Position numbers and translations under genes: made by a program. The notes below the pieces were generated by a model, which was given only the letters and a program-made list of their open reading frames with translations, made no database searches and was not told the origin of the DNA. A stretch of DNA of 64,000 nt from Crossiella sp. SN42 (GTDB taxonomy: Bacteria > Actinomycetota > Actinomycetes > Mycobacteriales > Pseudonocardiaceae), in contig NZ_JAMHIV010000001.1 of assembly GCF_023897065.1 (NCBI RefSeq), positions 124,001-188,000 on the forward strand, given 5' to 3'. Shown one piece after another: positions 1 to 64,000 of this stretch. The stretch's first letter is position 1. Each line of letters opens with the position of its first letter.

Positions 1-642
1 GCGGCCAACTTCACCAAGGACAAGGTGGGCACCCGCGAGGAGCTGCGGACGCTGGGCCTGCCCTCCTACGTCAGCGCGGTCGACTGCCCGAAGGACCTGC
101 CGGGCCTCACCCCGTTCGAGCGGCTGTTCCGCGACTACGAGAACTACGGCAAGGTCTTCGGCGTGCCCGACCGCGCCACCGCGCTGATCGCCCAGCAGCG
201 CGAGGTGGTCAAGCAGGCCGAGGCGGCAGGAGCCGGGCGGGCCGACAAACCGACCGTGGTCTACCTGTACTCGGTGTTCAAGGGCCTGCCGTATGTCGCG
301 GGCCGCAACGGGATGCCCAGCGACATGAGCCGCATCTTGAGCGCTCCCAACGCTTTTGACGACATCGACCAGGCGTGGCCGGAGGTGCCGTGGGAGGAGA
401 TCGCCCGGCGCGACCCCACCGTGATCGTGGTCGGTGACCTCGCCGACCGCGGCTCGCCAGGCGACAGCGCCGCGGAGAAGATCAAGATGATGCGCGAGCA
501 CCCGGTGGTCTCCCAGCTGAGCGCGGTCAAGCAGAACCGGATCATCCAGGTGCCCGGCATCGAGCTGGACCCCACCGTGCGCAGCGCCAACACCCTGCGC
601 CTGGTGACCGAGGGAATGAAGGCGCTCGGTGTCCTCGGCTGA
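1..642 (+). CDS. Siderophore/cobalamin-type ABC transporter substrate-binding protein, 3' part
   Basis: The reading frame is open from base 1, so the N-terminus, including any lipoprotein signal, lies outside the window; about 213 residues are present. The visible part reads as the second lobe of a FecB/BtuF-type periplasmic-binding fold: an early LGLPSYVS segment, the VYLYSVFKGLPYVAG strand, then DDIDQAWPEVPWEEIARRDP and a VIVVGD strand, which is the usual 'the enzyme is at position X' pattern of this family, ending with an NRIIQVPGIELDP segment. It would capture an Fe(III)-siderophore, heme or cobalamin outside the membrane and deliver it to the permease encoded next. The stop overlaps the GTG start of the permease gene, so the three genes to 2515 form one translationally coupled operon. 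The ligand cannot be told from sequence. Confidence 0.85.
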   Translation, partial: AANFTKDKVGTREELRTLGLPSYVSAVDCPKDLPGLTPFERLFRDYENYGKVFGVPDRATALIAQQREVVKQAEAAGAGRADKPTVVYLYSVFKGLPYVAGRNGMPSDMSRILSAPNAFDDIDQAWPEVPWEEIARRDPTVIVVGDLADRGSPGDSAAEKIKMMREHPVVSQLSAVKQNRIIQVPGIELDPTVRSANTLRLVTEGMKALGVLG

Positions 643-1718
643 CCTGTTACATCCCAGCGCCCGCTCGCACACCGAACCGCCTGCGGCGAAACGGCCGCGC
701 GGTCGCACCGGCTGGTCCACCGCCGCGGTCTTCTTGGTTCGGCTTGGCCGTCCTCGTGGTCTCGATGGGGCTCGCGGTCCGGATCGGGGTCAGCGGCGTG
801 GGCTTCGCCGAGATCGGCCGCACCCTCGGCGTCCGGCTCGGCCTGCCGGTGACCCCGCTCCCCCGGTTGCTGGACTCGGTGATCTGGGAGCTGCGCATCC
901 CCAGGGTGCTGCTGGCCGCGCTGGTCGGGGCCCTGCTGGCGGTCTGCGGGGCCGCGCTGCAGGGCGTCACCCGCAACGCGCTGGCCGATCCGTACCTGCT
1001 GGGCGTGTCCAACGGCGCCTCGGCGGGCGCGGTGGTGGTGGTCGTCCTCGGGGCAGGCGCGGGCGCGCTCGGGGTGACCGGCGGCGCGCTGGCCGGTGCG
1101 CTGCTGTCCTTCGGGCTGATGATGCTGCTGTTGCGGCGCAGCGGGATGCACACCGCGCGGATCGTGCTCACCGGCGTGATCGTCGGTCAGCTATTCGCCG
1201 CGATCACCTCGCTGATCCTGATGGCCTCCGCGGATCCGGACACCACCAGGGCGATCACCTACTGGCTGCTGGGCTCGATGGCCTCGGCCCGCTGGGACGC
1301 GGTGCTGGTGTGCGCGATCGCGGGTGCGGTGGGCCTGGTGGTGATCTGGTTGTGCGCGGGCGCTCTGGACGGCTTCGCCTTCGGCTCGGACACCGCCGCC
1401 TCGGTGGGCGTGGACGTGCGCACCACCCGGCTGGTGCTGCTGGTCGCCACCGCGCTGCTGACCTCGGTGGCGGTGGCCTCGGTCGGCGCGATCGGCTTCG
1501 TCGGCCTGATCGTGCCGCACGGCGTGCGTTTCCTGGTCGGCCCGCTGCACCGGGTGCTGCTGCCGTTCACCGCGATGGCCGGTGCGGTGTTCCTGGTCTG
1601 GACCGACGCGCTGGCCAGGGTCGCCTTCGCGCCGCGTGAGGTGCCGGTCGGGGTGTTCACCGCGCTGGTCGGCGTGCCGCTGTTCCTGCTGGTGCTGCGC
1701 AGGCGGGGCGAGCTGTGA
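629..1718 (+). CDS. FecCD-family ABC transporter permease, with an apparent single-base frameshift near 738
   Basis: This is the multi-spanning membrane permease of an iron-siderophore/B12 importer. Family hallmarks include the RIPRVLLAALVGALLAVCGA segment, TRNALADPYLLGVSNGAS and, near the C-terminus, IGFVGLIVPHGVRFLVG, the coupling-helix region that contacts the ATPase. The long reading frame from 744 would begin with a TTG inside the first membrane helix. A much better N-terminus starts at GTG 629, overlapping the stop of the binding-protein gene, but in another frame. Removing one T from the TT at 738-739 joins them into a continuous first helix (AVFLVGLAVLVVSMGLAVRI). Either the sequence has an extra base or the gene is broken. 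The stop overlaps the GTG of the ATPase gene. Confidence 0.85.
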
Positions 1719-2515
1719 GGATCAGCGCCGAGGCGGTCACCTGGTCGGTGCCCGGCCGCACGATCGTGGACGACATCACCTTCACCGTCCACTCTGGACA
1801 GACGGTGGGCCTGATCGGCCCCAACGGCTCCGGCAAGTCCTCACTGCTGCGCTGCCTGGCCGGGCTCCGCGCGCCCAGCGGGGGCAGGGTGCGCTACGAC
1901 GAGCAGGACATCTCCGGCTGGAGCGTGCGGAAGATCGCCCAGCACATCGCCTTCGTCGAACAGGCCACCGAGACCGAGAGCGACCTGCGCGTGGCCGACG
2001 TGGTCGCCCTGGGCCGCACCCCGTTCCGCCCCGGCTGGCGGGCGGCCGGCGCGACCGACCACGCGATCGTCGAGGCCGCGCTGGACCGGGTCGACCTCAC
2101 CGACTTCCGGGACCGGCACTGGAAAACCCTCTCCGGCGGCGAACGCCAGCGCGCCCACATCGCCCGCGCCCTGGCCCAGCAACCGTGGGCGATCCTGCTC
2201 GACGAACCGACCAACCACCTCGACATCCGCCACCAGCTGGACCTGCTGGACCTGCTCTCCACCACCGAGCAGACCGTGCTGACCGCCCTGCACGACCTGT
2301 CCCTGGCCGCCCGCTTCTGCGACCAGCTCGTGCTGCTGCACCACGGCAGGCTGGTCGCGGCCGGGTCGCCGCCGGAAGTGCTGACCGCGCAACGGCTTGC
2401 CGAGGTGTTCGAGGTCGACGCCGAGGTCGGGCGGGACAGCGCGGGCAACCTCGCGGTGGTGTACCGGGGCACGACCGACCGCCTGCGCACCGCGCCGAGC
2501 GGCGCCGCCCGTTAA
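1715..2515 (+). CDS. ABC transporter ATPase of the iron-siderophore/B12 uptake type
   Basis: Cytoplasmic ATPase of about 266 residues that powers the importer encoded by the two preceding genes. Visible motifs are Walker A GPNGSGKS (residues about 35-42), the ABC signature LSGGERQRAHIARAL, Walker B ILLDEPTNHLD and the switch histidine in LTALHDLSLAARFCD. The text follows the FecE/FepC subfamily closely (for example DEQDISGWSVRKIAQHIAFV). The GTG start overlaps the TGA of the permease gene, indicating translational coupling. The gene ends the operon; an 87-bp gap follows before the P450 gene. Confidence 0.93.
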   Translation: MRISAEAVTWSVPGRTIVDDITFTVHSGQTVGLIGPNGSGKSSLLRCLAGLRAPSGGRVRYDEQDISGWSVRKIAQHIAFVEQATETESDLRVADVVALGRTPFRPGWRAAGATDHAIVEAALDRVDLTDFRDRHWKTLSGGERQRAHIARALAQQPWAILLDEPTNHLDIRHQLDLLDLLSTTEQTVLTALHDLSLAARFCDQLVLLHHGRLVAAGSPPEVLTAQRLAEVFEVDAEVGRDSAGNLAVVYRGTTDRLRTAPSGAAR

Positions 2516-2539
2516 CAGAATCCGGCGAACTCCGAAAGC

Positions 2540-2567
2540 TTGTGAATTCTCCAGTTTTGGCCACTAT
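2540..2567 (+). promoter_or_regulatory. Possible promoter for the P450 gene
   Basis: A TTGTGA hexamer (2540-2545) lies 16 bases upstream of CACTAT (2562-2567) in an AT-richer patch of the short gap between the ATPase and P450 genes. The second hexamer is a poor -10 match, so this is weak. The P450 start at 2603 has a good GGGGAGG ribosome-binding site. Confidence 0.3.
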
Positions 2568-2602
2568 GGCTCTGGCATGCCCACGACCTGGGGAGGAAGC
2601 GC

Positions 2603-3790
2603 ATGTCCGGACTCCAACTACCGCTCGACCGGCCCAACCCGCTGTCGCTGGCGCCGCAGTACCAGGCGCTGCGCCGCGAGGCGCCGCTGGTGCGGGTGAC
2701 CACCCCGGCCGGTGATCCGGCCTGGCTCGTACTCGGCTACGAGGCGGTGAAACAGGCCTTCACCGACCCCCGCTTCGGCCGCTCGCACCCCGATCCGGCG
2801 CAGGCGGCCCGGTTGTCGCAGTCGGCGATGGGTGGCGGCGCCAGCGGCGACTACGAGACCGAGCAGGCCGAGCACGCCCGGCTGCGCACGGTGCTGACCC
2901 CCGCGTTCGCCGCGCCCCGGATGCGCCGCCTGACCGACCGGATCCACGAGCTGACCGAGGAGTGCCTCGACGACCTGGCGGCCGCGGGCTCGCCTGCCGA
3001 CCTGCACGAGCTGGTGTCGTTTCCGTTGCCTGCGCTGGCGATCAGCGAGCTGCTCGGCGTGCCTGCCGCGGACCAGGACCACTTCAGCCGCCTGTCCAGG
3101 AACCTCGGCCTCATCGACGACGGGGCGGCCAGCCAGGCCGCGTTCGGCGAGTTCGTCGAATACACCTTCCGCCTGGCCGCCGCGAAACGCGCGAACCCGG
3201 GTCCCGACGTCATCTCCGACCTGGTCGCCGCGCAGGCCGGCGATGCCACCATCACCGACGAGGTGGTGGCCCAGCTGGTCATCGCGCTGCTGTTCGCCGG
3301 TCACGAGACCACCGCGACCCGCATCGACTTCGGCGTGCTGTACCTGCTGTCCGAGCCGTCCCGGCGGGCAGCCTTCGCCGCCGACCCCGAGGGCCAGGTC
3401 CAGTCCACGGTGGAGGAGATCCTGCGCCTGTCCGCGCCGCACGGCCTCGGCCTGGTCCGCTACGCCCGCGAGGACGTGGAGATCGGCGGCATCACCATCA
3501 GCCGCGGCGACCTGGTGCTGGTCTCCAACGACTCGGCCAACCGGGACGAGACGGTGTTCGCCGACCCCGAGGAGTTCCGCCCCGACCGCAAACCCAACCC
3601 GCACTTGGCCTTCGGCGGCGGCAGGCACGTCTGCCTCGGCCTCAACCTCGCCCGCATCCAGCTCCGGATCGTCTTCCCCGCCCTGTTCCGCCGCTTCCCG
3701 GCCCTGAGCCTGGCCACCGACCTGGACGACATGCCCCTGGTCACCGGCGACCTCACCGGCGGCGTGGAGAAGGTGCTCGTGCGCTGGTGA
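2603..3790 (+). CDS. Cytochrome P450 monooxygenase
   Basis: Soluble bacterial class I P450 of 395 residues, full length for the family. The I-helix oxygen-activation motif AGHETT lies at residues 232-237, the ExxR pair at E272/R275 (EILR), and the heme-binding loop [10 protein letters not shown] at 337-346 with the cysteine thiolate ligand at Cys344. It would hydroxylate or otherwise oxidise a small hydrophobic substrate using ferredoxin partners that are not encoded nearby. The ATG at 2603 follows a purine-rich GGGGAGG at suitable spacing. The gene sits alone between the uptake operon and a convergent secreted-protein gene, so context does not reveal the substrate. It is some 38 kb from the biosynthetic cluster and probably unrelated to it. 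Confidence 0.95.
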
Positions 3791-3794
3791 AGAT

Positions 3795-3831
3795 CCGCAT
3801 CGGTGTGGCCGTTCGCGCCACACCGATGCGG
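3795..3831. terminator. Bidirectional hairpin terminator between convergent genes
   Basis: A perfect 15-bp inverted repeat (arms 3795-3809 and 3817-3831, arm sequence CCGCATCGGTGTGGC and its complement) with a 7-base loop lies in the gap between the P450 and the convergent secreted-protease gene. No long T-run follows, which is common for actinomycete terminators. Confidence 0.75.
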
Positions 3832-3843
3832 TCCTCTGCTGCG

Positions 3844-4419
3844 CTAGTTGCAGATGGAGGGTGCCATGACCTCCTGCGGGCTGCCCCAGCCCGCGCACCG
3901 GTAGGTCGAGTGCCCGTACCAGTTGTGCCCGAACTCGTGCGCGGCGAGCAGGGCGCCGTCGCCGACTCCGCGCATGAACAGCGCGATCCGCTGTCCCCGG
4001 CCCCAGTTGCAGCCGACGACCCGGGAGCCGCCACCACAGTTGGTGATGTAGCTGTTGGTGCACTCCACCGGCGTGCCAGCACCCTCGGTCAGCCCGCTCC
4101 ACGCGGCCGCGCCCCGCCTGATCGTCGCGGCGTAGGGCTGGCAGGAGCTGGTGAGGTGGAAGCTGCGCCGGGTCGGCGCGGGCCAGGCCAGGATGCCCGC
4201 GGCCGGCTCGGCGGCGGTGTCGCGCTGACCGGGCTGGACGTCGATGACCGAGGTCGGGTGGCCCAGGGAGGCGTCCGCCTGCGGGTTGGCCATCGGCAGC
4301 GCGGCCGAGGTCGCCTGACCTTCGAACACGACACCCGCCTGGGTGGCCGGGCCCAGGAACGCCATGGCCGAGACGGCCGCGGCTATCAACCCGTACCGAA
4401 AGATGAGCTTACTGATCAT
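3844..4419 (-). CDS. Small secreted zinc metalloprotease-like protein
   Basis: Predicted exported protein of 191 residues. It begins with a Lys/Arg n-region and a hydrophobic segment (YGLIAAAVSAMAFLGPATQAG) typical of a Sec signal peptide. The C-terminal half contains AAHEFGHNWYGHS, a zinc-binding HExxH followed by a further His, and later VMAPS, which resembles the Met-turn of metzincins such as snapalysin. The spacing is HExxHxxxxH rather than the classical HExxHxxGxxH/D, so it is either a divergent member or uses a different third ligand. Six cysteines in the mature part (C-QPYA, VECTN, TNCGG, GCNWG, RCAGW, ICN) suggest disulfides. ATG 4419 is preceded by a GAGGAC ribosome-binding site. 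Protease activity is inferred. Confidence 0.65.
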   Translation of the reverse strand: MISKLIFRYGLIAAAVSAMAFLGPATQAGVVFEGQATSAALPMANPQADASLGHPTSVIDVQPGQRDTAAEPAAGILAWPAPTRRSFHLTSSCQPYAATIRRGAAAWSGLTEGAGTPVECTNSYITNCGGGSRVVGCNWGRGQRIALFMRGVGDGALLAAHEFGHNWYGHSTYRCAGWGSPQEVMAPSICN

Positions 4420-4595
4420 AGCGATGTCCTCACTTGCAGGGTAAGTGCGGCAATGCTGGAAAGAGGCCCAAGAAGGACCTTTTCCGAATTTCCATGCCCG
4501 CCTATTCGTTCACATATGCATACTTCTGCATACCCCCCGTTCGGCCTGTTCTTTTCGACGAATCCGGCGACCGGTGGCCGAGACGGAACCGCTGC

Positions 4596-5279
4596 TCAGG
4601 CCAGGTCTACGGCGGCGACCGTCGCGCTGTCCGCCCTCGAACCCACCGATCGCGGGATTGCCGGAAAGCCCGGCGGTACCGACGTTGGCGGGGATTCAGC
4701 CAAACGGTTGGCGCAAACCGGCGAGCGGGCGCCGGTCAGTTCGTCAATAACATGGTCCGGGGATGGCTTCGATCTAGTCGGCGACAGGCGACTGCCCACG
4801 CCGACAACCAGCACAGCCTCGGCGTTGATGAACTGCACCGCCCCCTTCGACTGGAGCAGCCGTGGCACGCTCGCCCATAGCGCGTCAGGACACCACCCGC
4901 GCCCTGTCCGGCACCGCACCTAGCGCCGCGGCCGGCACGGCAGGCCCGGTCGAGCCGAGCGCGACGACGGACAGCTTCACCAGTCCGTCCACGCATCGCC
5001 GCAGCACCTCGATCGCGACAAAGGCGGTCCCCAACGTTCAGGTACACCAGCGGCCGTCCGCGCGATGCTGACAGCAGGGACGGCCGAACTCCCGGCGGTC
5101 ACCAGCCGGGAGCGGGGCAGCCAGGTCGTCGGCTCACCGCTGGGTCATCACCGCACCCAGCGCGTGCCCGCGGCGAAGACGACCTCATGACCGGCGCGGA
5201 CCGCGGCCAGTGCGATTGACACCGAGGGATAGGTGTGACTATGAGCTGCCATCGCGGCGAACAGCAAACGCGCCCACTG
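4596..5279 (-). pseudogene. Decayed MGT-type (GT1) glycosyltransferase
   Basis: Three pieces of one macrolide-type glycosyltransferase can be read in order on the minus strand. The N-terminal piece (5148-5279) gives ARLLFAAMAAHSHTYPSVS and later AAVRAGHEVVFAAGTRW, the sugar-acceptor Rossmann start, then stops. The middle piece gives RPLVYL, then after a one-base shift near 5037 TLGTAF, and on to LGAVPDRARVVS before a stop at 4885. The C-terminal piece (4596 to about 4860) gives AVQFINAEAVLVVGVGSRL, the UDP-sugar-binding end of the family. Roughly 170 residues are missing between the first two pieces and about 35 between the last two. The gene cannot make an active enzyme. Bases 4420-4595 and 5280-5402 hold nothing I recognise. 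Confidence 0.75.
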
Positions 5280-5402
5280 CCCTGACCACAGTGGACGGTC
5301 CACATACCCGGAATTGGCGCTCTACAACACACTCACTGAGGGCTACCCGCGGTGGGAGGACGCCGAGCGCCACCGGCCAAGGTGACTCCCCCCTGACGAT
5401 GG

Positions 5403-7580
5403 TCAAGAAGTCTCTGGATGCCCCCGAGAGCTCATGACCTGCCGCGACAGCGCATCCTCCAATACCCGGATATATCCAGACACACCACGGCCCTGCGGGA
5501 GAAGTTGCTGATCGCGCGGCAACACCTCGTCGATCGCATCGGTTGCGGCGTGGGCGGCGTGCCAGGTGTCCACGATCATGTAATCGGCGCGGGCGACCAG
5601 TGCTCGCAACGTTGGGGTCGCTACCTTGTCGCTGTTGCCGGTCACTGTCACTGTCTTAGGAACCTGCATCCGCTGCAGTCGCTCGCGGAAGTGACCGACG
5701 GCCCCAGCCTGAAGGGTGTAGATACCGATCTCGCGTGCGGCAAGGTTCGACCAAATGGTGTCGGCTCCGCTGATCGGTACGGGAGCCGACGTCGTGGGTA
5801 GGCCCGCGTGCTCAGCCAAGTGGTCGATCTCGGTTCGTTGCCGCAGGCTCAGCCGTTCCGCGGGGAAGTCCCGGATCTGCCCAAGTACGGCGCTGACGAC
5901 GCTGATCAACGCTCCGCGTTCCGGCGCCGAGGTATCCATCAGCAGGTCAACCAGATCGATAGCCCAGTCAACCACGCTGGGGGCAGCGATCTTCGCCCAC
6001 AACTTGCCCGCGCCCTGCACCGCGTTCGCGTAGCGCTCGGGGGACGGGCCGCTCTTCAGGATGTTGCCGAGCAGGTCCAGGTAGGCGTGACGGACCGGTC
6101 CGCTCACGTTCTGCTGACTCGCGAGCACATCGAGCACCAGTTCGCAGAACTGCGCCAGATGTGGACTGGCCGTCGCGCGTGCCGCCGCCAGGCAAAGTAG
6201 GTCAAGTGCAGCGACGACTCGCTCCTGATTAGTGACCGTGGCTGCATCGAGCAGATCTTCCGCAGCCCGTTCGGCCTCGGCAGCAGTAAGCGTCGTCAAC
6301 TCGGGCCAGTCATGGTGGCTGGCCCGCAGGACGCGCTCGGCATCCGGCCAGGGACCGACCGCCACTCGACGCAGCCACGCACCCCAATCCGAACAAGTGG
6401 ACTCGATGAGCCCTCGCAAGCTATCGAGGTCCTGCTTGGTGCGACGCGTCAACGCGGGCAACCGACCTGCTGCGCGGAAACGCTCAACCTCCGTGAGCAC
6501 CGCCGCCGCATGCTCAGTGTCGTTGCTATCCAAGACAGCGTGCACCGCCGCGATGGAGGTGCCCGGTTCTGGGTTCTTGAGATACGTGTGGATGACGTTG
6601 CTGAACTGGCCACCAGCAAGCAGTTCGTGCAGGTTCGCGTCCGGACTCGCACTGGGCTGCGTGGCCTTGTGCCGTGCCAGCAATCGTTCGAGGTCCTGGC
6701 GTTCATCAAGGGTTGTCGCCTCAAGGATCCGGGCGAGTCGCCGCTCGTCGCCCGCCGTGGCCGCAGCAATCACCGCGACCTTGCGGCCGAGCGCGCCACC
6801 GGGCACGTCCACAGCGCCGATCACCGTGCCGAACTGTGAAATCAGGTCGGCCTCGGCGGCGATCTCTGTCAGCGACCGATCGGCGCCTACCGCGGAGATG
6901 TCGACCTGCCAGATCATCTCCAGCAGGAGTTCGTTGATCGCACGCGGCCTGCGGGCCTTGAGCAGGTCGCGGAAGTAGGGCAATTGCCGCAGCTCCGACC
7001 AGCGGCCGAGGCGTCCGTGCAATTCGACCGTGAGGAACCGCAAGTTCTCCGCGCTCAACTGCCCGCTGAGCCGGAGATCCGCCAGCGCGGCGCTTGCCTC
7101 CGCTGCGTTGTGCTGCAGCAAGGCGAGGCGAAAATCCCGGAGCCTGTGCAGGTGGGGAACCAGGGTGGGTCGCGGCCGGGCGTCATTCGACACGACGGTC
7201 GACACTGCGGTCCGGACCCGATCCACCAGCTTCTGTTGTTCAGCGACCCGGTGAACGTAAGTCAGGTGTCTTGCCCCAGCGGCCACGAGTTGTAGGTCGA
7301 TCGATTGCAGCTTGCCCAGCCGAGTGCTCGCCAACGCCGCCGTTGTCGGTCCGAGAAACGCATCGAGCACCTCCCGGCCGCGGCGCTGTCCCTCGAGATC
7401 GGCCGACACCAGGTAGAAGCCCTGGGGCTCGCGCTCATGCAGAGGCATGACTACCCACTCACCGGGCGCCCCGGTGAGTTTGCGGAGTTGCTCTTCGATC
7501 AACACTTCGAAGCTGTCTTGGAAGGCCTTGTACACGCTGAGATCGCCCGCGCACTGGCGCAGTTCGTCCACACTGATCAC
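5403..7580 (-). CDS. dpdD: DpdD, subunit of the 7-deazaguanine DNA restriction system
   Basis: Last gene of the eight-gene dpd operon, 725 residues, with no enzymatic motif that I can recognise. The assignment rests on position next to the PLD-type DpdK and on overall length and character, as DpdD is a large protein of unknown function in known dpd clusters. The body is mostly helical, rich in Leu/Ala/Arg with repeat-like segments. The last 110 residues look like a separate domain (AAREIGIYTLQAGAV, ALVARADYMIVDTWHAAHAA, then QLLPQGRGVSGYIRVLEDAL). ATG 7580 overlaps the stop of dpdK by four bases, so translation is coupled. In the Salmonella system DpdD is needed for restriction rather than base insertion, as far as I recall. 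It could also be an unrelated large accessory protein. Confidence 0.7.
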   Translation of the reverse strand: MISVDELRQCAGDLSVYKAFQDSFEVLIEEQLRKLTGAPGEWVVMPLHEREPQGFYLVSADLEGQRRGREVLDAFLGPTTAALASTRLGKLQSIDLQLVAAGARHLTYVHRVAEQQKLVDRVRTAVSTVVSNDARPRPTLVPHLHRLRDFRLALLQHNAAEASAALADLRLSGQLSAENLRFLTVELHGRLGRWSELRQLPYFRDLLKARRPRAINELLLEMIWQVDISAVGADRSLTEIAAEADLISQFGTVIGAVDVPGGALGRKVAVIAAATAGDERRLARILEATTLDERQDLERLLARHKATQPSASPDANLHELLAGGQFSNVIHTYLKNPEPGTSIAAVHAVLDSNDTEHAAAVLTEVERFRAAGRLPALTRRTKQDLDSLRGLIESTCSDWGAWLRRVAVGPWPDAERVLRASHHDWPELTTLTAAEAERAAEDLLDAATVTNQERVVAALDLLCLAAARATASPHLAQFCELVLDVLASQQNVSGPVRHAYLDLLGNILKSGPSPERYANAVQGAGKLWAKIAAPSVVDWAIDLVDLLMDTSAPERGALISVVSAVLGQIRDFPAERLSLRQRTEIDHLAEHAGLPTTSAPVPISGADTIWSNLAAREIGIYTLQAGAVGHFRERLQRMQVPKTVTVTGNSDKVATPTLRALVARADYMIVDTWHAAHAATDAIDEVLPRDQQLLPQGRGVSGYIRVLEDALSRQVMSSRGHPETS

Positions 7581-8107
7581 AGAAGCCCTCCGAACCGGCT
7601 GTACGCGTCCATCCTGGCTTGCGCGACGTAGGCCGGGTCGGTCTTCAGCTCCACGTCCTCTTCCAGGATGTGGATGCCGTTGAACGTGATGTTCATGCTC
7701 CCGGCCAGTGCATAGTCGTCTCCGGTCACCGCCTTCGTGTGCCTGGTCCGGGGCGAGGCCTTGTCAATCGTCACTCTGTGCGCGACGTCGAGGTCTTCAG
7801 CCAGCGTCCGTACCTGGTACTCGAACGCCTCGTTGTGCTTGTCGGTCGTGGTGCCGACGACCACGTGAGTGCCTCGCGCGGCGAGCGTGATCACGATCTC
7901 GGCGAGCCGGACCGGGCGGCGCCCAAACCGCGACAGCACCGGGTAGGTGCCTGCCGAGTTGTCAATCAGGTCCACATTGCTGATCCATGGCGATACCAAC
8001 CACAGGCACCTGCTCGGCCGCACCAACTCGGCGGTGAACAGGGCGACCAGCAGGTCGAAGACCTCAACCGAACTCTGCACCCGCGACTTGCGGACGACCC
8101 GGTTCAC
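7577..8107 (-). CDS. dpdK: DpdK, phospholipase D-like protein of the Dpd system
   Basis: A 176-residue single-domain protein of the phospholipase D superfamily. The HKD motif reads H123-T-K125-x4-D130 followed by GS (136-137) and N139 (RHTKAVTGDD then LAGSMNITFNG). One HKD copy is present, so a homodimer would be needed for a complete active site, as in Nuc-type nucleases. In the Dpd system this is the best candidate for the DNA-cutting subunit that acts on DNA lacking the deazaguanine mark; that role is inferred. Its ATG overlaps the stop of dpdJ (ATGA at 8104-8107), and its stop overlaps the start of dpdD. Confidence 0.85.
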   Translation of the reverse strand: MNRVVRKSRVQSSVEVFDLLVALFTAELVRPSRCLWLVSPWISNVDLIDNSAGTYPVLSRFGRRPVRLAEIVITLAARGTHVVVGTTTDKHNEAFEYQVRTLAEDLDVAHRVTIDKASPRTRHTKAVTGDDYALAGSMNITFNGIHILEEDVELKTDPAYVAQARMDAYSRFGGLL

Positions 8108-11100
8108 AGCGCCTCCCGCAGCAGCACGCGGACCTCGACAGAGTGGGTATTCTCGCGCAGCCCGACGGTCACCGGATGCACCAGCAGGGCGCCCACCTCG
8201 ATCGGCCGGGTCTGCAAGTCAAGCAGCACCGATCGGAGCAGGTCCCGCTCCGACTGCCGCACTGCCAACACCACTTCGCCCAGGTCCACCAGCAGTGTGT
8301 GCACCGACACGCGAGTCTGCTCGTCCCAAGTGGACAGTTCGACGACGTCTGGAGCGAGCCGGACATGCTCGCGGATCAAGTACGGCGCGATCTCCGGCAC
8401 AGTCCCGTACAGCGACGACGGCGAGCCGGGTGCCTTGCCCCACGGCCACAGCACGTTGCTCACCGCCCTGGCCCGCCTGGCCTCCTCGGTTTCCGTGCCG
8501 AGATGCAGTAGTGCGTCGATGCTCTTGTCTGCGGCAACGAGCACCCCGAAGGTCTGCGGGTCCACCGCAAGCTGGGCCGAATCGGTGATCTGGTCGCGCA
8601 ACTCCAACCAGGACCTGAGCAGGGAGACCAGGTCCGGGTGCGCGCCGGGACCCGCGACCCGGGTGCTCAACGCGGAGCGGGCGGGGCCGTCGAGCACGAT
8701 GTCGTTCTCCCGGGCGACCCGCTCAACCTCTAGCACGGCATCGCTCACCGCCTCGTGCCCATTGCGCCAGGCTCGGCGCAGTGCGTCGAGGCTGGCCGAC
8801 ACCTCCGGTGACGGTGCGCACAACAACGCGGACAGTTGCTCGTCGACGATTTCCACGGAACTGGGCAGCATCGTGTCCTCGAGCGCACGGCTGAACGCGT
8901 TCGGGTCCTGCGCCAGTGCCCGTTGGAATGCCTCGATCTGACCAGTGCCACCCGGCGAGCGCTCCGACAGCCAGAACCGGTCGTCGTGCTCAGGATCTAG
9001 GTCAACCATTACTTCGTCAGGATCGATGCCCGGACAGCAGGCCGCCAACGCGTCCAGAACCAAGTGGGCTGCGGTCACCGTGTAGGTGCGGCGCCACCAG
9101 GTAACCCACTCAGGCGATCGGTCGACGGCGAGCACCTCAGCGACTGCCTCGCGCACTGCCGCGACGACATCGTGGTCGGTGAGCCACTCCCGCCAGCTCG
9201 CCGCGCCCGTTGCGTCGTCTTGCGCCTTCCCGACGATACCCAGAGTTGCAGCGGCCGAGATCAACGCGATTGACCAGTCTTCGCTCTCACGCAGACCAGG
9301 CCCGCCAGCGTGGGAGTGGATGACCGCAGCCACAAGGATCTTCACCAGCGACTCGCGGTCGAAGACCGTCATAGTCTTCGGCAGATCCGCCTCGACGAGA
9401 ACGGCGTACCGGAGCCTAGTCGTCCGTTCCGTGGGTGTGGGCTCGCCGGGTTCGACGGGGACCTTGACCACTGCCTCCAGCGCGTCACAGTGCAGGTCGA
9501 CACCGATCGCGGCGGGTACCCACTCGGCACCGCCGATGCCGAACTCGAGCTGAACCGGCTCGGCAGTGGGATTCCACAGGGTGCCGTGCGCGGTACGCGC
9601 GAACCGGACCGCGCGCACGCCGCCACCCTGAACGTGCAGGTGGGCAGTCAGTTCCGCGAGCAGCCGCTCCGCACCTCGACCGAGTCGGATCCCATTGCCC
9701 GAGCCGAGTCTGCTGACGTGGAACTCCCAGTCCGGGGTCATCGACGACGCGTCCTTCACGTCGCGGTCGACTGCTTCGAGTGTCGCGCTCACGGGCGAAT
9801 AGACATCGACCGCTGTGTCACCCGCGTCGACGCGGTCGACGAACCTTGCCTGATATGCCGTGGTCACATCCACCCGACGCCGTGGTTCGCCGGGGGCCAG
9901 AGCCGGCAGCGGGATCCAGTGCCGCTTGTTGTCGGCGTGGACCCCGAAATGCCTGCTCACGTTTCCCGGACAGAACTCGCGCAACGCGCGGAGCGCCGGC
10001 AGGTGCTCAACCTCGTTCTTCCCGCGCTGTCCCGGCACGGTGAACTCCACATCCGGCACCAACAGGTCGTCGAACAGGTTGCCTGGAACGAAATCGCGCA
10101 GCGGGGTCCGGGTTTGCAGACCGTTGTCCATGCCGACCGGTTCGCCTTGCCAGTTGTCCTCGAGCCTGCGCAACATCGTCGGGATGACCGCGACCAGCAG
10201 AGGGCGAGGCGAATCCCACAACAAGGTGTCAACGATGGACTCAGCCAGGTCGTCGTGACCGAGTCCGAGGGCGTGCTGCAGGTGCCTGCGCAGCATGCTC
10301 CGCTTAGTGCCGCCCTCCAGTAGCTGGCGCAGTTCGGCCTGCAGTCGCAACTGACGTTTCTCGGTTGCCGCCTGTGCGGAGGCGTTGTTCGGGAACAGTT
10401 GGGCCGCGGAACCTGAGAGGTCGGTCCAGGTCGACTCCCGCTCCTTGTACCGCAACTCCATCGCGAGCCAGTCCAGCAGCGCGTACACCGCCTGGATGCG
10501 CAGGACGTAGAGGTTCTCCACCGGGATCGTGCGCGGCGGCAACTCGGGGTCGAACATGGCGTCATAGGCGTCCCACGCCTGCCGGTCACGGCCCCAGTCG
10601 CTCAACACGACGACGGTCCACGGCCGGGTCTGCACGCTTCGGCCGGCGCGCCCCTTGCGCTGCAGGAACTGCGCGGCGTCGTGCGGAGCCTTGTGCTGGA
10701 TCACCGCGCCGACCTGGTCGTCGTCGAAGCCGACCTCCAAGGTCGCCGTGGCCACCACGACCTGTGCCGAGGTGGCCACCCCTCGGTCCTGCGAACTGGT
10801 CCGGCCGATCCTCAGCGACCGGTCGGCCTCGAGCTCATGGCCGAGGATGTCGGGGAGCCACCACCGCTGCCCTGTCTCCTCGCGCGCAGCCTCCGGTTCT
10901 CGGAGGTCTGCCTTCAACCTGCTCTGTTCAGCTGACCTAAGGTGTGCCAGGGAAGTGGGCTGCCTCGACGGGATGCCAAGCCCTTCCGCGTCGTACAGGT
11001 CCCAGTACAGCCGGTTCGTGCTGTCCAACTTGTCGGTGAACACGAACACCTTGCTGCCGAAGACACCCTCGGACGACAGGGCCGGATTCATGGCGTCGCG

Positions 11101-12510
11101 AACCGGATTGTCCAGGCATCGGGCCAGCACCATGGCCGACTGGATGCTCAGGGACAGCGGCCCTGTCCGGGAATGCGGGTTGTGCCGCAGAGCGACCAGG
11201 TACTCAGCGCCGGTGACTTCCATCTCGCTCGGCTGAGGGTGCACCGCTTGCACTGTGGACGGCGCCAGGTTGACCAAACGGGCCAGGAACGACTCAGGGG
11301 CACGCAGAGTAGCGGAGAGCCCGACCCAGACCGGGTCGCGGCGCAACCGGTGCTTGAGCCTCCGGAACAGGATGGCGTTCTGCGCGCCGCTCGGCCCCTC
11401 GTAGGTGTGCACCTCATCCAGCAACACCGCAGCGAGCGGCGCAGCGCCCGCCGTCCCCGGAGGGGGCACCACACCGAATGCCACCAGGTTCCCCGGTGCC
11501 GACAGTTGCCGGTTGAGCGACTCCGTGGTGGTCAACATGACATGCGCGGGATTCCGCTGTGCGCTGTCGCGGGTCAGCCGAAGCAAGCCCCCGTCAATGC
11601 AGGCGCGGCATTCATCGTTTGTGCACTGCAGGCTTTCGCGGGCAGGCCTGGCCAAGATGTCCGAGCCGCGCCAGACAAGATCGCTGTTGCAGTGGAGGCA
11701 GCGCAGGTACGGACAGATGTAGTCTTTTCCCTTGCGCTGCCACACGAACTTGACACTGCGCGCGTCCGCTGGGGTCGGGCCGAACCACGTCGCCACGCTG
11801 AGCGTCGGCCCCGCGCCCGCGTGCGCCGCGGTCTCCAGGTGCCGCAGCAGAGCGCGCAGTTGGTCCTTGAGCAGTTCATTGCGTGGGTACAGAGCCAGGG
11901 CGAGCGTGCCGGGGGCGCGCTGTTTGGTTGCCCGGTCGGCGAGCCACGCCAGCAGTGGGAGGTAGAACGCCAGTGTCTTCCCACTACCCGTTCCGGCCGT
12001 CACGATGACCCCGGCCGGGCCGTTCCCGCACAAGGCCTTCAACACGTTCTCGGCGCTGCGCTGCTGGAACCCGGAGATCTGAGGTGGCGCGATGGCCCGC
12101 GCGACCGCCTCGCCCGCTTCATCGAGGTACTGGCGGGCGCCAGCGAGCGCCTTGTCCGCAGGCAGGTCCCGCTTCGGGCGCCGGCGTGGCCGGTGCAGGA
12201 AGCGGTGATCGAGCACGAGGGGCTTGCCTTCGGTGACCCGTTCGTGACGGAACGCTTGGCGCAACGTCGCCATCAGCCGCACCGTCTCAGCGCTGCGAGT
12301 GCGGTAGCCCTGGTTCGGCGTGCGCACCACCAAGGCCTTCTCCTCCAGACGTGCCAGCACGTCTGGGTCGGCCTCGGTTTCATCGAGAATCTGTTGGATC
12401 TCCTTGGCAGTCCACTCTGCCCCGACTGCCCCCCAGGCGAGCAACTCGGCCTCGCGTAGTTCCAGCCGCGACAACGCGTCCAGATCACGTCGGAGTTGTT
12501 CGTCAACCAC
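8104..12510 (-). CDS. dpdJ: DpdJ, large DEAD/DEAH-box helicase of the Dpd system
   Basis: A helicase of about 1468 residues. An N-terminal winged-helix-like stretch precedes the motor. Walker A TAGTGSGKT lies around residues 170-180, motif II is LLDEVHTYEG (DEVH), and motif VI QFLQRKGRAGR is in the second RecA domain. Between motifs I and II sit two cysteine pairs, CPYLRCLHC and CTNDECRAC, likely a zinc knuckle inserted in domain 1. The remaining 800 residues are a large C-terminal region of unknown fold. The architecture resembles Lhr/YprA-type helicases with zinc inserts. The GTG at 12510 overlaps the stop of dpdI by eight bases and is preferred to a farther upstream start at 12579, which would overlap more of dpdI. 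It probably remodels or translocates DNA for restriction. Confidence 0.88.
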   Translation of the reverse strand: MVDEQLRRDLDALSRLELREAELLAWGAVGAEWTAKEIQQILDETEADPDVLARLEEKALVVRTPNQGYRTRSAETVRLMATLRQAFRHERVTEGKPLVLDHRFLHRPRRRPKRDLPADKALAGARQYLDEAGEAVARAIAPPQISGFQQRSAENVLKALCGNGPAGVIVTAGTGSGKTLAFYLPLLAWLADRATKQRAPGTLALALYPRNELLKDQLRALLRHLETAAHAGAGPTLSVATWFGPTPADARSVKFVWQRKGKDYICPYLRCLHCNSDLVWRGSDILARPARESLQCTNDECRACIDGGLLRLTRDSAQRNPAHVMLTTTESLNRQLSAPGNLVAFGVVPPPGTAGAAPLAAVLLDEVHTYEGPSGAQNAILFRRLKHRLRRDPVWVGLSATLRAPESFLARLVNLAPSTVQAVHPQPSEMEVTGAEYLVALRHNPHSRTGPLSLSIQSAMVLARCLDNPVRDAMNPALSSEGVFGSKVFVFTDKLDSTNRLYWDLYDAEGLGIPSRQPTSLAHLRSAEQSRLKADLREPEAAREETGQRWWLPDILGHELEADRSLRIGRTSSQDRGVATSAQVVVATATLEVGFDDDQVGAVIQHKAPHDAAQFLQRKGRAGRSVQTRPWTVVVLSDWGRDRQAWDAYDAMFDPELPPRTIPVENLYVLRIQAVYALLDWLAMELRYKERESTWTDLSGSAAQLFPNNASAQAATEKRQLRLQAELRQLLEGGTKRSMLRRHLQHALGLGHDDLAESIVDTLLWDSPRPLLVAVIPTMLRRLEDNWQGEPVGMDNGLQTRTPLRDFVPGNLFDDLLVPDVEFTVPGQRGKNEVEHLPALRALREFCPGNVSRHFGVHADNKRHWIPLPALAPGEPRRRVDVTTAYQARFVDRVDAGDTAVDVYSPVSATLEAVDRDVKDASSMTPDWEFHVSRLGSGNGIRLGRGAERLLAELTAHLHVQGGGVRAVRFARTAHGTLWNPTAEPVQLEFGIGGAEWVPAAIGVDLHCDALEAVVKVPVEPGEPTPTERTTRLRYAVLVEADLPKTMTVFDRESLVKILVAAVIHSHAGGPGLRESEDWSIALISAAATLGIVGKAQDDATGAASWREWLTDHDVVAAVREAVAEVLAVDRSPEWVTWWRRTYTVTAAHLVLDALAACCPGIDPDEVMVDLDPEHDDRFWLSERSPGGTGQIEAFQRALAQDPNAFSRALEDTMLPSSVEIVDEQLSALLCAPSPEVSASLDALRRAWRNGHEAVSDAVLEVERVARENDIVLDGPARSALSTRVAGPGAHPDLVSLLRSWLELRDQITDSAQLAVDPQTFGVLVAADKSIDALLHLGTETEEARRARAVSNVLWPWGKAPGSPSSLYGTVPEIAPYLIREHVRLAPDVVELSTWDEQTRVSVHTLLVDLGEVVLAVRQSERDLLRSVLLDLQTRPIEVGALLVHPVTVGLRENTHSVEVRVLLREAL

Positions 12511-13222
12511 GGTTCTGCCCTCGCCCCCTACTTGCGGACTGCCGGACCGCGACAATGCGGAACTCCCCGGCGACCCCATTCGCCGTGAGCCAGGACACTA
12601 CCGCTGGGGTCAGCGCGGACAGTTCGACCCCCTCGCTCCGGGTCGCGGCGTTCACGAAGGCATGGACCTCCTCGGGCAGCCGGGTCGCCAGCCGGTCGAG
12701 CGCCGCGGCCGCGGTGGCCACGATCTCCATCGCTTTCTCGTCTGGCAGCGCCGTTTGCACCCTGGACAGGGCGGTCAGCGCGCTCTCCACCTCCGCCGCG
12801 ATCTCGGCGAGCCCGAGAGCCGCCCTCGTCACGTGGACGAGGCCGCCCAAGTTCGCGCTGCTTCCCGTCAACCGGCCGACAAAAGCGCCCCACGCCGACT
12901 TCACCTCGGCCTCGAGTCTCCCGACCAAGCTGTCCAGTTTCTTCTCCGCCCCCTTCCACGGACGGTCCTCAAACGACTTGCGCACGGCCGCCACCAGGTT
13001 GAAGACGTCATCTGGCAGGTTCGTGCCTGGCCACCACTCGCTCCGGCCGACCTCGGCGGCCGCAACCAGCCTGGTCACCCTGCGGGTCAACCTGGTCAGG
13101 TCGATGTCCACCTGCTGCAGCTGGTTCATCCGGTCCTGCATAGCTTTCTCGTCGCTCGCTCGGTTCACCATCTGCGTCGCACGGGTGAGCCACTCAGGCA
13201 ACTGGCTAGACATCGACGACAC
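12503..13222 (-). CDS. dpdI: DpdI-position protein, helical, unknown function
   Basis: A 239-residue, mainly alpha-helical protein with no catalytic motif; leucine, alanine and charged residues alternate as in coiled-coil or four-helix adaptor proteins (for example RMNQLQQVDIDLTRLTRRV). It is identified as DpdI by position between the ATPase DpdH and the helicase DpdJ, as in described dpd clusters, where DpdI is also uncharacterised. Two starts are possible, GTG 13222 or ATG 13213, both overlapping or abutting the dpdH stop. It may bridge the two motor proteins; that is inference. Confidence 0.65.
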   Translation of the reverse strand: MSSMSSQLPEWLTRATQMVNRASDEKAMQDRMNQLQQVDIDLTRLTRRVTRLVAAAEVGRSEWWPGTNLPDDVFNLVAAVRKSFEDRPWKGAEKKLDSLVGRLEAEVKSAWGAFVGRLTGSSANLGGLVHVTRAALGLAEIAAEVESALTALSRVQTALPDEKAMEIVATAAAALDRLATRLPEEVHAFVNAATRSEGVELSALTPAVVSWLTANGVAGEFRIVAVRQSASRGRGQNRG

Positions 13223-16200
13223 CCGCCTTATTACCCAGTGCCAGCAACGACTGGCTCAGGTCGTCCAGCTTCGTTCGCACGCGCTGTTCCAGTTCTTCCA
13301 CGTCATTGGATTCAGGGGTGCTCCGCCGGCACTCTTCCTCGGTCCGCGCCACGGCCTCGCGGACCACTCTCATCGCTTCGGCGGCCCGGATCATCGCGCC
13401 GGCCCAAGACTGGACGCGGACGGCGTTGTCGAGGACGTCGACCGCGGCCGGCGGACGCCAGGTCAAGGGGAGGTGGTCCGGAGTGCTGCGGAGGACCTCA
13501 AGGGAAGACAAGAACGCGTTCTTTCCGTCGGCGGGCCGGAAGAACCCACTTTTCACTGCTTGCCTACCCAATTCCTCCGCAGGTGCCACCACTGCCCGAG
13601 GCTTGACACCCTCGAGCGCGTCGGTCAGCGTGGCCTGCGCTTCGATGACCGATTCCATGAGTTCGGCCCCGGCCTGTTGAATGGCGGTAAGCAAGCCCTT
13701 TGCGTTTTTGGCCAACTGCGGCACGATCGCTTGCATGTCCTCCACTACGGCCCGGAGGAACGCAGTCGGAGCCATAACGGCATCGAGCAGGTCCGTCTCG
13801 AGCGTGACGAAGTCGACCAACTGGGGGTCGCCTGTGCCCTGGCGCGCGCTGGCGAACCCGGCGACGATGTCAGTGATCATGCGGTCGTCCAACAGCGCCC
13901 GGGCGGCCGCGGCCGCGTCTTCCCAGCTATCGGCGACTCCCAATGGCACCGCCTCGGCGAGCGCATCCCCCAGGGTGGTGAGATCCCGTGGATCCGCCCC
14001 ACAACACATCAACGCGATCGCCCGAACGCCAACGGCGGCCCGTGCCAGCTCCTTCGCCCGCACCTTGGCGAGAAAACCAGTGCGAACCTGCTCGGCCCAG
14101 TCGTCGAGCCGGGTCTCCAGGCTGAGCATGAGGTCGTGTGGCTCGAGGCCCCTGGGCCACTCCCAGTTTCCGCTGTACCGATCCCAGTGCCCATGGTCGG
14201 CATACCACTTGGCGGCAGCAAGGACCTTGACGTCCTCGGAACTGCGTTCGAGGGTGAAGGTGATGCTGCCCGCGCCTGCCCGCTGGCCATAGGCATCAGG
14301 ACCGAAGTAGAACGACGTCTGCTTGAAGTAGTTGCCGAACAGGTCGTCGATGAGGCCGCTCGACCGGCGGTGAACGAGATCACGATCCAGGTCAAGCCGC
14401 GCAAGAACCAGTGTGTACAGAATGGGGCGATACATCTTGACGTCCCGATCCGACAGTTGTGATCCAGTCTCCCACTGGAACAGCGATTGGAGCGGGCTCG
14501 GCAGCGACGGCTTTTGCGGCGGCGAGTTCGTCGGGACGACGCCAGGTTGGGCACGCGAAACTGGCTTCGCAACGACAACAGGCCGCGCCTGTTCGACCGG
14601 ATCCGAACCGGACTTGTCCGCTAGGCCGAAGGCCTCCAGCACCACGGGATTCGGGTGTTGCTCGGCGCCCCACAACACCGCGGCTCGGAAATACCGATCA
14701 CCTTCCTCCCCGGTCCTACCGTTGAGCAACGCCGACTTCGGCAACTTGTGCTGGTGGTCGAACCGGGTGAAGGCACGCTCATGCGGGAAGGTTCCCCGCC
14801 CCAGGTGCGCGTACGCCTCAATAAGGGTATCGGAAACGCACTCGTTGATGTCACTGCGCGGCGTCCTGGGTTTGTCCGGAGTAGTAGGTCGCTCCAGTGC
14901 TCGTTTCAGCGCCGCCTCGTTGTACGGATAAAGACCGACCTGGCCCAGGCCGTCGATCTCCACGGTGCCGAATCCAGCGTGGCAGCGCGATCGCATCGGG
15001 CATGGTGCGCCGTCCGGACCACTGTCGCAGGCGTTGGGCAGCCAAGTGTCGTCGTCCCGATCGGCACGGCGCCACAACGTGTCGACCCGGTCGTTGCCCA
15101 ACCGCACCAGGTTGAGGTAGCGCGCGATGAATGCCTCACGCTGTGGCAAGGCGTCCTCGGAAACCGCGAACTGATGGGTGATCCGGGTGCCGACCGTACG
15201 GACGATTTTCTTGAACGGGCCGTCCGTGACAGCGAAGACGGCCCTCAACGGCGCCATGTCCTCGCCTGGCTGGGTGGCGAACTGGTCATACAACTCACCG
15301 CCGATGAGGCCGAACTGAGCGAGGTCCTCGAACAGCAGGACCAACTCCCTGCCCTTGCTGCGCAGGGTTTTGCGGGCCTCGCGGAAAAGGTCGTCGAGGT
15401 TCTCGCCATCGGGCGCACGCAGTCCAATGGCCGCGGACAAACCGTGTTGGACGGCCTGGTTGAGCACTTCCAGCGCTTGCTGGGGCTCGTGGGAGACCAC
15501 GTCCCACAGTGCGGCCAGCTCATCAAACTTGGCGACCGCGCCGCGGACGCCGGGCTTGCCCAGCGGAAGGTCACTGCGCTGGAACTCGACTGTGTCGCGC
15601 CGGGACACCTTGTCCAGCAGCGAATTGACGATGACGTCGAGGGTTCCGCCGGGCTGCAGGAGCGTCTCGTTTACCTTGGTCACCTGCAGCAGATCGGCCA
15701 GGCCATGTCTGCGCTTGCCGCTTGCGTCCGGCACGCCCAACAACAAGTTGCGGTCGATGCGGGCATCACGCTCTTCGTCCGTCTCGTCCGGATGGGCCTG
15801 TTCTGGTTCGAGTGTCCAGGTGAGAGCAAACCGCGTTTCCTCCAGCAGTCGGTCGCGCAACTGCTCCGGGCTAGTTCCGGCAACCGCGTTCTCCACCCGG
15901 GCCAAGAGCTCGCTGCCGCCGGCGGTGGGCAGCCCATCGACGATGCTACGGAGAAGGTCGCGGATGGTCTGTACAGCGCGGGGCACGTACAAGACGTGGC
16001 AGTTGGCCAGTTCCGTGGGCCAGTGAGCATGTACCCAGCGCACGACATGGCTCTTGCCTGCTCCGGACTCGCCGGTCACCGCGATCAGGGTGTTGCGATT
16101 AACGTCGCCCAACCCAGCCCGTAGCGCCCGCAACACGTCCCGCTCGGAGCCGTCGCCCTCGGCGATCTCCACTCCACTCAGGTGGGACAGGACCATCGGA

Positions 16201-16316
16201 GTGTGCGCGGCGAGGAACAGCGCGTCGGCATCACTGGGCAGCGCGCCGATGTCGGAGTAGACAGTGCTGCGGACCGATTCCGCCGTCCAGCAGCGGAATC
16301 CCTTGAGCGTGGTCAT
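13206..16316 (-). CDS. dpdH: DpdH, large P-loop ATPase of the Dpd system
   Basis: About 1036 residues. A P-loop ATPase of the AAA/STAND style: Walker A TGESGAGKSH at about residues 81-90, then HVVRWVHAHWP, and a Walker B-like strand LVLLFEDLAQFG. A cysteine group (NACDSGPDGAPCPMRSRC) in the middle may bind zinc. The long C-terminal half is helical. In published dpd clusters DpdH is the large ATPase next to DpdG. ATG 16316 overlaps the dpdG stop in an ATGA arrangement and is therefore preferred over upstream in-frame starts. Its likely role is ATP-dependent control or assembly of the restriction complex, which is not visible from sequence. Confidence 0.85.
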   Translation of the reverse strand: MTTLKGFRCWTAESVRSTVYSDIGALPSDADALFLAAHTPMVLSHLSGVEIAEGDGSERDVLRALRAGLGDVNRNTLIAVTGESGAGKSHVVRWVHAHWPTELANCHVLYVPRAVQTIRDLLRSIVDGLPTAGGSELLARVENAVAGTSPEQLRDRLLEETRFALTWTLEPEQAHPDETDEERDARIDRNLLLGVPDASGKRRHGLADLLQVTKVNETLLQPGGTLDVIVNSLLDKVSRRDTVEFQRSDLPLGKPGVRGAVAKFDELAALWDVVSHEPQQALEVLNQAVQHGLSAAIGLRAPDGENLDDLFREARKTLRSKGRELVLLFEDLAQFGLIGGELYDQFATQPGEDMAPLRAVFAVTDGPFKKIVRTVGTRITHQFAVSEDALPQREAFIARYLNLVRLGNDRVDTLWRRADRDDDTWLPNACDSGPDGAPCPMRSRCHAGFGTVEIDGLGQVGLYPYNEAALKRALERPTTPDKPRTPRSDINECVSDTLIEAYAHLGRGTFPHERAFTRFDHQHKLPKSALLNGRTGEEGDRYFRAAVLWGAEQHPNPVVLEAFGLADKSGSDPVEQARPVVVAKPVSRAQPGVVPTNSPPQKPSLPSPLQSLFQWETGSQLSDRDVKMYRPILYTLVLARLDLDRDLVHRRSSGLIDDLFGNYFKQTSFYFGPDAYGQRAGAGSITFTLERSSEDVKVLAAAKWYADHGHWDRYSGNWEWPRGLEPHDLMLSLETRLDDWAEQVRTGFLAKVRAKELARAAVGVRAIALMCCGADPRDLTTLGDALAEAVPLGVADSWEDAAAAARALLDDRMITDIVAGFASARQGTGDPQLVDFVTLETDLLDAVMAPTAFLRAVVEDMQAIVPQLAKNAKGLLTAIQQAGAELMESVIEAQATLTDALEGVKPRAVVAPAEELGRQAVKSGFFRPADGKNAFLSSLEVLRSTPDHLPLTWRPPAAVDVLDNAVRVQSWAGAMIRAAEAMRVVREAVARTEEECRRSTPESNDVEELEQRVRTKLDDLSQSLLALGNKAGVVDV

Positions 16317-17233
16317 GTTGCCTCCAGGACCCGGATGTGACTGACGACGCGGTCCCACTCACCCAACCGCAAGACCACACTGGATGTGGCGTCCGCAGTA
16401 GCCAACAACTCGATCTTCTTGATGTGTGCGAGCTTGTTCAACGCGAGCGCGAGAGAACCACCGACATAAGCCGTGTCAGGGGGCTGCGGGAGTCTGGCAG
16501 CCAACCGTGGACTCAGTACCGGTACCAGCTCTTGCGCGTGGTGGAGCCACTGGTTCGCTTCCGCATGGCGAGGCAGCGCCGGCAACACATGGCGCAACGC
16601 ACGGGAGCAATCGGGGGCCAGCAGTGGCTTCCGGCCAATCTCGGTCGCCGCCACGAGGCCAAGCGTCCTAGCCCACCGAGTGAACTGCGGCCACTGGGAA
16701 CTGTTTCCGATCGCGGACTCCATCTGCGCGGTCTTCACCACCGCTTCGGCCTCGGCCCAAGCGGTGGGGAGCCGCTCGTACGGGTCGAGGGCACACCACC
16801 ACGCAAGCCCCATCGCCACGTCCGAGGGCTTCGTCCCGGACTCCAGGTCCGCGATCGCAGTGGACCCGATGGCTCGCAATACGGCCGAATAGAAGGCGTT
16901 GGTTCGTTCCGGCGAGTCGACCAACAGCCCGGTGTTGGCGTTCGGGCCAAGCGACCACACTTCAGGGGAGTCCCCGCTCGCGGTCACCATCCCCAGGTGC
17001 TCCCCCACCTTCAACGAGGGCAGCAATGCGGTTTCCTTGGGACTACTCTGCCGCACCAGCAGTTCCGGCTGTAGGTCGCGTTGCAACTCGACGATGGTCC
17101 GCCCTCCTGGACGGGAGCCGAGTCGGCGACAGATGATCAGTAGTGCCTGCGCGCTTGCGCGGACATGGGTCTTGAGGAAGTCCACGAGATCAGTCTCCGA
17201 GAATCTGCAAGGCGATGTTCGCATCGAGTGCAC
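16313..17233 (-). CDS. dpdG: DpdG, unknown-function component of the Dpd system
   Basis: A 306-residue protein without recognisable catalytic residues. The N-terminal 100 residues look like winged-helix or adaptor helices, and the C-terminal end (ELLATADATSSVVLRLGEWDRVVSHIRVLE) looks like a small mixed alpha/beta domain. It takes the DpdG position between the RecQ-like DpdF and the ATPase DpdH. GTG 17233 has a GAGGGA ribosome-binding site and overlaps the end of dpdF by 44 bases; ATG 17224 and GTG 17185 are alternatives. The 3' end is coupled to dpdH. Confidence 0.7.
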   Translation of the reverse strand: MHSMRTSPCRFSETDLVDFLKTHVRASAQALLIICRRLGSRPGGRTIVELQRDLQPELLVRQSSPKETALLPSLKVGEHLGMVTASGDSPEVWSLGPNANTGLLVDSPERTNAFYSAVLRAIGSTAIADLESGTKPSDVAMGLAWWCALDPYERLPTAWAEAEAVVKTAQMESAIGNSSQWPQFTRWARTLGLVAATEIGRKPLLAPDCSRALRHVLPALPRHAEANQWLHHAQELVPVLSPRLAARLPQPPDTAYVGGSLALALNKLAHIKKIELLATADATSSVVLRLGEWDRVVSHIRVLEAT

Positions 17234-19742
17234 GCAGGTCCCTCACCACGTCCTTGCCGTCGATCCTGGCATCCGACGGGACGAGGAGGATGTCCACGGG
17301 CGGCCGCGCCGGATCTCGGGCTCGCAGCCGAGTGGCGCGGTTGAACCAGGAAGCAGTGATCCGCACTCCGGGTGGGTAGACGACAAATACGCCGCGCGGG
17401 GTGAGCGCCCAGGGAGATACCGGTGCGGGGTCGACGAACAACCTGTCCCCGGCACCGAACTCGCCGACAGGACCAGCCAGGTGCCTGATCCCCCGCCGGA
17501 CGAGCGATTTCGCCAGGCGAGGGGCGATCGCCACGGGATCGGCGGCGGCAAGAACGATCAGTCCCGGGTAGGTTTCGGCCGCCGATACCAGGTCGTCGAG
17601 GTTGAGGTCTTCCTCGCCCAGTACCCACTTCTGCAAGGGGCGCGGGGCAGGATCACCGGGCGGCGCGACCCTGTCCTGCCGACACTGCGGACAGCGACCG
17701 CACTTTGCCTCAGGTGCGACCCACCGAGCCGCATCGCCGTGCCGTTGCCAGACCCGTTCATCCGGTTGGTAGGAGTCCGCGATGCCAGCACACGCGGAGA
17801 CCTCGCCCGTGACCACGCGACGCATGATGGTCAGCGATGCCTTAGATCGCTTCCACTGTTCTCGCTGCCAAGGCCTCCAGTGAACCTTCCAGAATTCCTC
17901 TTCGCCAAGGTCGGACCGGATCGGCTCGACAGCCACCCAGTCCGGTCGCGCCTCACCTTCCCCGCGCAACTCGAGGAGGTCGTCGAAGTCGACCCGGCGG
18001 TGTTCGACAGCACCCAACTCCACCAGGCCCTGCACCAGTTGCACGTTCCACTTGCGGTTGTAACTGCCCTCCTCGGCCGCACCGCTGCTGCCTTCCAGGT
18101 CAAGGAAGTGCCCGTGCGGGAGTTCCGTTCGGTGTGCCCACAGGTCGCGCCAGCGCCTCTGCGCGACCTCGGCTGACAGGACTTTCGTGGCAAGCTGTGC
18201 GGCTTGACGAAGATCCTTGGGACCGGTCAGCAGGAAGCCCGCGCACGCGTGACCGTCTCGACCGCCACGGCCCAACTCCTGGTACCACCGGTCGACGGTC
18301 TCGGGCAGACAGGCGTGCACCACGGTACGGATATGGGCGTAGTCGATGCCCAGGCCGAACGCGGAGGTGGCCACTACCAGGTCGGTACGCGCGGGTTGCT
18401 CGGGAGTGCTTCGAAGAGCGGCCAGCACCTGGGCGCGGTTGTCGTTGGTCGTCTTGCTGCTGACAACGGACAATCGTTGATAGCCGGTCTCGCGGAGTCG
18501 CGTCGCCCATCGGTCCGCATCCTCCGGACTGGTGACATAGAGAATGGCCGGACGCGGCACGTGGGCGAGAGTCTCCAAGACCTTGGCGTCCCTGTCCTCG
18601 GTGCTCCCGGACTCGGCAAGCCACACGTCGGGTTCCTGGCGCAGGGCGTTCGCCGCGATAAGCGCGGTCGGGCCAGGGGATCCAAACAACAGGTGCAGAT
18701 CGTTGAGTTCCGCTGCGCCAAGAGTCGCGCTGAGCAGCAGGGTCACCGGGAGCCGGACGGCCGCCGACTTCGCTTCGTCCAACAACTCTCGCCTGAGACT
18801 GGCCAGGGTACGAAACTCCGGCCGGAAGTCGCGTCCCCACTGGGTGACCAGATGAGCTTCGTCGATGACCAGCCCGCTGAGGCGGCCGCGTCCCGCGGCC
18901 TGCTTCAACGTATGGCTCAGCGACCGGGTCACCGACTCCGGCGAAGTCACCAAGATGCGCTGCCTGCCCTCAGTGACCGCGAGGCGAATGCGCTGCCTCG
19001 TGTCCTCAGGGGTATCGGCGGTCCAGGCGAATACGAGGTCGTCTCGGTTGATCCGCTCGTTCCGGCTCGCATAGTGGTCGCGGAACCGTCGCTCGAAGTC
19101 CTGCGCCAACGCTACGGTCGGCACGACGATGAGGCAGACGCTGTACTTCCATCGCTCGGCGAGACACAGGGCGACCTCGGTCTTGCCGGAACTGGTCGGC
19201 AGCATCGCGGTGATCGTGCTACCCGGAGCTGCGGTCATCGCGGCGCGCACGGCAGCCTGCTGGCCGGGTGTCCGGTACGACGTGAACCCGGTGATGTCAA
19301 AGAAGAACGGATCGGCAGGGAGGCCGGCTTGACTGAAGCGGGCCTCACCGGGAGTACCGGCGAGCGCAGCGCCGTCTGGTCCGCCGCTGTGCTTGTCGGC
19401 AGTGTCAGCAAGCCAGGTGGGCTGCCACGCCATCGCCTGCCAGTGGTCCGGGGTGCGCTCGACCAAGTCCGCCGCCTTCGCCGCCCGTAGCCGAGAGGAC
19501 AGGCTGGGTGAGGTGATCACGTGCTCCAGCCGGTTGTCCGCCCGGCTCCACCGGCGTACCAGGTGCCGGATAAGGACAGCGACGTCCAGATCACTCCCGT
19601 CGTCCGGCACGCGACACAGATGGGCGACCCGCGAGTACAGGTCGTCCGTGAAGGAGTCCGCGCCGGTTGCAGGATCCAGCAGGACCGCACGGAGTTGGTC
19701 TTCCTCAAGGGGGCGCAAGGACTTGGTCGCCGATCGCCTCAT
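17190..19742 (-). CDS. dpdF: DpdF, RecQ-like DNA helicase of the Dpd system
   Basis: About 850 residues. After a 150-residue N-terminal extension come the superfamily 2 motor motifs: PTSSGKTEV (Walker A, about residues 182-190), LVIDEAHLVTQWGRDFRPEF (DEAH box with the RecQ-type 'aromatic-rich' WGRDFRPEF loop), SATLGA (motif III), and ELGRGGRDGHACAGFLL (motif VI, RecQ style QxxGRxGRDG). A four-cysteine cluster CGRCPQCRQD near residue 680 follows. These features together support the RecQ-like DpdF. ATG 19742 overlaps the stop of dpdE (ATGA), which decides the start over a GTG 30 bases upstream. It probably unwinds or translocates on target DNA. Confidence 0.9.
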   Translation of the reverse strand: MRRSATKSLRPLEEDQLRAVLLDPATGADSFTDDLYSRVAHLCRVPDDGSDLDVAVLIRHLVRRWSRADNRLEHVITSPSLSSRLRAAKAADLVERTPDHWQAMAWQPTWLADTADKHSGGPDGAALAGTPGEARFSQAGLPADPFFFDITGFTSYRTPGQQAAVRAAMTAAPGSTITAMLPTSSGKTEVALCLAERWKYSVCLIVVPTVALAQDFERRFRDHYASRNERINRDDLVFAWTADTPEDTRQRIRLAVTEGRQRILVTSPESVTRSLSHTLKQAAGRGRLSGLVIDEAHLVTQWGRDFRPEFRTLASLRRELLDEAKSAAVRLPVTLLLSATLGAAELNDLHLLFGSPGPTALIAANALRQEPDVWLAESGSTEDRDAKVLETLAHVPRPAILYVTSPEDADRWATRLRETGYQRLSVVSSKTTNDNRAQVLAALRSTPEQPARTDLVVATSAFGLGIDYAHIRTVVHACLPETVDRWYQELGRGGRDGHACAGFLLTGPKDLRQAAQLATKVLSAEVAQRRWRDLWAHRTELPHGHFLDLEGSSGAAEEGSYNRKWNVQLVQGLVELGAVEHRRVDFDDLLELRGEGEARPDWVAVEPIRSDLGEEEFWKVHWRPWQREQWKRSKASLTIMRRVVTGEVSACAGIADSYQPDERVWQRHGDAARWVAPEAKCGRCPQCRQDRVAPPGDPAPRPLQKWVLGEEDLNLDDLVSAAETYPGLIVLAAADPVAIAPRLAKSLVRRGIRHLAGPVGEFGAGDRLFVDPAPVSPWALTPRGVFVVYPPGVRITASWFNRATRLRARDPARPPVDILLVPSDARIDGKDVVRDLRALDANIALQILGD

Positions 19743-22700
19743 GACGCCGGCCAGAGCACGACCCCGCCACATGCGACGACCGACACTGCCGGGCGGATGA
19801 TGCCTTTCACGAGCGCCGCACCCAACGCCTCCTCCCGATCCATGTCGTGCTTGGCACCCTCCCGCTCAGCTGCCGTGGGCAACCGGTGCGACCGGGCTAG
19901 CAGGACTTTGAGTCGGGCGTTGACTTCCACCTCGGCTCGCCGCGCGGCCTCGGCTGGACGTTCAGTCAGCCCTGGATGCGCACGCAGGTGTTGCTCGGCG
20001 AACTGGTAACTTGCCCGGCACTGGCCTGCCCAGTCCGGCAACGCACCCAGCACATGGGCCCAGTTCGGCCCACGCAGCACGTGGTCGGCGCCCTCGGTGA
20101 ACGGCGTGTCGAGCACATCGGCGGCCAGGCGCGGATTGGCCACGCCATCGATGCTGGTCCAGGTTCGAATGACCTCCGGGGGAAGCAGTGCGTCACCTCG
20201 CCTGCGCAGGCGTCGTCGGACCGCAGGGGTCTCCGCGTCGAGGTGCGCCGCGTCGAACTCCACCAAGAAGTCACAGGCCAACCACAATTCGGGGAGTTCT
20301 ACCGCACTGGTCTTGCGGACGATCGCCCTGGTACGGCCACGTTCGTCCATACGCAGGTGCTGATCGAGCCAATCCACCAATGGTTCGCCGATGCGTAACA
20401 ACGGTTTCCGCTCGGACACCGCCACATCCCGAGCGTAGGCGCGTGAAGTGCCGAGGAGCGGAATGACTTCTTGGGAGGCGGCCTCGGAGAGTCCGGGCAC
20501 CCGGCGGGCTTGAGCGTGTCCGGACTTGCCGTTGCCGACCTCGAACCGCACCAGCCCATCCGGCTTCCCGTCGACGGGCTTGAGCCAGATCCCGCCCCGC
20601 CGTGACGAGGTCAGTCGTTTGAAAGCCGCACGAAGTCCGGCGGCGTCGTCGTCGGTCGCAGTCAACTCGGCCATCCCGGCGTCGTCGAAGTCGGTAGCGG
20701 TGGTGACCGACTCCAATTCCTCCAGCAAGTCGACCTGTTCCCGTTCGTTCTCGAAGTCCGTCCTCAGCGCTTGCAGGTCGGGGGCCAGTGCCTGGCTGCC
20801 GCGCTCGATCAAGGAGTCGATCATGTCGGCCCGCATGCGGTTCAGTCTGATTTGCAGTGTGGCCACCGAATCGGCGAAGATCCCGACTCCGTCACGAAGC
20901 AACTCGACCTGCCGCGTCTGCCAGTCGCTGTCCGGCTCCTCGAACACCACCACCTCGGCCCGATCGCCGCGTTCGGTGAACCGGTCGAGTCGACCGATCC
21001 GCTGCTCCAACCGGTTGACGTCCAGCGGCAGGTCCAGATTCACCAGCACTTGCGCCCGCTGCAGGTTCCGGCCCTCCTCCAGGGTGAAGTCGCCGACGAG
21101 CACCTGCACGACCCTAGACTCCAGAAAATCCTCCACCGCGGTGTTCCGGTCCAGCCGGGACATGTTGACCAGGTGACCGCGGACCTTGCCAGCCCATCGG
21201 TCGGACGCTGCCGCCAGAAAGTCCGCGACGACGGCCGTTGCAGTACCGACGACCACGACCTTATGCCCGTCGCGCACCCGATCGTCGACAACGTCGAGCG
21301 CCGTTCGCTGCCTTGTTCCGATGTCCGCCATGGCGAGTCGCGCAGCGGTTCGCTCTGCGAGGGCACGCAGGTGGGCGGGTGGGCCGGCCGCCGGGTCCAC
21401 TGCCAAGTCATTCCGAAGGTAGTGCGCCAACGCCTGCGGTCCGGCCAGGGCGACGTTCACCACCTTCGCGAACTCCTCGCCATCGTCCGAACCGGTCCAC
21501 CGTTCCCGCAGGCTTTCCAAATATTGGTCAGCGATCTCTCGAGCCGGGTCGGCGAGTTGGATGTAGGTTGCCCGCCGTCCGGCGACCGGGTAGCCGCGCG
21601 CGGACTCGCCGCCCCGGCGGTGGCGGATCATCCGCCTGCTGATCCGATAGGTCTCCCGGACGTACTCAGCCAAGGTCCGCCATACTTCGATGTCCGATTC
21701 ATCGGCTGCGCGACACTGTTGCGCCATCCGGGCGAAGACCTGATCCGATCCGTGCAGCGACTCCAGATCTGCGAGAGCGTTGCGGCGCTGTCGGGGTGTG
21801 GCGCGCCGCAGCCCCAGCACGCGCACACTGTTGGCCGAGGACGCACGGTGCTCCATCCGCTCTCGCAACGCCGTCTCGTCGGCGATGGGGAAGGCGACCG
21901 GGTCGATAAGGTTCAACAGCCCCAGGAAGGTCGTCAGGTCGCCCCGCATTGGGGTAGCCGACAGCAACAGCAATGCACGGGTGCGCTGCAGCAACTCCCA
22001 TATCCTCGGGGCCTCCCGCAGTGGACGGATCGTCTTGTGCGCTTCGTCGACGATCACTAAGCCGTAGCGGCCCAGGTCCTTTCGGTGGGGAAGTTCCTCG
22101 TGCCGAGTGATCAGAACTCGGCGCTGCTCGATGGCAGTGCCGAGAGCCAAGCGCTCGGTCAGTTCCTCCTGCCATTGCTCAACGAGCGTGGCCGGCACAG
22201 ACACCAGTGCAACCATCTTGGGATCGTCGAGCAGCAACTGCCGTAGCACGAGTCCAGCCTCGATGGTCTTGCCCAATCCGACCTCGTCAGCAAGCAGATA
22301 GCGCATGACCGGGTCGCCGAGCACACGGGCCGCGGTGTCCAGCTGGTGCTGGTAAAGCTTGATCGGTGCGGACATCGCAGCGGTCAGGCCCCGGGAGGCA
22401 CCGCGTTGGCGGACCAAGTGCTCGAAGAAGTCTCTGCGGGTCGTGTAGTACTCGGGAGAGTCGCAGAGTCCGGTCGCCAACGCCTCGACCGGGTCACACA
22501 GCGGCCTGTTCCAACGCACCATCAGGCGAGCGCCCGGTAGTCGCACATCCGTACCCGACCCGCTGACCCGAACCCAGTACTCGCTGAAGCCAGTTTGCGC
22601 GACGATCTCGGCCGCGACCCAACCGTAGTGGGCACCCTTGATCCACACCGGGGTGCCGAGCGAGAACCTGGGAAAAGTGATCTGCTCAAGCGGGACGACG

Positions 22701-22870
22701 ACCCGCTTTTCCGCCACTCCAGGTATATCGACGTAGACGACCTGCGCACCGTTCGGAAGCTTCGCTTTGCAGAACCCGAAGCCTAGACCGTTACCTTCGA
22801 CTTGGACCCAGTTCCCGACATATCTGCTCGATGGCGAACTCTTCAGCAAACCCGCGCGCCCGTTCGACAT
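19739..22870 (-). CDS. dpdE: DpdE, SNF2-family helicase-like ATPase of the Dpd system
   Basis: First gene of the dpd operon, 1043 residues. The N-terminal 160 residues include small beta-barrel-like segments (FSLGTPVWIKGAHYGWVA) as in RapA/SNF2 proteins. The motor follows: ADEVGLGKT at about residues 194-202, LVIVDEAHK (DEAH at 275-278), SATPMRG (motif III), and QRIGRLDRFT (motif VI). The DEVGLGKT and QRIGRLDR motifs are diagnostic of the SNF2/RapA group. It would be a DNA translocase acting in restriction of DNA that lacks 7-deazaguanine. ATG 22870 is preceded by an unusually perfect ribosome-binding site. The operon order from here is E, F, G, H, I, J, K, D. Confidence 0.9.
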   Translation of the reverse strand: MSNGRAGLLKSSPSSRYVGNWVQVEGNGLGFGFCKAKLPNGAQVVYVDIPGVAEKRVVVPLEQITFPRFSLGTPVWIKGAHYGWVAAEIVAQTGFSEYWVRVSGSGTDVRLPGARLMVRWNRPLCDPVEALATGLCDSPEYYTTRRDFFEHLVRQRGASRGLTAAMSAPIKLYQHQLDTAARVLGDPVMRYLLADEVGLGKTIEAGLVLRQLLLDDPKMVALVSVPATLVEQWQEELTERLALGTAIEQRRVLITRHEELPHRKDLGRYGLVIVDEAHKTIRPLREAPRIWELLQRTRALLLLSATPMRGDLTTFLGLLNLIDPVAFPIADETALRERMEHRASSANSVRVLGLRRATPRQRRNALADLESLHGSDQVFARMAQQCRAADESDIEVWRTLAEYVRETYRISRRMIRHRRGGESARGYPVAGRRATYIQLADPAREIADQYLESLRERWTGSDDGEEFAKVVNVALAGPQALAHYLRNDLAVDPAAGPPAHLRALAERTAARLAMADIGTRQRTALDVVDDRVRDGHKVVVVGTATAVVADFLAAASDRWAGKVRGHLVNMSRLDRNTAVEDFLESRVVQVLVGDFTLEEGRNLQRAQVLVNLDLPLDVNRLEQRIGRLDRFTERGDRAEVVVFEEPDSDWQTRQVELLRDGVGIFADSVATLQIRLNRMRADMIDSLIERGSQALAPDLQALRTDFENEREQVDLLEELESVTTATDFDDAGMAELTATDDDAAGLRAAFKRLTSSRRGGIWLKPVDGKPDGLVRFEVGNGKSGHAQARRVPGLSEAASQEVIPLLGTSRAYARDVAVSERKPLLRIGEPLVDWLDQHLRMDERGRTRAIVRKTSAVELPELWLACDFLVEFDAAHLDAETPAVRRRLRRRGDALLPPEVIRTWTSIDGVANPRLAADVLDTPFTEGADHVLRGPNWAHVLGALPDWAGQCRASYQFAEQHLRAHPGLTERPAEAARRAEVEVNARLKVLLARSHRLPTAAEREGAKHDMDREEALGAALVKGIIRPAVSVVACGGVVLWPAS

Positions 22871-22876
22871 GGTGAC

Positions 22877-22885
22877 ATCACCTCC
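22877..22885 (-). promoter_or_regulatory. Near-perfect ribosome-binding site of dpdE
   Basis: The minus strand reads GGAGGTGAT, complementary over nine bases to the 3' end of 16S rRNA, six bases before ATG 22870. This fixes the dpdE start and implies strong initiation for the first gene of an otherwise coupled operon. Confidence 0.85.
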
Positions 22886-23257
22886 ATCCTAGCCACTGGA
22901 CCTGCGGTTCACCGCCGAGGGTCCGCAGGGGAAACGGAGCGCGGATAGGTGGACCACCGAGTTCCGCTATTCGTCGTGCCCGTGCGGACGATCTTCACGT
23001 CGTAGGTCGCCGGCGGTTCGTTACGGACAGATCGCTGATGCCGATAACATTCGGCGAACATGCTGGCCACAGCACGTCGGATTGCCGCGGACTCCGCGAA
23101 GTGCACGACCCGTCGTTCGCCCCGTCCCTCCACGGTGCCGCATCGGCGTGGGGCGGTTTCCGCGACGGAGGGGCTCAGCACCGGGCACGTCGACCTACAG
23201 GAACGAGTCCACGTCCTGCTGCCCCTCGAATGCGGGAGCGGGTCCAGAGCCGAACTA
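22886..23257. other. Upstream region of the dpd operon, no supported gene
   Basis: The dpd promoter should lie here, but I see no convincing -35/-10 pair. A minus-strand frame that could start at ATG 23061 and ends at 22909 would give about 50 residues (including YDVKIVRTGTTNSGT), but it has no recognisable family and may be a remnant of the decayed genes further upstream. Confidence 0.4.
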
Positions 23258-23467
23258 CTTGTGCGCGGTGCTGAGCTCGTAGCCCGCCTCCCGACCGCGG
23301 CGCGCACCTCCGCGAGGTCCAACGCCCGGCCGCTGGTCACCGTGACCGCGCGGTCTCGACGTGGGCCGAGACGGCGGTGACACCGGCGATGCGTTCGATC
23401 TCCTCGGTGACGAAGCCCGCGCAGTGCCGCACGCCATGCCGCTGACGATGTAGGTGCTTTCGACCAA
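23258..23467 (-). pseudogene. Frameshifted heavy-metal-associated (CopZ-like) domain gene
   Basis: A complete HMA domain can be rebuilt only by switching frame three times on the minus strand: STYIVSGMACG (to about 23428), then HCAGFVTEEIERIAGVTAVS (23426-23340), then AVTVTSGRALDLAEVRAAV (about 23349-23293), then EAGYELSTAHK. The metal-binding motif GMxCxxC is split by the first break. Intact versions are copper chaperones that hand Cu(I) to P-type ATPases. No copper ATPase or CsoR gene is adjacent, so this is an isolated remnant. Confidence 0.7.
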
Positions 23468-23499
23468 CTCGCGGCGACGGCGTTGACTGGAACGGTGCG

Positions 23500-23726
23500 G
23501 GTGAGCATGTGCGCCGTGCAGGGTGTAACGGGCGGCGAGCCGGTCGCCGTGCGCCAGGGCCTCGTACACCTCCATCCCGGCTACTGGGGTGGTGCTTGCG
23601 CACCGGACGGGTGTGCGCGATCAGCTTGTCCCGGTCCATCCGGTGCCCGTCGGTGACCTGGACACCGGGCCGGGCGGAAGTCCAGCGGGAGGCGGCAAGA
23701 GCACTGCACACCAGCCTGTCCGGGTC
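23500..23726 (-). pseudogene. Remnant of a SnoaL/NTF2-like protein
   Basis: Directly upstream of the HMA remnant on the same strand, one frame gives SALAASRWTSARPGV and MDRDKLIAHTRPVRKHHP (about 23726-23588), and after a frame change the text continues MEVYEALAHGDRLAARYTLHG (23575-23513). The AHGDRLAARYTLHG strand is typical of small NTF2-fold proteins (SnoaL-like cyclases or ketosteroid-isomerase relatives). Both ends are missing. The family call is moderate; the broken state is clear. Confidence 0.5.
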
Positions 23727-23811
23727 TTCGCCGCCGCCGTGCGCCTTCACATGCCGAGACCGGTACCGTACTCTCCGTAACGGAGATGGCACCGTCTGGG
23801 CCGGGGAACCT

Positions 23812-24559
23812 GTGGAGGCCGGGGACACGATCGCGGGCCGTTACCGGCTGCTGGTGCGGATCGGCGCCGGTGGCATGGGTGTGGTGTGGCGGGCCATGGA
23901 CCGCGAGCTCGGCCGGGAAGTGGCGGTGGAGCACGCGCTGGTCGATGACGCGCGCAGGCTGGAAACCGAGGCGCGGACGGCTGCCTCGCTCGCGCATCCG
24001 CACATCGTCACGGTGTACGACATGGTGGTCGGGACGCCAGGTGCTGGCCGGTGATGGAGTACGTGCCCTCCCGCAGCCTCGCCGAGATCGTCGCCGCGAA
24101 CGGGCCGCTGCCGCCCGCGCCGGTGGTCGAACTGGGCACCAGATCGCCGGCGCGCTCAGCGAAGTGCACGCCCGCGGGATCGCGCACGGGGACGTGACCC
24201 CGCACAACATCCTGGTCACCACGGACGGGGTGGCCAAGCTGGCCGACTTCGGCATCTCCCGCGCGCTGTGGAGCGATGCCGCCCAGACCGCGGCGGGTCG
24301 GCCCGCGGCAAGCCCGCCTACCTCGCGCCCGAGGTCGCCAGGGGCGGGGTCGCACAGCGCGCCCCGGACGTGTTCTCCTTGGGCGCCCACCTGTTCTACG
24401 CGACCGAGGGGCGTTCGCCGCTGGGCACGGCGGACAACCCGATGACGTGGGAGTGGCGCTCCGGCAGCGGCCACCTCGACACCCCGGCCAGCGCAGGGGC
24501 TGCTCAACGCCGCCGCGCTGAGCGGGTTCGGCGAGCCGGACCTGGCCGTGCCGGGGTAA
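23812..24559 (+). pseudogene. Broken serine/threonine protein kinase
   Basis: A Pkn-type kinase domain read in three or more frames. Frame one (GTG 23812) gives GRYRLLVRIGAGGMGVVWRA, the glycine loop, then REVAVEHALVDDA, where the family's catalytic VAVK lysine is replaced by Glu. Near 24040-24140 the frame changes, and the second frame gives EVHARGIAHGDVTPHNILV (catalytic loop) and KLADFGISRAL (DFG). After about 24300 the first frame returns with GKPAYLAPEVARGG (activation segment/APE) and DVFSLGAHLFYATEG, and a last shift near 24490 leads to a stop at 24557. No membrane segment or sensor domain follows. The lost lysine plus three shifts argue for true decay rather than isolated sequencing error. 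Confidence 0.75.
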
Positions 24560-24569
24560 TCAGCGCCGC

Positions 24570-25946
24570 TCATCCCCGGCAGATCCGCCACTCCTCGGAC
24601 GTCAGCGGTGGTTCGGTCAAGGCCGGGCGACCCGGGCCGAGGAGAGCGCCGAGCAGGACCCGCGGTGCCAGCAGCCGCAGCGGGGACGCGGAGAGGGTGT
24701 AGACGTCGAACTGTGCGGCGGCCACCGCGGGACGTCCGGTGGCCGCCCAGGAGAGGCGGTCCAGGAATGCCTGGCGAAGTCCGGCGAGGCGGCCGGGGCG
24801 GGGCCCGATGGTGTTGGGGTAGCGGAGGTCCTGGCTGGTGGCCATTGCCCAGGCCAGGTCCGCTTGGCGTGCGACGGCGCGTTGGATGATCGGGCCGCCG
24901 CGGTGGATTCCGTTGTGTCGCAGGCCGCTGCGGAGGGCGAGGGCGCCGCGGGCGGCGATGGCCATGCCGTGGCCGTAGACGGGGTTGACGGTGCAGGCGG
25001 CGTCGCCGAGCACGACAAAGCCGGTGGGCCAGGGCTTGATGCGTTCGTAGTGCCGTCGGCGGTTGCCGGGTATGCGGTACTGCTGTGGCGCGGTCAGCGG
25101 TTCGGCGTGGGCGATGAGGTCGGCGATGACCGGGTGCCGGAGGTCTCTGGCGAAGCGGGCGAAGCCCTCGTCGTCGACCGGCGGCTTGGCTGAGCGCGGG
25201 CCGACCAGCGTGACGATCCAGCGGTGGTCCTCGATGGGCAGCAGGACACCGGCTTGCAGCAGCGGGCTGACTGTCGGGTCGGAGGCGATGTTGATCTCGG
25301 GGAAGTTGTGCCTCGCGCCTTCGGGAGCGCGGTAGAAGCGGGTGGCGTAGAAGATGTCCGGGTCGATCTTCTCTTCGGTGACCGCGGGCAGACCGAGGTC
25401 GGCGAGCCAGCGCGGGGCGCGGGAAGTGTTCCCGGTGGCGTCGATGACGAGGTCTGCGTTGAGGTGGTCGATGGCCCCGGTGTCGCGGTCGCGTAGCCGT
25501 GCACCGGTGATCCGCTGGGCGTCGCCGAGGAGGCCGATCGCCTCGGTGCCCTCGCGGACCGCGATCTTCTTGTCCCGCAACACTTTCTCGCGGACTACCC
25601 AGTCGAGCAAGGCGCGGGAGCAGCTGATCAGGAACTGGGCTTCGTCGAAGCGCCGCAGCCAGCCGCGGGAGGCCAGGGCCAGGAACCGGCTCGGCAGGCC
25701 GATGCGCTGGGCGCCGTGCGCGATGAGGGTGTTGATGGTGCCCGGCAGCAGTTGGTCGATCGCGTGCGCGCCGCCGGCGATCAGCACGTGCGTGTGGCCG
25801 GCCTGGGGGATGCCTCGGCGCTCAAGGGGCCCGTCCGGTAACCGGTCGCGTTCGATGATGGTGACCTGGTCGGCGAAGCCGGTGAGCGCGGACGCGGCGA
25901 GCATCCCGGCCAGCCCGCCACCCAGGACCACCGCGTGGATATTCAT
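24570..25946 (-). CDS. FAD-dependent oxidoreductase/monooxygenase
   Basis: A 458-residue flavoprotein. The N-terminus has the FAD dinucleotide fold VVLGGGLAGMLAASAL (GxGxxG) ending in the acidic ribose-binding IIERDRLPDGP. A second FAD contact, VLGDAACTVNPVYGHGM, is the GD motif of the p-hydroxybenzoate hydroxylase / geranylgeranyl reductase superfamily. The middle binds an unknown, probably hydrophobic, substrate. Actinomycete relatives are often annotated as squalene-epoxidase-like or 2-polyprenyl-6-methoxyphenol hydroxylase-like, without known role. The gene is divergent from the transglutaminase-like gene, with an 81-bp shared promoter region. Confidence 0.85.
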   Translation of the reverse strand: MNIHAVVLGGGLAGMLAASALTGFADQVTIIERDRLPDGPLERRGIPQAGHTHVLIAGGAHAIDQLLPGTINTLIAHGAQRIGLPSRFLALASRGWLRRFDEAQFLISCSRALLDWVVREKVLRDKKIAVREGTEAIGLLGDAQRITGARLRDRDTGAIDHLNADLVIDATGNTSRAPRWLADLGLPAVTEEKIDPDIFYATRFYRAPEGARHNFPEINIASDPTVSPLLQAGVLLPIEDHRWIVTLVGPRSAKPPVDDEGFARFARDLRHPVIADLIAHAEPLTAPQQYRIPGNRRRHYERIKPWPTGFVVLGDAACTVNPVYGHGMAIAARGALALRSGLRHNGIHRGGPIIQRAVARQADLAWAMATSQDLRYPNTIGPRPGRLAGLRQAFLDRLSWAATGRPAVAAAQFDVYTLSASPLRLLAPRVLLGALLGPGRPALTEPPLTSEEWRICRG

Positions 25947-25994
25947 TCACACAGTAAATAGCAATACTTCCGGCCAGCTGCCTCCGAATATGGC

Positions 25995-26023
25995 GAATTA
26001 ACCCCGATAGCCGCTACGGTCAA
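25995..26023 (-). promoter_or_regulatory. Divergent promoter region of the FAD monooxygenase and transglutaminase-like genes
   Basis: On the minus strand TTGACC (26018-26023) and TAATTC (25995-26000) are separated by 17 bases, a good sigma-A-type match for the monooxygenase gene. On the plus strand TACGGT (26015-26020) ends seven bases before ATG 26028, a position typical of leaderless actinomycete genes. The two elements overlap, so initiation in one direction may exclude the other. Confidence 0.5.
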
Positions 26024-26027
26024 CCGC

Positions 26028-26879
26028 ATGGCGGCAAACCTCGACTACGCGTCCCCCGGCCCGTTCACCAGCCTGAACGGCCTGGATCCGCGCGTGCTGG
26101 AGTCCGCGGCCACTGATCCGGTGGACCTCTGCCGACCGGTCCGCAACCTGGTAATTCACCCCATGGACACACCGGAGTTGAACCTGCCAGCCGACCGCTT
26201 CGAGGACAACCAAATTCGGCCGGTGAATTCACTCCTCCAACGGCTGCTCGCACTCGATCCCGCGCCGCTGACCGTTCCGCGCGAACCCCGGAAACGCGTC
26301 ATCGGCAGCTGCCGGCACTTCGCGGTGCTGGGCTGTGCGCTGCTGCGTCACCGGGGGATCGCCGCCCGCGCCCGCTGTGGCTTCGCCACCTACTTCCAGC
26401 CGGGGAAGGCCGTCGACCACTGGATCACCGAGTACTGGGACAACACGCGCTGGGTCCGCGTGGACACCGAGCACCTCGGCGGGAACGCGCTGCCCCACCC
26501 GCACGACCTGCGCCCCGGGGACTTCCTCACCGGCGGCGAGGCGTGGCTGGCCCATCGGCGCGGCGAGATCGACGCGTCCCGATTCGGCGTGGACGGCACC
26601 GAGAACTGGGGACCTGCCGAGATCAGCGGCAACGCCGTGCGCGACCTCGCCGCGCTGAACAAGGTCGAGATGCTGCCCTGGGACGAGTGGGGCCGCATGA
26701 CCGAGGCCTACGCGGGCACGACCGGCCCGGACTACGACATCCTGCTCGACGAGCTGGCCAGGGTGTGCGCCGCCGACGATCCCTCGGCCCTGCGCGCGCT
26801 CTACGCGCACGAGGACCTGCGCGTGCCGGAGTCGATCAGCTCCGGACAGGGGCCGGAGGCTCTGGTTCCCTTGCCGTAG
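26028..26879 (+). CDS. Transglutaminase-like cysteine protein
   Basis: A cytoplasmic protein of 283 residues with the transglutaminase-like superfamily signature: Cys95 in VIGSCRHFAVLGCALLRHRG, His131 in DHWITEYWDNTRWVRVD and Asp146, spaced as in the papain-like triad. Bacterial members may be proteases, amidases or peptide-crosslinking enzymes; the reaction cannot be told here. It has no signal peptide. It may be leaderless. The 3' end overlaps, on the opposite strand, the end of a small hypothetical gene. Confidence 0.75.
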   Translation: MAANLDYASPGPFTSLNGLDPRVLESAATDPVDLCRPVRNLVIHPMDTPELNLPADRFEDNQIRPVNSLLQRLLALDPAPLTVPREPRKRVIGSCRHFAVLGCALLRHRGIAARARCGFATYFQPGKAVDHWITEYWDNTRWVRVDTEHLGGNALPHPHDLRPGDFLTGGEAWLAHRRGEIDASRFGVDGTENWGPAEISGNAVRDLAALNKVEMLPWDEWGRMTEAYAGTTGPDYDILLDELARVCAADDPSALRALYAHEDLRVPESISSGQGPEALVPLP

Positions 26880-27212
26880 CGGACGAGGGCGGCTGCGAGC
26901 CACTTCTCGCTCACCCCCGTGTCTGCCGCATCCGGTTGCGGCGTCCCGTTGATGGTGGCCATCAGCGACAGGTACCCGGCGAGCAGACCGGTGAAGCCGG
27001 CGACGGCCTGCGCGGCGTGCCGGTGGGCGGCGCTGGTGGGATCGGGGTTGGTCATCGAGTGCCGCAACTGGGCGAGGTCGTGCTCGTTCAGGGCCGCGCC
27101 CGGTGGCGTCGGCGGTGAACTCGGCGATCGAGGCGAGCAGCCGCCCGGCGATCTTCCGCGCCCGGTCGGCGTCCGTCCAGTCCTCGAACCACTCCGGCCA
27201 CTCGTGCGTCAT
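26801..27212 (-). CDS. Hypothetical protein, interrupted by an apparent single-base frameshift
   Basis: From ATG 27212 a frame reads MTHEWPEWFEDWTDADRARK and RLLASIAEFTADATG. At a CCC run (27099-27101, plus strand) the sensible text moves to another frame: AALNEHDLAQLRHSMTNPDP and QAVAGFTGLLAGYLSLMATI, to a stop at 26801. Removing one base from the run gives a single protein of about 137 residues. It is helical, with no recognised family. The break may be a sequence error. The last 79 bases overlap the convergent transglutaminase-like gene. Confidence 0.5.
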
Positions 27213-27349
27213 GAACCCCCCTCGTGAAGCCCCTCCGGGGAGGCTAGCGGGCAGCCCCGACAACGCCGCCTGGCTCCGGCCCGCTGCTGTCACAACCGCA
27301 GCCGCCGTCTTGTCCTGCTTAGTGGACAGTCCCAGCAACGGAGGACCGC

Positions 27350-27526
27350 ATGAGCGCTGAGCACGCACCCGGGTCAGGGCAGCTGCCCCTGGAGCCCGGG
27401 GGCAATGTGTTCGCCCCGCCAGGAAGCTCGGTCCTGACCGTGGTCGGCGCTGCTCGGGCCAGGAACGGTTCGCGGGCGGCGGGGGTGCGTTCGTCGGCCG
27501 AAGTGGCCGCGCGCCCCTACGGGTAG
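27350..27526 (+). CDS. Possible small protein of 58 residues
   Basis: ATG 27350 has a good GGAGGA ribosome-binding site five bases upstream, and the frame runs to a TAG at 27524, convergent with and slightly overlapping the deaminase gene. The product begins MSAEHAPGSGQLPLEPGG, is rich in Gly, Ala and Pro, and contains VLTVVGAARARNG. No family is recognised. It could be a real small gene or a chance frame. Confidence 0.35.
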   Translation: MSAEHAPGSGQLPLEPGGNVFAPPGSSVLTVVGAARARNGSRAAGVRSSAEVAARPYG

Positions 27527-27933
27527 TAGCCCTCGACCGGGATCTTCGCCTTCTCGTACAGGTGCGGGCCGTCGGTCGGCACCTCGGGGAAGCCGCCGGT
27601 GGTCTTCAGTCCGTTGAGCTGGTCGGTCGACAGGGCAAACACAACGCGACCGAGACCGGACCTGGCCAGTGCGCCCGCGCACATTCCGCAGGGTTCGCAG
27701 CTGGTGTACATCGTGGTGCCGGCGGCCGTGGTGGCGTCCAGGGAGTGGGCGGCCCAGCGGGCCAGTTTCAGCTCGGGGTGTGCGGTGATGTCGCGGTCGG
27801 TGAGGCTGGAGTTGCGCTCTTCGGCCAGCACCGAGCCATCCGGGCCGACGAGTAGCGAGCCGAACGGCGGGTTCCCGCCCGCCCGCGCCTCGGCGGCCAG
27901 CTCGATCGCCCGCAGCAGGTGTTCCTGGCTCAT
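27517..27933 (-). CDS. Nucleoside/base deaminase of the cytidine deaminase fold
   Basis: A 138-residue zinc hydrolase. The zinc and proton-shuttle motif is AHPELKLA (HxE) and the second motif is SCEPCGMCAGAL (PCxxC), as in TadA and guanine deaminases. The HPE variant and the C-terminal segment GLKTTGGFPEVPTDGPHLYE resemble stand-alone guanine- or nucleoside-deaminase-like proteins rather than tRNA adenosine deaminase. Its ATG overlaps the stop of the upstream luciferase-like oxidoreductase gene, so the two are co-translated. Confidence 0.88.
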   Translation of the reverse strand: MSQEHLLRAIELAAEARAGGNPPFGSLLVGPDGSVLAEERNSSLTDRDITAHPELKLARWAAHSLDATTAAGTTMYTSCEPCGMCAGALARSGLGRVVFALSTDQLNGLKTTGGFPEVPTDGPHLYEKAKIPVEGYYP

Positions 27934-28772
27934 GGGAAGTCCTTTCGCAGCAACTCTTTCCGTACGGTGGCCAGGGCGTGCCAGGCGACCTCCGGGTGGT
28001 GGGTCTCCGCCGGGTCGCCGAGGAACGGGTCCAGCACCACGGCCCGTGCTCCGTCGGCGCGAAGCCGGTGCAGGTCCTCGACGACCTGCTCGATCGTGCC
28101 CTCGCCCAGGCGTCGGTCCGGGACGGGCTCCTCGGTCAGGCGGAGCAGGATGCGGGGTGTCAAGCCGGGCAGTGGGCGCTGTTCCTCGGCGGTCAGGTTC
28201 TTCAGGCGGGTCAACGACTCCCGCCAGCCGTCGGGTGTCTGGCGCAGGGGGTGCCAGGCGTCGCCGAGCCGGATCGCGCGCCGGAGTGCGCCGTCGCTCT
28301 GGCCGCCCACCCAGATCGGGATGGCGCCCGCGCGGTAGCCCTCGTCCTGCCAGGCCGCGCGGACTGTGGTGATCAGCTCGTCGGTCAGCTTTCCCCTGCG
28401 GTGGAACGGAACTCCGAGCGCCTCGAACTCCTGCCGCGCCCAGCCGACCCCGACCCCGAGCACGAGGCGGCCGCCGCTGAGCTCGCTCAGGTTCGCCGCC
28501 ATCCGCGCGACCAGCAGCGGATGGCGGTACGGCGCGATCAGCACGGTGGTGCCCAGGGTGATCCGCTCGGTGACCCCGGCGAGCCAGGACAGGGTGGTGA
28601 ACGGTTCGTAGAACGGCGCGGGGTACTGCTCGGCGACATCGGGCGTCACCGACACGTGGTCGGAGACCATGAGCAGGTCGAAACCCAGGCCCTCCACCGT
28701 CCGCGCCCAGTCTCGCAGCACCGCCGGGGTGGTGCCGGGGCCGAAGTTGGGGACGTTCACACCGAGCAACAT
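27930..28772 (-). CDS. LLM-class F420-dependent oxidoreductase
   Basis: A luciferase-like monooxygenase-fold protein of about 280 residues. The start MLLGVNVPNFGPG at ATG 28772 is typical of the family and is chosen over a much longer upstream frame. Family features are GLGFDLLMVSDHV, TLGTTVLIAPYRHPLLVAR, SGGRLVLGVGVGWARQEFEALGV and GAIPIWVGGQSDGALRRAIRLGDAWHP (each a standard block of the F420/FMN binding barrel; shown here in part). F420 is the expected cofactor in actinomycetes. The gene is divergent from an Lrp/AsnC regulator, which probably controls it, and is coupled to the deaminase gene. Confidence 0.88.
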   Translation of the reverse strand: MLLGVNVPNFGPGTTPAVLRDWARTVEGLGFDLLMVSDHVSVTPDVAEQYPAPFYEPFTTLSWLAGVTERITLGTTVLIAPYRHPLLVARMAANLSELSGGRLVLGVGVGWARQEFEALGVPFHRRGKLTDELITTVRAAWQDEGYRAGAIPIWVGGQSDGALRRAIRLGDAWHPLRQTPDGWRESLTRLKNLTAEEQRPLPGLTPRILLRLTEEPVPDRRLGEGTIEQVVEDLHRLRADGARAVVLDPFLGDPAETHHPEVAWHALATVRKELLRKDFP

Positions 28773-28779
28773 GTGATCA

Positions 28780-28807
28780 AGGCTATGCCGATCAGCCGAT
28801 CGTACAA
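28780..28807 (-). promoter_or_regulatory. Leaderless promoter with overlapping palindrome, oxidoreductase gene
   Basis: The minus strand has TTGTAC (28802-28807) and TAGCCT (28780-28785) spaced by 16 bases, and the -10 element ends seven bases before ATG 28772, which would give a leaderless mRNA. Between the elements lies CGATC-AGCC-GATCG (28789-28802), an inverted repeat that could be an operator for the divergent Lrp/AsnC regulator. Confidence 0.5.
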
Positions 28808-28866
28808 AAGAGACTGTCCACGGCGTTTGGCCGTGCTCGCCGTGGATCTCACGGTAGTTTCGGGCC

Positions 28867-29322
28867 ATGGCCGAGACCATGGACCTCACCGACTGGATGA
28901 TCGTCGCGGAGCTGCAGCGGGACGGCCGCCTCGCGCTCACCGAGCTCGGCCGCCGGGTCAACCTCAGCGCCTCGGCCACCACCGAACGGGTCAAGCGGCT
29001 GGAGCACGCCGGGGTCATCACCGGCTACCGCGCCGTCGTTGACCTGGACAAGGTGGGCTACCCCGTGCTGGCCGTGGTGCGCCTGAAGTACCCCGGCCAC
29101 CAGCACCAGCCGCTGCACCGGCTGCTCGCCGAGCGCGCCGAGATCCTGGAGTGCCTGCGCATCACCGGCGAGGACTGCTACACCCTCAAGGTCGCGGCCA
29201 CCTCGATGCCGCACCTGGAGCAGGTGGTCAACGAGCTGACCGCGTTCGGCAGCACCACGACCAACATCGTCTACAGCCAGCCGCTGCCCTACCGCGGCAT
29301 CGGCCGGACGCCCGCTCCCTGA
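28867..29322 (+). CDS. Lrp/AsnC-family transcriptional regulator
   Basis: 151 residues. The N-terminal helix-turn-helix (LDWMIVAELQRDGRLALTEL-type opening, then RRVNLSASATTERVKRLEHA) is followed by the family linker GVITGYRAVVDLDKVGY and a C-terminal RAM domain that senses amino acids (RITGEDCYTLKVAATSMPHL). It binds DNA as a multimer of dimers. It is divergent from the oxidoreductase-deaminase pair and probably regulates that pair and itself. Confidence 0.93.
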   Translation: MAETMDLTDWMIVAELQRDGRLALTELGRRVNLSASATTERVKRLEHAGVITGYRAVVDLDKVGYPVLAVVRLKYPGHQHQPLHRLLAERAEILECLRITGEDCYTLKVAATSMPHLEQVVNELTAFGSTTTNIVYSQPLPYRGIGRTPAP

Positions 29323-29476
29323 CCGACTGAGCGGTTCCACCTCGGGGACTACTGGGTGGTCTACGGGTGCCCACCACAATTGCCCGGCCGTGCGCCCCGC
29401 CGGAGAGTTCCCGGCGGGCCGGCACGCGTCGGCGGGCGGCCCACTCCACCAGTTCCCCCCTGTATCGGAGCTGCTC

Positions 29477-30640
29477 ATGTCCAAGAACAAACGCGTCCTC
29501 GGCGTGCTCGTCGCCGGGTTCGCCGTGATGGCCGGTGTCGCGGCGCCGGGCCCTGCCGCCGCCTCCGCCGAGACCGGGTACCTCGTGCTGTTGCGCGACG
29601 GTCAGGCGGAGGCGGCGACGGTCGCCGCGGCCGGGCTGGCCCAGCGGTACGGCCTCGCGGTCGGGCACACCTATGACACCGCGGTGCGCGGGTTCGCCGC
29701 GCGGATGTCGCCGCAGCGGGCCAGGGCGCTGGCCGGTGACCCGGCGGTGGCGCTGGTCGAGCCGGACGGGATCGCCCGCGGGCAGGAGACCCAGCTGAAC
29801 CCGACCTGGGGGCTGGACCGGGTGGACCAGCGGGACCTGCCGCTGGACCGCAAGTACAGCTACCGCGGCAAGGGCGAGGGGGTCACCGTCTACGTGGTGG
29901 ACTCCGGGGTGGACTACTGGCAGTCCGACTTCGGCGGGCGGGCTTCCAGCGGTTACGACTTCATCGACAACGACGCCGACGCCGCCGACTGCGCCGGGCA
30001 CGGCACGCACGTGGCAGGCACCGTGGGCAGCAACACCTACGGCGTGGCCAAGGGCGCCAAGGTGGTCTCGGTGCGGGTGCTGGGCTGCAACAACAGCGGG
30101 CCGTGGTCGGGCATCATCAAGGGCATCGACTGGGTGGCCAAGAACGCCCGCAAGCCCGCGGTGATCACGCTCAGCCTCGGCGGCGGTGTGACCTCCACAG
30201 TGGACCAGGCGGTGCAGGGCGCGATCCGGGCCGGGGTGACCGCGACGGTGGCCGCGGGCAACGGCGGGCAGGACGCGTGCGGCGTCTCACCGGCCAGGGT
30301 GCCCGAGGCGATCACCGTGGCGGCCAGCGACAGCCAGGACCGGCGGTCGATCTTCGGCGGGAGCCAGTCCTCGAACTTCGGGCGCTGCACGGACCTCTTC
30401 GCGCCGGGCAGCAACATCACCTCGCTGCGCAACGGCGGCGGCACCCAGCAGATGAACGGCACCTCGATGGCCACCCCGCACGTGGCCGGCGCGGCGGCGC
30501 TGTACCTGGGCGGCAATCCCGGTGCCAGCCCGAGCCAGGTCACCTCGGCGGTGACCGGCGGCGCGACCGCGGGCAAGATCACCGACGGTCGTGGCTCGCC
30601 CAACAAGCTGCTGCACACCGCGTCCCTGTCCGCGCGCTGA
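29477..30640 (+). CDS. Secreted subtilisin-family serine protease (S8, proteinase K-like)
   Basis: A 387-residue preproprotein. Signal peptide MSKNKRVLGVLVAGFAVMAG plus an Ala-rich cleavage region; an I9-type inhibitory propeptide (residues about 34-100); then the catalytic domain beginning NPTWGLDRVDQ, the usual mature start. The triad is Asp142 (VVDSGVD), His175 (GHGTHVAGT) and Ser330 (NGTSMATPHVAG). Four cysteines suggest disulfides as in proteinase K relatives. ATG 29477 is chosen because it starts the signal peptide and follows GGAG; an in-frame ATG 87 bases upstream lacks this. It is the first of three consecutive protease genes transcribed the same way. Confidence 0.95.
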   Translation: MSKNKRVLGVLVAGFAVMAGVAAPGPAAASAETGYLVLLRDGQAEAATVAAAGLAQRYGLAVGHTYDTAVRGFAARMSPQRARALAGDPAVALVEPDGIARGQETQLNPTWGLDRVDQRDLPLDRKYSYRGKGEGVTVYVVDSGVDYWQSDFGGRASSGYDFIDNDADAADCAGHGTHVAGTVGSNTYGVAKGAKVVSVRVLGCNNSGPWSGIIKGIDWVAKNARKPAVITLSLGGGVTSTVDQAVQGAIRAGVTATVAAGNGGQDACGVSPARVPEAITVAASDSQDRRSIFGGSQSSNFGRCTDLFAPGSNITSLRNGGGTQQMNGTSMATPHVAGAAALYLGGNPGASPSQVTSAVTGGATAGKITDGRGSPNKLLHTASLSAR

Positions 30641-30665
30641 ACCGCTTCCCGGAAGGACGAACACC

Positions 30666-32120
30666 ATGACCAGACCCAGAACAAGGCTGCTCGGCATCGC
30701 CGCGGTGCTGCTGGCGCTGCCGCTGAGCGTGGGCTCCGCGCTCGCCGCGCCGGGCGGGACCCTGCCCGGCGCGGCCCCCACCGACCTGGCCCGGGTGCCC
30801 GATGGCGCGCAGGGGCAGAGCATCGGCGGTGAACCGGCCTCGGTGCGCGAGTACCCATACCTGATCGCCGCGCTGCGCGAGGGCGGCAGCAGGCCGCGCG
30901 GGCAGAGCTGCACCGGCTCGGTGATCGCACCGCGCAAGGTCCTCGTGGCCGCGCACTGCAAGGAGCTCCAGGGCCGCAAGACCGTGCTCTACGGCCTGGA
31001 CGACGTGGCCAAGCCCGGCGGCACCCAGCTCAACGTGGTGGACTACAAAACTCACCCCAGCTACCGCCACTTCGCCAGCGGCTACGACGTCGCGGTGATC
31101 ACCACCGACGCCGACATCCCGGTGCCCGCCGGTGGTTACGCCACGATCGCCAGTTCCGCCGACACCGGGCTGGAGAAGCCGGGCCGGACCGTGTTCAGCC
31201 TCGGCTACGGCAAGAAGAGCCACAGCGACAGCCCGCCGGATGCCAGTCTGCACAAGCTGACCCTGCCGATCGTGGAACCGCGGCAGTGCACCGGGGTCGA
31301 GCAGGGCGCGGATCCGAAGACGATGATCTGCGCCGGTTACGCCGACGGCCGCAAGACCATCCTGCCCGGGGACAGCGGCGGTCCGCTGGTCGCCGACGGC
31401 AAGGTGATCGGGCTGGCGTCCTGGAGCCGCAGCGACTTCCGCTGGTACAGCATCTACGCCCGGCTCAACAACGAGATGGGCGACTGGGTCCGGGAGCAGA
31501 TCGGGGACCCGCCGCCCACCGGCGCGTTCACCCTGTCCGCGGTGCCCGCCGCGGCGAAGGTCGAGCCCGGCAAGCACGTCTCGGTGAGCGTGACCAGCAA
31601 GGCGGGCAACGGCGGGGCGGAACAGGTCGCGCTCAGCGCCACCGGTCTGCCCGAGGGCGCCACGGCGACCTTCCAGCCCTCGACCATCACCAGCGGCGAG
31701 ACCGCAAAGCTCACCATCGAGACCGCGCCGGGCACGGCGGAGCGGGAGTACCGGATCACCTTGTCCGGCAAGGGAAAGACCGACACCGTGAGCACGGCGC
31801 TGACCCTCACCGTCGGCAAGGGCGGGCAGCCCGGCGACCTCGCGGTGGCGGTGAACCCCGGCTCCGGCTCCGGCAGGCCCAGCACGCTGCTCGCCGCCAC
31901 CGTCACCGTGACCGGCGGCACCGGCACGATCACCTTGTCCGCCAGCGGAACCGGTCTGATCATCCAGCCGATGTTCAACCCGCGGACGGTCAACGCGGGC
32001 GGCAGCTCCACCATGCAGGTGTTCGCGCCGCACCAGCCCGGCAGCTACCCGGTCACCGTGACCGCGACCGACAGCGCGGGCAAGAAGGCCAGTGCCGTCT
32101 ACACCCTGACCGTCCAGTGA
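30666..32120 (+). CDS. Secreted trypsin-like serine protease (S1) with C-terminal Ig-like domains
   Basis: 484 residues. A Sec signal (RPRTRLLGIAAVLLALPLSV), short propeptide, then a chymotrypsin-fold domain with His97 (VLVAAHCKE), Asp141 (GYDVAVI) and Ser237 (LPGDSGGPLVADG). IGGEPASVREYPYLIAAL is the likely mature start. Two beta-sandwich domains follow, from about residue 284 (GAFTLSAVPAAAKVEPGKHV) and from about residue 393, probably for substrate or cell-surface binding. ATG 30666 follows GGAAGGA. The gap of 25 bases to the preceding subtilisin gene suggests one transcript. Confidence 0.93.
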   Translation: MTRPRTRLLGIAAVLLALPLSVGSALAAPGGTLPGAAPTDLARVPDGAQGQSIGGEPASVREYPYLIAALREGGSRPRGQSCTGSVIAPRKVLVAAHCKELQGRKTVLYGLDDVAKPGGTQLNVVDYKTHPSYRHFASGYDVAVITTDADIPVPAGGYATIASSADTGLEKPGRTVFSLGYGKKSHSDSPPDASLHKLTLPIVEPRQCTGVEQGADPKTMICAGYADGRKTILPGDSGGPLVADGKVIGLASWSRSDFRWYSIYARLNNEMGDWVREQIGDPPPTGAFTLSAVPAAAKVEPGKHVSVSVTSKAGNGGAEQVALSATGLPEGATATFQPSTITSGETAKLTIETAPGTAEREYRITLSGKGKTDTVSTALTLTVGKGGQPGDLAVAVNPGSGSGRPSTLLAATVTVTGGTGTITLSASGTGLIIQPMFNPRTVNAGGSSTMQVFAPHQPGSYPVTVTATDSAGKKASAVYTLTVQ

Positions 32121-32143
32121 CCCGCGGAACGAGGCGGATTCCC

Positions 32144-33685
32144 ATGCACACCAAGGCAAAAGCCCTGCTCGCGCTCGGGCTGCTGGCCCCGGCGCTCACC
32201 CTCGGCGCCACCGCGGCGCAGGCCGCGCCCGCGGAGGGCACCGTGGTCCAGGCCCGGCAGCACTACGGCGACCAGTACATCGTCGTGCTGCGCGACGATG
32301 TGGCCACCGGTCAGGCCACCTCCGCCGCGCTGGCCCAGCGCTACGGCGGCGAACTGCGCTCCACCTACACCCACACCCTCCGCGGTTTCTCGGTGCGGAG
32401 CATGACCGAGCAGCAGGCCCGCAGACTGGCCGCCGACCCCGCGGTGAAGTCGGTGCACCAGGACGGCACCGCCCGCGGCGCGGACACCCAGCCCAACCCC
32501 ACCTGGGGCCTGGACCGGGTCGACCAGAAGAACCTGCCGCTGGACCGCGCCTACACCTACCCGAACACCGGCGAAGGGGTCACCGCCTACGACATCGACA
32601 GCGGCATCGACCCCGGCAACCCGGAGTACGAGGGCAGGGCCAGCCTCGGCAAGGACTTCTTCGGCGGCAACGGCTACGACTGCCACGGGCACGGCAGCCA
32701 CACCGCGGGCACCATGGGCAGCAAGACCTACGGCGTGGCCAAGAAGATCAAGATCGTCGGCCTGAAGGTGCTCGGCTGCGACAACACCGGGCCGGACTCC
32801 GGCATCATCGACGCCGTGGAATGGGTCACCGCCAACGCGCGCAAGCCCGCGGTGGCCAACATGAGCCTCACCATGGACGCCCCGGGGGTCGGCGACGACG
32901 CGGTGAAGGCCTCGGTGGCCTCGGGCGTGGTCTACACCGTGGCCGCGGGCAACAACTCCCGCGACGCCTGCGGCACCAGCCCGGCCCGGGTGCCGGAGGT
33001 GATCACGGTGGGCGGCACCAACAACATGGACAACCGGTACATGGGTTCCAACATCGGCACCTGCGTGGACATCTTCGCCCCCGGGGAGAACGTCACCTCG
33101 ATCAGCAAGGGCAACAGCGGTGGCGGCAGCACGAACATGACCGGCACCTCGATGGCGGCCCCGCACGTGGGCGGCGCGGCGGCGCTGTACCTGGCCGCCA
33201 ACCCCGGCGCGAGCCCGCAGCAGGTCCGCGACGCCCTGGTCAACGGCGCCACCGACGGCGTCATCCGCAACGTGGGCAGCGGCTCGCCGAACAAGCTGCT
33301 CAACGTCTCGGCGATCAGCGGCGGGCCGGGGCCGAAGTGCGGGATTCGCACCAACACCACACCGGTGCCCATCCCGGACGCCGGTGACGCGGTGACCAGC
33401 TCGGTCACCCAGGAAGGCTGCCCCGGCACGGCATCGGCGACGCTGCCGGTCAAGGTGGACATCAGCCACGCCTACTCCGCGGACCTGGTGCTCGACCTGA
33501 TCGGCCCCAGCGGGAAGTCCTTCCGGCTCAAGGACTCCGGCGGGATCGGTTCCGCGGGTGGGGTGCACCAGACCTTCACCGTGGACGCCTCCTCGGAGAA
33601 CGCCAACGGCACGTGGAAGCTGAGCGCCAGGGACGTGTACCGCTTCGACGCGGGCACGATCGAGGGCTTCGCCATCACGTTCTGA
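32144..33685 (+). CDS. Secreted subtilisin-family protease with C-terminal P-domain
   Basis: 513 residues. Signal peptide (HTKAKALLALGLLAPALTLG), I9 propeptide, then an S8 domain sharing NPTWGLDRVDQ and NLPLDRAYTYP with the first subtilisin of this locus. Triad: Asp152 (DIDSGID), His183 (GHGSHTAGT) and Ser near 343 (TGTSMAAPHVGG). After a short linker (GGPGPKCG) comes a beta-jelly-roll P-domain (IPDAGDAVTSSVTQEGC, ending RFDAGTIEGFAITF), as in kexin-type and many actinomycete exoproteases. The two subtilisins look like paralogues that flank the trypsin-like gene. ATG 32144 is 23 bases after the previous stop; a longer upstream frame overlaps the S1 gene and is a shadow. Confidence 0.94.
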   Translation: MHTKAKALLALGLLAPALTLGATAAQAAPAEGTVVQARQHYGDQYIVVLRDDVATGQATSAALAQRYGGELRSTYTHTLRGFSVRSMTEQQARRLAADPAVKSVHQDGTARGADTQPNPTWGLDRVDQKNLPLDRAYTYPNTGEGVTAYDIDSGIDPGNPEYEGRASLGKDFFGGNGYDCHGHGSHTAGTMGSKTYGVAKKIKIVGLKVLGCDNTGPDSGIIDAVEWVTANARKPAVANMSLTMDAPGVGDDAVKASVASGVVYTVAAGNNSRDACGTSPARVPEVITVGGTNNMDNRYMGSNIGTCVDIFAPGENVTSISKGNSGGGSTNMTGTSMAAPHVGGAAALYLAANPGASPQQVRDALVNGATDGVIRNVGSGSPNKLLNVSAISGGPGPKCGIRTNTTPVPIPDAGDAVTSSVTQEGCPGTASATLPVKVDISHAYSADLVLDLIGPSGKSFRLKDSGGIGSAGGVHQTFTVDASSENANGTWKLSARDVYRFDAGTIEGFAITF

Positions 33686-33704
33686 CCGGGTCTCCGAGGC
33701 ACCT

Positions 33705-33746
33705 GCCCGGTGGGCCGCCGCAAGCAGGGACGGCGGCCCACCGGGC
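33705..33746. terminator. Hairpin terminator after the protease genes
   Basis: A perfect 16-bp inverted repeat (33705-33720 and 33731-33746) with a 10-base loop begins 20 bases after the stop of the third protease gene and ends before the next start. Confidence 0.75.
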
Positions 33747-33776
33747 GAATCCCCCACTCCCAGAACAGGAACACGC

Positions 33777-34619
33777 ATGCGCGCCAGCACGACCAGCGGA
33801 CTCCGGGCGACCATCGCCCTCCTCCTCGCCGCCGGGCTGCTCGCCCCGGCCGCGGCCGCCGCAGACGCCGCCCCGGCTCGCGTCTTCGAGCAGCCAGGAC
33901 CGCACCAGGTCACCGTGGTCAAGGGCGGCCCCGACCACACCCTCTACCACCCCGCGGGCCTGGCCGGGATCAGCACACCGCTGCCGGTGCTGGTGTGGGG
34001 CAACGGAACCGGCGTGAACACCGAACCGTACGACCTCATGCTGCGCCACATCGCCTCCTGGGGCGTGGTGATCGCGGCGGCCAACACCACGCAGTCCGGC
34101 AGCGGCCAGGAGATGCTGGCCGGCGCCCGGTTCCTGATCGCGGAGGACCAGCGCCCGGGCAGCGCGTTCCACGGCAAGATCGACGAGACCAGGATCGCCG
34201 CCGCCAGCCACTCCCAGGGCGGCGGTGGCGCGATCGCCGCGGGCGCGGACCCGCTGATCAACACCACCGTGCCGATCCAGCCGGGACCGCAGGGCAGGGT
34301 CGGCGCGCTGCACGGCCCGGCCTTCTTCGTCGCCGGGCAGGTCGACCTGATCGTGCCCTCGCTGTTCGTCAGGGCCCGGTACGGCGGGGCCGGTCAGGTG
34401 CCCGCGGTGCTGGGCGAGGTGCGTGGCGGCGGCCACTTCCTGCTCGGCGAGACCCGGACCAGGGTGCTGGGCGCGGTCACCGCGTGGCTGCGGTACTGGC
34501 TGGCCGGTGACCAGCGGGCGAAGTCGGTGTTCTTCGGCCAGGAGTCCTCCTGCGAACTGTGCGGGGACGAGGCGTGGTCCGCGCACGCGCGCAACGACAA
34601 GGCCAAGCAGATCAGCTGA
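33777..34619 (+). CDS. Secreted alpha/beta hydrolase (poly-ester/PAF-acetylhydrolase-like)
   Basis: 280 residues with a clear signal peptide (LRATIALLLAAGLLAPAAAA). The alpha/beta-hydrolase fold is shown by LPVLVWGNGTG, WGVVIAAANTT and the nucleophile elbow ASHSQGGGG (Ser146). The acid is probably in AGQVDLIVPS and the His in RGGGHFLLG. A C-terminal ESSCELCGDEAW may form a disulfide. Relatives include bacterial cutinase-like polyesterases and PAF-acetylhydrolase-like enzymes, so the substrate may be an ester polymer or lipid. It is preceded by a terminator and therefore probably has its own promoter. Confidence 0.8.
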   Translation: MRASTTSGLRATIALLLAAGLLAPAAAAADAAPARVFEQPGPHQVTVVKGGPDHTLYHPAGLAGISTPLPVLVWGNGTGVNTEPYDLMLRHIASWGVVIAAANTTQSGSGQEMLAGARFLIAEDQRPGSAFHGKIDETRIAAASHSQGGGGAIAAGADPLINTTVPIQPGPQGRVGALHGPAFFVAGQVDLIVPSLFVRARYGGAGQVPAVLGEVRGGGHFLLGETRTRVLGAVTAWLRYWLAGDQRAKSVFFGQESSCELCGDEAWSAHARNDKAKQIS

Positions 34620-34623
34620 GGGC

Positions 34624-37449
34624 CTACGAGCCGGGCAGGTTCGAGGCCATGGCCAGCGCAGCGCCCGGTAGCTGGAGGTCGTGGCGGGAGCGGACGTTGT
34701 GCTTGCGCAGCAGCTTGCCCACGTGCTCCTCCACCGTCCGGCGGGACAGGAACAGGATCTCGGCGATCTCCCGGTTGGTGTGGCCCGCCACCACCAGCCG
34801 GGCGATCTCCTGTTCGCGCGGGGACATGGCGTCGCCGTAGCCCCGACCCGACCGGTGCGCAGGGGTGCGGATCCCGTTGCGGCGCAGGTGGTCCCGGCAC
34901 CGGGCGGCATCGCGGGCCGCGCCGGTTCGCTCGTAGCGGCCGACCAGGTCGACCAGGTGCGCGGGGTCGGCGGGCGCGCCGGTGGTGAGGGCGAGCTCGG
35001 CCAGGCGGTCGGCGCGGTAGGCGAAACCGAGCTCGGCGTGCCGCCGCCGGGCAAGCTCGAACTGCTCGGCCGCGGCGGCCAGGTCGCCGCGGGCGCGGGC
35101 GAGGTGGGCCTGGCAGGCCAGCACCGAGGCCTGGGCGAGCGGGGCGTGCCGGGCCCGCACGGCGCGGCCCAGGTCGGCGGTGAGCGCGGCCGCCTCCCCG
35201 GCCCGGCCCTGTGCGCAGTAGGCCTCCACCGCGTGCGGCACGAACTCCCCCGCCCAGGTCCAGCCGCCCTTGGCGCGCAACTGCTCCGCGGCCCGGTCGG
35301 CCTGCGCGCAGGCCTCGGCCAGGCGTTCCTGTTCCAGCAGCATCCGGATGGTGCCGCCGGCCACGCCCAGCAGCACCGGGAACACCGCGTTGGCCGCTTC
35401 GGCGCAGCGGGTGGCCTGGAAGCAGCGCTCTGCCTCGTGCCAGTCGCCGCGGGCCACCGCCAGCCAGGCGCGCACCAGCCAGGCCTCGCTGGCCATCGGG
35501 TACAGCTCGGGGTGCGCGGCCAGCAGGTCGGCCGCGCGGGCGTCCAGGTCGTGCCAGTGACCCTCGGCCCAGTCCAGCCGCAACCGGGTCGCCTCGGCCG
35601 AACCGGCGGCGTAGCACGCGCCGAGCCCGGTGGTCAGGTGCCGGGAGCGGTTGAGCGCCCGGCGCGCGGCGGCGTTCGCGCCGGTCCAGGCGAAGGCGTC
35701 GGCGAGGTTGACGTGCAGCCGCGCCAGCTGCCTGCGCGCCCCGGCCTCGGTGGCGTGTTCGGGCGCGGCCGCCACGGCGCTCTCGGCGTCGAGCTCGCCC
35801 AGGTGCACCCGGCAGGCCAGGGTGTTGGCCAGCAGGCCCAGGCGCAGCTCAGCATCGGCCCCGGCCGGGGTGTCGCGTTCCACCCGCCGCACCCAGGCCC
35901 GGTGCTCGGCGACCGGGGTGGCGCCCAGGAAGGGCAGGGCGAGCAGGGACATCCCGCGCAGCCGCGCGCCGCCGTGGTCCAGGTCCCGGACCGCGGCCGT
36001 CAGCTGGGTCCGGCTGCTCTCGATGCCCTCGGCCTGGCGGGCCAGCAGCAGCCCGTGGCACAGCCGCACCTCCGCGCGCAGCTCCTCGGACAGGCCGGGG
36101 TCGGCCAGCAACCGCCGCACCGTCGCGGCCGCCTGCCGCTGGTGGGTGCCCGCCGGGGCGAGCCGGCACAGGGCCCGCACCAGGCCCGCGCGGTCGGCGC
36201 CGCCGAGATCGGCCGCCAGCAGGGTGGTGAGCACCTCGATCGCCGTGCTCAGGTCGCCGACCCGCTGGGCCGCCTCGATCAGCTCCCGCCCGTAGCGCAG
36301 CGCCAGCGCGGACTCCCCCGCCTGCCCGCTGTGCTCGGTCAGCCGCCGCAGTGGCAGCGGATCCGCCCGCGCCAGCAGGCGGATCGCCCGGCGGTGCAGC
36401 TCCTGCCGGTGCGGCCCGGCCAGCGACCGGTACACCGCGCGCCGGGCCAGCGGGTGCCGCAGGGTGTAGTGGCAGGCGGACTCCTCGCGCAGCACCCCGG
36501 CGGCCAGCAGCGCGGTCACCGCCGCCCTGGCCCGGCCCACGGGCAGACCGGCGACCGAACCGAGGTCCTCGGCGGTGGCGGGCCCGGCCAGCACGGCCGC
36601 GGCCTCGGCGACCAGCCGGGCGGGCCGGGGCACGGCGTGCAGGGCCGAGTCCAGCTGCTCGCGCACCCCTGGCAGCTCCAGCGCGCCGAGCAGTTCGGCG
36701 GCGGTGCGGCCGTCGGCGGGTGGCCAGCCGGTGCGGGCGAGCTCGGTGAGCGCCTCGGTCAGCACCGCCGGGATGCCCGCGGTCTGCGCGGTCAGCTCAC
36801 CGGCCAGGCCGTCGGCCGGGCCGAGGCGGTCCTGGACCAGCTGCGCCACCTCCGGCTCGGCCAGCGGTCCGACCGCGATCCGCAGCACCGTGGTCCCCGG
36901 CGCGGGGCGGACCAGCGGCTGGGTCAGCTCGGCCGGCCGGTGGCTCAGCACCACCGACAGGCCGGGTGGCGGCGCGGCCAGCAGGTGCCGGAGCACGGTG
37001 CGGGAGTCCGGATCAGCCCACTGCACGTCCTCGGCGACCAGCACCACCCGGCCGAGGGCGGCCAGCACATCGCGCACCCCCCGGCACACCAGGTGCGCCA
37101 GCTCGACCGGATCCGCGCGCTCCGGTGGCGGTGGCAGGCGGTCGGCCAGCTCCGGCAGGTGCACCGCGAGCGCGCCCGCGGCGGCGGAGTCGAACACCGA
37201 GGGCCGCGGCCGCTCCCGCAGGCAGGAGCGCAGGCCCTCGGCCAGCACGCCGTAGCGGAACGGCGTGCCCGGCTGGCAGCGGCCGAGCACCACCGCGACC
37301 GAGCGCCGGTCCAGCTCCGCCAGGGCGGCGCTGATCAGGTGCGTCTTGCCGATGCCCGCCTCGCCGCTGACCAGCACCAGGGAAGGGGTGGCCCGCAGTG
37401 CCGAGGTGAGCGCGGCCAGCTCGGCCGCGCGCCCGGAGGTAGCCATCAC
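34624..37449 (-). CDS. Large ATP-binding LuxR-family (LAL) transcriptional regulator
   Basis: 941 residues. An N-terminal AAA/STAND module has Walker A VSGEAGIGKTHLI (about residues 34-46) and a Walker B-like VVLVAEDVQWADPDS. A long Ala/Leu/Arg-rich helical region of TPR type follows. The C-terminal 65 residues are a LuxR helix-turn-helix (LSPREQEIARLV-type, here MSPREQEIARLVVAGHTNRE, then FLSRRTVEEHVGKLLRKHNV). Such LAL proteins are usually ATP-dependent activators of neighbouring or metabolic genes. It is divergent from the two-domain AsnC-like regulator and convergent with the hydrolase gene, with only four bases between stops. Target unknown. Confidence 0.9.
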   Translation of the reverse strand: MMATSGRAAELAALTSALRATPSLVLVSGEAGIGKTHLISAALAELDRRSVAVVLGRCQPGTPFRYGVLAEGLRSCLRERPRPSVFDSAAAGALAVHLPELADRLPPPPERADPVELAHLVCRGVRDVLAALGRVVLVAEDVQWADPDSRTVLRHLLAAPPPGLSVVLSHRPAELTQPLVRPAPGTTVLRIAVGPLAEPEVAQLVQDRLGPADGLAGELTAQTAGIPAVLTEALTELARTGWPPADGRTAAELLGALELPGVREQLDSALHAVPRPARLVAEAAAVLAGPATAEDLGSVAGLPVGRARAAVTALLAAGVLREESACHYTLRHPLARRAVYRSLAGPHRQELHRRAIRLLARADPLPLRRLTEHSGQAGESALALRYGRELIEAAQRVGDLSTAIEVLTTLLAADLGGADRAGLVRALCRLAPAGTHQRQAAATVRRLLADPGLSEELRAEVRLCHGLLLARQAEGIESSRTQLTAAVRDLDHGGARLRGMSLLALPFLGATPVAEHRAWVRRVERDTPAGADAELRLGLLANTLACRVHLGELDAESAVAAAPEHATEAGARRQLARLHVNLADAFAWTGANAAARRALNRSRHLTTGLGACYAAGSAEATRLRLDWAEGHWHDLDARAADLLAAHPELYPMASEAWLVRAWLAVARGDWHEAERCFQATRCAEAANAVFPVLLGVAGGTIRMLLEQERLAEACAQADRAAEQLRAKGGWTWAGEFVPHAVEAYCAQGRAGEAAALTADLGRAVRARHAPLAQASVLACQAHLARARGDLAAAAEQFELARRRHAELGFAYRADRLAELALTTGAPADPAHLVDLVGRYERTGAARDAARCRDHLRRNGIRTPAHRSGRGYGDAMSPREQEIARLVVAGHTNREIAEILFLSRRTVEEHVGKLLRKHNVRSRHDLQLPGAALAMASNLPGS

Positions 37450-37624
37450 CGCACCGTCCTTCCGCCAGGTCTACTGACGAGTACGACAATGCGGCACCGG
37501 CCACAGTGGCCACCGGGTTTGCGCCAATGCGCCATTTCCGGTCCGGATGATGCCGGAACGCGCTCACCAGCCACCCGACCATCGACGGTGTCCGGCACCG
37601 GCCAGGTGACGGCACACTGCCCGG

Positions 37625-38626
37625 GTGCCGACCCCGCTGGGTGAACCGGACCTCATGCTCGTCGAGGCGCTGCAACTCGCGCCCCGGGCCCCGTGGGCGG
37701 TGCTCGGCGCGGCGATCGGGGTGGACGCGCGCACCGCCGCCCGCCGGTGGGAGCGGCTGCGGGCCGGCGGGCTGGCCTGGCTGACCGCCTACGTGCCGCC
37801 GCCGACGCTGACCATCGGCTACCTGGACCTGGCCTGCCGCCCGGACCGGATCGCCGCGCTCAGCGCCGAGCTGTGCTCCTGGCCGCCGGTGTTCAGCGTC
37901 GAGCACACCACCGGCCGCCACCAGCTGTTCCTCGGTGTGGACGCGGTGGACCTGGCCGCCCTGGACACCCTGGTGACCAGCCGGATCGGCGCGCTGGACG
38001 GGGTGCTGTCGCTGCGGCTGACCGTGGTCTCCCAGGTGTACCGGGAAGGCGGCGACTGGCTGGCCCGCGCCCTCACCCCGGACCAGCGCGCCCAGCTACC
38101 AGCCCCCGCGCCGCTCCCCCACCCGTCCACCACCACCCCGTGGAACAGGCTGGACGCGGACCTGGTGCGGGAGCTGACGATCGAGCCGCGGCGCAGCGCC
38201 GCCGAGCTGGCCCAGCGCTGTGGCGCGGGCAACGCCACCGTGCGCAGGCGGTTGCAGCGCATCCTGCGGCACCGCGAACTGGACTTCCGCTGCGACATCG
38301 CCAACGCGCTGGCCGGCTGGCCGGTCACCGCGATGTACCGGATCACCGTCCCGGCCGACCAGCTCGCCGAGTCCGCCCGCGCGCTGGCCGCGTTGCCCGA
38401 GACCCGGCTGTGCAGCGCGGTGATCGGCGATCACAACCTGCTGCTGGCCGCCTGGCTGCACGGCACCGGCGACTGCGCGGACTTCGAGGCCAGGATGCGC
38501 CTGGCCGCGCCCGCGGTCGCTGTCGACGAGCGCAACCTCAGCCTGCGGATCCCGAAGCGGATGGGCCGGTTGCTCAACCGCGAGGGGCGGGCGGTCGGCC
38601 AGGTGCCGATGGCGCCCGCCCGCTGA
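37625..38626 (+). CDS. Double-domain Lrp/AsnC-like transcriptional regulator
   Basis: 333 residues, twice the usual Lrp length. Two AsnC-type helix-turn-helix segments are visible, one near the N-terminus (LMLVEALQLAPRAPWAVLGA with GVDARTAARRWERLRA) and one in the middle (LDADLVRELTIEPRRSAAEL with GAGNATVRRRLQRIL), each followed by a RAM-like ligand-binding stretch. Such fused forms are common in actinomycetes and may act as pseudo-tetramers. The GTG at 37625 is the only sensible start. It is divergent from the LuxR-type gene; the 175-bp gap holds no recognisable operator. Confidence 0.85.
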   Translation: MPTPLGEPDLMLVEALQLAPRAPWAVLGAAIGVDARTAARRWERLRAGGLAWLTAYVPPPTLTIGYLDLACRPDRIAALSAELCSWPPVFSVEHTTGRHQLFLGVDAVDLAALDTLVTSRIGALDGVLSLRLTVVSQVYREGGDWLARALTPDQRAQLPAPAPLPHPSTTTPWNRLDADLVRELTIEPRRSAAELAQRCGAGNATVRRRLQRILRHRELDFRCDIANALAGWPVTAMYRITVPADQLAESARALAALPETRLCSAVIGDHNLLLAAWLHGTGDCADFEARMRLAAPAVAVDERNLSLRIPKRMGRLLNREGRAVGQVPMAPAR

Positions 38627-38701
38627 CGGGACCGATCCCGGGCCCGATCCGCTAGCAACTACGCCAGGTGCTCACTTCCCCGAAGGCAGGAAGGTGTTCC
38701 G

Positions 38702-40027
38702 GTGAAACGCATGCTGACCGCCGTGCTGGGCGTGTGCGCGGCACTCGGCTCGATGGCGCTGCACGGCCCGCCCGCGGCGACCGCGACGCTGCCCATCCTC
38801 GCCGCGACCGCCGACACCCACGACGGCAACGGGCCGGCCGGCGCGATCGACGGCGACCTGTCCACCCGGTGGTCCGCCGCCGGTGCCGGGGTCTGGATCC
38901 GCTTCGACCTCGGTTCGGTCGCCACGGTCGAGTCGGTGGCGCTGGCCTGGCACGACGGTGACCGCCGGCGGGCGAGCTTCGACGTCCAGCTGTCCGAGGA
39001 CGGCTCGGCGTGGTCGACCGTGCTGTCCCGGGCGACCAGCAGCGGCAGAACGCTCGGCCTGGAGACCTACGACCTCGCCGACGGGCCTGCCCGCTATCTG
39101 CGGATCATCGGGCACGGCAACAACTCCGCCGACTCGGCCAAGTGGACGAGCATCACCGAGGCGACCGTGTCCGGATCAACCGGCACCCAGCCGCCGCCCA
39201 AGCAGACCCTCGGCGTCGGCGGGGTGGCCACGCCGGCCGGCGCGATCCTGGTGCCACCCCAGGACTCCCGGTACAAGATCAGCTCCGGCGGCACCGCGGC
39301 CGCGCCCAAGGTCTACGACTGCCAGGGCAACACCATCCGCGGCGGCGTGCTGATCACGGCCGACCACGTGGTGCTGCAGAACTGCCGGGTGGACGCCAGG
39401 CAGCAGTACGGCATCTACTCCGACAACAACACCGGCGTCACCATCCAGAACAACGACATCAAGGGCGTCAAGGGCCCCGGCGACCTCAACGCCATCACCT
39501 TCTTCGGCGACGGCCACCAGATCCTCTACAACACCGCGATCAACTTCGTCACCGGCGACCCCGGCGACAGCCACACCGACTTCGTCCAGACCTGGGTGTC
39601 CAGCTCGCACCCCATCGCCAGTGACGACGTGCAGATCCGCGGCAACAAGGCCATCGGCCCGCCGAACCCGGACCGCGACCACAGCATCCCCAGCATCCAC
39701 CAGTTCCTGATGGCCGAGGACTACGGCCGCGGCGGGAACTCCGGCGGCAACACCGACGGCATGCGGAACTGGATCATCGCGGACAACGAGATCGGCGACA
39801 GCTGGAACCAGGCCATCAAGGTGGACGGGCCGGACCAGGTGTTCATCACCCGCAACAGGTTCGTCGGCTCCTCGACGCGGGTCGCGGAGGCCACCTCAGC
39901 TTCGACCGGCGTGAAGTTCTACCGCGACAACCAGGTTGGGCCGGGATACCGGTCGGTCGGCATTCCGGTCACCGCGGGACCCGGGCCGTTGACTCCGGTA
40001 GGAGTTCTCCGCAGTCGCACAGGCTGA
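38702..40027 (+). CDS. Secreted discoidin-domain and right-handed beta-helix protein
   Basis: 441 residues. GTG 38702 follows AGGAAGG and starts a signal peptide (KRMLTAVLGVCAALGSMALH). A discoidin (F5/8 type C) domain follows (GAIDGDLSTRWSAAGAGVWI, FDLGSVATVESVAL, YLRIIGHGNN), then after a Pro-rich linker a parallel beta-helix repeat region (ADHVVLQNCRVDARQQYGIY, NNTGVTIQNNDIKGV, QVFITRNRFVG). The layout is that of carbohydrate-binding, beta-helix polysaccharide lyases or hydrolases, but no catalytic residues can be assigned with certainty. Confidence 0.8.
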   Translation: MKRMLTAVLGVCAALGSMALHGPPAATATLPILAATADTHDGNGPAGAIDGDLSTRWSAAGAGVWIRFDLGSVATVESVALAWHDGDRRRASFDVQLSEDGSAWSTVLSRATSSGRTLGLETYDLADGPARYLRIIGHGNNSADSAKWTSITEATVSGSTGTQPPPKQTLGVGGVATPAGAILVPPQDSRYKISSGGTAAAPKVYDCQGNTIRGGVLITADHVVLQNCRVDARQQYGIYSDNNTGVTIQNNDIKGVKGPGDLNAITFFGDGHQILYNTAINFVTGDPGDSHTDFVQTWVSSSHPIASDDVQIRGNKAIGPPNPDRDHSIPSIHQFLMAEDYGRGGNSGGNTDGMRNWIIADNEIGDSWNQAIKVDGPDQVFITRNRFVGSSTRVAEATSASTGVKFYRDNQVGPGYRSVGIPVTAGPGPLTPVGVLRSRTG

Positions 40028-40153
40028 ACTATCTACCTGGGTATCTCGCCAGACCCGGCGCGACCTGGGCTGACGCCCGGCACGAACGGCTGACGGCGGA
40101 GTCACCGGGGTGGGGTATCCAGGCCGGGTCCGAACGGCCCCGATCCACCGGCT

Positions 40154-41818
40154 GTGGACCATCATCATCACCACCACCATCATGCCCATGACCATCCACT
40201 ACCTGAGGCACTCGACAGCGCGGTGCCGGACGAGGCGTTGCCGCCGGACGGGTTGTCCCGCCGGGCAATGCTGCGCCGGGCCGGACTGCTGGGTGCCGGA
40301 CTCGCGGTCGCGCCAGGGATTTTCGCCGCCACCGCCAACGCCGCGCCGCCGCCGCGCGGCGGTTACCGGTGGCTGGCCGGGGACCACCACATCCACACCC
40401 AGTACAGCTTGGACGGTCGTTACCGGGTGATCGACCACGTGCGGCAGGGCGCGGCGCACGGGCTGGACTGGATGGTGATCACCGACCACGGCGGGCCGAC
40501 CCACGCCCGGATCGGGGTGGAGCGGGTCAATCCGGAGATCGTGGCCGCGCGCCGGGACGTGCCGGAGGCGCTGGTGTTCCAGGGCCTGGAGTGGAACGTC
40601 CCGGCCGCGGAGCACGGCACCGTGTTCGTCCACCCCGGACGGGAGGAGGTGCGGGTGCTCAAGGAGTTCGAGGGCTCCTTCGACGGCATCGTGCGCAACG
40701 CCCTGTCCAACACTCCCGCGAACGAGGCACTGGCCATCGCCGGCATCGACTTCCTGGCCGAGGCGTTGCGGCGCAGGCGGATCGAGGACGTGCTGTTCCT
40801 GGCCAACCACCCGGCCCGGCAGGGCATCGACACCCCGCACGAGATCCGCAACTGGCGGGACGCCCAGCCGCACATCGCGGTGGGCATGGAGGCCGCGCCG
40901 GGGCACCAGGCCGCCGGTATCGCCAAGCCGCACGGGGCCGGGCTCTCCCGCGGCTACTACTTCATGGAGCCGGGCCCGGACTCCTTCCCCGCCTACCCGC
41001 CGGCCAGCTACCGGACCTTCGGCGGCTTCGACTGGATGACCGCCACCGTGGGCGGGTTGTGGGACAGCCTGCTCGCCGAGGGCAGGCCGTGGTGGGTCAC
41101 CGCGAACTCCGACTCGCACGCCGTCTACGGCGACACCGCCGTCACCGGCCCCGGCTCCAACTTCGACCGGGACGGCAAGCTCGCCGACGCCGTGCACGGG
41201 CCGGTGCCCGACCTCACCAACGCCGACTTCTGGCCCGGCGCCTACACCCGCACGCACGTCGGCGCCGACGGGCACTCCTACCGCGCGGTGATGGCCGGGA
41301 TCCGGGCCGGGCGGGTCTGGGTGGACCACGGCGCGCTGGTGGCCGGGCTGGACATCCGGCTGCGCACCGCGGACCGGTGGGCGCAGGACAGCGTCACGCT
41401 GGGCGGGGTGCTGCGGGCGAAGCGGGGCACCGCGCTGGAACTGGTGATCGACGTGGACCTGGCGCGGTTGCCGAACTGGGCGCAGTTCGTGCCGAAGCTG
41501 GCCAGGGTGGACCTCATCCAGGGCGCGGTCACCGGCCCGGTCGCCGACCGGGACACCTTCAGCGCGCCGAAGACGAAGGTGGTGCGCTCCTTCACGGTCA
41601 GCGCGTCCGCGGGCACGGTGCGGTTCACGCATGCCTTGGGGCGCTTGGAGTCTCCGTTCTACCTGCGGCTGCGGGGCACCGACGGCAAGCGGGTCGCGGT
41701 CGGGCTGGGCGGTGCGGCGGTGGATCCGGCCGGTCCGGCGATGGACGTGGCCGGGGACGCCGACCCGTGGGAGGACCTGTGGTTCTACACCAACCCGATG
41801 TGGGCGCTGCCCGGGTAG
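40154..41818 (+). CDS. Tat-exported PHP-domain metallophosphoesterase-like protein with natural His tract
   Basis: 554 residues from GTG 40154, the only start upstream of the motif in this frame. The N-terminus reads MDHHHHHHHHAHDHP, a native eight-histidine run, then a Tat signal with twin arginines (LSRRAMLRRAGLLGAGLAVA). The PHP domain has DHHIHTQYSLDG and ITDHGGPTH (metal ligands) and ANSDSHAVYGD further on. PHP proteins hydrolyse phosphoesters using two or three metal ions. No good ribosome-binding site precedes 40154; a GTG at about 40223, after the His run, is an alternative start that would still keep the Tat motif. The physiological substrate is unknown. Confidence 0.82.
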   Translation: MDHHHHHHHHAHDHPLPEALDSAVPDEALPPDGLSRRAMLRRAGLLGAGLAVAPGIFAATANAAPPPRGGYRWLAGDHHIHTQYSLDGRYRVIDHVRQGAAHGLDWMVITDHGGPTHARIGVERVNPEIVAARRDVPEALVFQGLEWNVPAAEHGTVFVHPGREEVRVLKEFEGSFDGIVRNALSNTPANEALAIAGIDFLAEALRRRRIEDVLFLANHPARQGIDTPHEIRNWRDAQPHIAVGMEAAPGHQAAGIAKPHGAGLSRGYYFMEPGPDSFPAYPPASYRTFGGFDWMTATVGGLWDSLLAEGRPWWVTANSDSHAVYGDTAVTGPGSNFDRDGKLADAVHGPVPDLTNADFWPGAYTRTHVGADGHSYRAVMAGIRAGRVWVDHGALVAGLDIRLRTADRWAQDSVTLGGVLRAKRGTALELVIDVDLARLPNWAQFVPKLARVDLIQGAVTGPVADRDTFSAPKTKVVRSFTVSASAGTVRFTHALGRLESPFYLRLRGTDGKRVAVGLGGAAVDPAGPAMDVAGDADPWEDLWFYTNPMWALPG

Positions 41819-41826
41819 GAGCTGTG

Positions 41827-41855
41827 CCCGGCGCCCCGGTCTCCGGGGTGCCGGG
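41827..41855. terminator. Hairpin terminator at the cluster border
   Basis: A 13-bp stem with one G:U pair (arms 41827-41839 and 41843-41855) and a 3-base loop lies between the convergent PHP gene and the first biosynthetic gene. It marks the left edge of the cluster. Confidence 0.7.
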
Positions 41856-41860
41856 CCGGT

Positions 41861-43009
41861 TCAGCCGCGCAGGGCGGTGATCACCGCGCGCACGTCTTCC
41901 GCGGTCATGGTGGCGCCCAGGCTGATCGTCACCGAGCGGCCCAGCAGGCTCTCACTGTTGCGGCAGCGGGCGGGGGCGTCCCACTGGGTTCCCCACGGGG
42001 TGCGGCCGGCCCGGATCGCGGGACTGCTGTACACCGGCTGTCCTTGGTAGAGGGTGTGCGCGGGAATGCCGTCCGCGGTCAGGGCGGCCACCCGGTCGCG
42101 GGCTGCCAGCCGGGAGTCCAGGAAGAAGGTCAGGTCGCCGCCGGAGCCCTGCTCGTCCGGCAGTCGCCGCCAGTGCAGCTCGGGCAGTGCGGCGCGGACC
42201 TCGGCCGCCACCGCGCGCAGGCGCGCCAGCATCGGGTCCAGGCGGCCCAGTTGCACGCGGAGCAGGGCCGCGGTCAGCTCCGTCATGCGCAGGTTCACGC
42301 CGAGGAAGGGTTCCGCCGCCTGCGCGCGGTTTTCGCCCCTGGCGGTGGTGAACTGGCCGCCCTGGTCCTGGTAGCGCACGATTCGCTGGTGCGCCAACGG
42401 ATCCCGCACGCTGACCGCGCCGCCCTCGCCCGCGGTGATGTTCTTCTCCAGCTGGAAGCTGAACGCGCCCGCGTCACCGAGGGACCCGGTTCTGCGGCCC
42501 CGGTAGCGGACCCCGGCGGCCTGGGCGGCGTCCTCCACCACGACCAGGTCGTGCCGCCGGGCCACCGCGAGGATGGGGTCCAGGTCGGCGGCGGCGTTGT
42601 TGAGGTGCACCGGCAACACGCCCCAGGTGCGGTCGGTGACCTTCTCCGCCAGCGCCGCCGGGTCCAGGGTGAGGGTGTCGTCGACCTCGGCGAAGACCGG
42701 CACGCCCCTGGCCCAGACCACCGCGTTGGCGCAGGCGATGAAGGTGACCGCGGGCATGATCACCTCGGCGCCCTCCGGGATGCCCAGGCCGATCAGCGCG
42801 CAGGCCAGTGCGGCGGTGCCCGAGGAGACCGCGACGGTGTAGGGCACCTTCAACAGCTCGGCCAGCTCGCGTTCGAAGGAGTCGGTGCGGTGCAACAACT
42901 CCGGCCCGTAGTAGCGGAACAGCGACCGGGAGCGCAGCACCTCCAGCGCGGCGGTTTCCTCTTCCTGGCCCCACAGCGCCAGCCCGCGCCACGGCTCGTA
43001 CCGCGTCAC
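41861..43009 (-). CDS. DegT/DnrJ/EryC1/StrS-type sugar or cyclitol aminotransferase
   Basis: 382 residues, fold type I PLP enzyme. The PLP lysine is Lys189 in FSFQLEKNITAGEGG, the ring-nitrogen aspartate is in VVVEDAAQAAG (Asp160), and SSGTAALACAL binds the cofactor phosphate. This family transaminates keto-sugars or keto-cyclitols, usually from Glu or Gln. In this cluster it would place an amino group on the cyclitol core. Its GTG overlaps the stop of the carbamoyltransferase gene (GTGA), so the two are co-translated on the minus strand. Pactamycin has an equivalent cyclopentitol aminotransferase; one-to-one equivalence is inferred. Confidence 0.92.
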   Translation of the reverse strand: MTRYEPWRGLALWGQEEETAALEVLRSRSLFRYYGPELLHRTDSFERELAELLKVPYTVAVSSGTAALACALIGLGIPEGAEVIMPAVTFIACANAVVWARGVPVFAEVDDTLTLDPAALAEKVTDRTWGVLPVHLNNAAADLDPILAVARRHDLVVVEDAAQAAGVRYRGRRTGSLGDAGAFSFQLEKNITAGEGGAVSVRDPLAHQRIVRYQDQGGQFTTARGENRAQAAEPFLGVNLRMTELTAALLRVQLGRLDPMLARLRAVAAEVRAALPELHWRRLPDEQGSGGDLTFFLDSRLAARDRVAALTADGIPAHTLYQGQPVYSSPAIRAGRTPWGTQWDAPARCRNSESLLGRSVTISLGATMTAEDVRAVITALRG

Positions 43010-44697
43010 CCGGCGGTCCCCGCCAGCGCGGCGTCCAGCTCCGGTTCGCTGTGCGCCACCAGGTAGTCCTCCAGGAACAGGTAGTCCAGCTTGCTCGGCC
43101 CGAAGAAGGCCAGCGCCTGCGCCGGGGTCTCCACGATCGGCTCGCCCCGGTCGTTGAAGGAGGTGTTGAGCACCACCGGCACCCCGGTCAGCTCACCGAA
43201 GCGGGCCACCAGCTCGTAGAAGGACCCGTTGGCCTCGCGGGTCACCGTCTGCACGCGGGCGGTGCCGTCCACGTGGGTGATCGCGGGCACCTCCGCCCTG
43301 CGGTGCTCCCGGACCGGCGCCACGATCAGCATAAACGGTGACTCGATGTCCAGCTCGAAGTACTCCGCGCAGCGCTCGGCCAGCACCGCGGGGGCGAAGG
43401 GGCGGAAGGACTCCCGGTGTTTGACCTTGCTGTTGAGCACGTCCTTCATCTCCGGCCGCCGGGGGTCGGCCAGGATGCTGCGGTGTCCCAGTGCGCGCGG
43501 GCCGAACTCCGAGCCGCCGGTGAACCAGCCGAGCAGCGCACCGCGCGGCAGCAGCGCCGCGGCCAGCCAGGCCGGGTGCTCGACCTTGCGGTAGGGCAGT
43601 TCCGCCGCCGCCAGCGCGGCTCGCAGCTCCTCGTCGGTGTGGGTGCGGCCGAGGTAGCTGTGGGTCTGCGGGCGGGGGCCGCGCGGGCGAGGGCGATCGC
43701 CCAGCTGGTGGTAGCCGTAGTAGGCGCAGCCGATCGCGCAGCCGTTGTCCCCGGCGGCGGGCTGGGCGAAGACCTCGGTGAACGGCGTGTGCCGCAACAG
43801 TTTCCCGTTGGCCACCGAGTTCAGCGCCACCCCGCCGGCCAGTGCCAGCCGGGTCAGCCCGGTCTCCCGTTGCAGCCAGCGCGCCGCGTGCAGCAGCGCG
43901 GTTTCCAGGGTTTCCTGCGCCGCCCAGGCCAGGTCCGCGGCCCTGGCGAAGCGCTCCTCCCCCTCCAGGCCGTCCAGCGCGTGTTCCAGGAACTCCAGCA
44001 GACCGTCGGAACCCTTGAGGTGCAAGGCGAAGCGGCCCTCCGGCAGCAGTTCCAGGTGCCGCCGGAACCGCGCCAGGTAGCGGTCGCCGCCGTAGGGGGC
44101 CAGGCCCATGGTCTTGCCGTCCTCGGTGAGGTACCAGGGGCCTTCCTCGTACAGGGTGAAGCCGATGGCGTGGCTGACCGCCTTGTACAGGAAGCCGAGC
44201 GAGTGGTTGCTGTCCCCGGCCTGGTACACGCGGTCGGCGTGCCTGCCGTCGGTGGTCCACTCGGTGCCGTAGACCTTGGACAGCTCGTGGATGCCGGTCC
44301 CGTGCCCCACGCCGAGGGTGAGCGTCTCCACCCCGTGCCCGTCGACCATGCTGCCCGCGCCGTCGGCCACCAGGATCGCCGCCTCCGGGAACGGGGAGGG
44401 GTAGAAGGCGCTGGCGGCGTGCGCTAGGTGGTGGCGGATCAGCTGGGTGCGGCCGCGGAACTGGAAGTAGCAGGTGGGCAGCAGGGTGTCGTCGGCGACG
44501 ATGACCTCGACCTCGGCCAGCCGCGCGCCGTGGGTGTCCAGGCAGTACCGCCAGCCCCGGTTGGCCAGCGAGTTGACGCCGACGGCGTACTTGCGGCGGG
44601 CCAGCCGCTCCTCCTCGATGGCGACGCTGATCTCGCCCTCGTGCACCAGGGCGGCGGAGAAGTCGTGATTGGAACCACCGAGACCGAGCGCGAGCAT
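43006..44697 (-). CDS. O-carbamoyltransferase of the NodU/CmcH family
   Basis: 563 residues. The N-terminal Kae1-like domain starts LALGLGGSNHDFSAALVHEG and carries the metal-binding RHHLAHAASAFYPSPF. The C-terminal YrdC-like domain shows GWFTGGSEFGPRALGHRSIL and KHRESFRPFAPAVL, both hallmarks of antibiotic carbamoyltransferases (CmcH, TobZ, NovN). It would carbamoylate a hydroxyl or amine via carbamoyl-phosphate and ATP. Pactamycin carries a urea, and its cluster has a carbamoyltransferase gene at this relative place. Divergent from the first radical SAM gene; the 193-bp gap should hold both promoters, although I see no clear hexamers. Confidence 0.93.
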   Translation of the reverse strand: MLALGLGGSNHDFSAALVHEGEISVAIEEERLARRKYAVGVNSLANRGWRYCLDTHGARLAEVEVIVADDTLLPTCYFQFRGRTQLIRHHLAHAASAFYPSPFPEAAILVADGAGSMVDGHGVETLTLGVGHGTGIHELSKVYGTEWTTDGRHADRVYQAGDSNHSLGFLYKAVSHAIGFTLYEEGPWYLTEDGKTMGLAPYGGDRYLARFRRHLELLPEGRFALHLKGSDGLLEFLEHALDGLEGEERFARAADLAWAAQETLETALLHAARWLQRETGLTRLALAGGVALNSVANGKLLRHTPFTEVFAQPAAGDNGCAIGCAYYGYHQLGDRPRPRGPRPQTHSYLGRTHTDEELRAALAAAELPYRKVEHPAWLAAALLPRGALLGWFTGGSEFGPRALGHRSILADPRRPEMKDVLNSKVKHRESFRPFAPAVLAERCAEYFELDIESPFMLIVAPVREHRRAEVPAITHVDGTARVQTVTREANGSFYELVARFGELTGVPVVLNTSFNDRGEPIVETPAQALAFFGPSKLDYLFLEDYLVAHSEPELDAALAGTAG

Positions 44698-44890
44698 ACG
44701 CGTGTCCTTACCCGCAGGAAAATGGGGACGGCCGAGATTCGCGAGTTTACCGACCGGTTCCGAGCCGGTCCAGGAATTGCCTGCCGAGTTCTACAGTGTG
44801 CTTTCCGCCGGTATCGGATGGCGTATTGACCTCCCCCCGACGGCCCTCCTACGCTCGAAAAACCGAACGGACCGGAATGCCTCCCGAATC

Positions 44891-46033
44891 ATGGGGTATG
44901 GCGTGTCTCTCAAGAACGACTACCGCGCGGCGATGTTCGCGAACCGGGACGAGCACAATCGGCTGCGGCTGCTCATGAACGACATGGTCATCGAGGAGCA
45001 GCTGTGCCAGATGCGGTGCTCCTACTGTCTGACCGAGGACTTCAACCTGCTGATGAACGTGCCGGATGCCAAGTTCCGGCTCACCACGGACCGGCGGGCG
45101 GACTGGCACCGGATCCTGGACGCCTATCACGAGCAGGTGGACAGCCCGATCATGCGGCTCTCCGGTGGTGAGTTCTTCTGGCTGAAAGGCTCCACCGAAT
45201 TTGTCGCCGAATGCAGTAAGAGGTACGAGGTTGTCCAGGTAATCACCAACGGCGTCTTCCTCACCGACGCCCGGCTGGACGCGCTGGCCGCGCTGGGCAA
45301 CTGCCAGCTCTGCCTGTCCCTGGACGGGCACACCCTGGCGATGAACTCCCACCGGCTGCCGCCGAAGCAGCACCGGCTGTTCGAGGTGATCATGCGTGGC
45401 CTGGACGGCGCGGTCGAACGCGGCATCCCGGTCGAGGTGCAGTCGGTGCTCAGCAACGTCAACGTGACCGGGCAGGCCGCCTTCGCCGAGTTCCTGCTCC
45501 AGCGCTACGGCTCCGGCGCGATGCTGTACTTCTTCCCGGTGCGCGGGGAGGCCAAGGACAACCTGGCCCCGCCGCTGGGCGACCACTTCGCCGAGTTGCT
45601 GGCCCGCTACGACGAGCTGGCGCCGGTGCTGCCGCCCCGGGCCTTCGTCGAGCACATCGGCAACCAGCTGCGCACCGGCGTGCGCACCCTGCGCTGCTAC
45701 GCCACCGCGACCATGGTCCAGCTGTTCGGGCAGGGCGATGTGTCCTGCTGCCCCTACGCCTGGCTCAAGCCGATGGGCAACGTGACCGCGGAGCCGCAGC
45801 TGATCCACGAGCAGTTCGGCAAGCACCAGCACTACGAGATGTTCATGCAGCCGCGGCCGCGGTTCCCGTACTGCCGCAGCTGCACCGGGCCGATCGACGT
45901 GGTCAACCTGTACCTGCTGGACCACATCTCCGATGAGGAGATCACCCGCTGCGCGCCGTACGCGGGTCCCAGGGCCCTGGCCCGGCTGCGGGAGCTGAAG
46001 TCGACGTTCGCACCAGTGTTCGGGAGCGCGTGA
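44891..46033 (+). CDS. Radical SAM enzyme with SPASM-like C-terminus
   Basis: About 380 residues from ATG 44891. The [4Fe-4S]/SAM motif is C39-x3-C43-x2-C46 (QLCQMRCSYCLTED). The C-terminal cysteines (SCCPYAWLKP, then PYCRSCTGP) suggest an auxiliary cluster. There is no B12 domain. In a pactamycin-type pathway such an enzyme is the candidate for the radical ring rearrangement that makes the cyclopentane; that is inference from cluster similarity. An in-frame extension to 44669 overlaps the divergent carbamoyltransferase and is rejected. The ribosome-binding site is weak. The stop overlaps the start of the methyltransferase gene. Confidence 0.88.
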   Translation: MGYGVSLKNDYRAAMFANRDEHNRLRLLMNDMVIEEQLCQMRCSYCLTEDFNLLMNVPDAKFRLTTDRRADWHRILDAYHEQVDSPIMRLSGGEFFWLKGSTEFVAECSKRYEVVQVITNGVFLTDARLDALAALGNCQLCLSLDGHTLAMNSHRLPPKQHRLFEVIMRGLDGAVERGIPVEVQSVLSNVNVTGQAAFAEFLLQRYGSGAMLYFFPVRGEAKDNLAPPLGDHFAELLARYDELAPVLPPRAFVEHIGNQLRTGVRTLRCYATATMVQLFGQGDVSCCPYAWLKPMGNVTAEPQLIHEQFGKHQHYEMFMQPRPRFPYCRSCTGPIDVVNLYLLDHISDEEITRCAPYAGPRALARLRELKSTFAPVFGSA

Positions 46034-47097
46034 TGATCTCGGTGGACGGACTGGGCCCCGCTGACTACGAGCGGGCGGACGCGGTCAGGCTGACCCGGTT
46101 GCCCCAGCACGACCTGCTGGTCATGGCCGGGGCCCGCTTCGGCGACCTCGCGCCCTGGCGCAACCCGGAGTACCTGCGCGCGGTCGCCGCGCTGCCCGAG
46201 GAGCAGGCGCTGGCCGCCCTGTTCGTGCTGGGACAGCAGGTGCCGGAGGGCTCGCTGCCCGCGCCGCTGCTGGCGCTGCTGAGCCACGCCAAGATCGTCT
46301 CCGCCGGGTCGGGCCTGCTCTCGGCCGACTACGCGCTGGTGCGCCTGGAGGGCCTGACCGTGCTGGCGGCCTGGCGTGCGGCCGGCCGGGAGACCGGCTC
46401 GTACGCGCCGTGGGTGGGCACCGACACCAGCACGCTCTGCCGCCTGGTGGCCGCCCGGCGCACCGCCAGGACCGCGCTGGACCTGGGCTGCGGCACCGGT
46501 GCGCTGGCCATGACCGCGGCCCGCAACGGCGCGCGGGCGCTCGCGGTGGACATCAACCCGGAGTGCCTGGCCGCGACCACCTTCAACGCCGCCCTCAACG
46601 GCCTGAGCGACCGGGTGGCCGTGCGGCAGGCCGACCTGGCGGCCCTGGACCTGGGCGAGCGGTTCGACCTGGTGGTCTCCAACCCGCCGTTCCTGCCGCT
46701 GCGCCGGGGCGCGCTGGGCTGGCTGGCCGGGGAGGGCGGCCCGGACGGGCTGGACTTCGTGTGGGCCATCGTGCGGCAACTGCCGGAGCTGCTGACCGAG
46801 CGAGGTGAGGCGCTGGTGCAGTTCGCCTCCTTCGGCGACGAGCACGGCCCGTTCTGCGCGGCCGAGCTGGCCGCGGAGCTGCCCGGACTCGGCCTGTCCG
46901 CGCGGATGCTGCTCAAGCCGCCGACGCCGCCGCGCTGGCCCGCCTTCGCCGAACGCGACGAGCAGGGCAACCTGGCCGGGGAGCTCGGCCGCGAGTACCG
47001 GACATTCGTGGAGAGCATCGGGGCCACCCACTACCACCCCTGTGTGCTCGCGCTGCGGCCCGGCGACGGCGGGCTGACGGTGGGCCGGTACAGCTGA
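46030..47097 (+). CDS. SAM-dependent N-methyltransferase with NPPF motif
   Basis: 355 residues. The class I SAM fold shows LDLGCGTGALAM (motif I), AVDINPECLAATTFNAALN and DLVVSNPPFLPL. The NPPF/Y motif is used by methyltransferases that act on planar nitrogens (amide, urea, exocyclic base amines), such as PrmC and RsmC. A urea or amide N-methylation in the cluster product would fit; a role as a self-resistance rRNA methylase is also possible and cannot be excluded. A 130-residue N-terminal domain is helical. GTG 46030 overlaps the previous stop; ATG 46033 is an alternative. Convergent with the P-loop gene, three bases apart. Confidence 0.85.
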   Translation: MMISVDGLGPADYERADAVRLTRLPQHDLLVMAGARFGDLAPWRNPEYLRAVAALPEEQALAALFVLGQQVPEGSLPAPLLALLSHAKIVSAGSGLLSADYALVRLEGLTVLAAWRAAGRETGSYAPWVGTDTSTLCRLVAARRTARTALDLGCGTGALAMTAARNGARALAVDINPECLAATTFNAALNGLSDRVAVRQADLAALDLGERFDLVVSNPPFLPLRRGALGWLAGEGGPDGLDFVWAIVRQLPELLTERGEALVQFASFGDEHGPFCAAELAAELPGLGLSARMLLKPPTPPRWPAFAERDEQGNLAGELGREYRTFVESIGATHYHPCVLALRPGDGGLTVGRYS

Positions 47098-47100
47098 CTT

Positions 47101-47625
47101 CTAACCCACGAGCCAGCCCGGCCCCAGGTCGGCCGCTTCCTGACGGGCGATCTCGTTGACCACGGCCTGCGCGTCACGGTGCGCGGTGTCGATGAGTCGG
47201 ACCCCGGGCACCTCGGACACGTCCTCGTCCAGGTGGGTCAGCGCGAGCCGACCGGTGACCAGGTGCGGGGCGGCCTGGTCCTGCCGGATGCGGTCGGCGA
47301 GCACCTCCGGTCCGGCGCGCAGCCCGTACACCACGGGTGTGGTGCCCAGCGACCACAGCGCGTCCATCACCGGCTCGTAGGTGCGCCCGCCGGCCAGGAT
47401 CACCCCGTGCACCACGACCACCCTCGCCCCCCACTCCTGGTAGGCGGGGACGCGGGCGGCCAGTTCGGCCGCCATCAGCCGGTGCAGGGGTTCGCCGGAC
47501 TCCCACGGATGCACGAACGGATCGCAGTCCAGCACCGCCACCGGCACCAGGAAGCAGGCGGCCAGCAGCTGGGCCACCTGGGTTTTGCCCGCGCCGGGGG
47601 CGCCGGTGATCACGAGCACGCGCAT
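47101..47625 (-). CDS. P-loop kinase-like NTPase
   Basis: 174 residues. It begins MRVLVITGAPGAGKTQVAQL, a Walker A at the extreme N-terminus as in nucleoside and small-molecule kinases, with DCDPFVHPWESGE as a possible acceptor-site acid and DRIRQDQAAPHLVTGRLALT resembling a LID region. The substrate is unknown. It sits just downstream of the winged-helix regulator on the same strand, so it may be part of cluster control or may phosphorylate an intermediate. Confidence 0.7.
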   Translation of the reverse strand: MRVLVITGAPGAGKTQVAQLLAACFLVPVAVLDCDPFVHPWESGEPLHRLMAAELAARVPAYQEWGARVVVVHGVILAGGRTYEPVMDALWSLGTTPVVYGLRAGPEVLADRIRQDQAAPHLVTGRLALTHLDEDVSEVPGVRLIDTAHRDAQAVVNEIARQEAADLGPGWLVG

Positions 47626-47629
47626 CCGG

Positions 47630-48244
47630 CTACCGGGTGTCCTCGACCGTGCCGACCAGCCGGAACCCCAGGTGTGGCACCTTGAGGATCTTCGCGCCGG
47701 AGTCGATGTCGGCGAGTTTCCGGCGCAGCACCGAGACCACCGTGTTCACGTCCTCGTCGCCGGCGGCCTCGGCCAGTTCGGCGCGCGAGACGATCTGCCC
47801 TGGCTTGTTCGCCAGTGCCAGCAGCAGCCCCGCTTCGCCCGTGCTGACCGGTGTCTGCCGGGACGGGGAGCGCAGCAGTCCTGGCGCCAGGGTCAGCCGC
47901 TGCGCGGGCTCCGGTGGGGCCACCGACTTGAGGTAGCCCAGCGCGGCCACCACCCGGGGCCGCCGCAACGGCGTGGCCAGCGCGAACGCGTAGCCCTCGG
48001 TGAGCGCGCCGAGCACGCCGGTGGCCGAGACGGCGTCCAGCACCGCGATCGGGTAGCCGCCGCGTCGCCGCACCTCGGCCGGGGAAGGCTCGACCGCCTC
48101 GCCCGCGGTGCGGTGCAGGGCGCACAGCATCACGTCATCGGTCACCTCGCGATCGGCGTGGTGCACCGCCAGGCCCAGCTCGGCACACGCGTCGGTGACC
48201 ACGGCGAGGTCCGCCGCGGCCAGTGTTCCGGCCAGCACGTACAT
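47630..48244 (-). CDS. Atypical OmpR-like transcriptional regulator
   Basis: 204 residues. The C-terminal 90 residues are a Trans_reg_C winged helix (PVSTGEAGLLLALANKPGQI, SRAELAEAAGDEDVNTVVSV, LRRKLADIDSG, ILKVPHLGFRLVG). The N-terminal part resembles a receiver-like fold (MYVLAGTLAAADLAVVTDAC to the GALTEGYAFALATPLRRP block) but without the usual conserved acidic pocket and phosphoryl Asp/Lys set. It therefore probably acts without phosphorylation, perhaps by binding a product. It is the likely pathway-specific regulator. Four bases separate it from the P-loop gene. Confidence 0.75.
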   Translation of the reverse strand: MYVLAGTLAAADLAVVTDACAELGLAVHHADREVTDDVMLCALHRTAGEAVEPSPAEVRRRGGYPIAVLDAVSATGVLGALTEGYAFALATPLRRPRVVAALGYLKSVAPPEPAQRLTLAPGLLRSPSRQTPVSTGEAGLLLALANKPGQIVSRAELAEAAGDEDVNTVVSVLRRKLADIDSGAKILKVPHLGFRLVGTVEDTR

Positions 48245-48259
48245 CCGGTTCCTCCCTGC

Positions 48260-49219
48260 TCAGCTCCACACCCGTTCCGCGGCCGCGCCCGGCCCGCCCA
48301 GCGCCCGGCCGTACCGGGCCACCCGCCGCCGGATGCCCGCGCGCACCTGGATGCGGTAGACCTTCAGCGCCTCCTGTTTGGCCTGCCAGGCGGTGGCGTC
48401 CATCGGCAGCAGCCGCGGCCGCAGCCGGTCCAGCCCGGCCGCGCGCAGCCGCGGGACCAGCGCCCCGGTCAGCTCCCTGGCGGAACTGAACAGCGAGTAC
48501 GGCTGGTCTTCGTAGAACACGAGCCGGCTGTTACGCAGCGCGCCCCTGGCGGCCAGGGCCAGCACGGCCTCGCGGCAGGCCAGGTGGTCGACGTGCCCGC
48601 CCACCGCCAGCGGCACGTACACCTCGGCGCACCCGGCGAGCTCCTTGGCCAGCCGGGCGGTCAGCGCCGCGAACAGCTCCGGCTCCCCGGTGTGCCCGGC
48701 CACCGGGTCCGGCGCCAGGAAGCCGGCCGCGCGCTCGGGGCGGTCGGCGGCGTCGAGGAAGCCCAGCAGTTCGGCGTCGGCGGCCAGCACCCGGCAGGCC
48801 ACCAGCTCCTCGGCCACCAGCAGCCGGGTGGTCAGCTCGGGGCGGGCCGCGTAGTAGGGGCGGCTGGTCCAGGTCTCCACGCTGAACACGTCGAGCACCC
48901 GGCCGCCGCGCGTGGCCAGCAGGCCGCCGAGGGCGAGCACGGCGTCGTCCGGGTGCGGGGAGACCACCACCGGCGCCTCGCCCGCGCGGGGCCGCGGCGG
49001 CGGGGCCAGCACGAGCAGCCCGGCGCGGTGGCCGTGCCGCAGCAGGTCCTGCTCCGCCGGGGAGAACTCCCGCAGCGCCCGGCTGCCGTCGCAACGGGCC
49101 AGCAGGTCCGGACCGGCTACCGGCGGTTCGACCGGACGGCCCAGGAAAGACATTCCGGTGGCGGTGACCTCCGTATGGGGCAGCGCGATGGGCCGCCACG
49201 CATCCGGTAATTCGGTCAT
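48260..49219 (-). CDS. PIG-L (LmbE-like) N-acetyl-sugar deacetylase
   Basis: 319 residues from ATG 49219; an upstream in-frame start at 49261 would lengthen it by 14 residues. The zinc motif SPHPDDAVLALGG and the second ligand VGGHVDHLACREAV are characteristic of LmbE/MshB/PIG-L deacetylases. The N-terminal 90 residues are an extra domain. It would remove acetyl from an N-acetylglucosamine-derived intermediate, as the deacetylase of pactamycin biosynthesis is thought to do. It is divergent from the B12-radical SAM gene. Confidence 0.9.
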   Translation of the reverse strand: MTELPDAWRPIALPHTEVTATGMSFLGRPVEPPVAGPDLLARCDGSRALREFSPAEQDLLRHGHRAGLLVLAPPPRPRAGEAPVVVSPHPDDAVLALGGLLATRGGRVLDVFSVETWTSRPYYAARPELTTRLLVAEELVACRVLAADAELLGFLDAADRPERAAGFLAPDPVAGHTGEPELFAALTARLAKELAGCAEVYVPLAVGGHVDHLACREAVLALAARGALRNSRLVFYEDQPYSLFSSARELTGALVPRLRAAGLDRLRPRLLPMDATAWQAKQEALKVYRIQVRAGIRRRVARYGRALGGPGAAAERVWS

Positions 49220-49393
49220 TCGCTCAGCGTAGCCGCCTCGACCGGGTACAACGACCGGCAAAGCAAATGTAATTCGATTGGCCTAAGGCACCCTGATTTA
49301 CCCAGCGACATTTCGCGATGGTAGTGGAGCACCGGGTTGTGCGCTACATTGGCGGGAATGCCGTGCCGTGCCGATTGCAGGCGAGGAGCGTGC

Positions 49394-51286
49394 GTGAAGA
49401 CCCGGGTGACACTTGTCCAGCAAGGTGTCTGGACAAATTCGCATGCCTCGATGCCGTTGGCAATGGGATACCTCAAGGCCTGCGCGGACGCGGATACACG
49501 CATTCACGCGCGAATGGACGTCACCATTCAGAACTATGCCGGTGACGTGGGCTCGAACCACATGGCCAGAGGACTTTTCCGGGACGGTTTTCCGGACATC
49601 CTGTGCTTTTCCGTGCTCGGCTGGAACCACCGCACGTTCGGCGCGCTGGCCGAGACCTTCAAACAGCTCAACCCGGCCGGCTGGGTCATCTTCGGCGGAA
49701 ACCACGTCGCGCACCAGGCCGAGCGGGTGTTCCGGCTGTTCCCCCAGGTCGACGTGGTGGTCAACGGCGAGGGCGAGCCGGTGTTCCCGGAACTGCTGCA
49801 CGCCTACCTCGACGGCGGCTCTCCCCGGGAGCTGCACGGCGTGCGCGGCATCTCCTTCCGCGAGGACGGTGGCGCGCTGGTCACCACCGCGGAGCGGCCC
49901 CGGATCGAGGACCTGGACTCGCTGCCCTCGCCGATCCTCTCCGGCGCCATCCCGCTGACCGACGCCCGCGGCGAGTTCCCCTACGGCTACGCGCTGCTGG
50001 AGACCAACCGCGGCTGCCCGTACAAGTGCTCCTTCTGCTACTGGGGCGGCGCGACCGGGCAGAAGATGCGCTCCTTCTCCCGGGCGCGGCTGCGGGCCGA
50101 GCTGGAGCTGCTGGGCAGGCACCGCGCGCCCACGCTGGTGCTGTGCGACTCCAACTTCGGCATGCTGCCCGCCGACGAGGACTTCCTGGACGACCTGCTG
50201 GCGGTGCGCGCCCGCTACGGCTATCCGCGCAGCCTGGAGACTTCCTGGGCCAAGAACAAGTCGGCCGGGTTCTTCCGGATCATGGCGAAGCTGCGCGAGG
50301 CCGGGATGCACAACTCGTTCATCCTGGCGCTGCAGACCATGGACGAGGCCACCCTGTCCCGGATGCGGCGGCGCAACATGCGGCTCAACGAGTGGGAGGA
50401 CCTGGTCGGCTGGCTCACCGAACGGGAGATGAACGTCTACCTGGAGCTGATCTGGGGCGCGCCCGGCGAGACCGTGGAGACCTTCCTTGCGGGGTATGAC
50501 CGGGCCGCGCGGCACACCCCGTTCGTCGCGGTGCACCAGCTGATGGTGCTGCCCAACACCGGTTACCACGACAAGCGGGAGCAGTACGGGCTGGTGACGG
50601 TGCGCGGCGAGCAGGACGACTTCGAGTACGTGCTGGCCCACGACACCATGACCATGGCCGACAACGAGCGGATGGGCCGGTTCCTGTGCTGGAACCGGGT
50701 GCTGGCCAGGGGCAGGCTGCTGCACGGGGTGTGGACCGCGCTGCGCGAGCTGGCCGGCATCCCGCAGTCCCAGGTGGTGCTGGGCTTCGCCGACTGGGTG
50801 GAGACCGCCGAGGACCAGGAGGTGGTCCGGCTGCGGGAGGCCGCGGCGGGCACGCGCGGCGACGTGGTCGACGCGGCGGTGTGGCCGCTGCTCACCCAGG
50901 AGGTGCTGCGCGCCTGGTGGCGGGATGCGGTGCGCCCGCTGCTGCCGGCCCACGCACTGTCCACAGTGGAGGAAGTGTTCCGGTTCGACCTGCTGTGCCA
51001 GCCGATCCGCTGCGGGCCCGAGGGCGAGCCGGCCGAGGACCTACCGGTGGTGCGCCGGCACGGCCAGGACTGGTTCCTGCGGGCCGGGCAGGCCTTCGAC
51101 TGGGACGTGCCCGCGCTGCTGGCCGCGCTGCGCCGGGGTGAGCGCAGCGAGCCCGCGCCGTGCACCACCGACTTCTACTACCCCACCGGCTTCGGCGCCG
51201 ACCCCCAGCACTTCTACCGCCTGGACGCCTACCGGGGGTTGACCGAAGGGCAGCTGGCGCAACGGTTCCCCGCGGTCACGGGGTGA
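49394..51286 (+). CDS. Cobalamin-binding radical SAM enzyme
   Basis: 631 residues. GTG 49394 is chosen for its GAGGAG ribosome-binding site; an in-frame ATG lies further upstream. An N-terminal B12-binding-like Rossmann domain (residues about 5-140, with AGWVIFGGNHVAHQAE and VVVNGEGEPVFPEL) precedes the radical SAM domain with C208-x3-C212-x2-C215 (GCPYKCSFCYWGG). A C-terminal extension of 200 residues is unassigned. Such enzymes methylate unactivated carbons. It may be the counterpart of pactamycin's B12 C-methyltransferase; the target is inferred. It starts a plus-strand run of genes ending at 57773. Confidence 0.9.
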   Translation: MKTRVTLVQQGVWTNSHASMPLAMGYLKACADADTRIHARMDVTIQNYAGDVGSNHMARGLFRDGFPDILCFSVLGWNHRTFGALAETFKQLNPAGWVIFGGNHVAHQAERVFRLFPQVDVVVNGEGEPVFPELLHAYLDGGSPRELHGVRGISFREDGGALVTTAERPRIEDLDSLPSPILSGAIPLTDARGEFPYGYALLETNRGCPYKCSFCYWGGATGQKMRSFSRARLRAELELLGRHRAPTLVLCDSNFGMLPADEDFLDDLLAVRARYGYPRSLETSWAKNKSAGFFRIMAKLREAGMHNSFILALQTMDEATLSRMRRRNMRLNEWEDLVGWLTEREMNVYLELIWGAPGETVETFLAGYDRAARHTPFVAVHQLMVLPNTGYHDKREQYGLVTVRGEQDDFEYVLAHDTMTMADNERMGRFLCWNRVLARGRLLHGVWTALRELAGIPQSQVVLGFADWVETAEDQEVVRLREAAAGTRGDVVDAAVWPLLTQEVLRAWWRDAVRPLLPAHALSTVEEVFRFDLLCQPIRCGPEGEPAEDLPVVRRHGQDWFLRAGQAFDWDVPALLAALRRGERSEPAPCTTDFYYPTGFGADPQHFYRLDAYRGLTEGQLAQRFPAVTG

Positions 51287-51313
51287 CCGGTCACCGCATC
51301 GAGGAGGACACGA

Positions 51314-51604
51314 ATGGATCAGGCCGAACTCATCAGGGAGCTGCACGAGCTGGCCGCGCGGATGACGCGCACCCCGCTGCCCCCGGTGACCGAGGCGGAG
51401 CTGGCCGAGGTGAGCCTGGTGGAGCGCTACGGGTTCAGCTCGCTGGACGCCCTGGAGTACCTGCTGGTGCTGGAGGAACGCTTCGACGTGGTCTTCGAGG
51501 ACGAGGAGCTCACCGAGGAGACCCTGTTCAACATCGACGGCCTGGCCGAGTACATCCTCGCGCAGAAGACCGGTGAGCCCTCCGCCGCGCCCCCGGTCCG
51601 GTGA
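51314..51604 (+). CDS. Discrete acyl carrier protein
   Basis: 96 residues. The phosphopantetheine site is in YGFSSLDALEYLLVLEERF with Ser43 as attachment residue (SSL in place of the more frequent DSL), followed by the acidic helix II/III region (VVFEDEELTEETLFNIDGLA). ATG 51314 has a GAGGAGGA ribosome-binding site. The stop overlaps the ketosynthase start by four bases, so carrier and ketosynthase are made together. It would hold the aminobenzoyl-derived polyketide starter. Confidence 0.92.
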   Translation: MDQAELIRELHELAARMTRTPLPPVTEAELAEVSLVERYGFSSLDALEYLLVLEERFDVVFEDEELTEETLFNIDGLAEYILAQKTGEPSAAPPVR

Positions 51605-53346
51605 GCGCGGCGGGGTTCGGCCCCCTCGTCCAGGGCTCCACCAACCCGGCGCTGCTGGGCACCGCGGGCGGGGTCACCGCCGACACCGTGCCGGGTGTGG
51701 TGTCGGCCGTCCTCGGCGCGCTGCTGGATCCCCTCCCCGCTGCGCTGCTGGCCGGGCTGCCGGTGGTGCTGGCGGCCCCGGACTACGGCGCGCGGGCCAC
51801 CGCGGCGTTCGTCAACCGCTGCGAGGAGGCCGAGCACGAGGGCCGCAAGCTGCGGCCGCTTGAGGCGATCTCGCCGGAACCCGCGCACCTGGTCCAGGAG
51901 TTCGCCGAGCGCGGCGCCTGGGACGGGCCGACCTACGTGCTGATCAACCAGCGCACCGCCACCTGCCAGGCACTGCGCTGGGCCCGGGCCGCGGTGTCCA
52001 CCGGCTGGCACCGGGCCATGGCGGTCTGCGAGATCACCCACGACGCCCGGCACGGGGCCTACCTCGTGGTGGCCACCCTCATCAGTCCCGGCGGCAGCCC
52101 GGTGCCCGAGCCGCCCGCCGAAGACGCCGCGTCCGGCAGCGTGCTGCTCCGCCTGCTGCGGGGACCGGTCACCGCAGACACCGCGCGTGCCACCGGGTCC
52201 GCCGTGGTGATCTCCGGGCTCGGGCTGGTCACCGGGTACGGCAACGGCGTCGCGCGGTTCTGGCGCGGGCTGGTCACCGGGGAACGCGCGCTGGTGCCGC
52301 TGACCCGGTTCGACCCGATCCGGTTGCGCAGCAAGGTGGTCGGGCAGACCACGGTGACCGCCCCGCCCGGCGTGCCCCGGCGGCGGGTGCTGCTCGACCT
52401 GGCGCTGCGCGAGGCCCTGGCCGGGGCCGGGCTGTCCCGGGTGCCCGAGCGGGCGCTGCTGACCACCGTGGGCGTGGTGCCGGACCTGGCCGGAGCCGGC
52501 GCCCCCGAACACGTGCGGGAGATCGCGCTGGAACCGGAGTGGCGCGGGGACGGGGTGGTCGGGCCGAACGGGACGGCGGCGGTGCTCGCGCACGCCTGCG
52601 CCTCGGGGACCTTCAGCCTCGCGATGGCCAGGGAGTGGCTGCGCTGCGGGCTCGCCGACGTCGCCGTGGTCACCGGGGTGTCCTCGCTCAACCGCTACGA
52701 CTGCGCCGCCATGGAGGCCGTGCGCACCTCCAGCAGCAGGCCCGCCCGGCCCTACGACCTGGACCGCGCCGGGCTCACCATCGGCGAGGGCGCGGGGGTC
52801 GCGGTGCTGGAGACCGCCGAGCACGCCGCGGCCCGCGGGCACACCCCGGTGGCGGTGCTGGCCGGGATCGCCTGCCGGGTCGGCGGCGCGGGGCGGCGGC
52901 GGCTGCACGCCGAGGTGGGCGCGCAGTGCGTCCGGTCCGCGCTCGCCATGGCCGGACTGGCCACAGTGGACTACGTGCACGGGCACGCGCCCGGCACCAA
53001 GCAGGGCGACGCGGCGGAGCTGCTGGCGCTGGAGACCGTCGGCGAACAGCTTGGCTGGCAAGGGGTTCCGCTCAGCTCGCACAAGGGCGCGGCCGGGCAC
53101 CTGCTGCACGCCTCGGCGTTCCCGGCGCTGGCCGCCGCGGTGCGCGCGATCGGCGAGGGCACCGTGCCCGGCACCCCTGGCCTGGACCGCGCGCTGGCCG
53201 CCCAGCGGCTGCGGGTGCTCCAGCGGTCCGAGCGGCGGCCGGTTCGTTCGGTGCTGGTCAGCAACTTCGGCTACGGCGGCAGCAGCGCGGCCATGGTCCT
53301 CACCGCGCCACCGGAGTCCACAGAGGACAGCCATGGGGTGGCCTGA
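51601..53346 (+). CDS. Ketosynthase with a degenerate ketosynthase-like N-terminal domain
   Basis: 581 residues against about 410-420 for a discrete ketosynthase. Residues about 200-575 are a complete KS: Cys333 in AHACASGTFSLAM, His462 in YVHGHAPGTKQGD and the KxxxGH pair Lys495/His500 in SSHKGAAGHLLHAS, then NFGYGGSSAAMVL. Residues 1-165 also resemble half of a thiolase fold (VLINQRTATCQALRWARAAV aligned to the KS active-site helix, LISPGG) but lack a proper TACASG nucleophile elbow. This extra domain may be structural, like chain-length-factor relatives. The GTG overlaps the ACP stop. Confidence 0.9.
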   Translation: MSAAGFGPLVQGSTNPALLGTAGGVTADTVPGVVSAVLGALLDPLPAALLAGLPVVLAAPDYGARATAAFVNRCEEAEHEGRKLRPLEAISPEPAHLVQEFAERGAWDGPTYVLINQRTATCQALRWARAAVSTGWHRAMAVCEITHDARHGAYLVVATLISPGGSPVPEPPAEDAASGSVLLRLLRGPVTADTARATGSAVVISGLGLVTGYGNGVARFWRGLVTGERALVPLTRFDPIRLRSKVVGQTTVTAPPGVPRRRVLLDLALREALAGAGLSRVPERALLTTVGVVPDLAGAGAPEHVREIALEPEWRGDGVVGPNGTAAVLAHACASGTFSLAMAREWLRCGLADVAVVTGVSSLNRYDCAAMEAVRTSSSRPARPYDLDRAGLTIGEGAGVAVLETAEHAAARGHTPVAVLAGIACRVGGAGRRRLHAEVGAQCVRSALAMAGLATVDYVHGHAPGTKQGDAAELLALETVGEQLGWQGVPLSSHKGAAGHLLHASAFPALAAAVRAIGEGTVPGTPGLDRALAAQRLRVLQRSERRPVRSVLVSNFGYGGSSAAMVLTAPPESTEDSHGVA

Positions 53347-53364
53347 ACCGGGAAGGGAGCGAGC

Positions 53365-55089
53365 ATGGCGGACGCGGTCCTGCTGACACCACGGGAGATC
53401 CTGACCGGGTTCTCCAGTGTCAACAACCAGAACGTGCTGATCAACGACGAGGAGTACCTGCGCCTGGACCCGGCCATGCGCCTGTTCTACGAGAAGGTCC
53501 GGGAGAACCTGGGCGTGGCCTGCATCGCCGGGCACCTGCGCCATCGCGGCTACTCCGTCACCGCGCTGAACCTGCACGGGCGCAACCCGAGCGATGAGAT
53601 GATCACCGACCTCATCCGCCGGGAACGCCCGGTCTTCGTGGGCATCAGCATCATGTACGACCTGCACATCGTGGACGCCGTGCGGCTGCTGCGCTGCGTG
53701 CGCGCGGCCGACCCCTCGGTGTTCGTCGCGATCGGCGGCGCGTTCTGCACCTACAACGCCCAGCTGATCGCCGAGCTCATCCCCGAGGCGGACTGCGTGG
53801 CCTTCGGCGAGGGCGAGCTGACCGCGGCGGGCCTGATGGACTGCCTTGCCGCCGGCCGGGACTGGCAACAGGTGCCCGGTGTGTACTTCTGGCGGGACGG
53901 CCGGGTGCGGGCCAGCGGGCCACCCAAACTGCCCGTCCTCACCGAGGAGCCCTGGCCGGCCAGGGACATGCTGCGCCGCCACCGCGCGGCAGGCATCCGC
54001 ACCCCGGTGGCCTCCACCTACACCAGCCGGGGCTGCCACGCCAAGTGCACCTTCTGTTACGTGCCAAGGGCTCCCGGGGTCTCCGGCAACGCCTGGCGGG
54101 TGCGGCCGCCGGAGGACGTGGTGGATGAGATCGAGTTCCTGCAACGGGAGTTCGGCACCCGGTTCCTGTGGTTCAACGACGACAACTTCGGCGGCGCGTT
54201 CACCGAGGGCTACCAGCACGCCATCGGCTTCGCCGAGGAGCTGCTGCGCCGCGACATCCGCATCTCCTTCCACTGCGAGTTCCGGGTGGACACCGGCCTG
54301 ATCGACCGCGAGGCGCTGCGCACCCTGCGCCGCGCCGGGATGACCTCGGCCTTGCTGGGCCTGGAAACCGGCGCGCCCGGCATGATGAAACGCTTCCGCA
54401 AGGGCACCACCGTGGACTACAACTTCGACGCCGCCCGCATGTTCAAACAGGAGAAGATCGAGCTGGAACCCGGCTGGATCATGATCGAACCGGGCACCAC
54501 GGTGGATGAGCTGTGGCAGAACCTGGAGTTCATCATCGCCGCCGACATCGCGGTCAGCGAGAACCCGTTCTCCTTCTTCAGCAGGGCGATCGCGTTGCGC
54601 GGCACCGAGATGTACGACAAGGTGGCCGACCCGCTGCCGCCGGAGCTGACCGGCGTTTCCGGGGTGGCCAGGGAGGTGCTGCGCCAGGCGCGCCGGGAGT
54701 ACCGGCTGGCCGACCCGCGCCTTGAGGAGCTGTGGACGGTGTGGAGCGAGGTCAGCGCCGAGGTCAGCGACCGCAAGGAGCGCCTGCCGTTCCTGGCCCA
54801 GCGCATCGTGGACGCCACCCGGCAGCGCCGCGCCCAGGGCGAGGAGGGGCTGCGCCCGCTGCTGGGGCTGCTGCGCCGGTGGGTGGCGGAGCTGCCACAG
54901 CTGATGCTGGCCTTCCTCAACACCGGGCTGCTGCTGGCCGAGGACGGGCAGGGTGAACTGGCCAAGCGGGCCGAGGCGCAGCTGCGGGAACTGGTGGCCG
55001 TCTACGACCGGCGTCACCTCGGCCTGCCCTTCCCCGAGTTCGTCGCCGACACCGAACGCCGTTGCGGCACGCGCGCGCTGACCGGCTGA
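53365..55089 (+). CDS. Cobalamin-binding radical SAM enzyme, tandem copy 1
   Basis: 574 residues. The N-terminal B12-binding fold (about residues 45-195: GHLRHRGYSVTALNLHGRNP, PVFVGISIMYDLHIVDAVRL, VFVAIGGAFCTYNAQLIAEL) is followed by the radical SAM domain with C224-x3-C228-x2-C231 (SRGCHAKCTFCYVPR) and DNFGGAF. It is highly similar to the next gene, except at the C-terminus and in scattered sites. In pactamycin-type clusters a pair of such proteins also occurs. Likely a C-methyltransferase or other radical tailoring enzyme for the cyclitol core. Confidence 0.92.
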   Translation: MADAVLLTPREILTGFSSVNNQNVLINDEEYLRLDPAMRLFYEKVRENLGVACIAGHLRHRGYSVTALNLHGRNPSDEMITDLIRRERPVFVGISIMYDLHIVDAVRLLRCVRAADPSVFVAIGGAFCTYNAQLIAELIPEADCVAFGEGELTAAGLMDCLAAGRDWQQVPGVYFWRDGRVRASGPPKLPVLTEEPWPARDMLRRHRAAGIRTPVASTYTSRGCHAKCTFCYVPRAPGVSGNAWRVRPPEDVVDEIEFLQREFGTRFLWFNDDNFGGAFTEGYQHAIGFAEELLRRDIRISFHCEFRVDTGLIDREALRTLRRAGMTSALLGLETGAPGMMKRFRKGTTVDYNFDAARMFKQEKIELEPGWIMIEPGTTVDELWQNLEFIIAADIAVSENPFSFFSRAIALRGTEMYDKVADPLPPELTGVSGVAREVLRQARREYRLADPRLEELWTVWSEVSAEVSDRKERLPFLAQRIVDATRQRRAQGEEGLRPLLGLLRRWVAELPQLMLAFLNTGLLLAEDGQGELAKRAEAQLRELVAVYDRRHLGLPFPEFVADTERRCGTRALTG

Positions 55090-55116
55090 CCCGGCCCTGA
55101 CATCCAAGGAGCGAGC

Positions 55117-56850
55117 ATGTCCGACGTGGTCCTGCTGACCCCACGGGAGATCTCCACCGGCGCGGCCAGCCTGAACAACCAGAACGTGCTGATCAACGAC
55201 GAGGAGTACCTGCGCCTGGACCCGGCGATGCGGCTGTTCTACAAGCGGGTGCGGGAAAATCTGGGCGTGGCCTGCATCGCCGGGCACCTGCGCCACCGCG
55301 GCTACTCGGTGACCGCGCTGAACCTGCACGGCCGCAATCCCAGCGACGAGGCGATCACCGCGCTGGTGCGCCAGGAACGCCCGGTGTTCGTGGGCATCAG
55401 CATCATGTACGACCTGCACATCATCGACGCGGTCCGGCTGCTGCGCTGCGTGCGCGCGGCCGACCCCTCGGTGTTCGTCGCCATCGGCGGCGCGTTCTGC
55501 ACCTACAACGCCAAGCTCATCGCCGAACGGGTGCCGGAGGCCGACTGCGTGGCCTACGGCGAGGGCGAGCTGACCGTGGAAGGCTTGATGGACTGCCTGG
55601 CCGCCGGCCGGGACTGGCGGCAGGTGCCCGGCCTGTACTTCTGGCGGGACGGCCGGGTCAGCACCAGCGGCCCGCCGAAGCTGCCCGACCTGGCCGCGGA
55701 ACCCTGGCCGGCCCGGGACCTGCTGCTGCACCACCGGGCCACCGGCATCCCCACCCCGCGGGCCTCCACCTACACCAGCCGGGGCTGCCACGCCAAGTGC
55801 ACTTTCTGTTACGCGCCAAGGCAACCCGGGGTGGAGGGCGGTCCGTGGCGGGTGCGGCCGATCGTGGACGCGGTGGATGAGATCGAGTTCCTGCAACGGG
55901 AGTTCGGCACCCGGTTCGTCTGGTTCAACGACGACAACTTCGGCGGCGCGTTCGCCGAGGGCTACCAGCACGCGGTGGGTTTTGCCGAGGAAGTGTTGCG
56001 GCGCAACCTGAAGGTGAACTTCCACTGCGAGTTCCGCGTCGACACCGGGCTGATCGACCGCGAGGCGCTGCGCACGCTGCGCCGGGCGGGCATGGAGCTG
56101 GCACTGCTGGGCATGGAGACCGGTTCGCCGGGCATGATGAAACGCTTCCGCAAGGGCACCACGGTGGACTACAACTTCGACGCCGCCCGCATGTTCAAGC
56201 AGGAGAAGATCGAGCTGGAACCCGGCTGGATCATGATCGAACCGGGCACCACGGTGGACGAGCTGTGGCAGAACCTGGAGTTCATCGTGGCGGCCAGGGT
56301 GCACGAGTGCGAGAACCCGTTCTTCCTGATCAACCGGGCGATCGCGTTGCGCGGCACGGAGATCTACGACAAGGTCACCACCTATGGCGAACCCGACATC
56401 CCCGGGGTGGACGGCGTGGCCTGGGAGGTGCTGCGGCAGGCGCGCCGGGAGTACCGGGTGGCCGACGAACGGGTGGAGGACCTGTGGTCGGCGTGGAGCG
56501 CGGTCAGCTCGGACATCAATGACCGCAAGGAGAACGAGGTCCCCTTCCTGGCCCAGCGCATCGCCGACACGGTCCGGGCCCGGCGCGGCGGCGCGGGCCC
56601 GGACGTGCGGCCGCTGCTGAGCCGGTTGCGCCGCTGGGACCAGAGCCTGGACCGGTTGCTGGTGGCCTTCCTCAACACCGGGCTGCTGCTGGCCGACCTG
56701 GGCGGTCCCGACCTGGCCGAGCGGCTGGAAACCGCGCTGCGCGGGCTGGTCGAGGAGTACGACCGCTGCCACCTCGGCGCGGCCTTCCCCGACTTCGCCG
56801 TCCAGATCGAGCGGGCCTGCCAGTCCCCCGCCCCGGCCACCAGCCGATGA
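55117..56850 (+). CDS. Cobalamin-binding radical SAM enzyme, tandem copy 2
   Basis: 577 residues with the same domain layout and cysteine positions as the preceding gene: B12-binding domain, then C224-x3-C228-x2-C231 (GCHAKCTFCYAPR). Long stretches are identical in protein and almost identical in DNA, for example around LVACIAGHLRHRGYSVTAL-type and KQEKIELEPGWIMIEPGTT segments (shown in part). Differences concentrate around residues 165-250 and at the C-terminal 130 residues, which suggests different substrates or positions. Its ATG follows AAGGAGC, and its stop overlaps the oxidoreductase start (ATGA). Confidence 0.92.
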   Translation: MSDVVLLTPREISTGAASLNNQNVLINDEEYLRLDPAMRLFYKRVRENLGVACIAGHLRHRGYSVTALNLHGRNPSDEAITALVRQERPVFVGISIMYDLHIIDAVRLLRCVRAADPSVFVAIGGAFCTYNAKLIAERVPEADCVAYGEGELTVEGLMDCLAAGRDWRQVPGLYFWRDGRVSTSGPPKLPDLAAEPWPARDLLLHHRATGIPTPRASTYTSRGCHAKCTFCYAPRQPGVEGGPWRVRPIVDAVDEIEFLQREFGTRFVWFNDDNFGGAFAEGYQHAVGFAEEVLRRNLKVNFHCEFRVDTGLIDREALRTLRRAGMELALLGMETGSPGMMKRFRKGTTVDYNFDAARMFKQEKIELEPGWIMIEPGTTVDELWQNLEFIVAARVHECENPFFLINRAIALRGTEIYDKVTTYGEPDIPGVDGVAWEVLRQARREYRVADERVEDLWSAWSAVSSDINDRKENEVPFLAQRIADTVRARRGGAGPDVRPLLSRLRRWDQSLDRLLVAFLNTGLLLADLGGPDLAERLETALRGLVEEYDRCHLGAAFPDFAVQIERACQSPAPATSR

Positions 56851-57773
56851 TCCGGGTCGCGGTCATCGGCTGCGGCCGGGTCTGCCAGCGCTACCACCTG
56901 CCGTTCCTGGCCTCCCGGCCGGACCTGGCGCTGGTCGGCGCCTGCGACCGGGACCCCGAACGCACCGCGGGGCTCTTCCCGGCGGAGTCCGGGGTGTGGG
57001 TCGGCGACTCGGTGCGGGAGCTGCTGGCGCGCACCCGGCCGGACGTGCTCGCCGTGTGCACGCCCAACGAGGACCACGTGCCGCCCGCACTGGCCGCGCT
57101 GGCCGCCGGGGTGGCCGTGCTGTGCGAGAAACCCCTGGCGGCCCGGATCGACCAGGCCAGGCTGCTGGCCTCGCGGGTCAACGGGGACCCGCTGTTCGGG
57201 GTCAACCTGCCCTACCGCTTCCACGAACTGCTGCCCGCGTTCACCTCGGCCGTGCGGGACAGCGTGGTCACCGGCGTCGAGTTCGACATGAGCACGCCCG
57301 GCGACCGCCTGTGGCGCGCCTGCACGCCCTGGCACCGGGACCGGCGGCTGGCCGGCGGTGGTGTGCTGCTGGACCTGGGCATCCACGCCCTGGACGTGCT
57401 GGTCACCGTGTTCGGGCCGCCGAAGGTCGAGGAGTGCTCGCTGACCGGTGGCGCGGTGGAGGACCAGGCCGAGCTGCGGCTGACCTTCGACGGGGTGCCC
57501 GCGGTGCTGCGGCTGGACCGGGCGGCGCGCACGGTGGCGATGACGCTGACCGCGCACACTCCGGCAGGGGCGCACGTGCTGGACTTCCGGCGGGGCGAGT
57601 TGCGGCAGGTCGGCGGCACGGTCCGGGTGAGCGCGCAACGAGCCGAGCTGGCCGCGCTGACCGCTTTCTTCGACACCGTCACCGGATCCGGCCCCGGCGC
57701 GGTGGTCACCGCCGGAGAAGCGTTGGCGCTACAGGAGATCGTGACCACCGCCTACCGGCTCGCCGGGGTGTGA
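56847..57773 (+). CDS. Gfo/Idh/MocA-family NAD(P)-dependent dehydrogenase
   Basis: 308 residues. The Rossmann start VAVIGCGRVCQRYHLPFLAS (GxGxxx) and the family signature VLCEKPLAARI are clear. The C-terminal beta-sheet domain binds the substrate; GGGVLLDLGIHALDVLVTVF is the active-site helix with the catalytic His. Members oxidise sugar or cyclitol hydroxyls. Here it would make the keto group used for amination. ATG 56847 overlaps the previous stop. The plus-strand unit ends here, convergent with the hydrolase gene, with no gap. Confidence 0.92.
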   Translation: MIRVAVIGCGRVCQRYHLPFLASRPDLALVGACDRDPERTAGLFPAESGVWVGDSVRELLARTRPDVLAVCTPNEDHVPPALAALAAGVAVLCEKPLAARIDQARLLASRVNGDPLFGVNLPYRFHELLPAFTSAVRDSVVTGVEFDMSTPGDRLWRACTPWHRDRRLAGGGVLLDLGIHALDVLVTVFGPPKVEECSLTGGAVEDQAELRLTFDGVPAVLRLDRAARTVAMTLTAHTPAGAHVLDFRRGELRQVGGTVRVSAQRAELAALTAFFDTVTGSGPGAVVTAGEALALQEIVTTAYRLAGV

Positions 57774-58415
57774 TCAGGCCAGGAACGCCGAGACCACCGT
57801 GCCGAAGTACACCGGCCGGCGCTGGTGCACGTGGTGCCCGGCCAAGGCGGAGAACAGCCGGGCGTCCGGGATCGCGGCGGCGACCCTGGCCAGCAGGGCG
57901 GGCGGCACCGGGCTGTCCAGGCCGCCGCTGACCACCAGGGTGCGCGCGGTGATCGTGGCCAGCCGCCGCCACCAGTCCGGGTCCAGTTGTCGAAGCTCCT
58001 CGATGAAGGCCCGCACCGCCCTGGGATCGACCCGGCCACGCCGGTCCCGCAGGAACGCGGTCAGCGGCTGGGCCCGCGCGCGGATCGCGGCGGCGTCCCG
58101 CTCATCCCTCGGTGGCGGCGGCGGATCCTCCAGCACCAGGCGCCGCACCCGGTGCGGCTGCCGCTGGGCGAGCAGCGTGGCCACGTGCCCGCCGAGGGAA
58201 TGGCCCACCACGTCCACCTGAGCCAGCCCGTGCCGGTCCAGCAACGCGATCAGGTCCTGGCAGACCAGCGCCGCGGTGTACTCGGTCGCGGTGCCGCCGT
58301 GTCCGCGCAGGTCCGGGGTGAGCACCTGGCGGCCCGGCGCGGCCAGCCTGGTGCTCAGCTGCCGCCAGCTCGCGCTGTGGTCACCGAGGGCGTGCAGCAG
58401 CAGGACGGGGTGCAC
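57774..58415 (-). CDS. Alpha/beta hydrolase, possibly thioesterase-like
   Basis: 213 residues, shorter than usual (about 260-300). The oxyanion-hole strand is VLLLHALGDHSASWRQLS, the nucleophile elbow VVGHSLGGHVATLL, and the C-terminal His is in LFSALAGHHVHQRRP. Located downstream of the acyl-adenylating ligase on the same strand. In a pactamycin-type pathway a hydrolase releases the glycosylated polyketide from the carrier protein; this gene is the natural candidate. That role is inferred. Confidence 0.8.
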   Translation of the reverse strand: MHPVLLLHALGDHSASWRQLSTRLAAPGRQVLTPDLRGHGGTATEYTAALVCQDLIALLDRHGLAQVDVVGHSLGGHVATLLAQRQPHRVRRLVLEDPPPPPRDERDAAAIRARAQPLTAFLRDRRGRVDPRAVRAFIEELRQLDPDWWRRLATITARTLVVSGGLDSPVPPALLARVAAAIPDARLFSALAGHHVHQRRPVYFGTVVSAFLA

Positions 58416-58418
58416 GGC

Positions 58419-59828
58419 CTACACCGGCTGGTCCCGCAGGACCTTGCCGGTCTCGGTGGTGACCAGCGAGGCCACCGCGGTGATGCGGTGCGGCAGCAGG
58501 GCCGGTTCCAGGCGCTCCCGGCAGAACGCGGCCAGCGCGGCCAGGTCGACGGTGGCCGGGGTGACCAGCGCGGTGATCCGCTGGCCCAGCAGTGGATCGT
58601 CCATTCCGGACACCAGGCAGGCCGACACGGCGGGGAAGGCCAGCAGCACCGCCTCGATCTCCTCCGGGCTGACCTTGATCCCGGCCACGTTCAGGCAGGT
58701 GGACACCCGGCCGGCCAGCACCAGCTCGCCACCGGACCACCTGGCCAGGTCGCCGGTGGCGAAGTGCCCGGTCAGCGGCGTGGTGTCGTTGGCGTAGCCG
58801 GACATCAGGCTGGGCGAGCGCACTGTGACCAGCCCGGCGCCGGTGAGCCCGCCCGCGGTCAGCGCGTCCACCGGCGGCTTGGCCAGCAGTACTTCCACCC
58901 CGGGCAGTGGCGGGCCGACCGAACCGTCGGCCGCGCGGGGGCCGGGCGGTCGCACGCAGATCGGGCCGGTCTCGGTGGTGCCGTACACCTGGCCCAGCCG
59001 CGCGCCGAGCCTGCCGGTCACCAGGTCCGCGGTGCGCGCGTCCAGTGGCATGCCCGCGGTGAGGAAGTCGGTGCCCGCCACGGTGGTCGCCGCGCTCGCC
59101 AGCACCCGCAGCATCGGCGGCACCCCGGGGAACAGGGTGATGCCGCGCGCGGCCAGCTCCCGCAGCAGCACCCGGGGCCGCTCGGCGGAGAGGTGGTGCA
59201 CGCACACCCCGGCCAGCGGCGCGGCCAGCGCGCACAGGCCAAAGCCGTAGGCGTGGTGCAGTGGCACCGAGCAGCCGAGCACCTGCCCTTCGCCCAGTTC
59301 CAGGGTGTCCCGGTAGGCGGCGGCCTCGGCGAGCAGGGCCTCGGCCGAGCGCAGCGCGGCCCGTGGGCGGCCGGTGGTGCCGGAGGTGATCTGCGCGGTG
59401 GCCGCCTGTGGTGGCCCCTCCCCGGAGCGGGCGGTGTTCAGGCTCAGCACCCTGGCCCCGGCCTGCGCGATCACCGGGCCGAGCCCGAAACCGGTGCCGG
59501 GCGCCACCACCAGGTGGGTCAGCGGCAGCAGCGCCTCGGCGCGTTCCAGGCCCCACGCGGTGAGTCGGCGCGGCAGCGGCACGGCGACCGCGCCGGTGCC
59601 GATCGCGGCGAACAGGTCGCTGAGGAACTCCGCCGGTGGCCAGGCCTGGATGCCCACCACCGCGCCCCCGCCGATGCCCGCGCCCTGGTAGCGGCGCGCC
59701 TTCTCCGCCAGCAGGGCCAGGAACTCCGTGCCGCTAAGGCTGTGCTCCCCGGTCACCACCAACGGCCGCTCCCCCAGCCGGGCGGCCTGGGCCCGGAGGG
59801 TGTCCAGGAGCTCGGCGCGGGCGCTCAC
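58419..59828 (-). CDS. ANL-superfamily acyl-adenylating ligase
   Basis: 469 residues. The ATP-binding loop is ITSGTTGRPRAALRS, the second motif YGTTETGPICVRPPG, then HFATGDLARWSGGELVLAG (the STGD-type motif), and the C-terminal lysine region TTETGKVLRDQ. The size is slightly below usual for the superfamily. It would activate an aromatic acid as acyl-AMP and load it onto the carrier protein or CoA. Its neighbours suggest an aminobenzoate starter. GTG 59828 overlaps the aminomutase-like gene's stop, so the pair is coupled. Confidence 0.9.
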   Translation of the reverse strand: MSARAELLDTLRAQAARLGERPLVVTGEHSLSGTEFLALLAEKARRYQGAGIGGGAVVGIQAWPPAEFLSDLFAAIGTGAVAVPLPRRLTAWGLERAEALLPLTHLVVAPGTGFGLGPVIAQAGARVLSLNTARSGEGPPQAATAQITSGTTGRPRAALRSAEALLAEAAAYRDTLELGEGQVLGCSVPLHHAYGFGLCALAAPLAGVCVHHLSAERPRVLLRELAARGITLFPGVPPMLRVLASAATTVAGTDFLTAGMPLDARTADLVTGRLGARLGQVYGTTETGPICVRPPGPRAADGSVGPPLPGVEVLLAKPPVDALTAGGLTGAGLVTVRSPSLMSGYANDTTPLTGHFATGDLARWSGGELVLAGRVSTCLNVAGIKVSPEEIEAVLLAFPAVSACLVSGMDDPLLGQRITALVTPATVDLAALAAFCRERLEPALLPHRITAVASLVTTETGKVLRDQPV

Positions 59829-61150
59829 CTGGCCCCGGCCAGTGCCCGGCCGAGGGCGGCGAGGACCTTGTCGAGCACGTCCTTGGTGTGCGCGGTGCTG
59901 AGGAACCAGGGCTCCATCGGGTTGGGGTGGAAGTAGACGCCCTCCTTCTGCGCGGCGATCTGCCAGCGCCGGTGGCCGTCGAAGTCGATCGCGGCGGCCA
60001 GCTCCCGCAGCCCCGCCTCCGCCGCCACCGGTTCCCGCAGCAGTGCCACCGACACCAGCGAGCCGACCCGGCCGACGCGGACCAGTCGGCCCTCGGCGGC
60101 GGCCAGCGCGCGGACGCCCTCCTCGGCGTGCGCGCCCAACTGTTCCAGCTCGGCGTAGACCCCTGGCGTGCGGCGGATCTTGCCCAGCTGCGCGACGATC
60201 GCGCGGATCGCGGCGTGGTTGCCCGCGAACACCCCGGCGTGGTGGGCCTGGTTGGCCGCCAGCAGCCGCATCGCCTCCTGCCTGCCGCCGAAGGCCGAGA
60301 CCGGGAACCCGCCGCCGAGCACCTTGGACAGCACGGTCAGGTCGGGCTCCACGCCGTAGCGTTCCTGCGCGCCACCCCTGGCCACCCGGAACCCGGTGAT
60401 CACCTCGTCGAAGACCAGCAGCGCACCGGAGTCGCGGGTCAGCTCCCGCAACAGCTCCAGGAAACCGGGTGCGGGCGGGATGACGTTGGCGTTGACCAGC
60501 ACCGGTTCCAGCACCACCGCGGCGATGTCCTGGCCGGCGCGGGCGAAGAGCTCCCGCGCGGCCCGGTGGTCGTTCCAGGGCAGCTGCGCGGTGTGCGCCA
60601 AGGCCTCCGGGATCATGCCGGGGGCGCCCGGCCGCACCTGCTCCGGCGAGCCCTCCCGCAGGTGACCCACCGCCTTGCCCGCGCGCAGCACGGTCTCGCT
60701 CCAGCCGTGGTAGTGGCCCTCGAAGGTCACCACCAGGGACCGGCCGGTGCTCACCCTGGCCAGGCGCAGCGCGGAGGTGACCGCCTCGGTGCCGGAGTTG
60801 GCGAAGCGCACCTGCTCGATGCCCGGCACCAGCTCGGCGATCAGCGCACCGGCCTCGGCGTCCAGCTCGTGCGGCAGGCCGGTGAGGTGGCCCAGGGCGA
60901 ACTGCTCGCCGACCTCGGCCAGCACCTCGGTGTCGGCATAGCCGAACAGGTGCGAGCCGTAGCCCATGTTGAGGTCGATGATCTCGTTGTCCTCCACGTC
61001 CCAGACCCGGCAGTCCCTGGCCCGGCGCACCACCAGGGGCTGGGGGATGGCATCGATCCGCATACCGCTGCTGACCCCGCCCGCGATGACGGTCCTGATC
61101 TTCTCCAGCGCGCCGGCATTGCTCTGCCGGTTGACCGATGAGGTGGACAC
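59825..61150 (-). CDS. Glutamate-1-semialdehyde-aminomutase-like class III PLP enzyme
   Basis: 441 residues from GTG 61150, chosen because a GGAGGAC ribosome-binding site lies six bases upstream; an in-frame start at 61330 would run through the promoter. The PLP site is LLVFDEVITGFRVARGG and LTVLSKVLGGGFPVSAFGG with the Schiff-base lysine in LSKVLGGG; FANSGTEAVTSALRLAR binds the phosphate. Although it resembles HemL, its place next to an acyl ligase suggests a secondary-metabolic role. The pactamycin cluster contains a PLP enzyme that forms 3-aminobenzoate from 3-dehydroshikimate, and this gene is the best candidate for that; a cyclitol amination role is the alternative. Confidence 0.85.
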   Translation of the reverse strand: MSTSSVNRQSNAGALEKIRTVIAGGVSSGMRIDAIPQPLVVRRARDCRVWDVEDNEIIDLNMGYGSHLFGYADTEVLAEVGEQFALGHLTGLPHELDAEAGALIAELVPGIEQVRFANSGTEAVTSALRLARVSTGRSLVVTFEGHYHGWSETVLRAGKAVGHLREGSPEQVRPGAPGMIPEALAHTAQLPWNDHRAARELFARAGQDIAAVVLEPVLVNANVIPPAPGFLELLRELTRDSGALLVFDEVITGFRVARGGAQERYGVEPDLTVLSKVLGGGFPVSAFGGRQEAMRLLAANQAHHAGVFAGNHAAIRAIVAQLGKIRRTPGVYAELEQLGAHAEEGVRALAAAEGRLVRVGRVGSLVSVALLREPVAAEAGLRELAAAIDFDGHRRWQIAAQKEGVYFHPNPMEPWFLSTAHTKDVLDKVLAALGRALAGAR

Positions 61151-61190
61151 TGCCGTCCTCCGTATTCGTGAGACACCCGCAGGGTAATCA

Positions 61191-61219
61191 AGTAGAGCAA
61201 GTCCACCAGTTCGTGACAA
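61191..61219 (-). promoter_or_regulatory. Promoter of the PLP enzyme-ligase-hydrolase operon
   Basis: The minus strand reads TTGTCA (61214-61219), 17 bases, TCTACT (61191-61196). The predicted transcript starts near 61184, about 35 bases before GTG 61150, with the strong ribosome-binding site in between. Confidence 0.6.
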
Positions 61220-61380
61220 TCGGCTGAGGGGTGTCTTCACGGGACGCGACAGAAAAACACCACTGTGCGCAGCCGGATCCCGGGCGACCTGGACCTGACT
61301 AGTCCGAACCGGCGAATTCCGAGCCTGCACGAACGCACTTAATCAGAGACGTCATGATCCACACCGCGCACCGGCAGGTG

Positions 61381-61409
61381 TTGACTGGAGCAACAGCGCG
61401 GGTTAGCGT
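61381..61409 (+). promoter_or_regulatory. Promoter of the DUF5132-like and ABC exporter genes
   Basis: TTGACT (61381-61386), 17 bases, TAGCGT (61404-61409) is a very good match to the actinomycete housekeeping consensus. The transcript would start near 61416, about 36 bases before ATG 61452. The rest of the 300-bp divergent gap shows no gene. Confidence 0.7.
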
Positions 61410-61451
61410 CGAAATTGGGAGTCAGCTAATTTCGGAAACACAGAAGAACGG

Positions 61452-61721
61452 ATGGATCTGGCCATGCCATTGCCTGCCGTCGCCCCGTTCCTGATCGGGC
61501 TGGTCACCGCCCCCTTGGCGGCCAAGGTGGCGAAACCCCTGGTTCGCGGCGTGATTCGCGCCTCGGTGGGATTGGCCTTGGAGGTGCGGAAAGCCGCGAC
61601 GAAAGCGGCCGAGGGGATCTCCGACCTCACCGCCGAGGCCACCGCCGACCTGACCGAGCCCGAACCGGTCAAGCCGAAGCCCAGGAAACAGTCCTCCAGT
61701 ACGGTCACCTCACCCAATTGA
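61452..61721 (+). CDS. Small DUF5132-like membrane-associated protein
   Basis: 89 residues. LPAVAPFLIGLVTAPLAAKV is a hydrophobic N-terminal segment; KPLVRGVIRASVGLALEVRK is a basic amphipathic helix, followed by an acidic then Pro/Lys-rich tail. The composition matches the DUF5132 family, which I recall as neighbours of transporters carrying heavy-metal-associated-like domains. It has its own promoter and lies 62 bases upstream of such a transporter. ATG 61464 is an alternative start. Function unknown. Confidence 0.6.
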   Translation: MDLAMPLPAVAPFLIGLVTAPLAAKVAKPLVRGVIRASVGLALEVRKAATKAAEGISDLTAEATADLTEPEPVKPKPRKQSSSTVTSPN

Positions 61722-61783
61722 CACCATTGGGTACTGGACCAGTCATAGGCTGACGCACTACGGAAAACCGGTGGCTGTTGTTC

Positions 61784-64000
61784 ATGGAAACCACGGCGGC
61801 ACAACCACTGTCAGTCGTTCCCGGGCGTCAGCGCTGGGAGATCGACGCGATGCGGGGCCGGCCACGGCTCACTGAGTACGTGGCCAGAAGCCTGGACAGG
61901 TCTCCCGGAATTCAGGTAATTCGCGCCAGTCCGCTGACCGGCCGGATCCTGCTCCGCCACGATCCCGCGGTGGCCACCGAGACGGTCGGCCAGCGGGTGC
62001 GGGTGGTGGTCGCGCGCGCGGTCCAGCTGCTGCGCGCCCCCGCCCGGACTACCACCCCGGCGCCGGCGCGCACCCGTCGCCGAGGACGGCTGGCCCGCGC
62101 GCTGGCCATCGCCTGCGGCGCGGCCGTGCTCGGCCTGGTGCTGCGGCCCTCGCCGGTGGTGGGCCTCGGCCTGGTGCTGCTGGCCACCGCGGTGATCATC
62201 CGGCGCGCCTGGGTGCGGGCCAGGCGGATCCGCGGGGCCTCCGCCGGGGTGCGCCGCCCCTTGCTGCGTATCGTCGGCCGGCACCGGGGCCGGTTCTACC
62301 TGGCCACGGTGGTCTCCGCGCTGGGCCAGGTGATGGACCTGGCGCTGTCGGTGTTCATCGGCTGGGTCGCGGTGGTGCTCATCCGTGGCCAGAGCACGCT
62401 GCTGGTGCGCATCGGCCTGGTCACCGCCACCGCGCAGCTGTGGCTGCTGGCCGGGCTGGCCGCGCTGGTGTGCGTCGCGGTGGCGGTGCTCTCCTTCAGC
62501 TCGGGCCTGCTGTGGCGCAACCTGGCCCACCGGGTCCGGCACGACTGGCGCACCGAGCTGCACCCGCACGTGCAGCGCCTCTCCGCCCAGCACGTCACCA
62601 AGGAGCGCGGCAGCCGGATCGCGAAGGTGCTCACCGAGGACATCGAGGCGCTGGGCCGCTTCCTGGCCACCTCCGCGCACGAGATGACCCAGCTGGTGAC
62701 CAGCTTCCTGATCACCCTGCCCGCCTTCCTCGTCTTCGCCCCCGGCGTCGCCTGGATCGCCTTCCTGCCGGTGCCGGTCATCGCCGGGCTCTCCCTGCAC
62801 TACCAGGAGGACGTGGCGCCGAACTTCGTCACCGCGCGGGAACGCTCGGCCCGGCTGAACAGCCAGGTGGTCAACGCGATCGAGGCCGACGCGACGGTGA
62901 AGAGCTTCTGCGCCGAGGACTACGAGATCCGCCGGATCGCCGCGCTCAGCGAGGAGTGCCGCCAGGGTGAGGAACACTCGGACCGGGAGGTCGGCGCCTA
63001 CGCCGAGACCGTGCGCGGCTGCGCCACCGTGTCCCTGGCCGGGATCCTGCTGCTGGGCGGCCGGGCGGTGCTGGCCGGGACGTTGCGCTTCGAGGTCTTC
63101 AGCACCCTGATCAGCCTGCCGCTGCAGGTGCTGTGGAAGCTGCGCACGCTGGGCGACTCGGTGGACCGGTACCAGCGCTCGGTGGTCGCGCTGGACAACA
63201 TCCAGCGGCTGCGCGCCCTGCCCACCGAGCCCAACGGCAGCGGCCGTCCCCTGCCGATCGGCGAGGTTCGCGGCGAGATCCTGTTGCGGGACATCACCTT
63301 CGCCTACCCCGGCCGTCCCCCGGTGCTGGCGAACCTGTCGCTGCGGGTGGCCCCGAACCGGGTCACCGCAATCGTCGGCACCACGGGTTCAGGGAAGACC
63401 ACCATCGCCAGGCTCCTGCTCCGCTTCCAGCAACCGGAGGCGGGCACGATCCTGTTGGACGGCAAGGACATCAGCACCCTGCGCTTGCGCGATCTCCGCC
63501 AGGCCATCGGTTTTGTCGCCCAGGACGCCTTCCTCTTCGACGGCACCATCACCGACAACATCGCCTACGGCACCTTCACCGCCCCGCCCGCCGCGGTCCG
63601 CCGCGCCGCCGAGCAGGCCGAGGCCGCCCCGTTCATCCACGCCCTGCCCGAGCAGTACGCCACCCCGGTCGGCGAACGCGGCGCCACCCTGTCCACCGGC
63701 CAGCGCCAACGTCTGTCCCTGGCCCGCGCGATGCTCAAGGACGCCCCGGTCCTCATCCTGGACGAGGCCACCTCCGCCGTGGACAACGAGACCGAGGCCG
63801 CCATCCAGCGCGCCCTGCGCGAGTTCGCCCGCGACCGCACCCTGCTGGTCATCGCGCACCGGCTGTCCACCATCCGGCACGCCGACCACATCCTGGTGCT
63901 GGACCGGGGCGGCGTAGTGGCCGAGCAGGGCACCCACGACGAGCTCCTGTCCCGCGATGGCCTCTACGCCGCCCTGTGGCGACTCCAGGTGGGCGAGAAC
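61784..64000 (+). CDS. ABC exporter (permease-ATPase fusion) with N-terminal HMA-like domain, 3' end cut
   Basis: At least 739 residues; the frame is open to the last base. Residues about 10-75 ([19 protein letters not shown], then [13 protein letters not shown]) look like the HMA_2-type domain of metal transporters but have no CxxC. A membrane pair follows (about 105-145), then a type I exporter domain with six expected helices. The ATPase carries Walker [10 protein letters not shown], signature [15 protein letters not shown], Walker [13 protein letters not shown] and the H-loop VIAHRLST. It is next to the biosynthetic cluster and may export its product or a metal complex; the HMA-like domain makes a stand-alone house function equally possible. 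Confidence 0.88.

Follow-up and report, generated by a model that had tools for sequence, protein, structure and literature searches.

Dpd islands usually keep their modification and restriction genes together, and for most restriction-modification systems tight linkage is regarded as necessary, since loss of the modification with the nuclease retained kills the cell. According to the available text of three reports, DpdA and DpdB insert preQ0, DpdC produces ADG, and restriction is the work of eight genes (PMC11888242, PMC12839542, PMC12707154). The islands of Salmonella Montevideo and Kineococcus radiotolerans, as described in the accessible parts of two of these sources, consist of the same families as the system studied here, namely dpdA-C, dpdD-K and the preQ0 genes (PMC11888242, PMC12707154). 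A single island is the usual, although not strictly defining, arrangement of Dpd; the system described here has DpdA, DpdB, DpdC, the preQ0 synthesis genes and the restriction genes dpdD-dpdK, but in the same species its two halves lie megabases apart. We conclude that the operon found in the window (the whole stretch of 64,000 nucleotides that was analysed) very probably belongs to a complete Dpd system as its restriction half, the two halves occupying unlinked sites in the genome. Among the papers listed by a literature search, outside which several key Dpd papers fell, no title or opening of an abstract dealt with split Dpd loci or with the exchange of restriction classes, and the terms dpd and deazaguanine are absent from the main text of a paper on defence systems in Actinobacteria (PMC10482375).

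Restriction operon of the window

The original prediction, made from the sequence alone, was that eight minus-strand genes match the restriction part of Dpd in the order E-F-G-H-I-J-K-D. Eight intact open reading frames are present at the predicted span and strand, and from profile matches and gene order we identify them as follows.

19739..22870, minus strand: dpdE, SNF2/RapA-like ATPase, 1043 aa (NCBIfam NF041062, 765 bits; PADLOC, 1158 bits)
17190..19772, minus strand: dpdF, RecQ-like helicase, 860 aa (NCBIfam NF041063, 605 bits)
16313..17233, minus strand: dpdG, 306 aa (NCBIfam NF041064, 76.9 bits against a cut-off of 80; operon position)
13206..16358, minus strand: dpdH, P-loop ATPase, 1050 aa (PADLOC, 1172 bits; NCBIfam, 370 bits against a cut-off of 450)
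12503..13222, minus strand: dpdI, 239 aa (NCBIfam, 32 bits against a cut-off of 150; PADLOC, 7.8e-5; position)
8104..12579, minus strand: dpdJ, large helicase, 1491 aa (NCBIfam NF041067, 1191 bits; PADLOC, 1302 bits)
7577..8107, minus strand: dpdK, phospholipase-D-type nuclease candidate, 176 aa (NCBIfam NF041068, 173 bits)
5403..7580, minus strand: dpdD, 725 aa (NCBIfam NF041061, 387 bits)

Five of the eight proteins (DpdE, DpdF, DpdJ, DpdK and DpdD) score above the curated NCBIfam cut-offs, which bears out the predicted identity of the operon, and DpdG, DpdH and DpdI score below theirs. The PADLOC match to DpdH spans nearly its full length, PADLOC gave no match for DpdG, and the calls of DpdG and DpdI follow from their position together with sub-threshold profile matches. 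The same gene order is common to the linked relatives described below and to a Nostoc plasmid. The helicase domains of DpdE and DpdJ are shared with the DrmD, DrmA and BrxH models of DISARM and BREX, but the scores against these models are far below those against the Dpd families. In DISARM, the helicase stands next to DrmB and a methyltransferase. Among the PADLOC matches listed (the best 25 per protein) for the products of the eight operon genes and of two adjacent genes there was neither DrmB nor a methyltransferase, nor did the matches so listed include any non-helicase protein of DISARM or BREX.

The predicted motor proteins and the DpdH ATPase retain their motifs: a P-loop (DEVGLGKT) and DEAH in DpdE, a P-loop (LPTSSGKT) and DEAH in DpdF, AGTGSGKT, DEVH and two CxxC pairs in DpdJ, and the P-loop GESGAGKS in DpdH, for which the Pfam model AAA_22 matched above its cut-off and AAA_16 just below. 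In DpdK, the HxK and GSMN motifs (H123, K125 and GSMN136-139) are invariant in all 14 aligned sequences, and its profile matched the mitochondrial cardiolipin hydrolase PLD6 in the PDB (4ggj and 9lkx). DpdD was modelled with a mean pLDDT of 85 and is predicted to be mostly helical with short alpha/beta ends; a search with its profile against PDB sequences gave zero matches, and a fold search gave one match at 4.8e-4 with a TM-score of 0.16, which is not a convincing fold match. From this model, DpdD may perhaps have a scaffold role. For DpdG (model pLDDT of 81), the fold search gave nothing at E ≤ 0.001, and winged-helix regulators are among its weak matches. The third-codon GC of the restriction operon is below that of most neighbouring genes.

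Modification locus and physical separation of the halves

The same prediction held that the DNA-modification and preQ0 genes are missing, and that either these genes stand at a second locus or the eight genes recognise something else. The whole-genome search that it proposed for dpdA, dpdB, dpdC, queC, queD and queE found all of them on one contig (C56) of the source genome, an assembly of 9.72 Mb in 82 contigs. The claimed absence is correct for the locus, and the sole DpdA match, both DpdB matches and the sole queE-type match of the genome lie on another contig and so outside the window; it does not extend to the genome, in which dpdA, two dpdB genes, dpdC, folE2, queC, queD and queE are all present. 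Of the two possibilities, the second locus proved to be the one supported, and no support was found for recognition of something else. On C56 the genes folE2-queD-queE-queC diverge from dpdC-dpdB1-dpdA-dpdB2.

C56 13743-14327, minus strand: YhhQ-like transporter, weak match
C56 14355-15233, minus strand: folE2 (FolE2, 211 bits, below the NCBIfam cut-off of 215)
C56 15137-15538, minus strand: queD (QueD over a cut-off)
C56 15493-16248, minus strand: queE (QueE over a cut-off)
C56 16125-17054, minus strand: queC (QueC over a cut-off)
C56 16887-17825, plus strand: dpdC (PADLOC, 378 bits; no NCBIfam match)
C56 17570-18946, plus strand: dpdB1
C56 18811-20217, plus strand: dpdA
C56 20210-21334, plus strand: dpdB2

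The starts are those of the open reading frame finder, and some are probably too early. In the same-species genome G055, the only stops in the copies of these genes align with residues 51 and 69 in the DpdB1 frame and with residue 3 in the QueE frame; they precede the profile-matched parts, which indicates that these two frames start too early. The single DpdA match of the profile search (G000:C56:18943-20157) reached 604 bits against a cut-off of 200, and the protein matches a solved DNA-guanine transglycosylase (7ui4, 7e-118), with conservation of the CxCxxC motif and of two aligned Asp residues that we take to be catalytic. Two DpdB matches were obtained, at 405 and 523 bits against a cut-off of 300, and the two copies are 36% identical. 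Such duplication around dpdA has precedent, inasmuch as extra dpdB copies are already described in the available text of an earlier survey (PMC11888242). A tRNA-type transglycosylase (PF01702) had no match in the genome, so that the analysis turned up no further known use for the preQ0 genes.

The distance between the halves was read from G055, the 9.17 Mb genome of which is a single contig: dpdA lies at 1,157,551 and dpdJ at 4,396,879, or 3.24 Mb apart. This separation indicates a split but complete Dpd system rather than an orphan, and it contradicts the possibility that the operon simply continues beyond the window; likewise, no dpd or que match was found in the 20 kb adjoining the left end of the window. 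The reading of the operon as an orphan, lethal on its own, had been rejected when dpdA was found on C56. It might be argued that the split is an assembly effect, with a contig gap hiding loci that are in fact neighbours, since the genome is in 82 contigs and since two other genomes (G045 and Streptomyces G300) have both halves close to contig ends, at a distance of about 0.5-2 kb. However, judged from the contig ends, the halves of the source genome are at least about 143 kb apart, and separations of 3.24 Mb in the same species and 4.17 Mb in the relative G231 are seen within single contigs, which makes such an effect scarcely credible.

Both loci align between the source genome and G055, with approximately 95% DNA identity over the operons. 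The dN/dS values of all 16 Dpd genes in this comparison are 0.03-0.46, and those of the eight restriction genes (E, F, G, H, I, J, K and D) are 0.14-0.46, with no stops in the sister-strain copies. Both halves are therefore under purifying selection. These values bear on the proposal of a decaying or silent restriction operon, tolerated at a distance for that reason, which would agree with its unlinked position and its low third-codon GC relative to most neighbours; with eight intact frames, low dN/dS in each gene and helicase and DpdK motifs retained, we regard this proposal as highly unlikely. An empty insertion site was sought through the right flank in three congeners (G016, G086 and G108), and no clean site was found: the regions compared with the window around the matches (40 kb in G086, 40 kb and 20 kb in G108) each have one match over 250 bases to it, and none is syntenic on both sides.

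Linkage and co-occurrence in relatives

Thirteen of the sampled family genomes carry the system. The halves are linked in five (G059, G126, G155, G208 and G294), split in seven and undecided in one (G045), where the contig ends lie about 1 and 2 kb beyond the halves. The split genomes are the source genome and G055 (one species), G231 with its 4.17 Mb on a single contig, and G135, G166, G254 and G291, for which the contig ends imply a gap of no less than about 17 kb (G291) to 55 kb (G166) from one half to the other. Among named actinomycete dpdA loci (the best 80 of 219), 75 have restriction genes no more than 10 kb away. As to the other five, L033 matches G166, L037 matches G291, and L034, with only a 74-bit DpdE match nearby, matches G135; L049 is undecided, its halves lying 0.5-2 kb from contig ends, and the fifth is L100. 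Linkage is thus the rule among the sampled dpdA loci, and the split cases are all in this one family. Modification loci that resemble C56 in having no restriction genes nearby are known as restriction-less dpd islands from the GATOR-GC survey, which, in the text available, demanded dpdA plus dpdB with a window extension of 20 kb (PMC11888242). Under those settings a restriction operon at an unlinked site would count as absent, and surveys that require dpdAB nearby can undercount restriction operons.

Distant as they may be, the halves occur together. In a sample of 297 family genomes drawn evenly from 46 genera, DpdA and DpdJ exceeded their cut-offs in the identical 13 genomes (Fisher p 6e-23, with relatedness ignored). 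In a sample of 394 genomes from the class, both were present in the identical three, two of which are among the family 13, and in the genus to which G300 belongs (35 genomes), the two that have DpdJ also have DpdA. Across these samples dpdA is present in all 16 dpdJ-bearing genomes, which are not all independent, G300 having been picked for its dpdA. A case of the opposite kind is Actinomadura sp. J1-007 (L100), in which dpdA is present with no match for dpdJ or dpdB. These counts weigh on an alternative that treats the eight genes as an orphan, sensing something other than missing 7-deazaguanine, for example phage replication intermediates, independently of the distant locus. The unlinked loci and the free exchange of restriction classes among modification lineages (see below) would suit it, as would a Nostoc plasmid that has restriction genes and, in a search of the plasmid only, no dpdA match; moreover, sensing of DNA damage by a helicase-nuclease defence, Hachiman, is described in the available text of two reports (PMC10925250, PMC12278908). 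Indifference to dpdA would nevertheless give exceptions, and in these samples dpdJ is always accompanied by dpdA, in 13 of 13 family genomes, one further genome of the class and two in the genus of G300. Co-occurrence of this kind renders an independent sensor very unlikely.

Under the preferred reading, of one Dpd system in two places, the protein families suggest the following mechanism. FolE2, QueD, QueE and QueC at the distant locus would make preQ0, DpdA with DpdB would exchange guanine in DNA for preQ0, and DpdC would turn preQ0 into ADG. The DpdE, DpdF and DpdJ motors, DpdH and DpdK, together with D, G and I, would attack unmarked incoming DNA: the motors and DpdH may scan DNA and be blocked by the mark, and DpdK, as the nuclease candidate, may cut it. 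With a base mark on DNA as the shared signal, the halves would need no linkage, and the restriction half could travel or be replaced as one block, persisting only with a resident modification locus.

Restriction classes and their exchange

The DpdJ proteins of 44 modules fall into five groups, each with SH-aLRT support of 100, in a tree from which 27 of 71 rows, all R2 by score, had been removed by hand.

R1: 12 rows, including the window
R2: 23 rows
R3: 4 rows
R4: 2 rows
R5: 3 rows

We examined 94 loci for class consistency, one genome being counted twice (G126 is the same as L035). Nineteen were not assignable, five of these being without restriction genes, and each of the 75 assignable loci (at least two clearly assignable genes) is of one class throughout, which indicates that the genes of the restriction half move together. 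On the DpdA tree the restriction class is scattered, with 17 changes over 43 rows compared with a minimum of 4 and a shuffled mean of 18.9 (40 of 300 shuffles were as low), the rows being the 13 family members and 30 of the 80 named loci chosen for known class; the omission of many R2 rows raises the apparent mixing relative to the shuffles, and adding them is not expected to lower the count of 17.

The restriction half is best read from these sequences as an exchangeable cassette that is replaced block-wise among lineages while the modification half stays. In one species a complex system is split over megabases, and among close relatives its restriction half is replaced as a block. Split and block replacement together predict that the mark alone couples the halves, and such coupling is the best explanation for an unlinked, swapped half; swapping restriction classes on one modification background would test it directly. 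A broader proposal, to which we give slightly less than an even chance, treats the restriction half as an autonomous cassette exchanged horizontally, licensed by any resident 7-deazaguanine modification locus and self-mobile even on plasmids, whose five diverged classes would read the same mark with no protein partner from the modification half.

Replacement is seen at close range in three Saccharothrix modification modules, which share 87-92% DNA identity over 7.5 kb and are accompanied by three different classes.

G126: R1, linked
G291: R3, split
L036: R2, linked

DpdJ is near-identical in G208, G155 and Nocardia aurea (branches of 0.04-0.10), and the DpdA of N. aurea is distant on the tree from that of G208 and G155. 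In the genome G155 a single dpdA goes with two restriction modules, a linked R2 module, by which the genome is labelled on the DpdA tree, and an R1 module on another contig.

Two dpdB genes around dpdA

We assessed the arrangement of the modification genes at 80 named actinomycete dpdA loci (L033-L112; the best 80 of 219). A dpdB-like gene was found on each side of dpdA, in the order dpdB1-dpdA-dpdB2, in 78 of these 80 loci. The products of the two genes are 36% identical in Crossiella sp. SN42 (G000), and this sequence divergence suggests separate roles for DpdB1 and DpdB2. Additional dpdB copies have been described before (PMC11888242).

Scattered and partial modification loci

At the modification locus of G166, a genome that matches Actinokineospora inagensis (L022/L033), dpdB2 is partial, and queD, queE and dpdB1 were not found. 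Contig C17 of this genome carries queE and a weak match to the DpdA profile, with about 1.2 kb between them, and DpdB-like genes are present at the ends of contigs C47, C48 and C79. The dpdA gene of Actinomadura sp. J1-007 (L100) is accompanied by queC, queE and queD; no dpdC was seen within 10 kb of dpdA, and a search of the genome gave no dpdB or dpdJ match.

Restriction genes in other hosts

Nostoc sp. C057 carries restriction genes on plasmid p057_I:
L135 9380-30695 (NZ_CP040290.1), dpd restriction genes

An unnamed gene lies between dpdE-F-G-H and dpdJ, and several small genes separate dpdJ from dpdK, which is followed by dpdD. Among the nine plasmids with a DpdJ match, p057_I is the only one on which no DpdA match was found. 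The DpdA proteins of Mycobacterium asiaticum and M. bohemicum (L106/L107) are sisters in the DpdA tree, whereas the restriction classes of the two loci differ, being R1 (by DpdJ scores) versus R4 (by the DpdJ tree).

Surroundings of the two Crossiella loci

The contig of the modification locus (C56) also encodes a CRISPR protein:
C56 27405-28973 (L003 7405-8973), Cse1 gene (Pfam PF09481)

Since this gene lies about 6 kb past the modification locus, a type I-E CRISPR system may adjoin the latter. The restriction operon is preceded by:
window 22909-24570, ORFs with no Pfam match, upstream of dpdE

DNA similarity between the window and the same-species genome (G055) stops between 23258 and 24535, and this break upstream of dpdE is possibly an old island edge.
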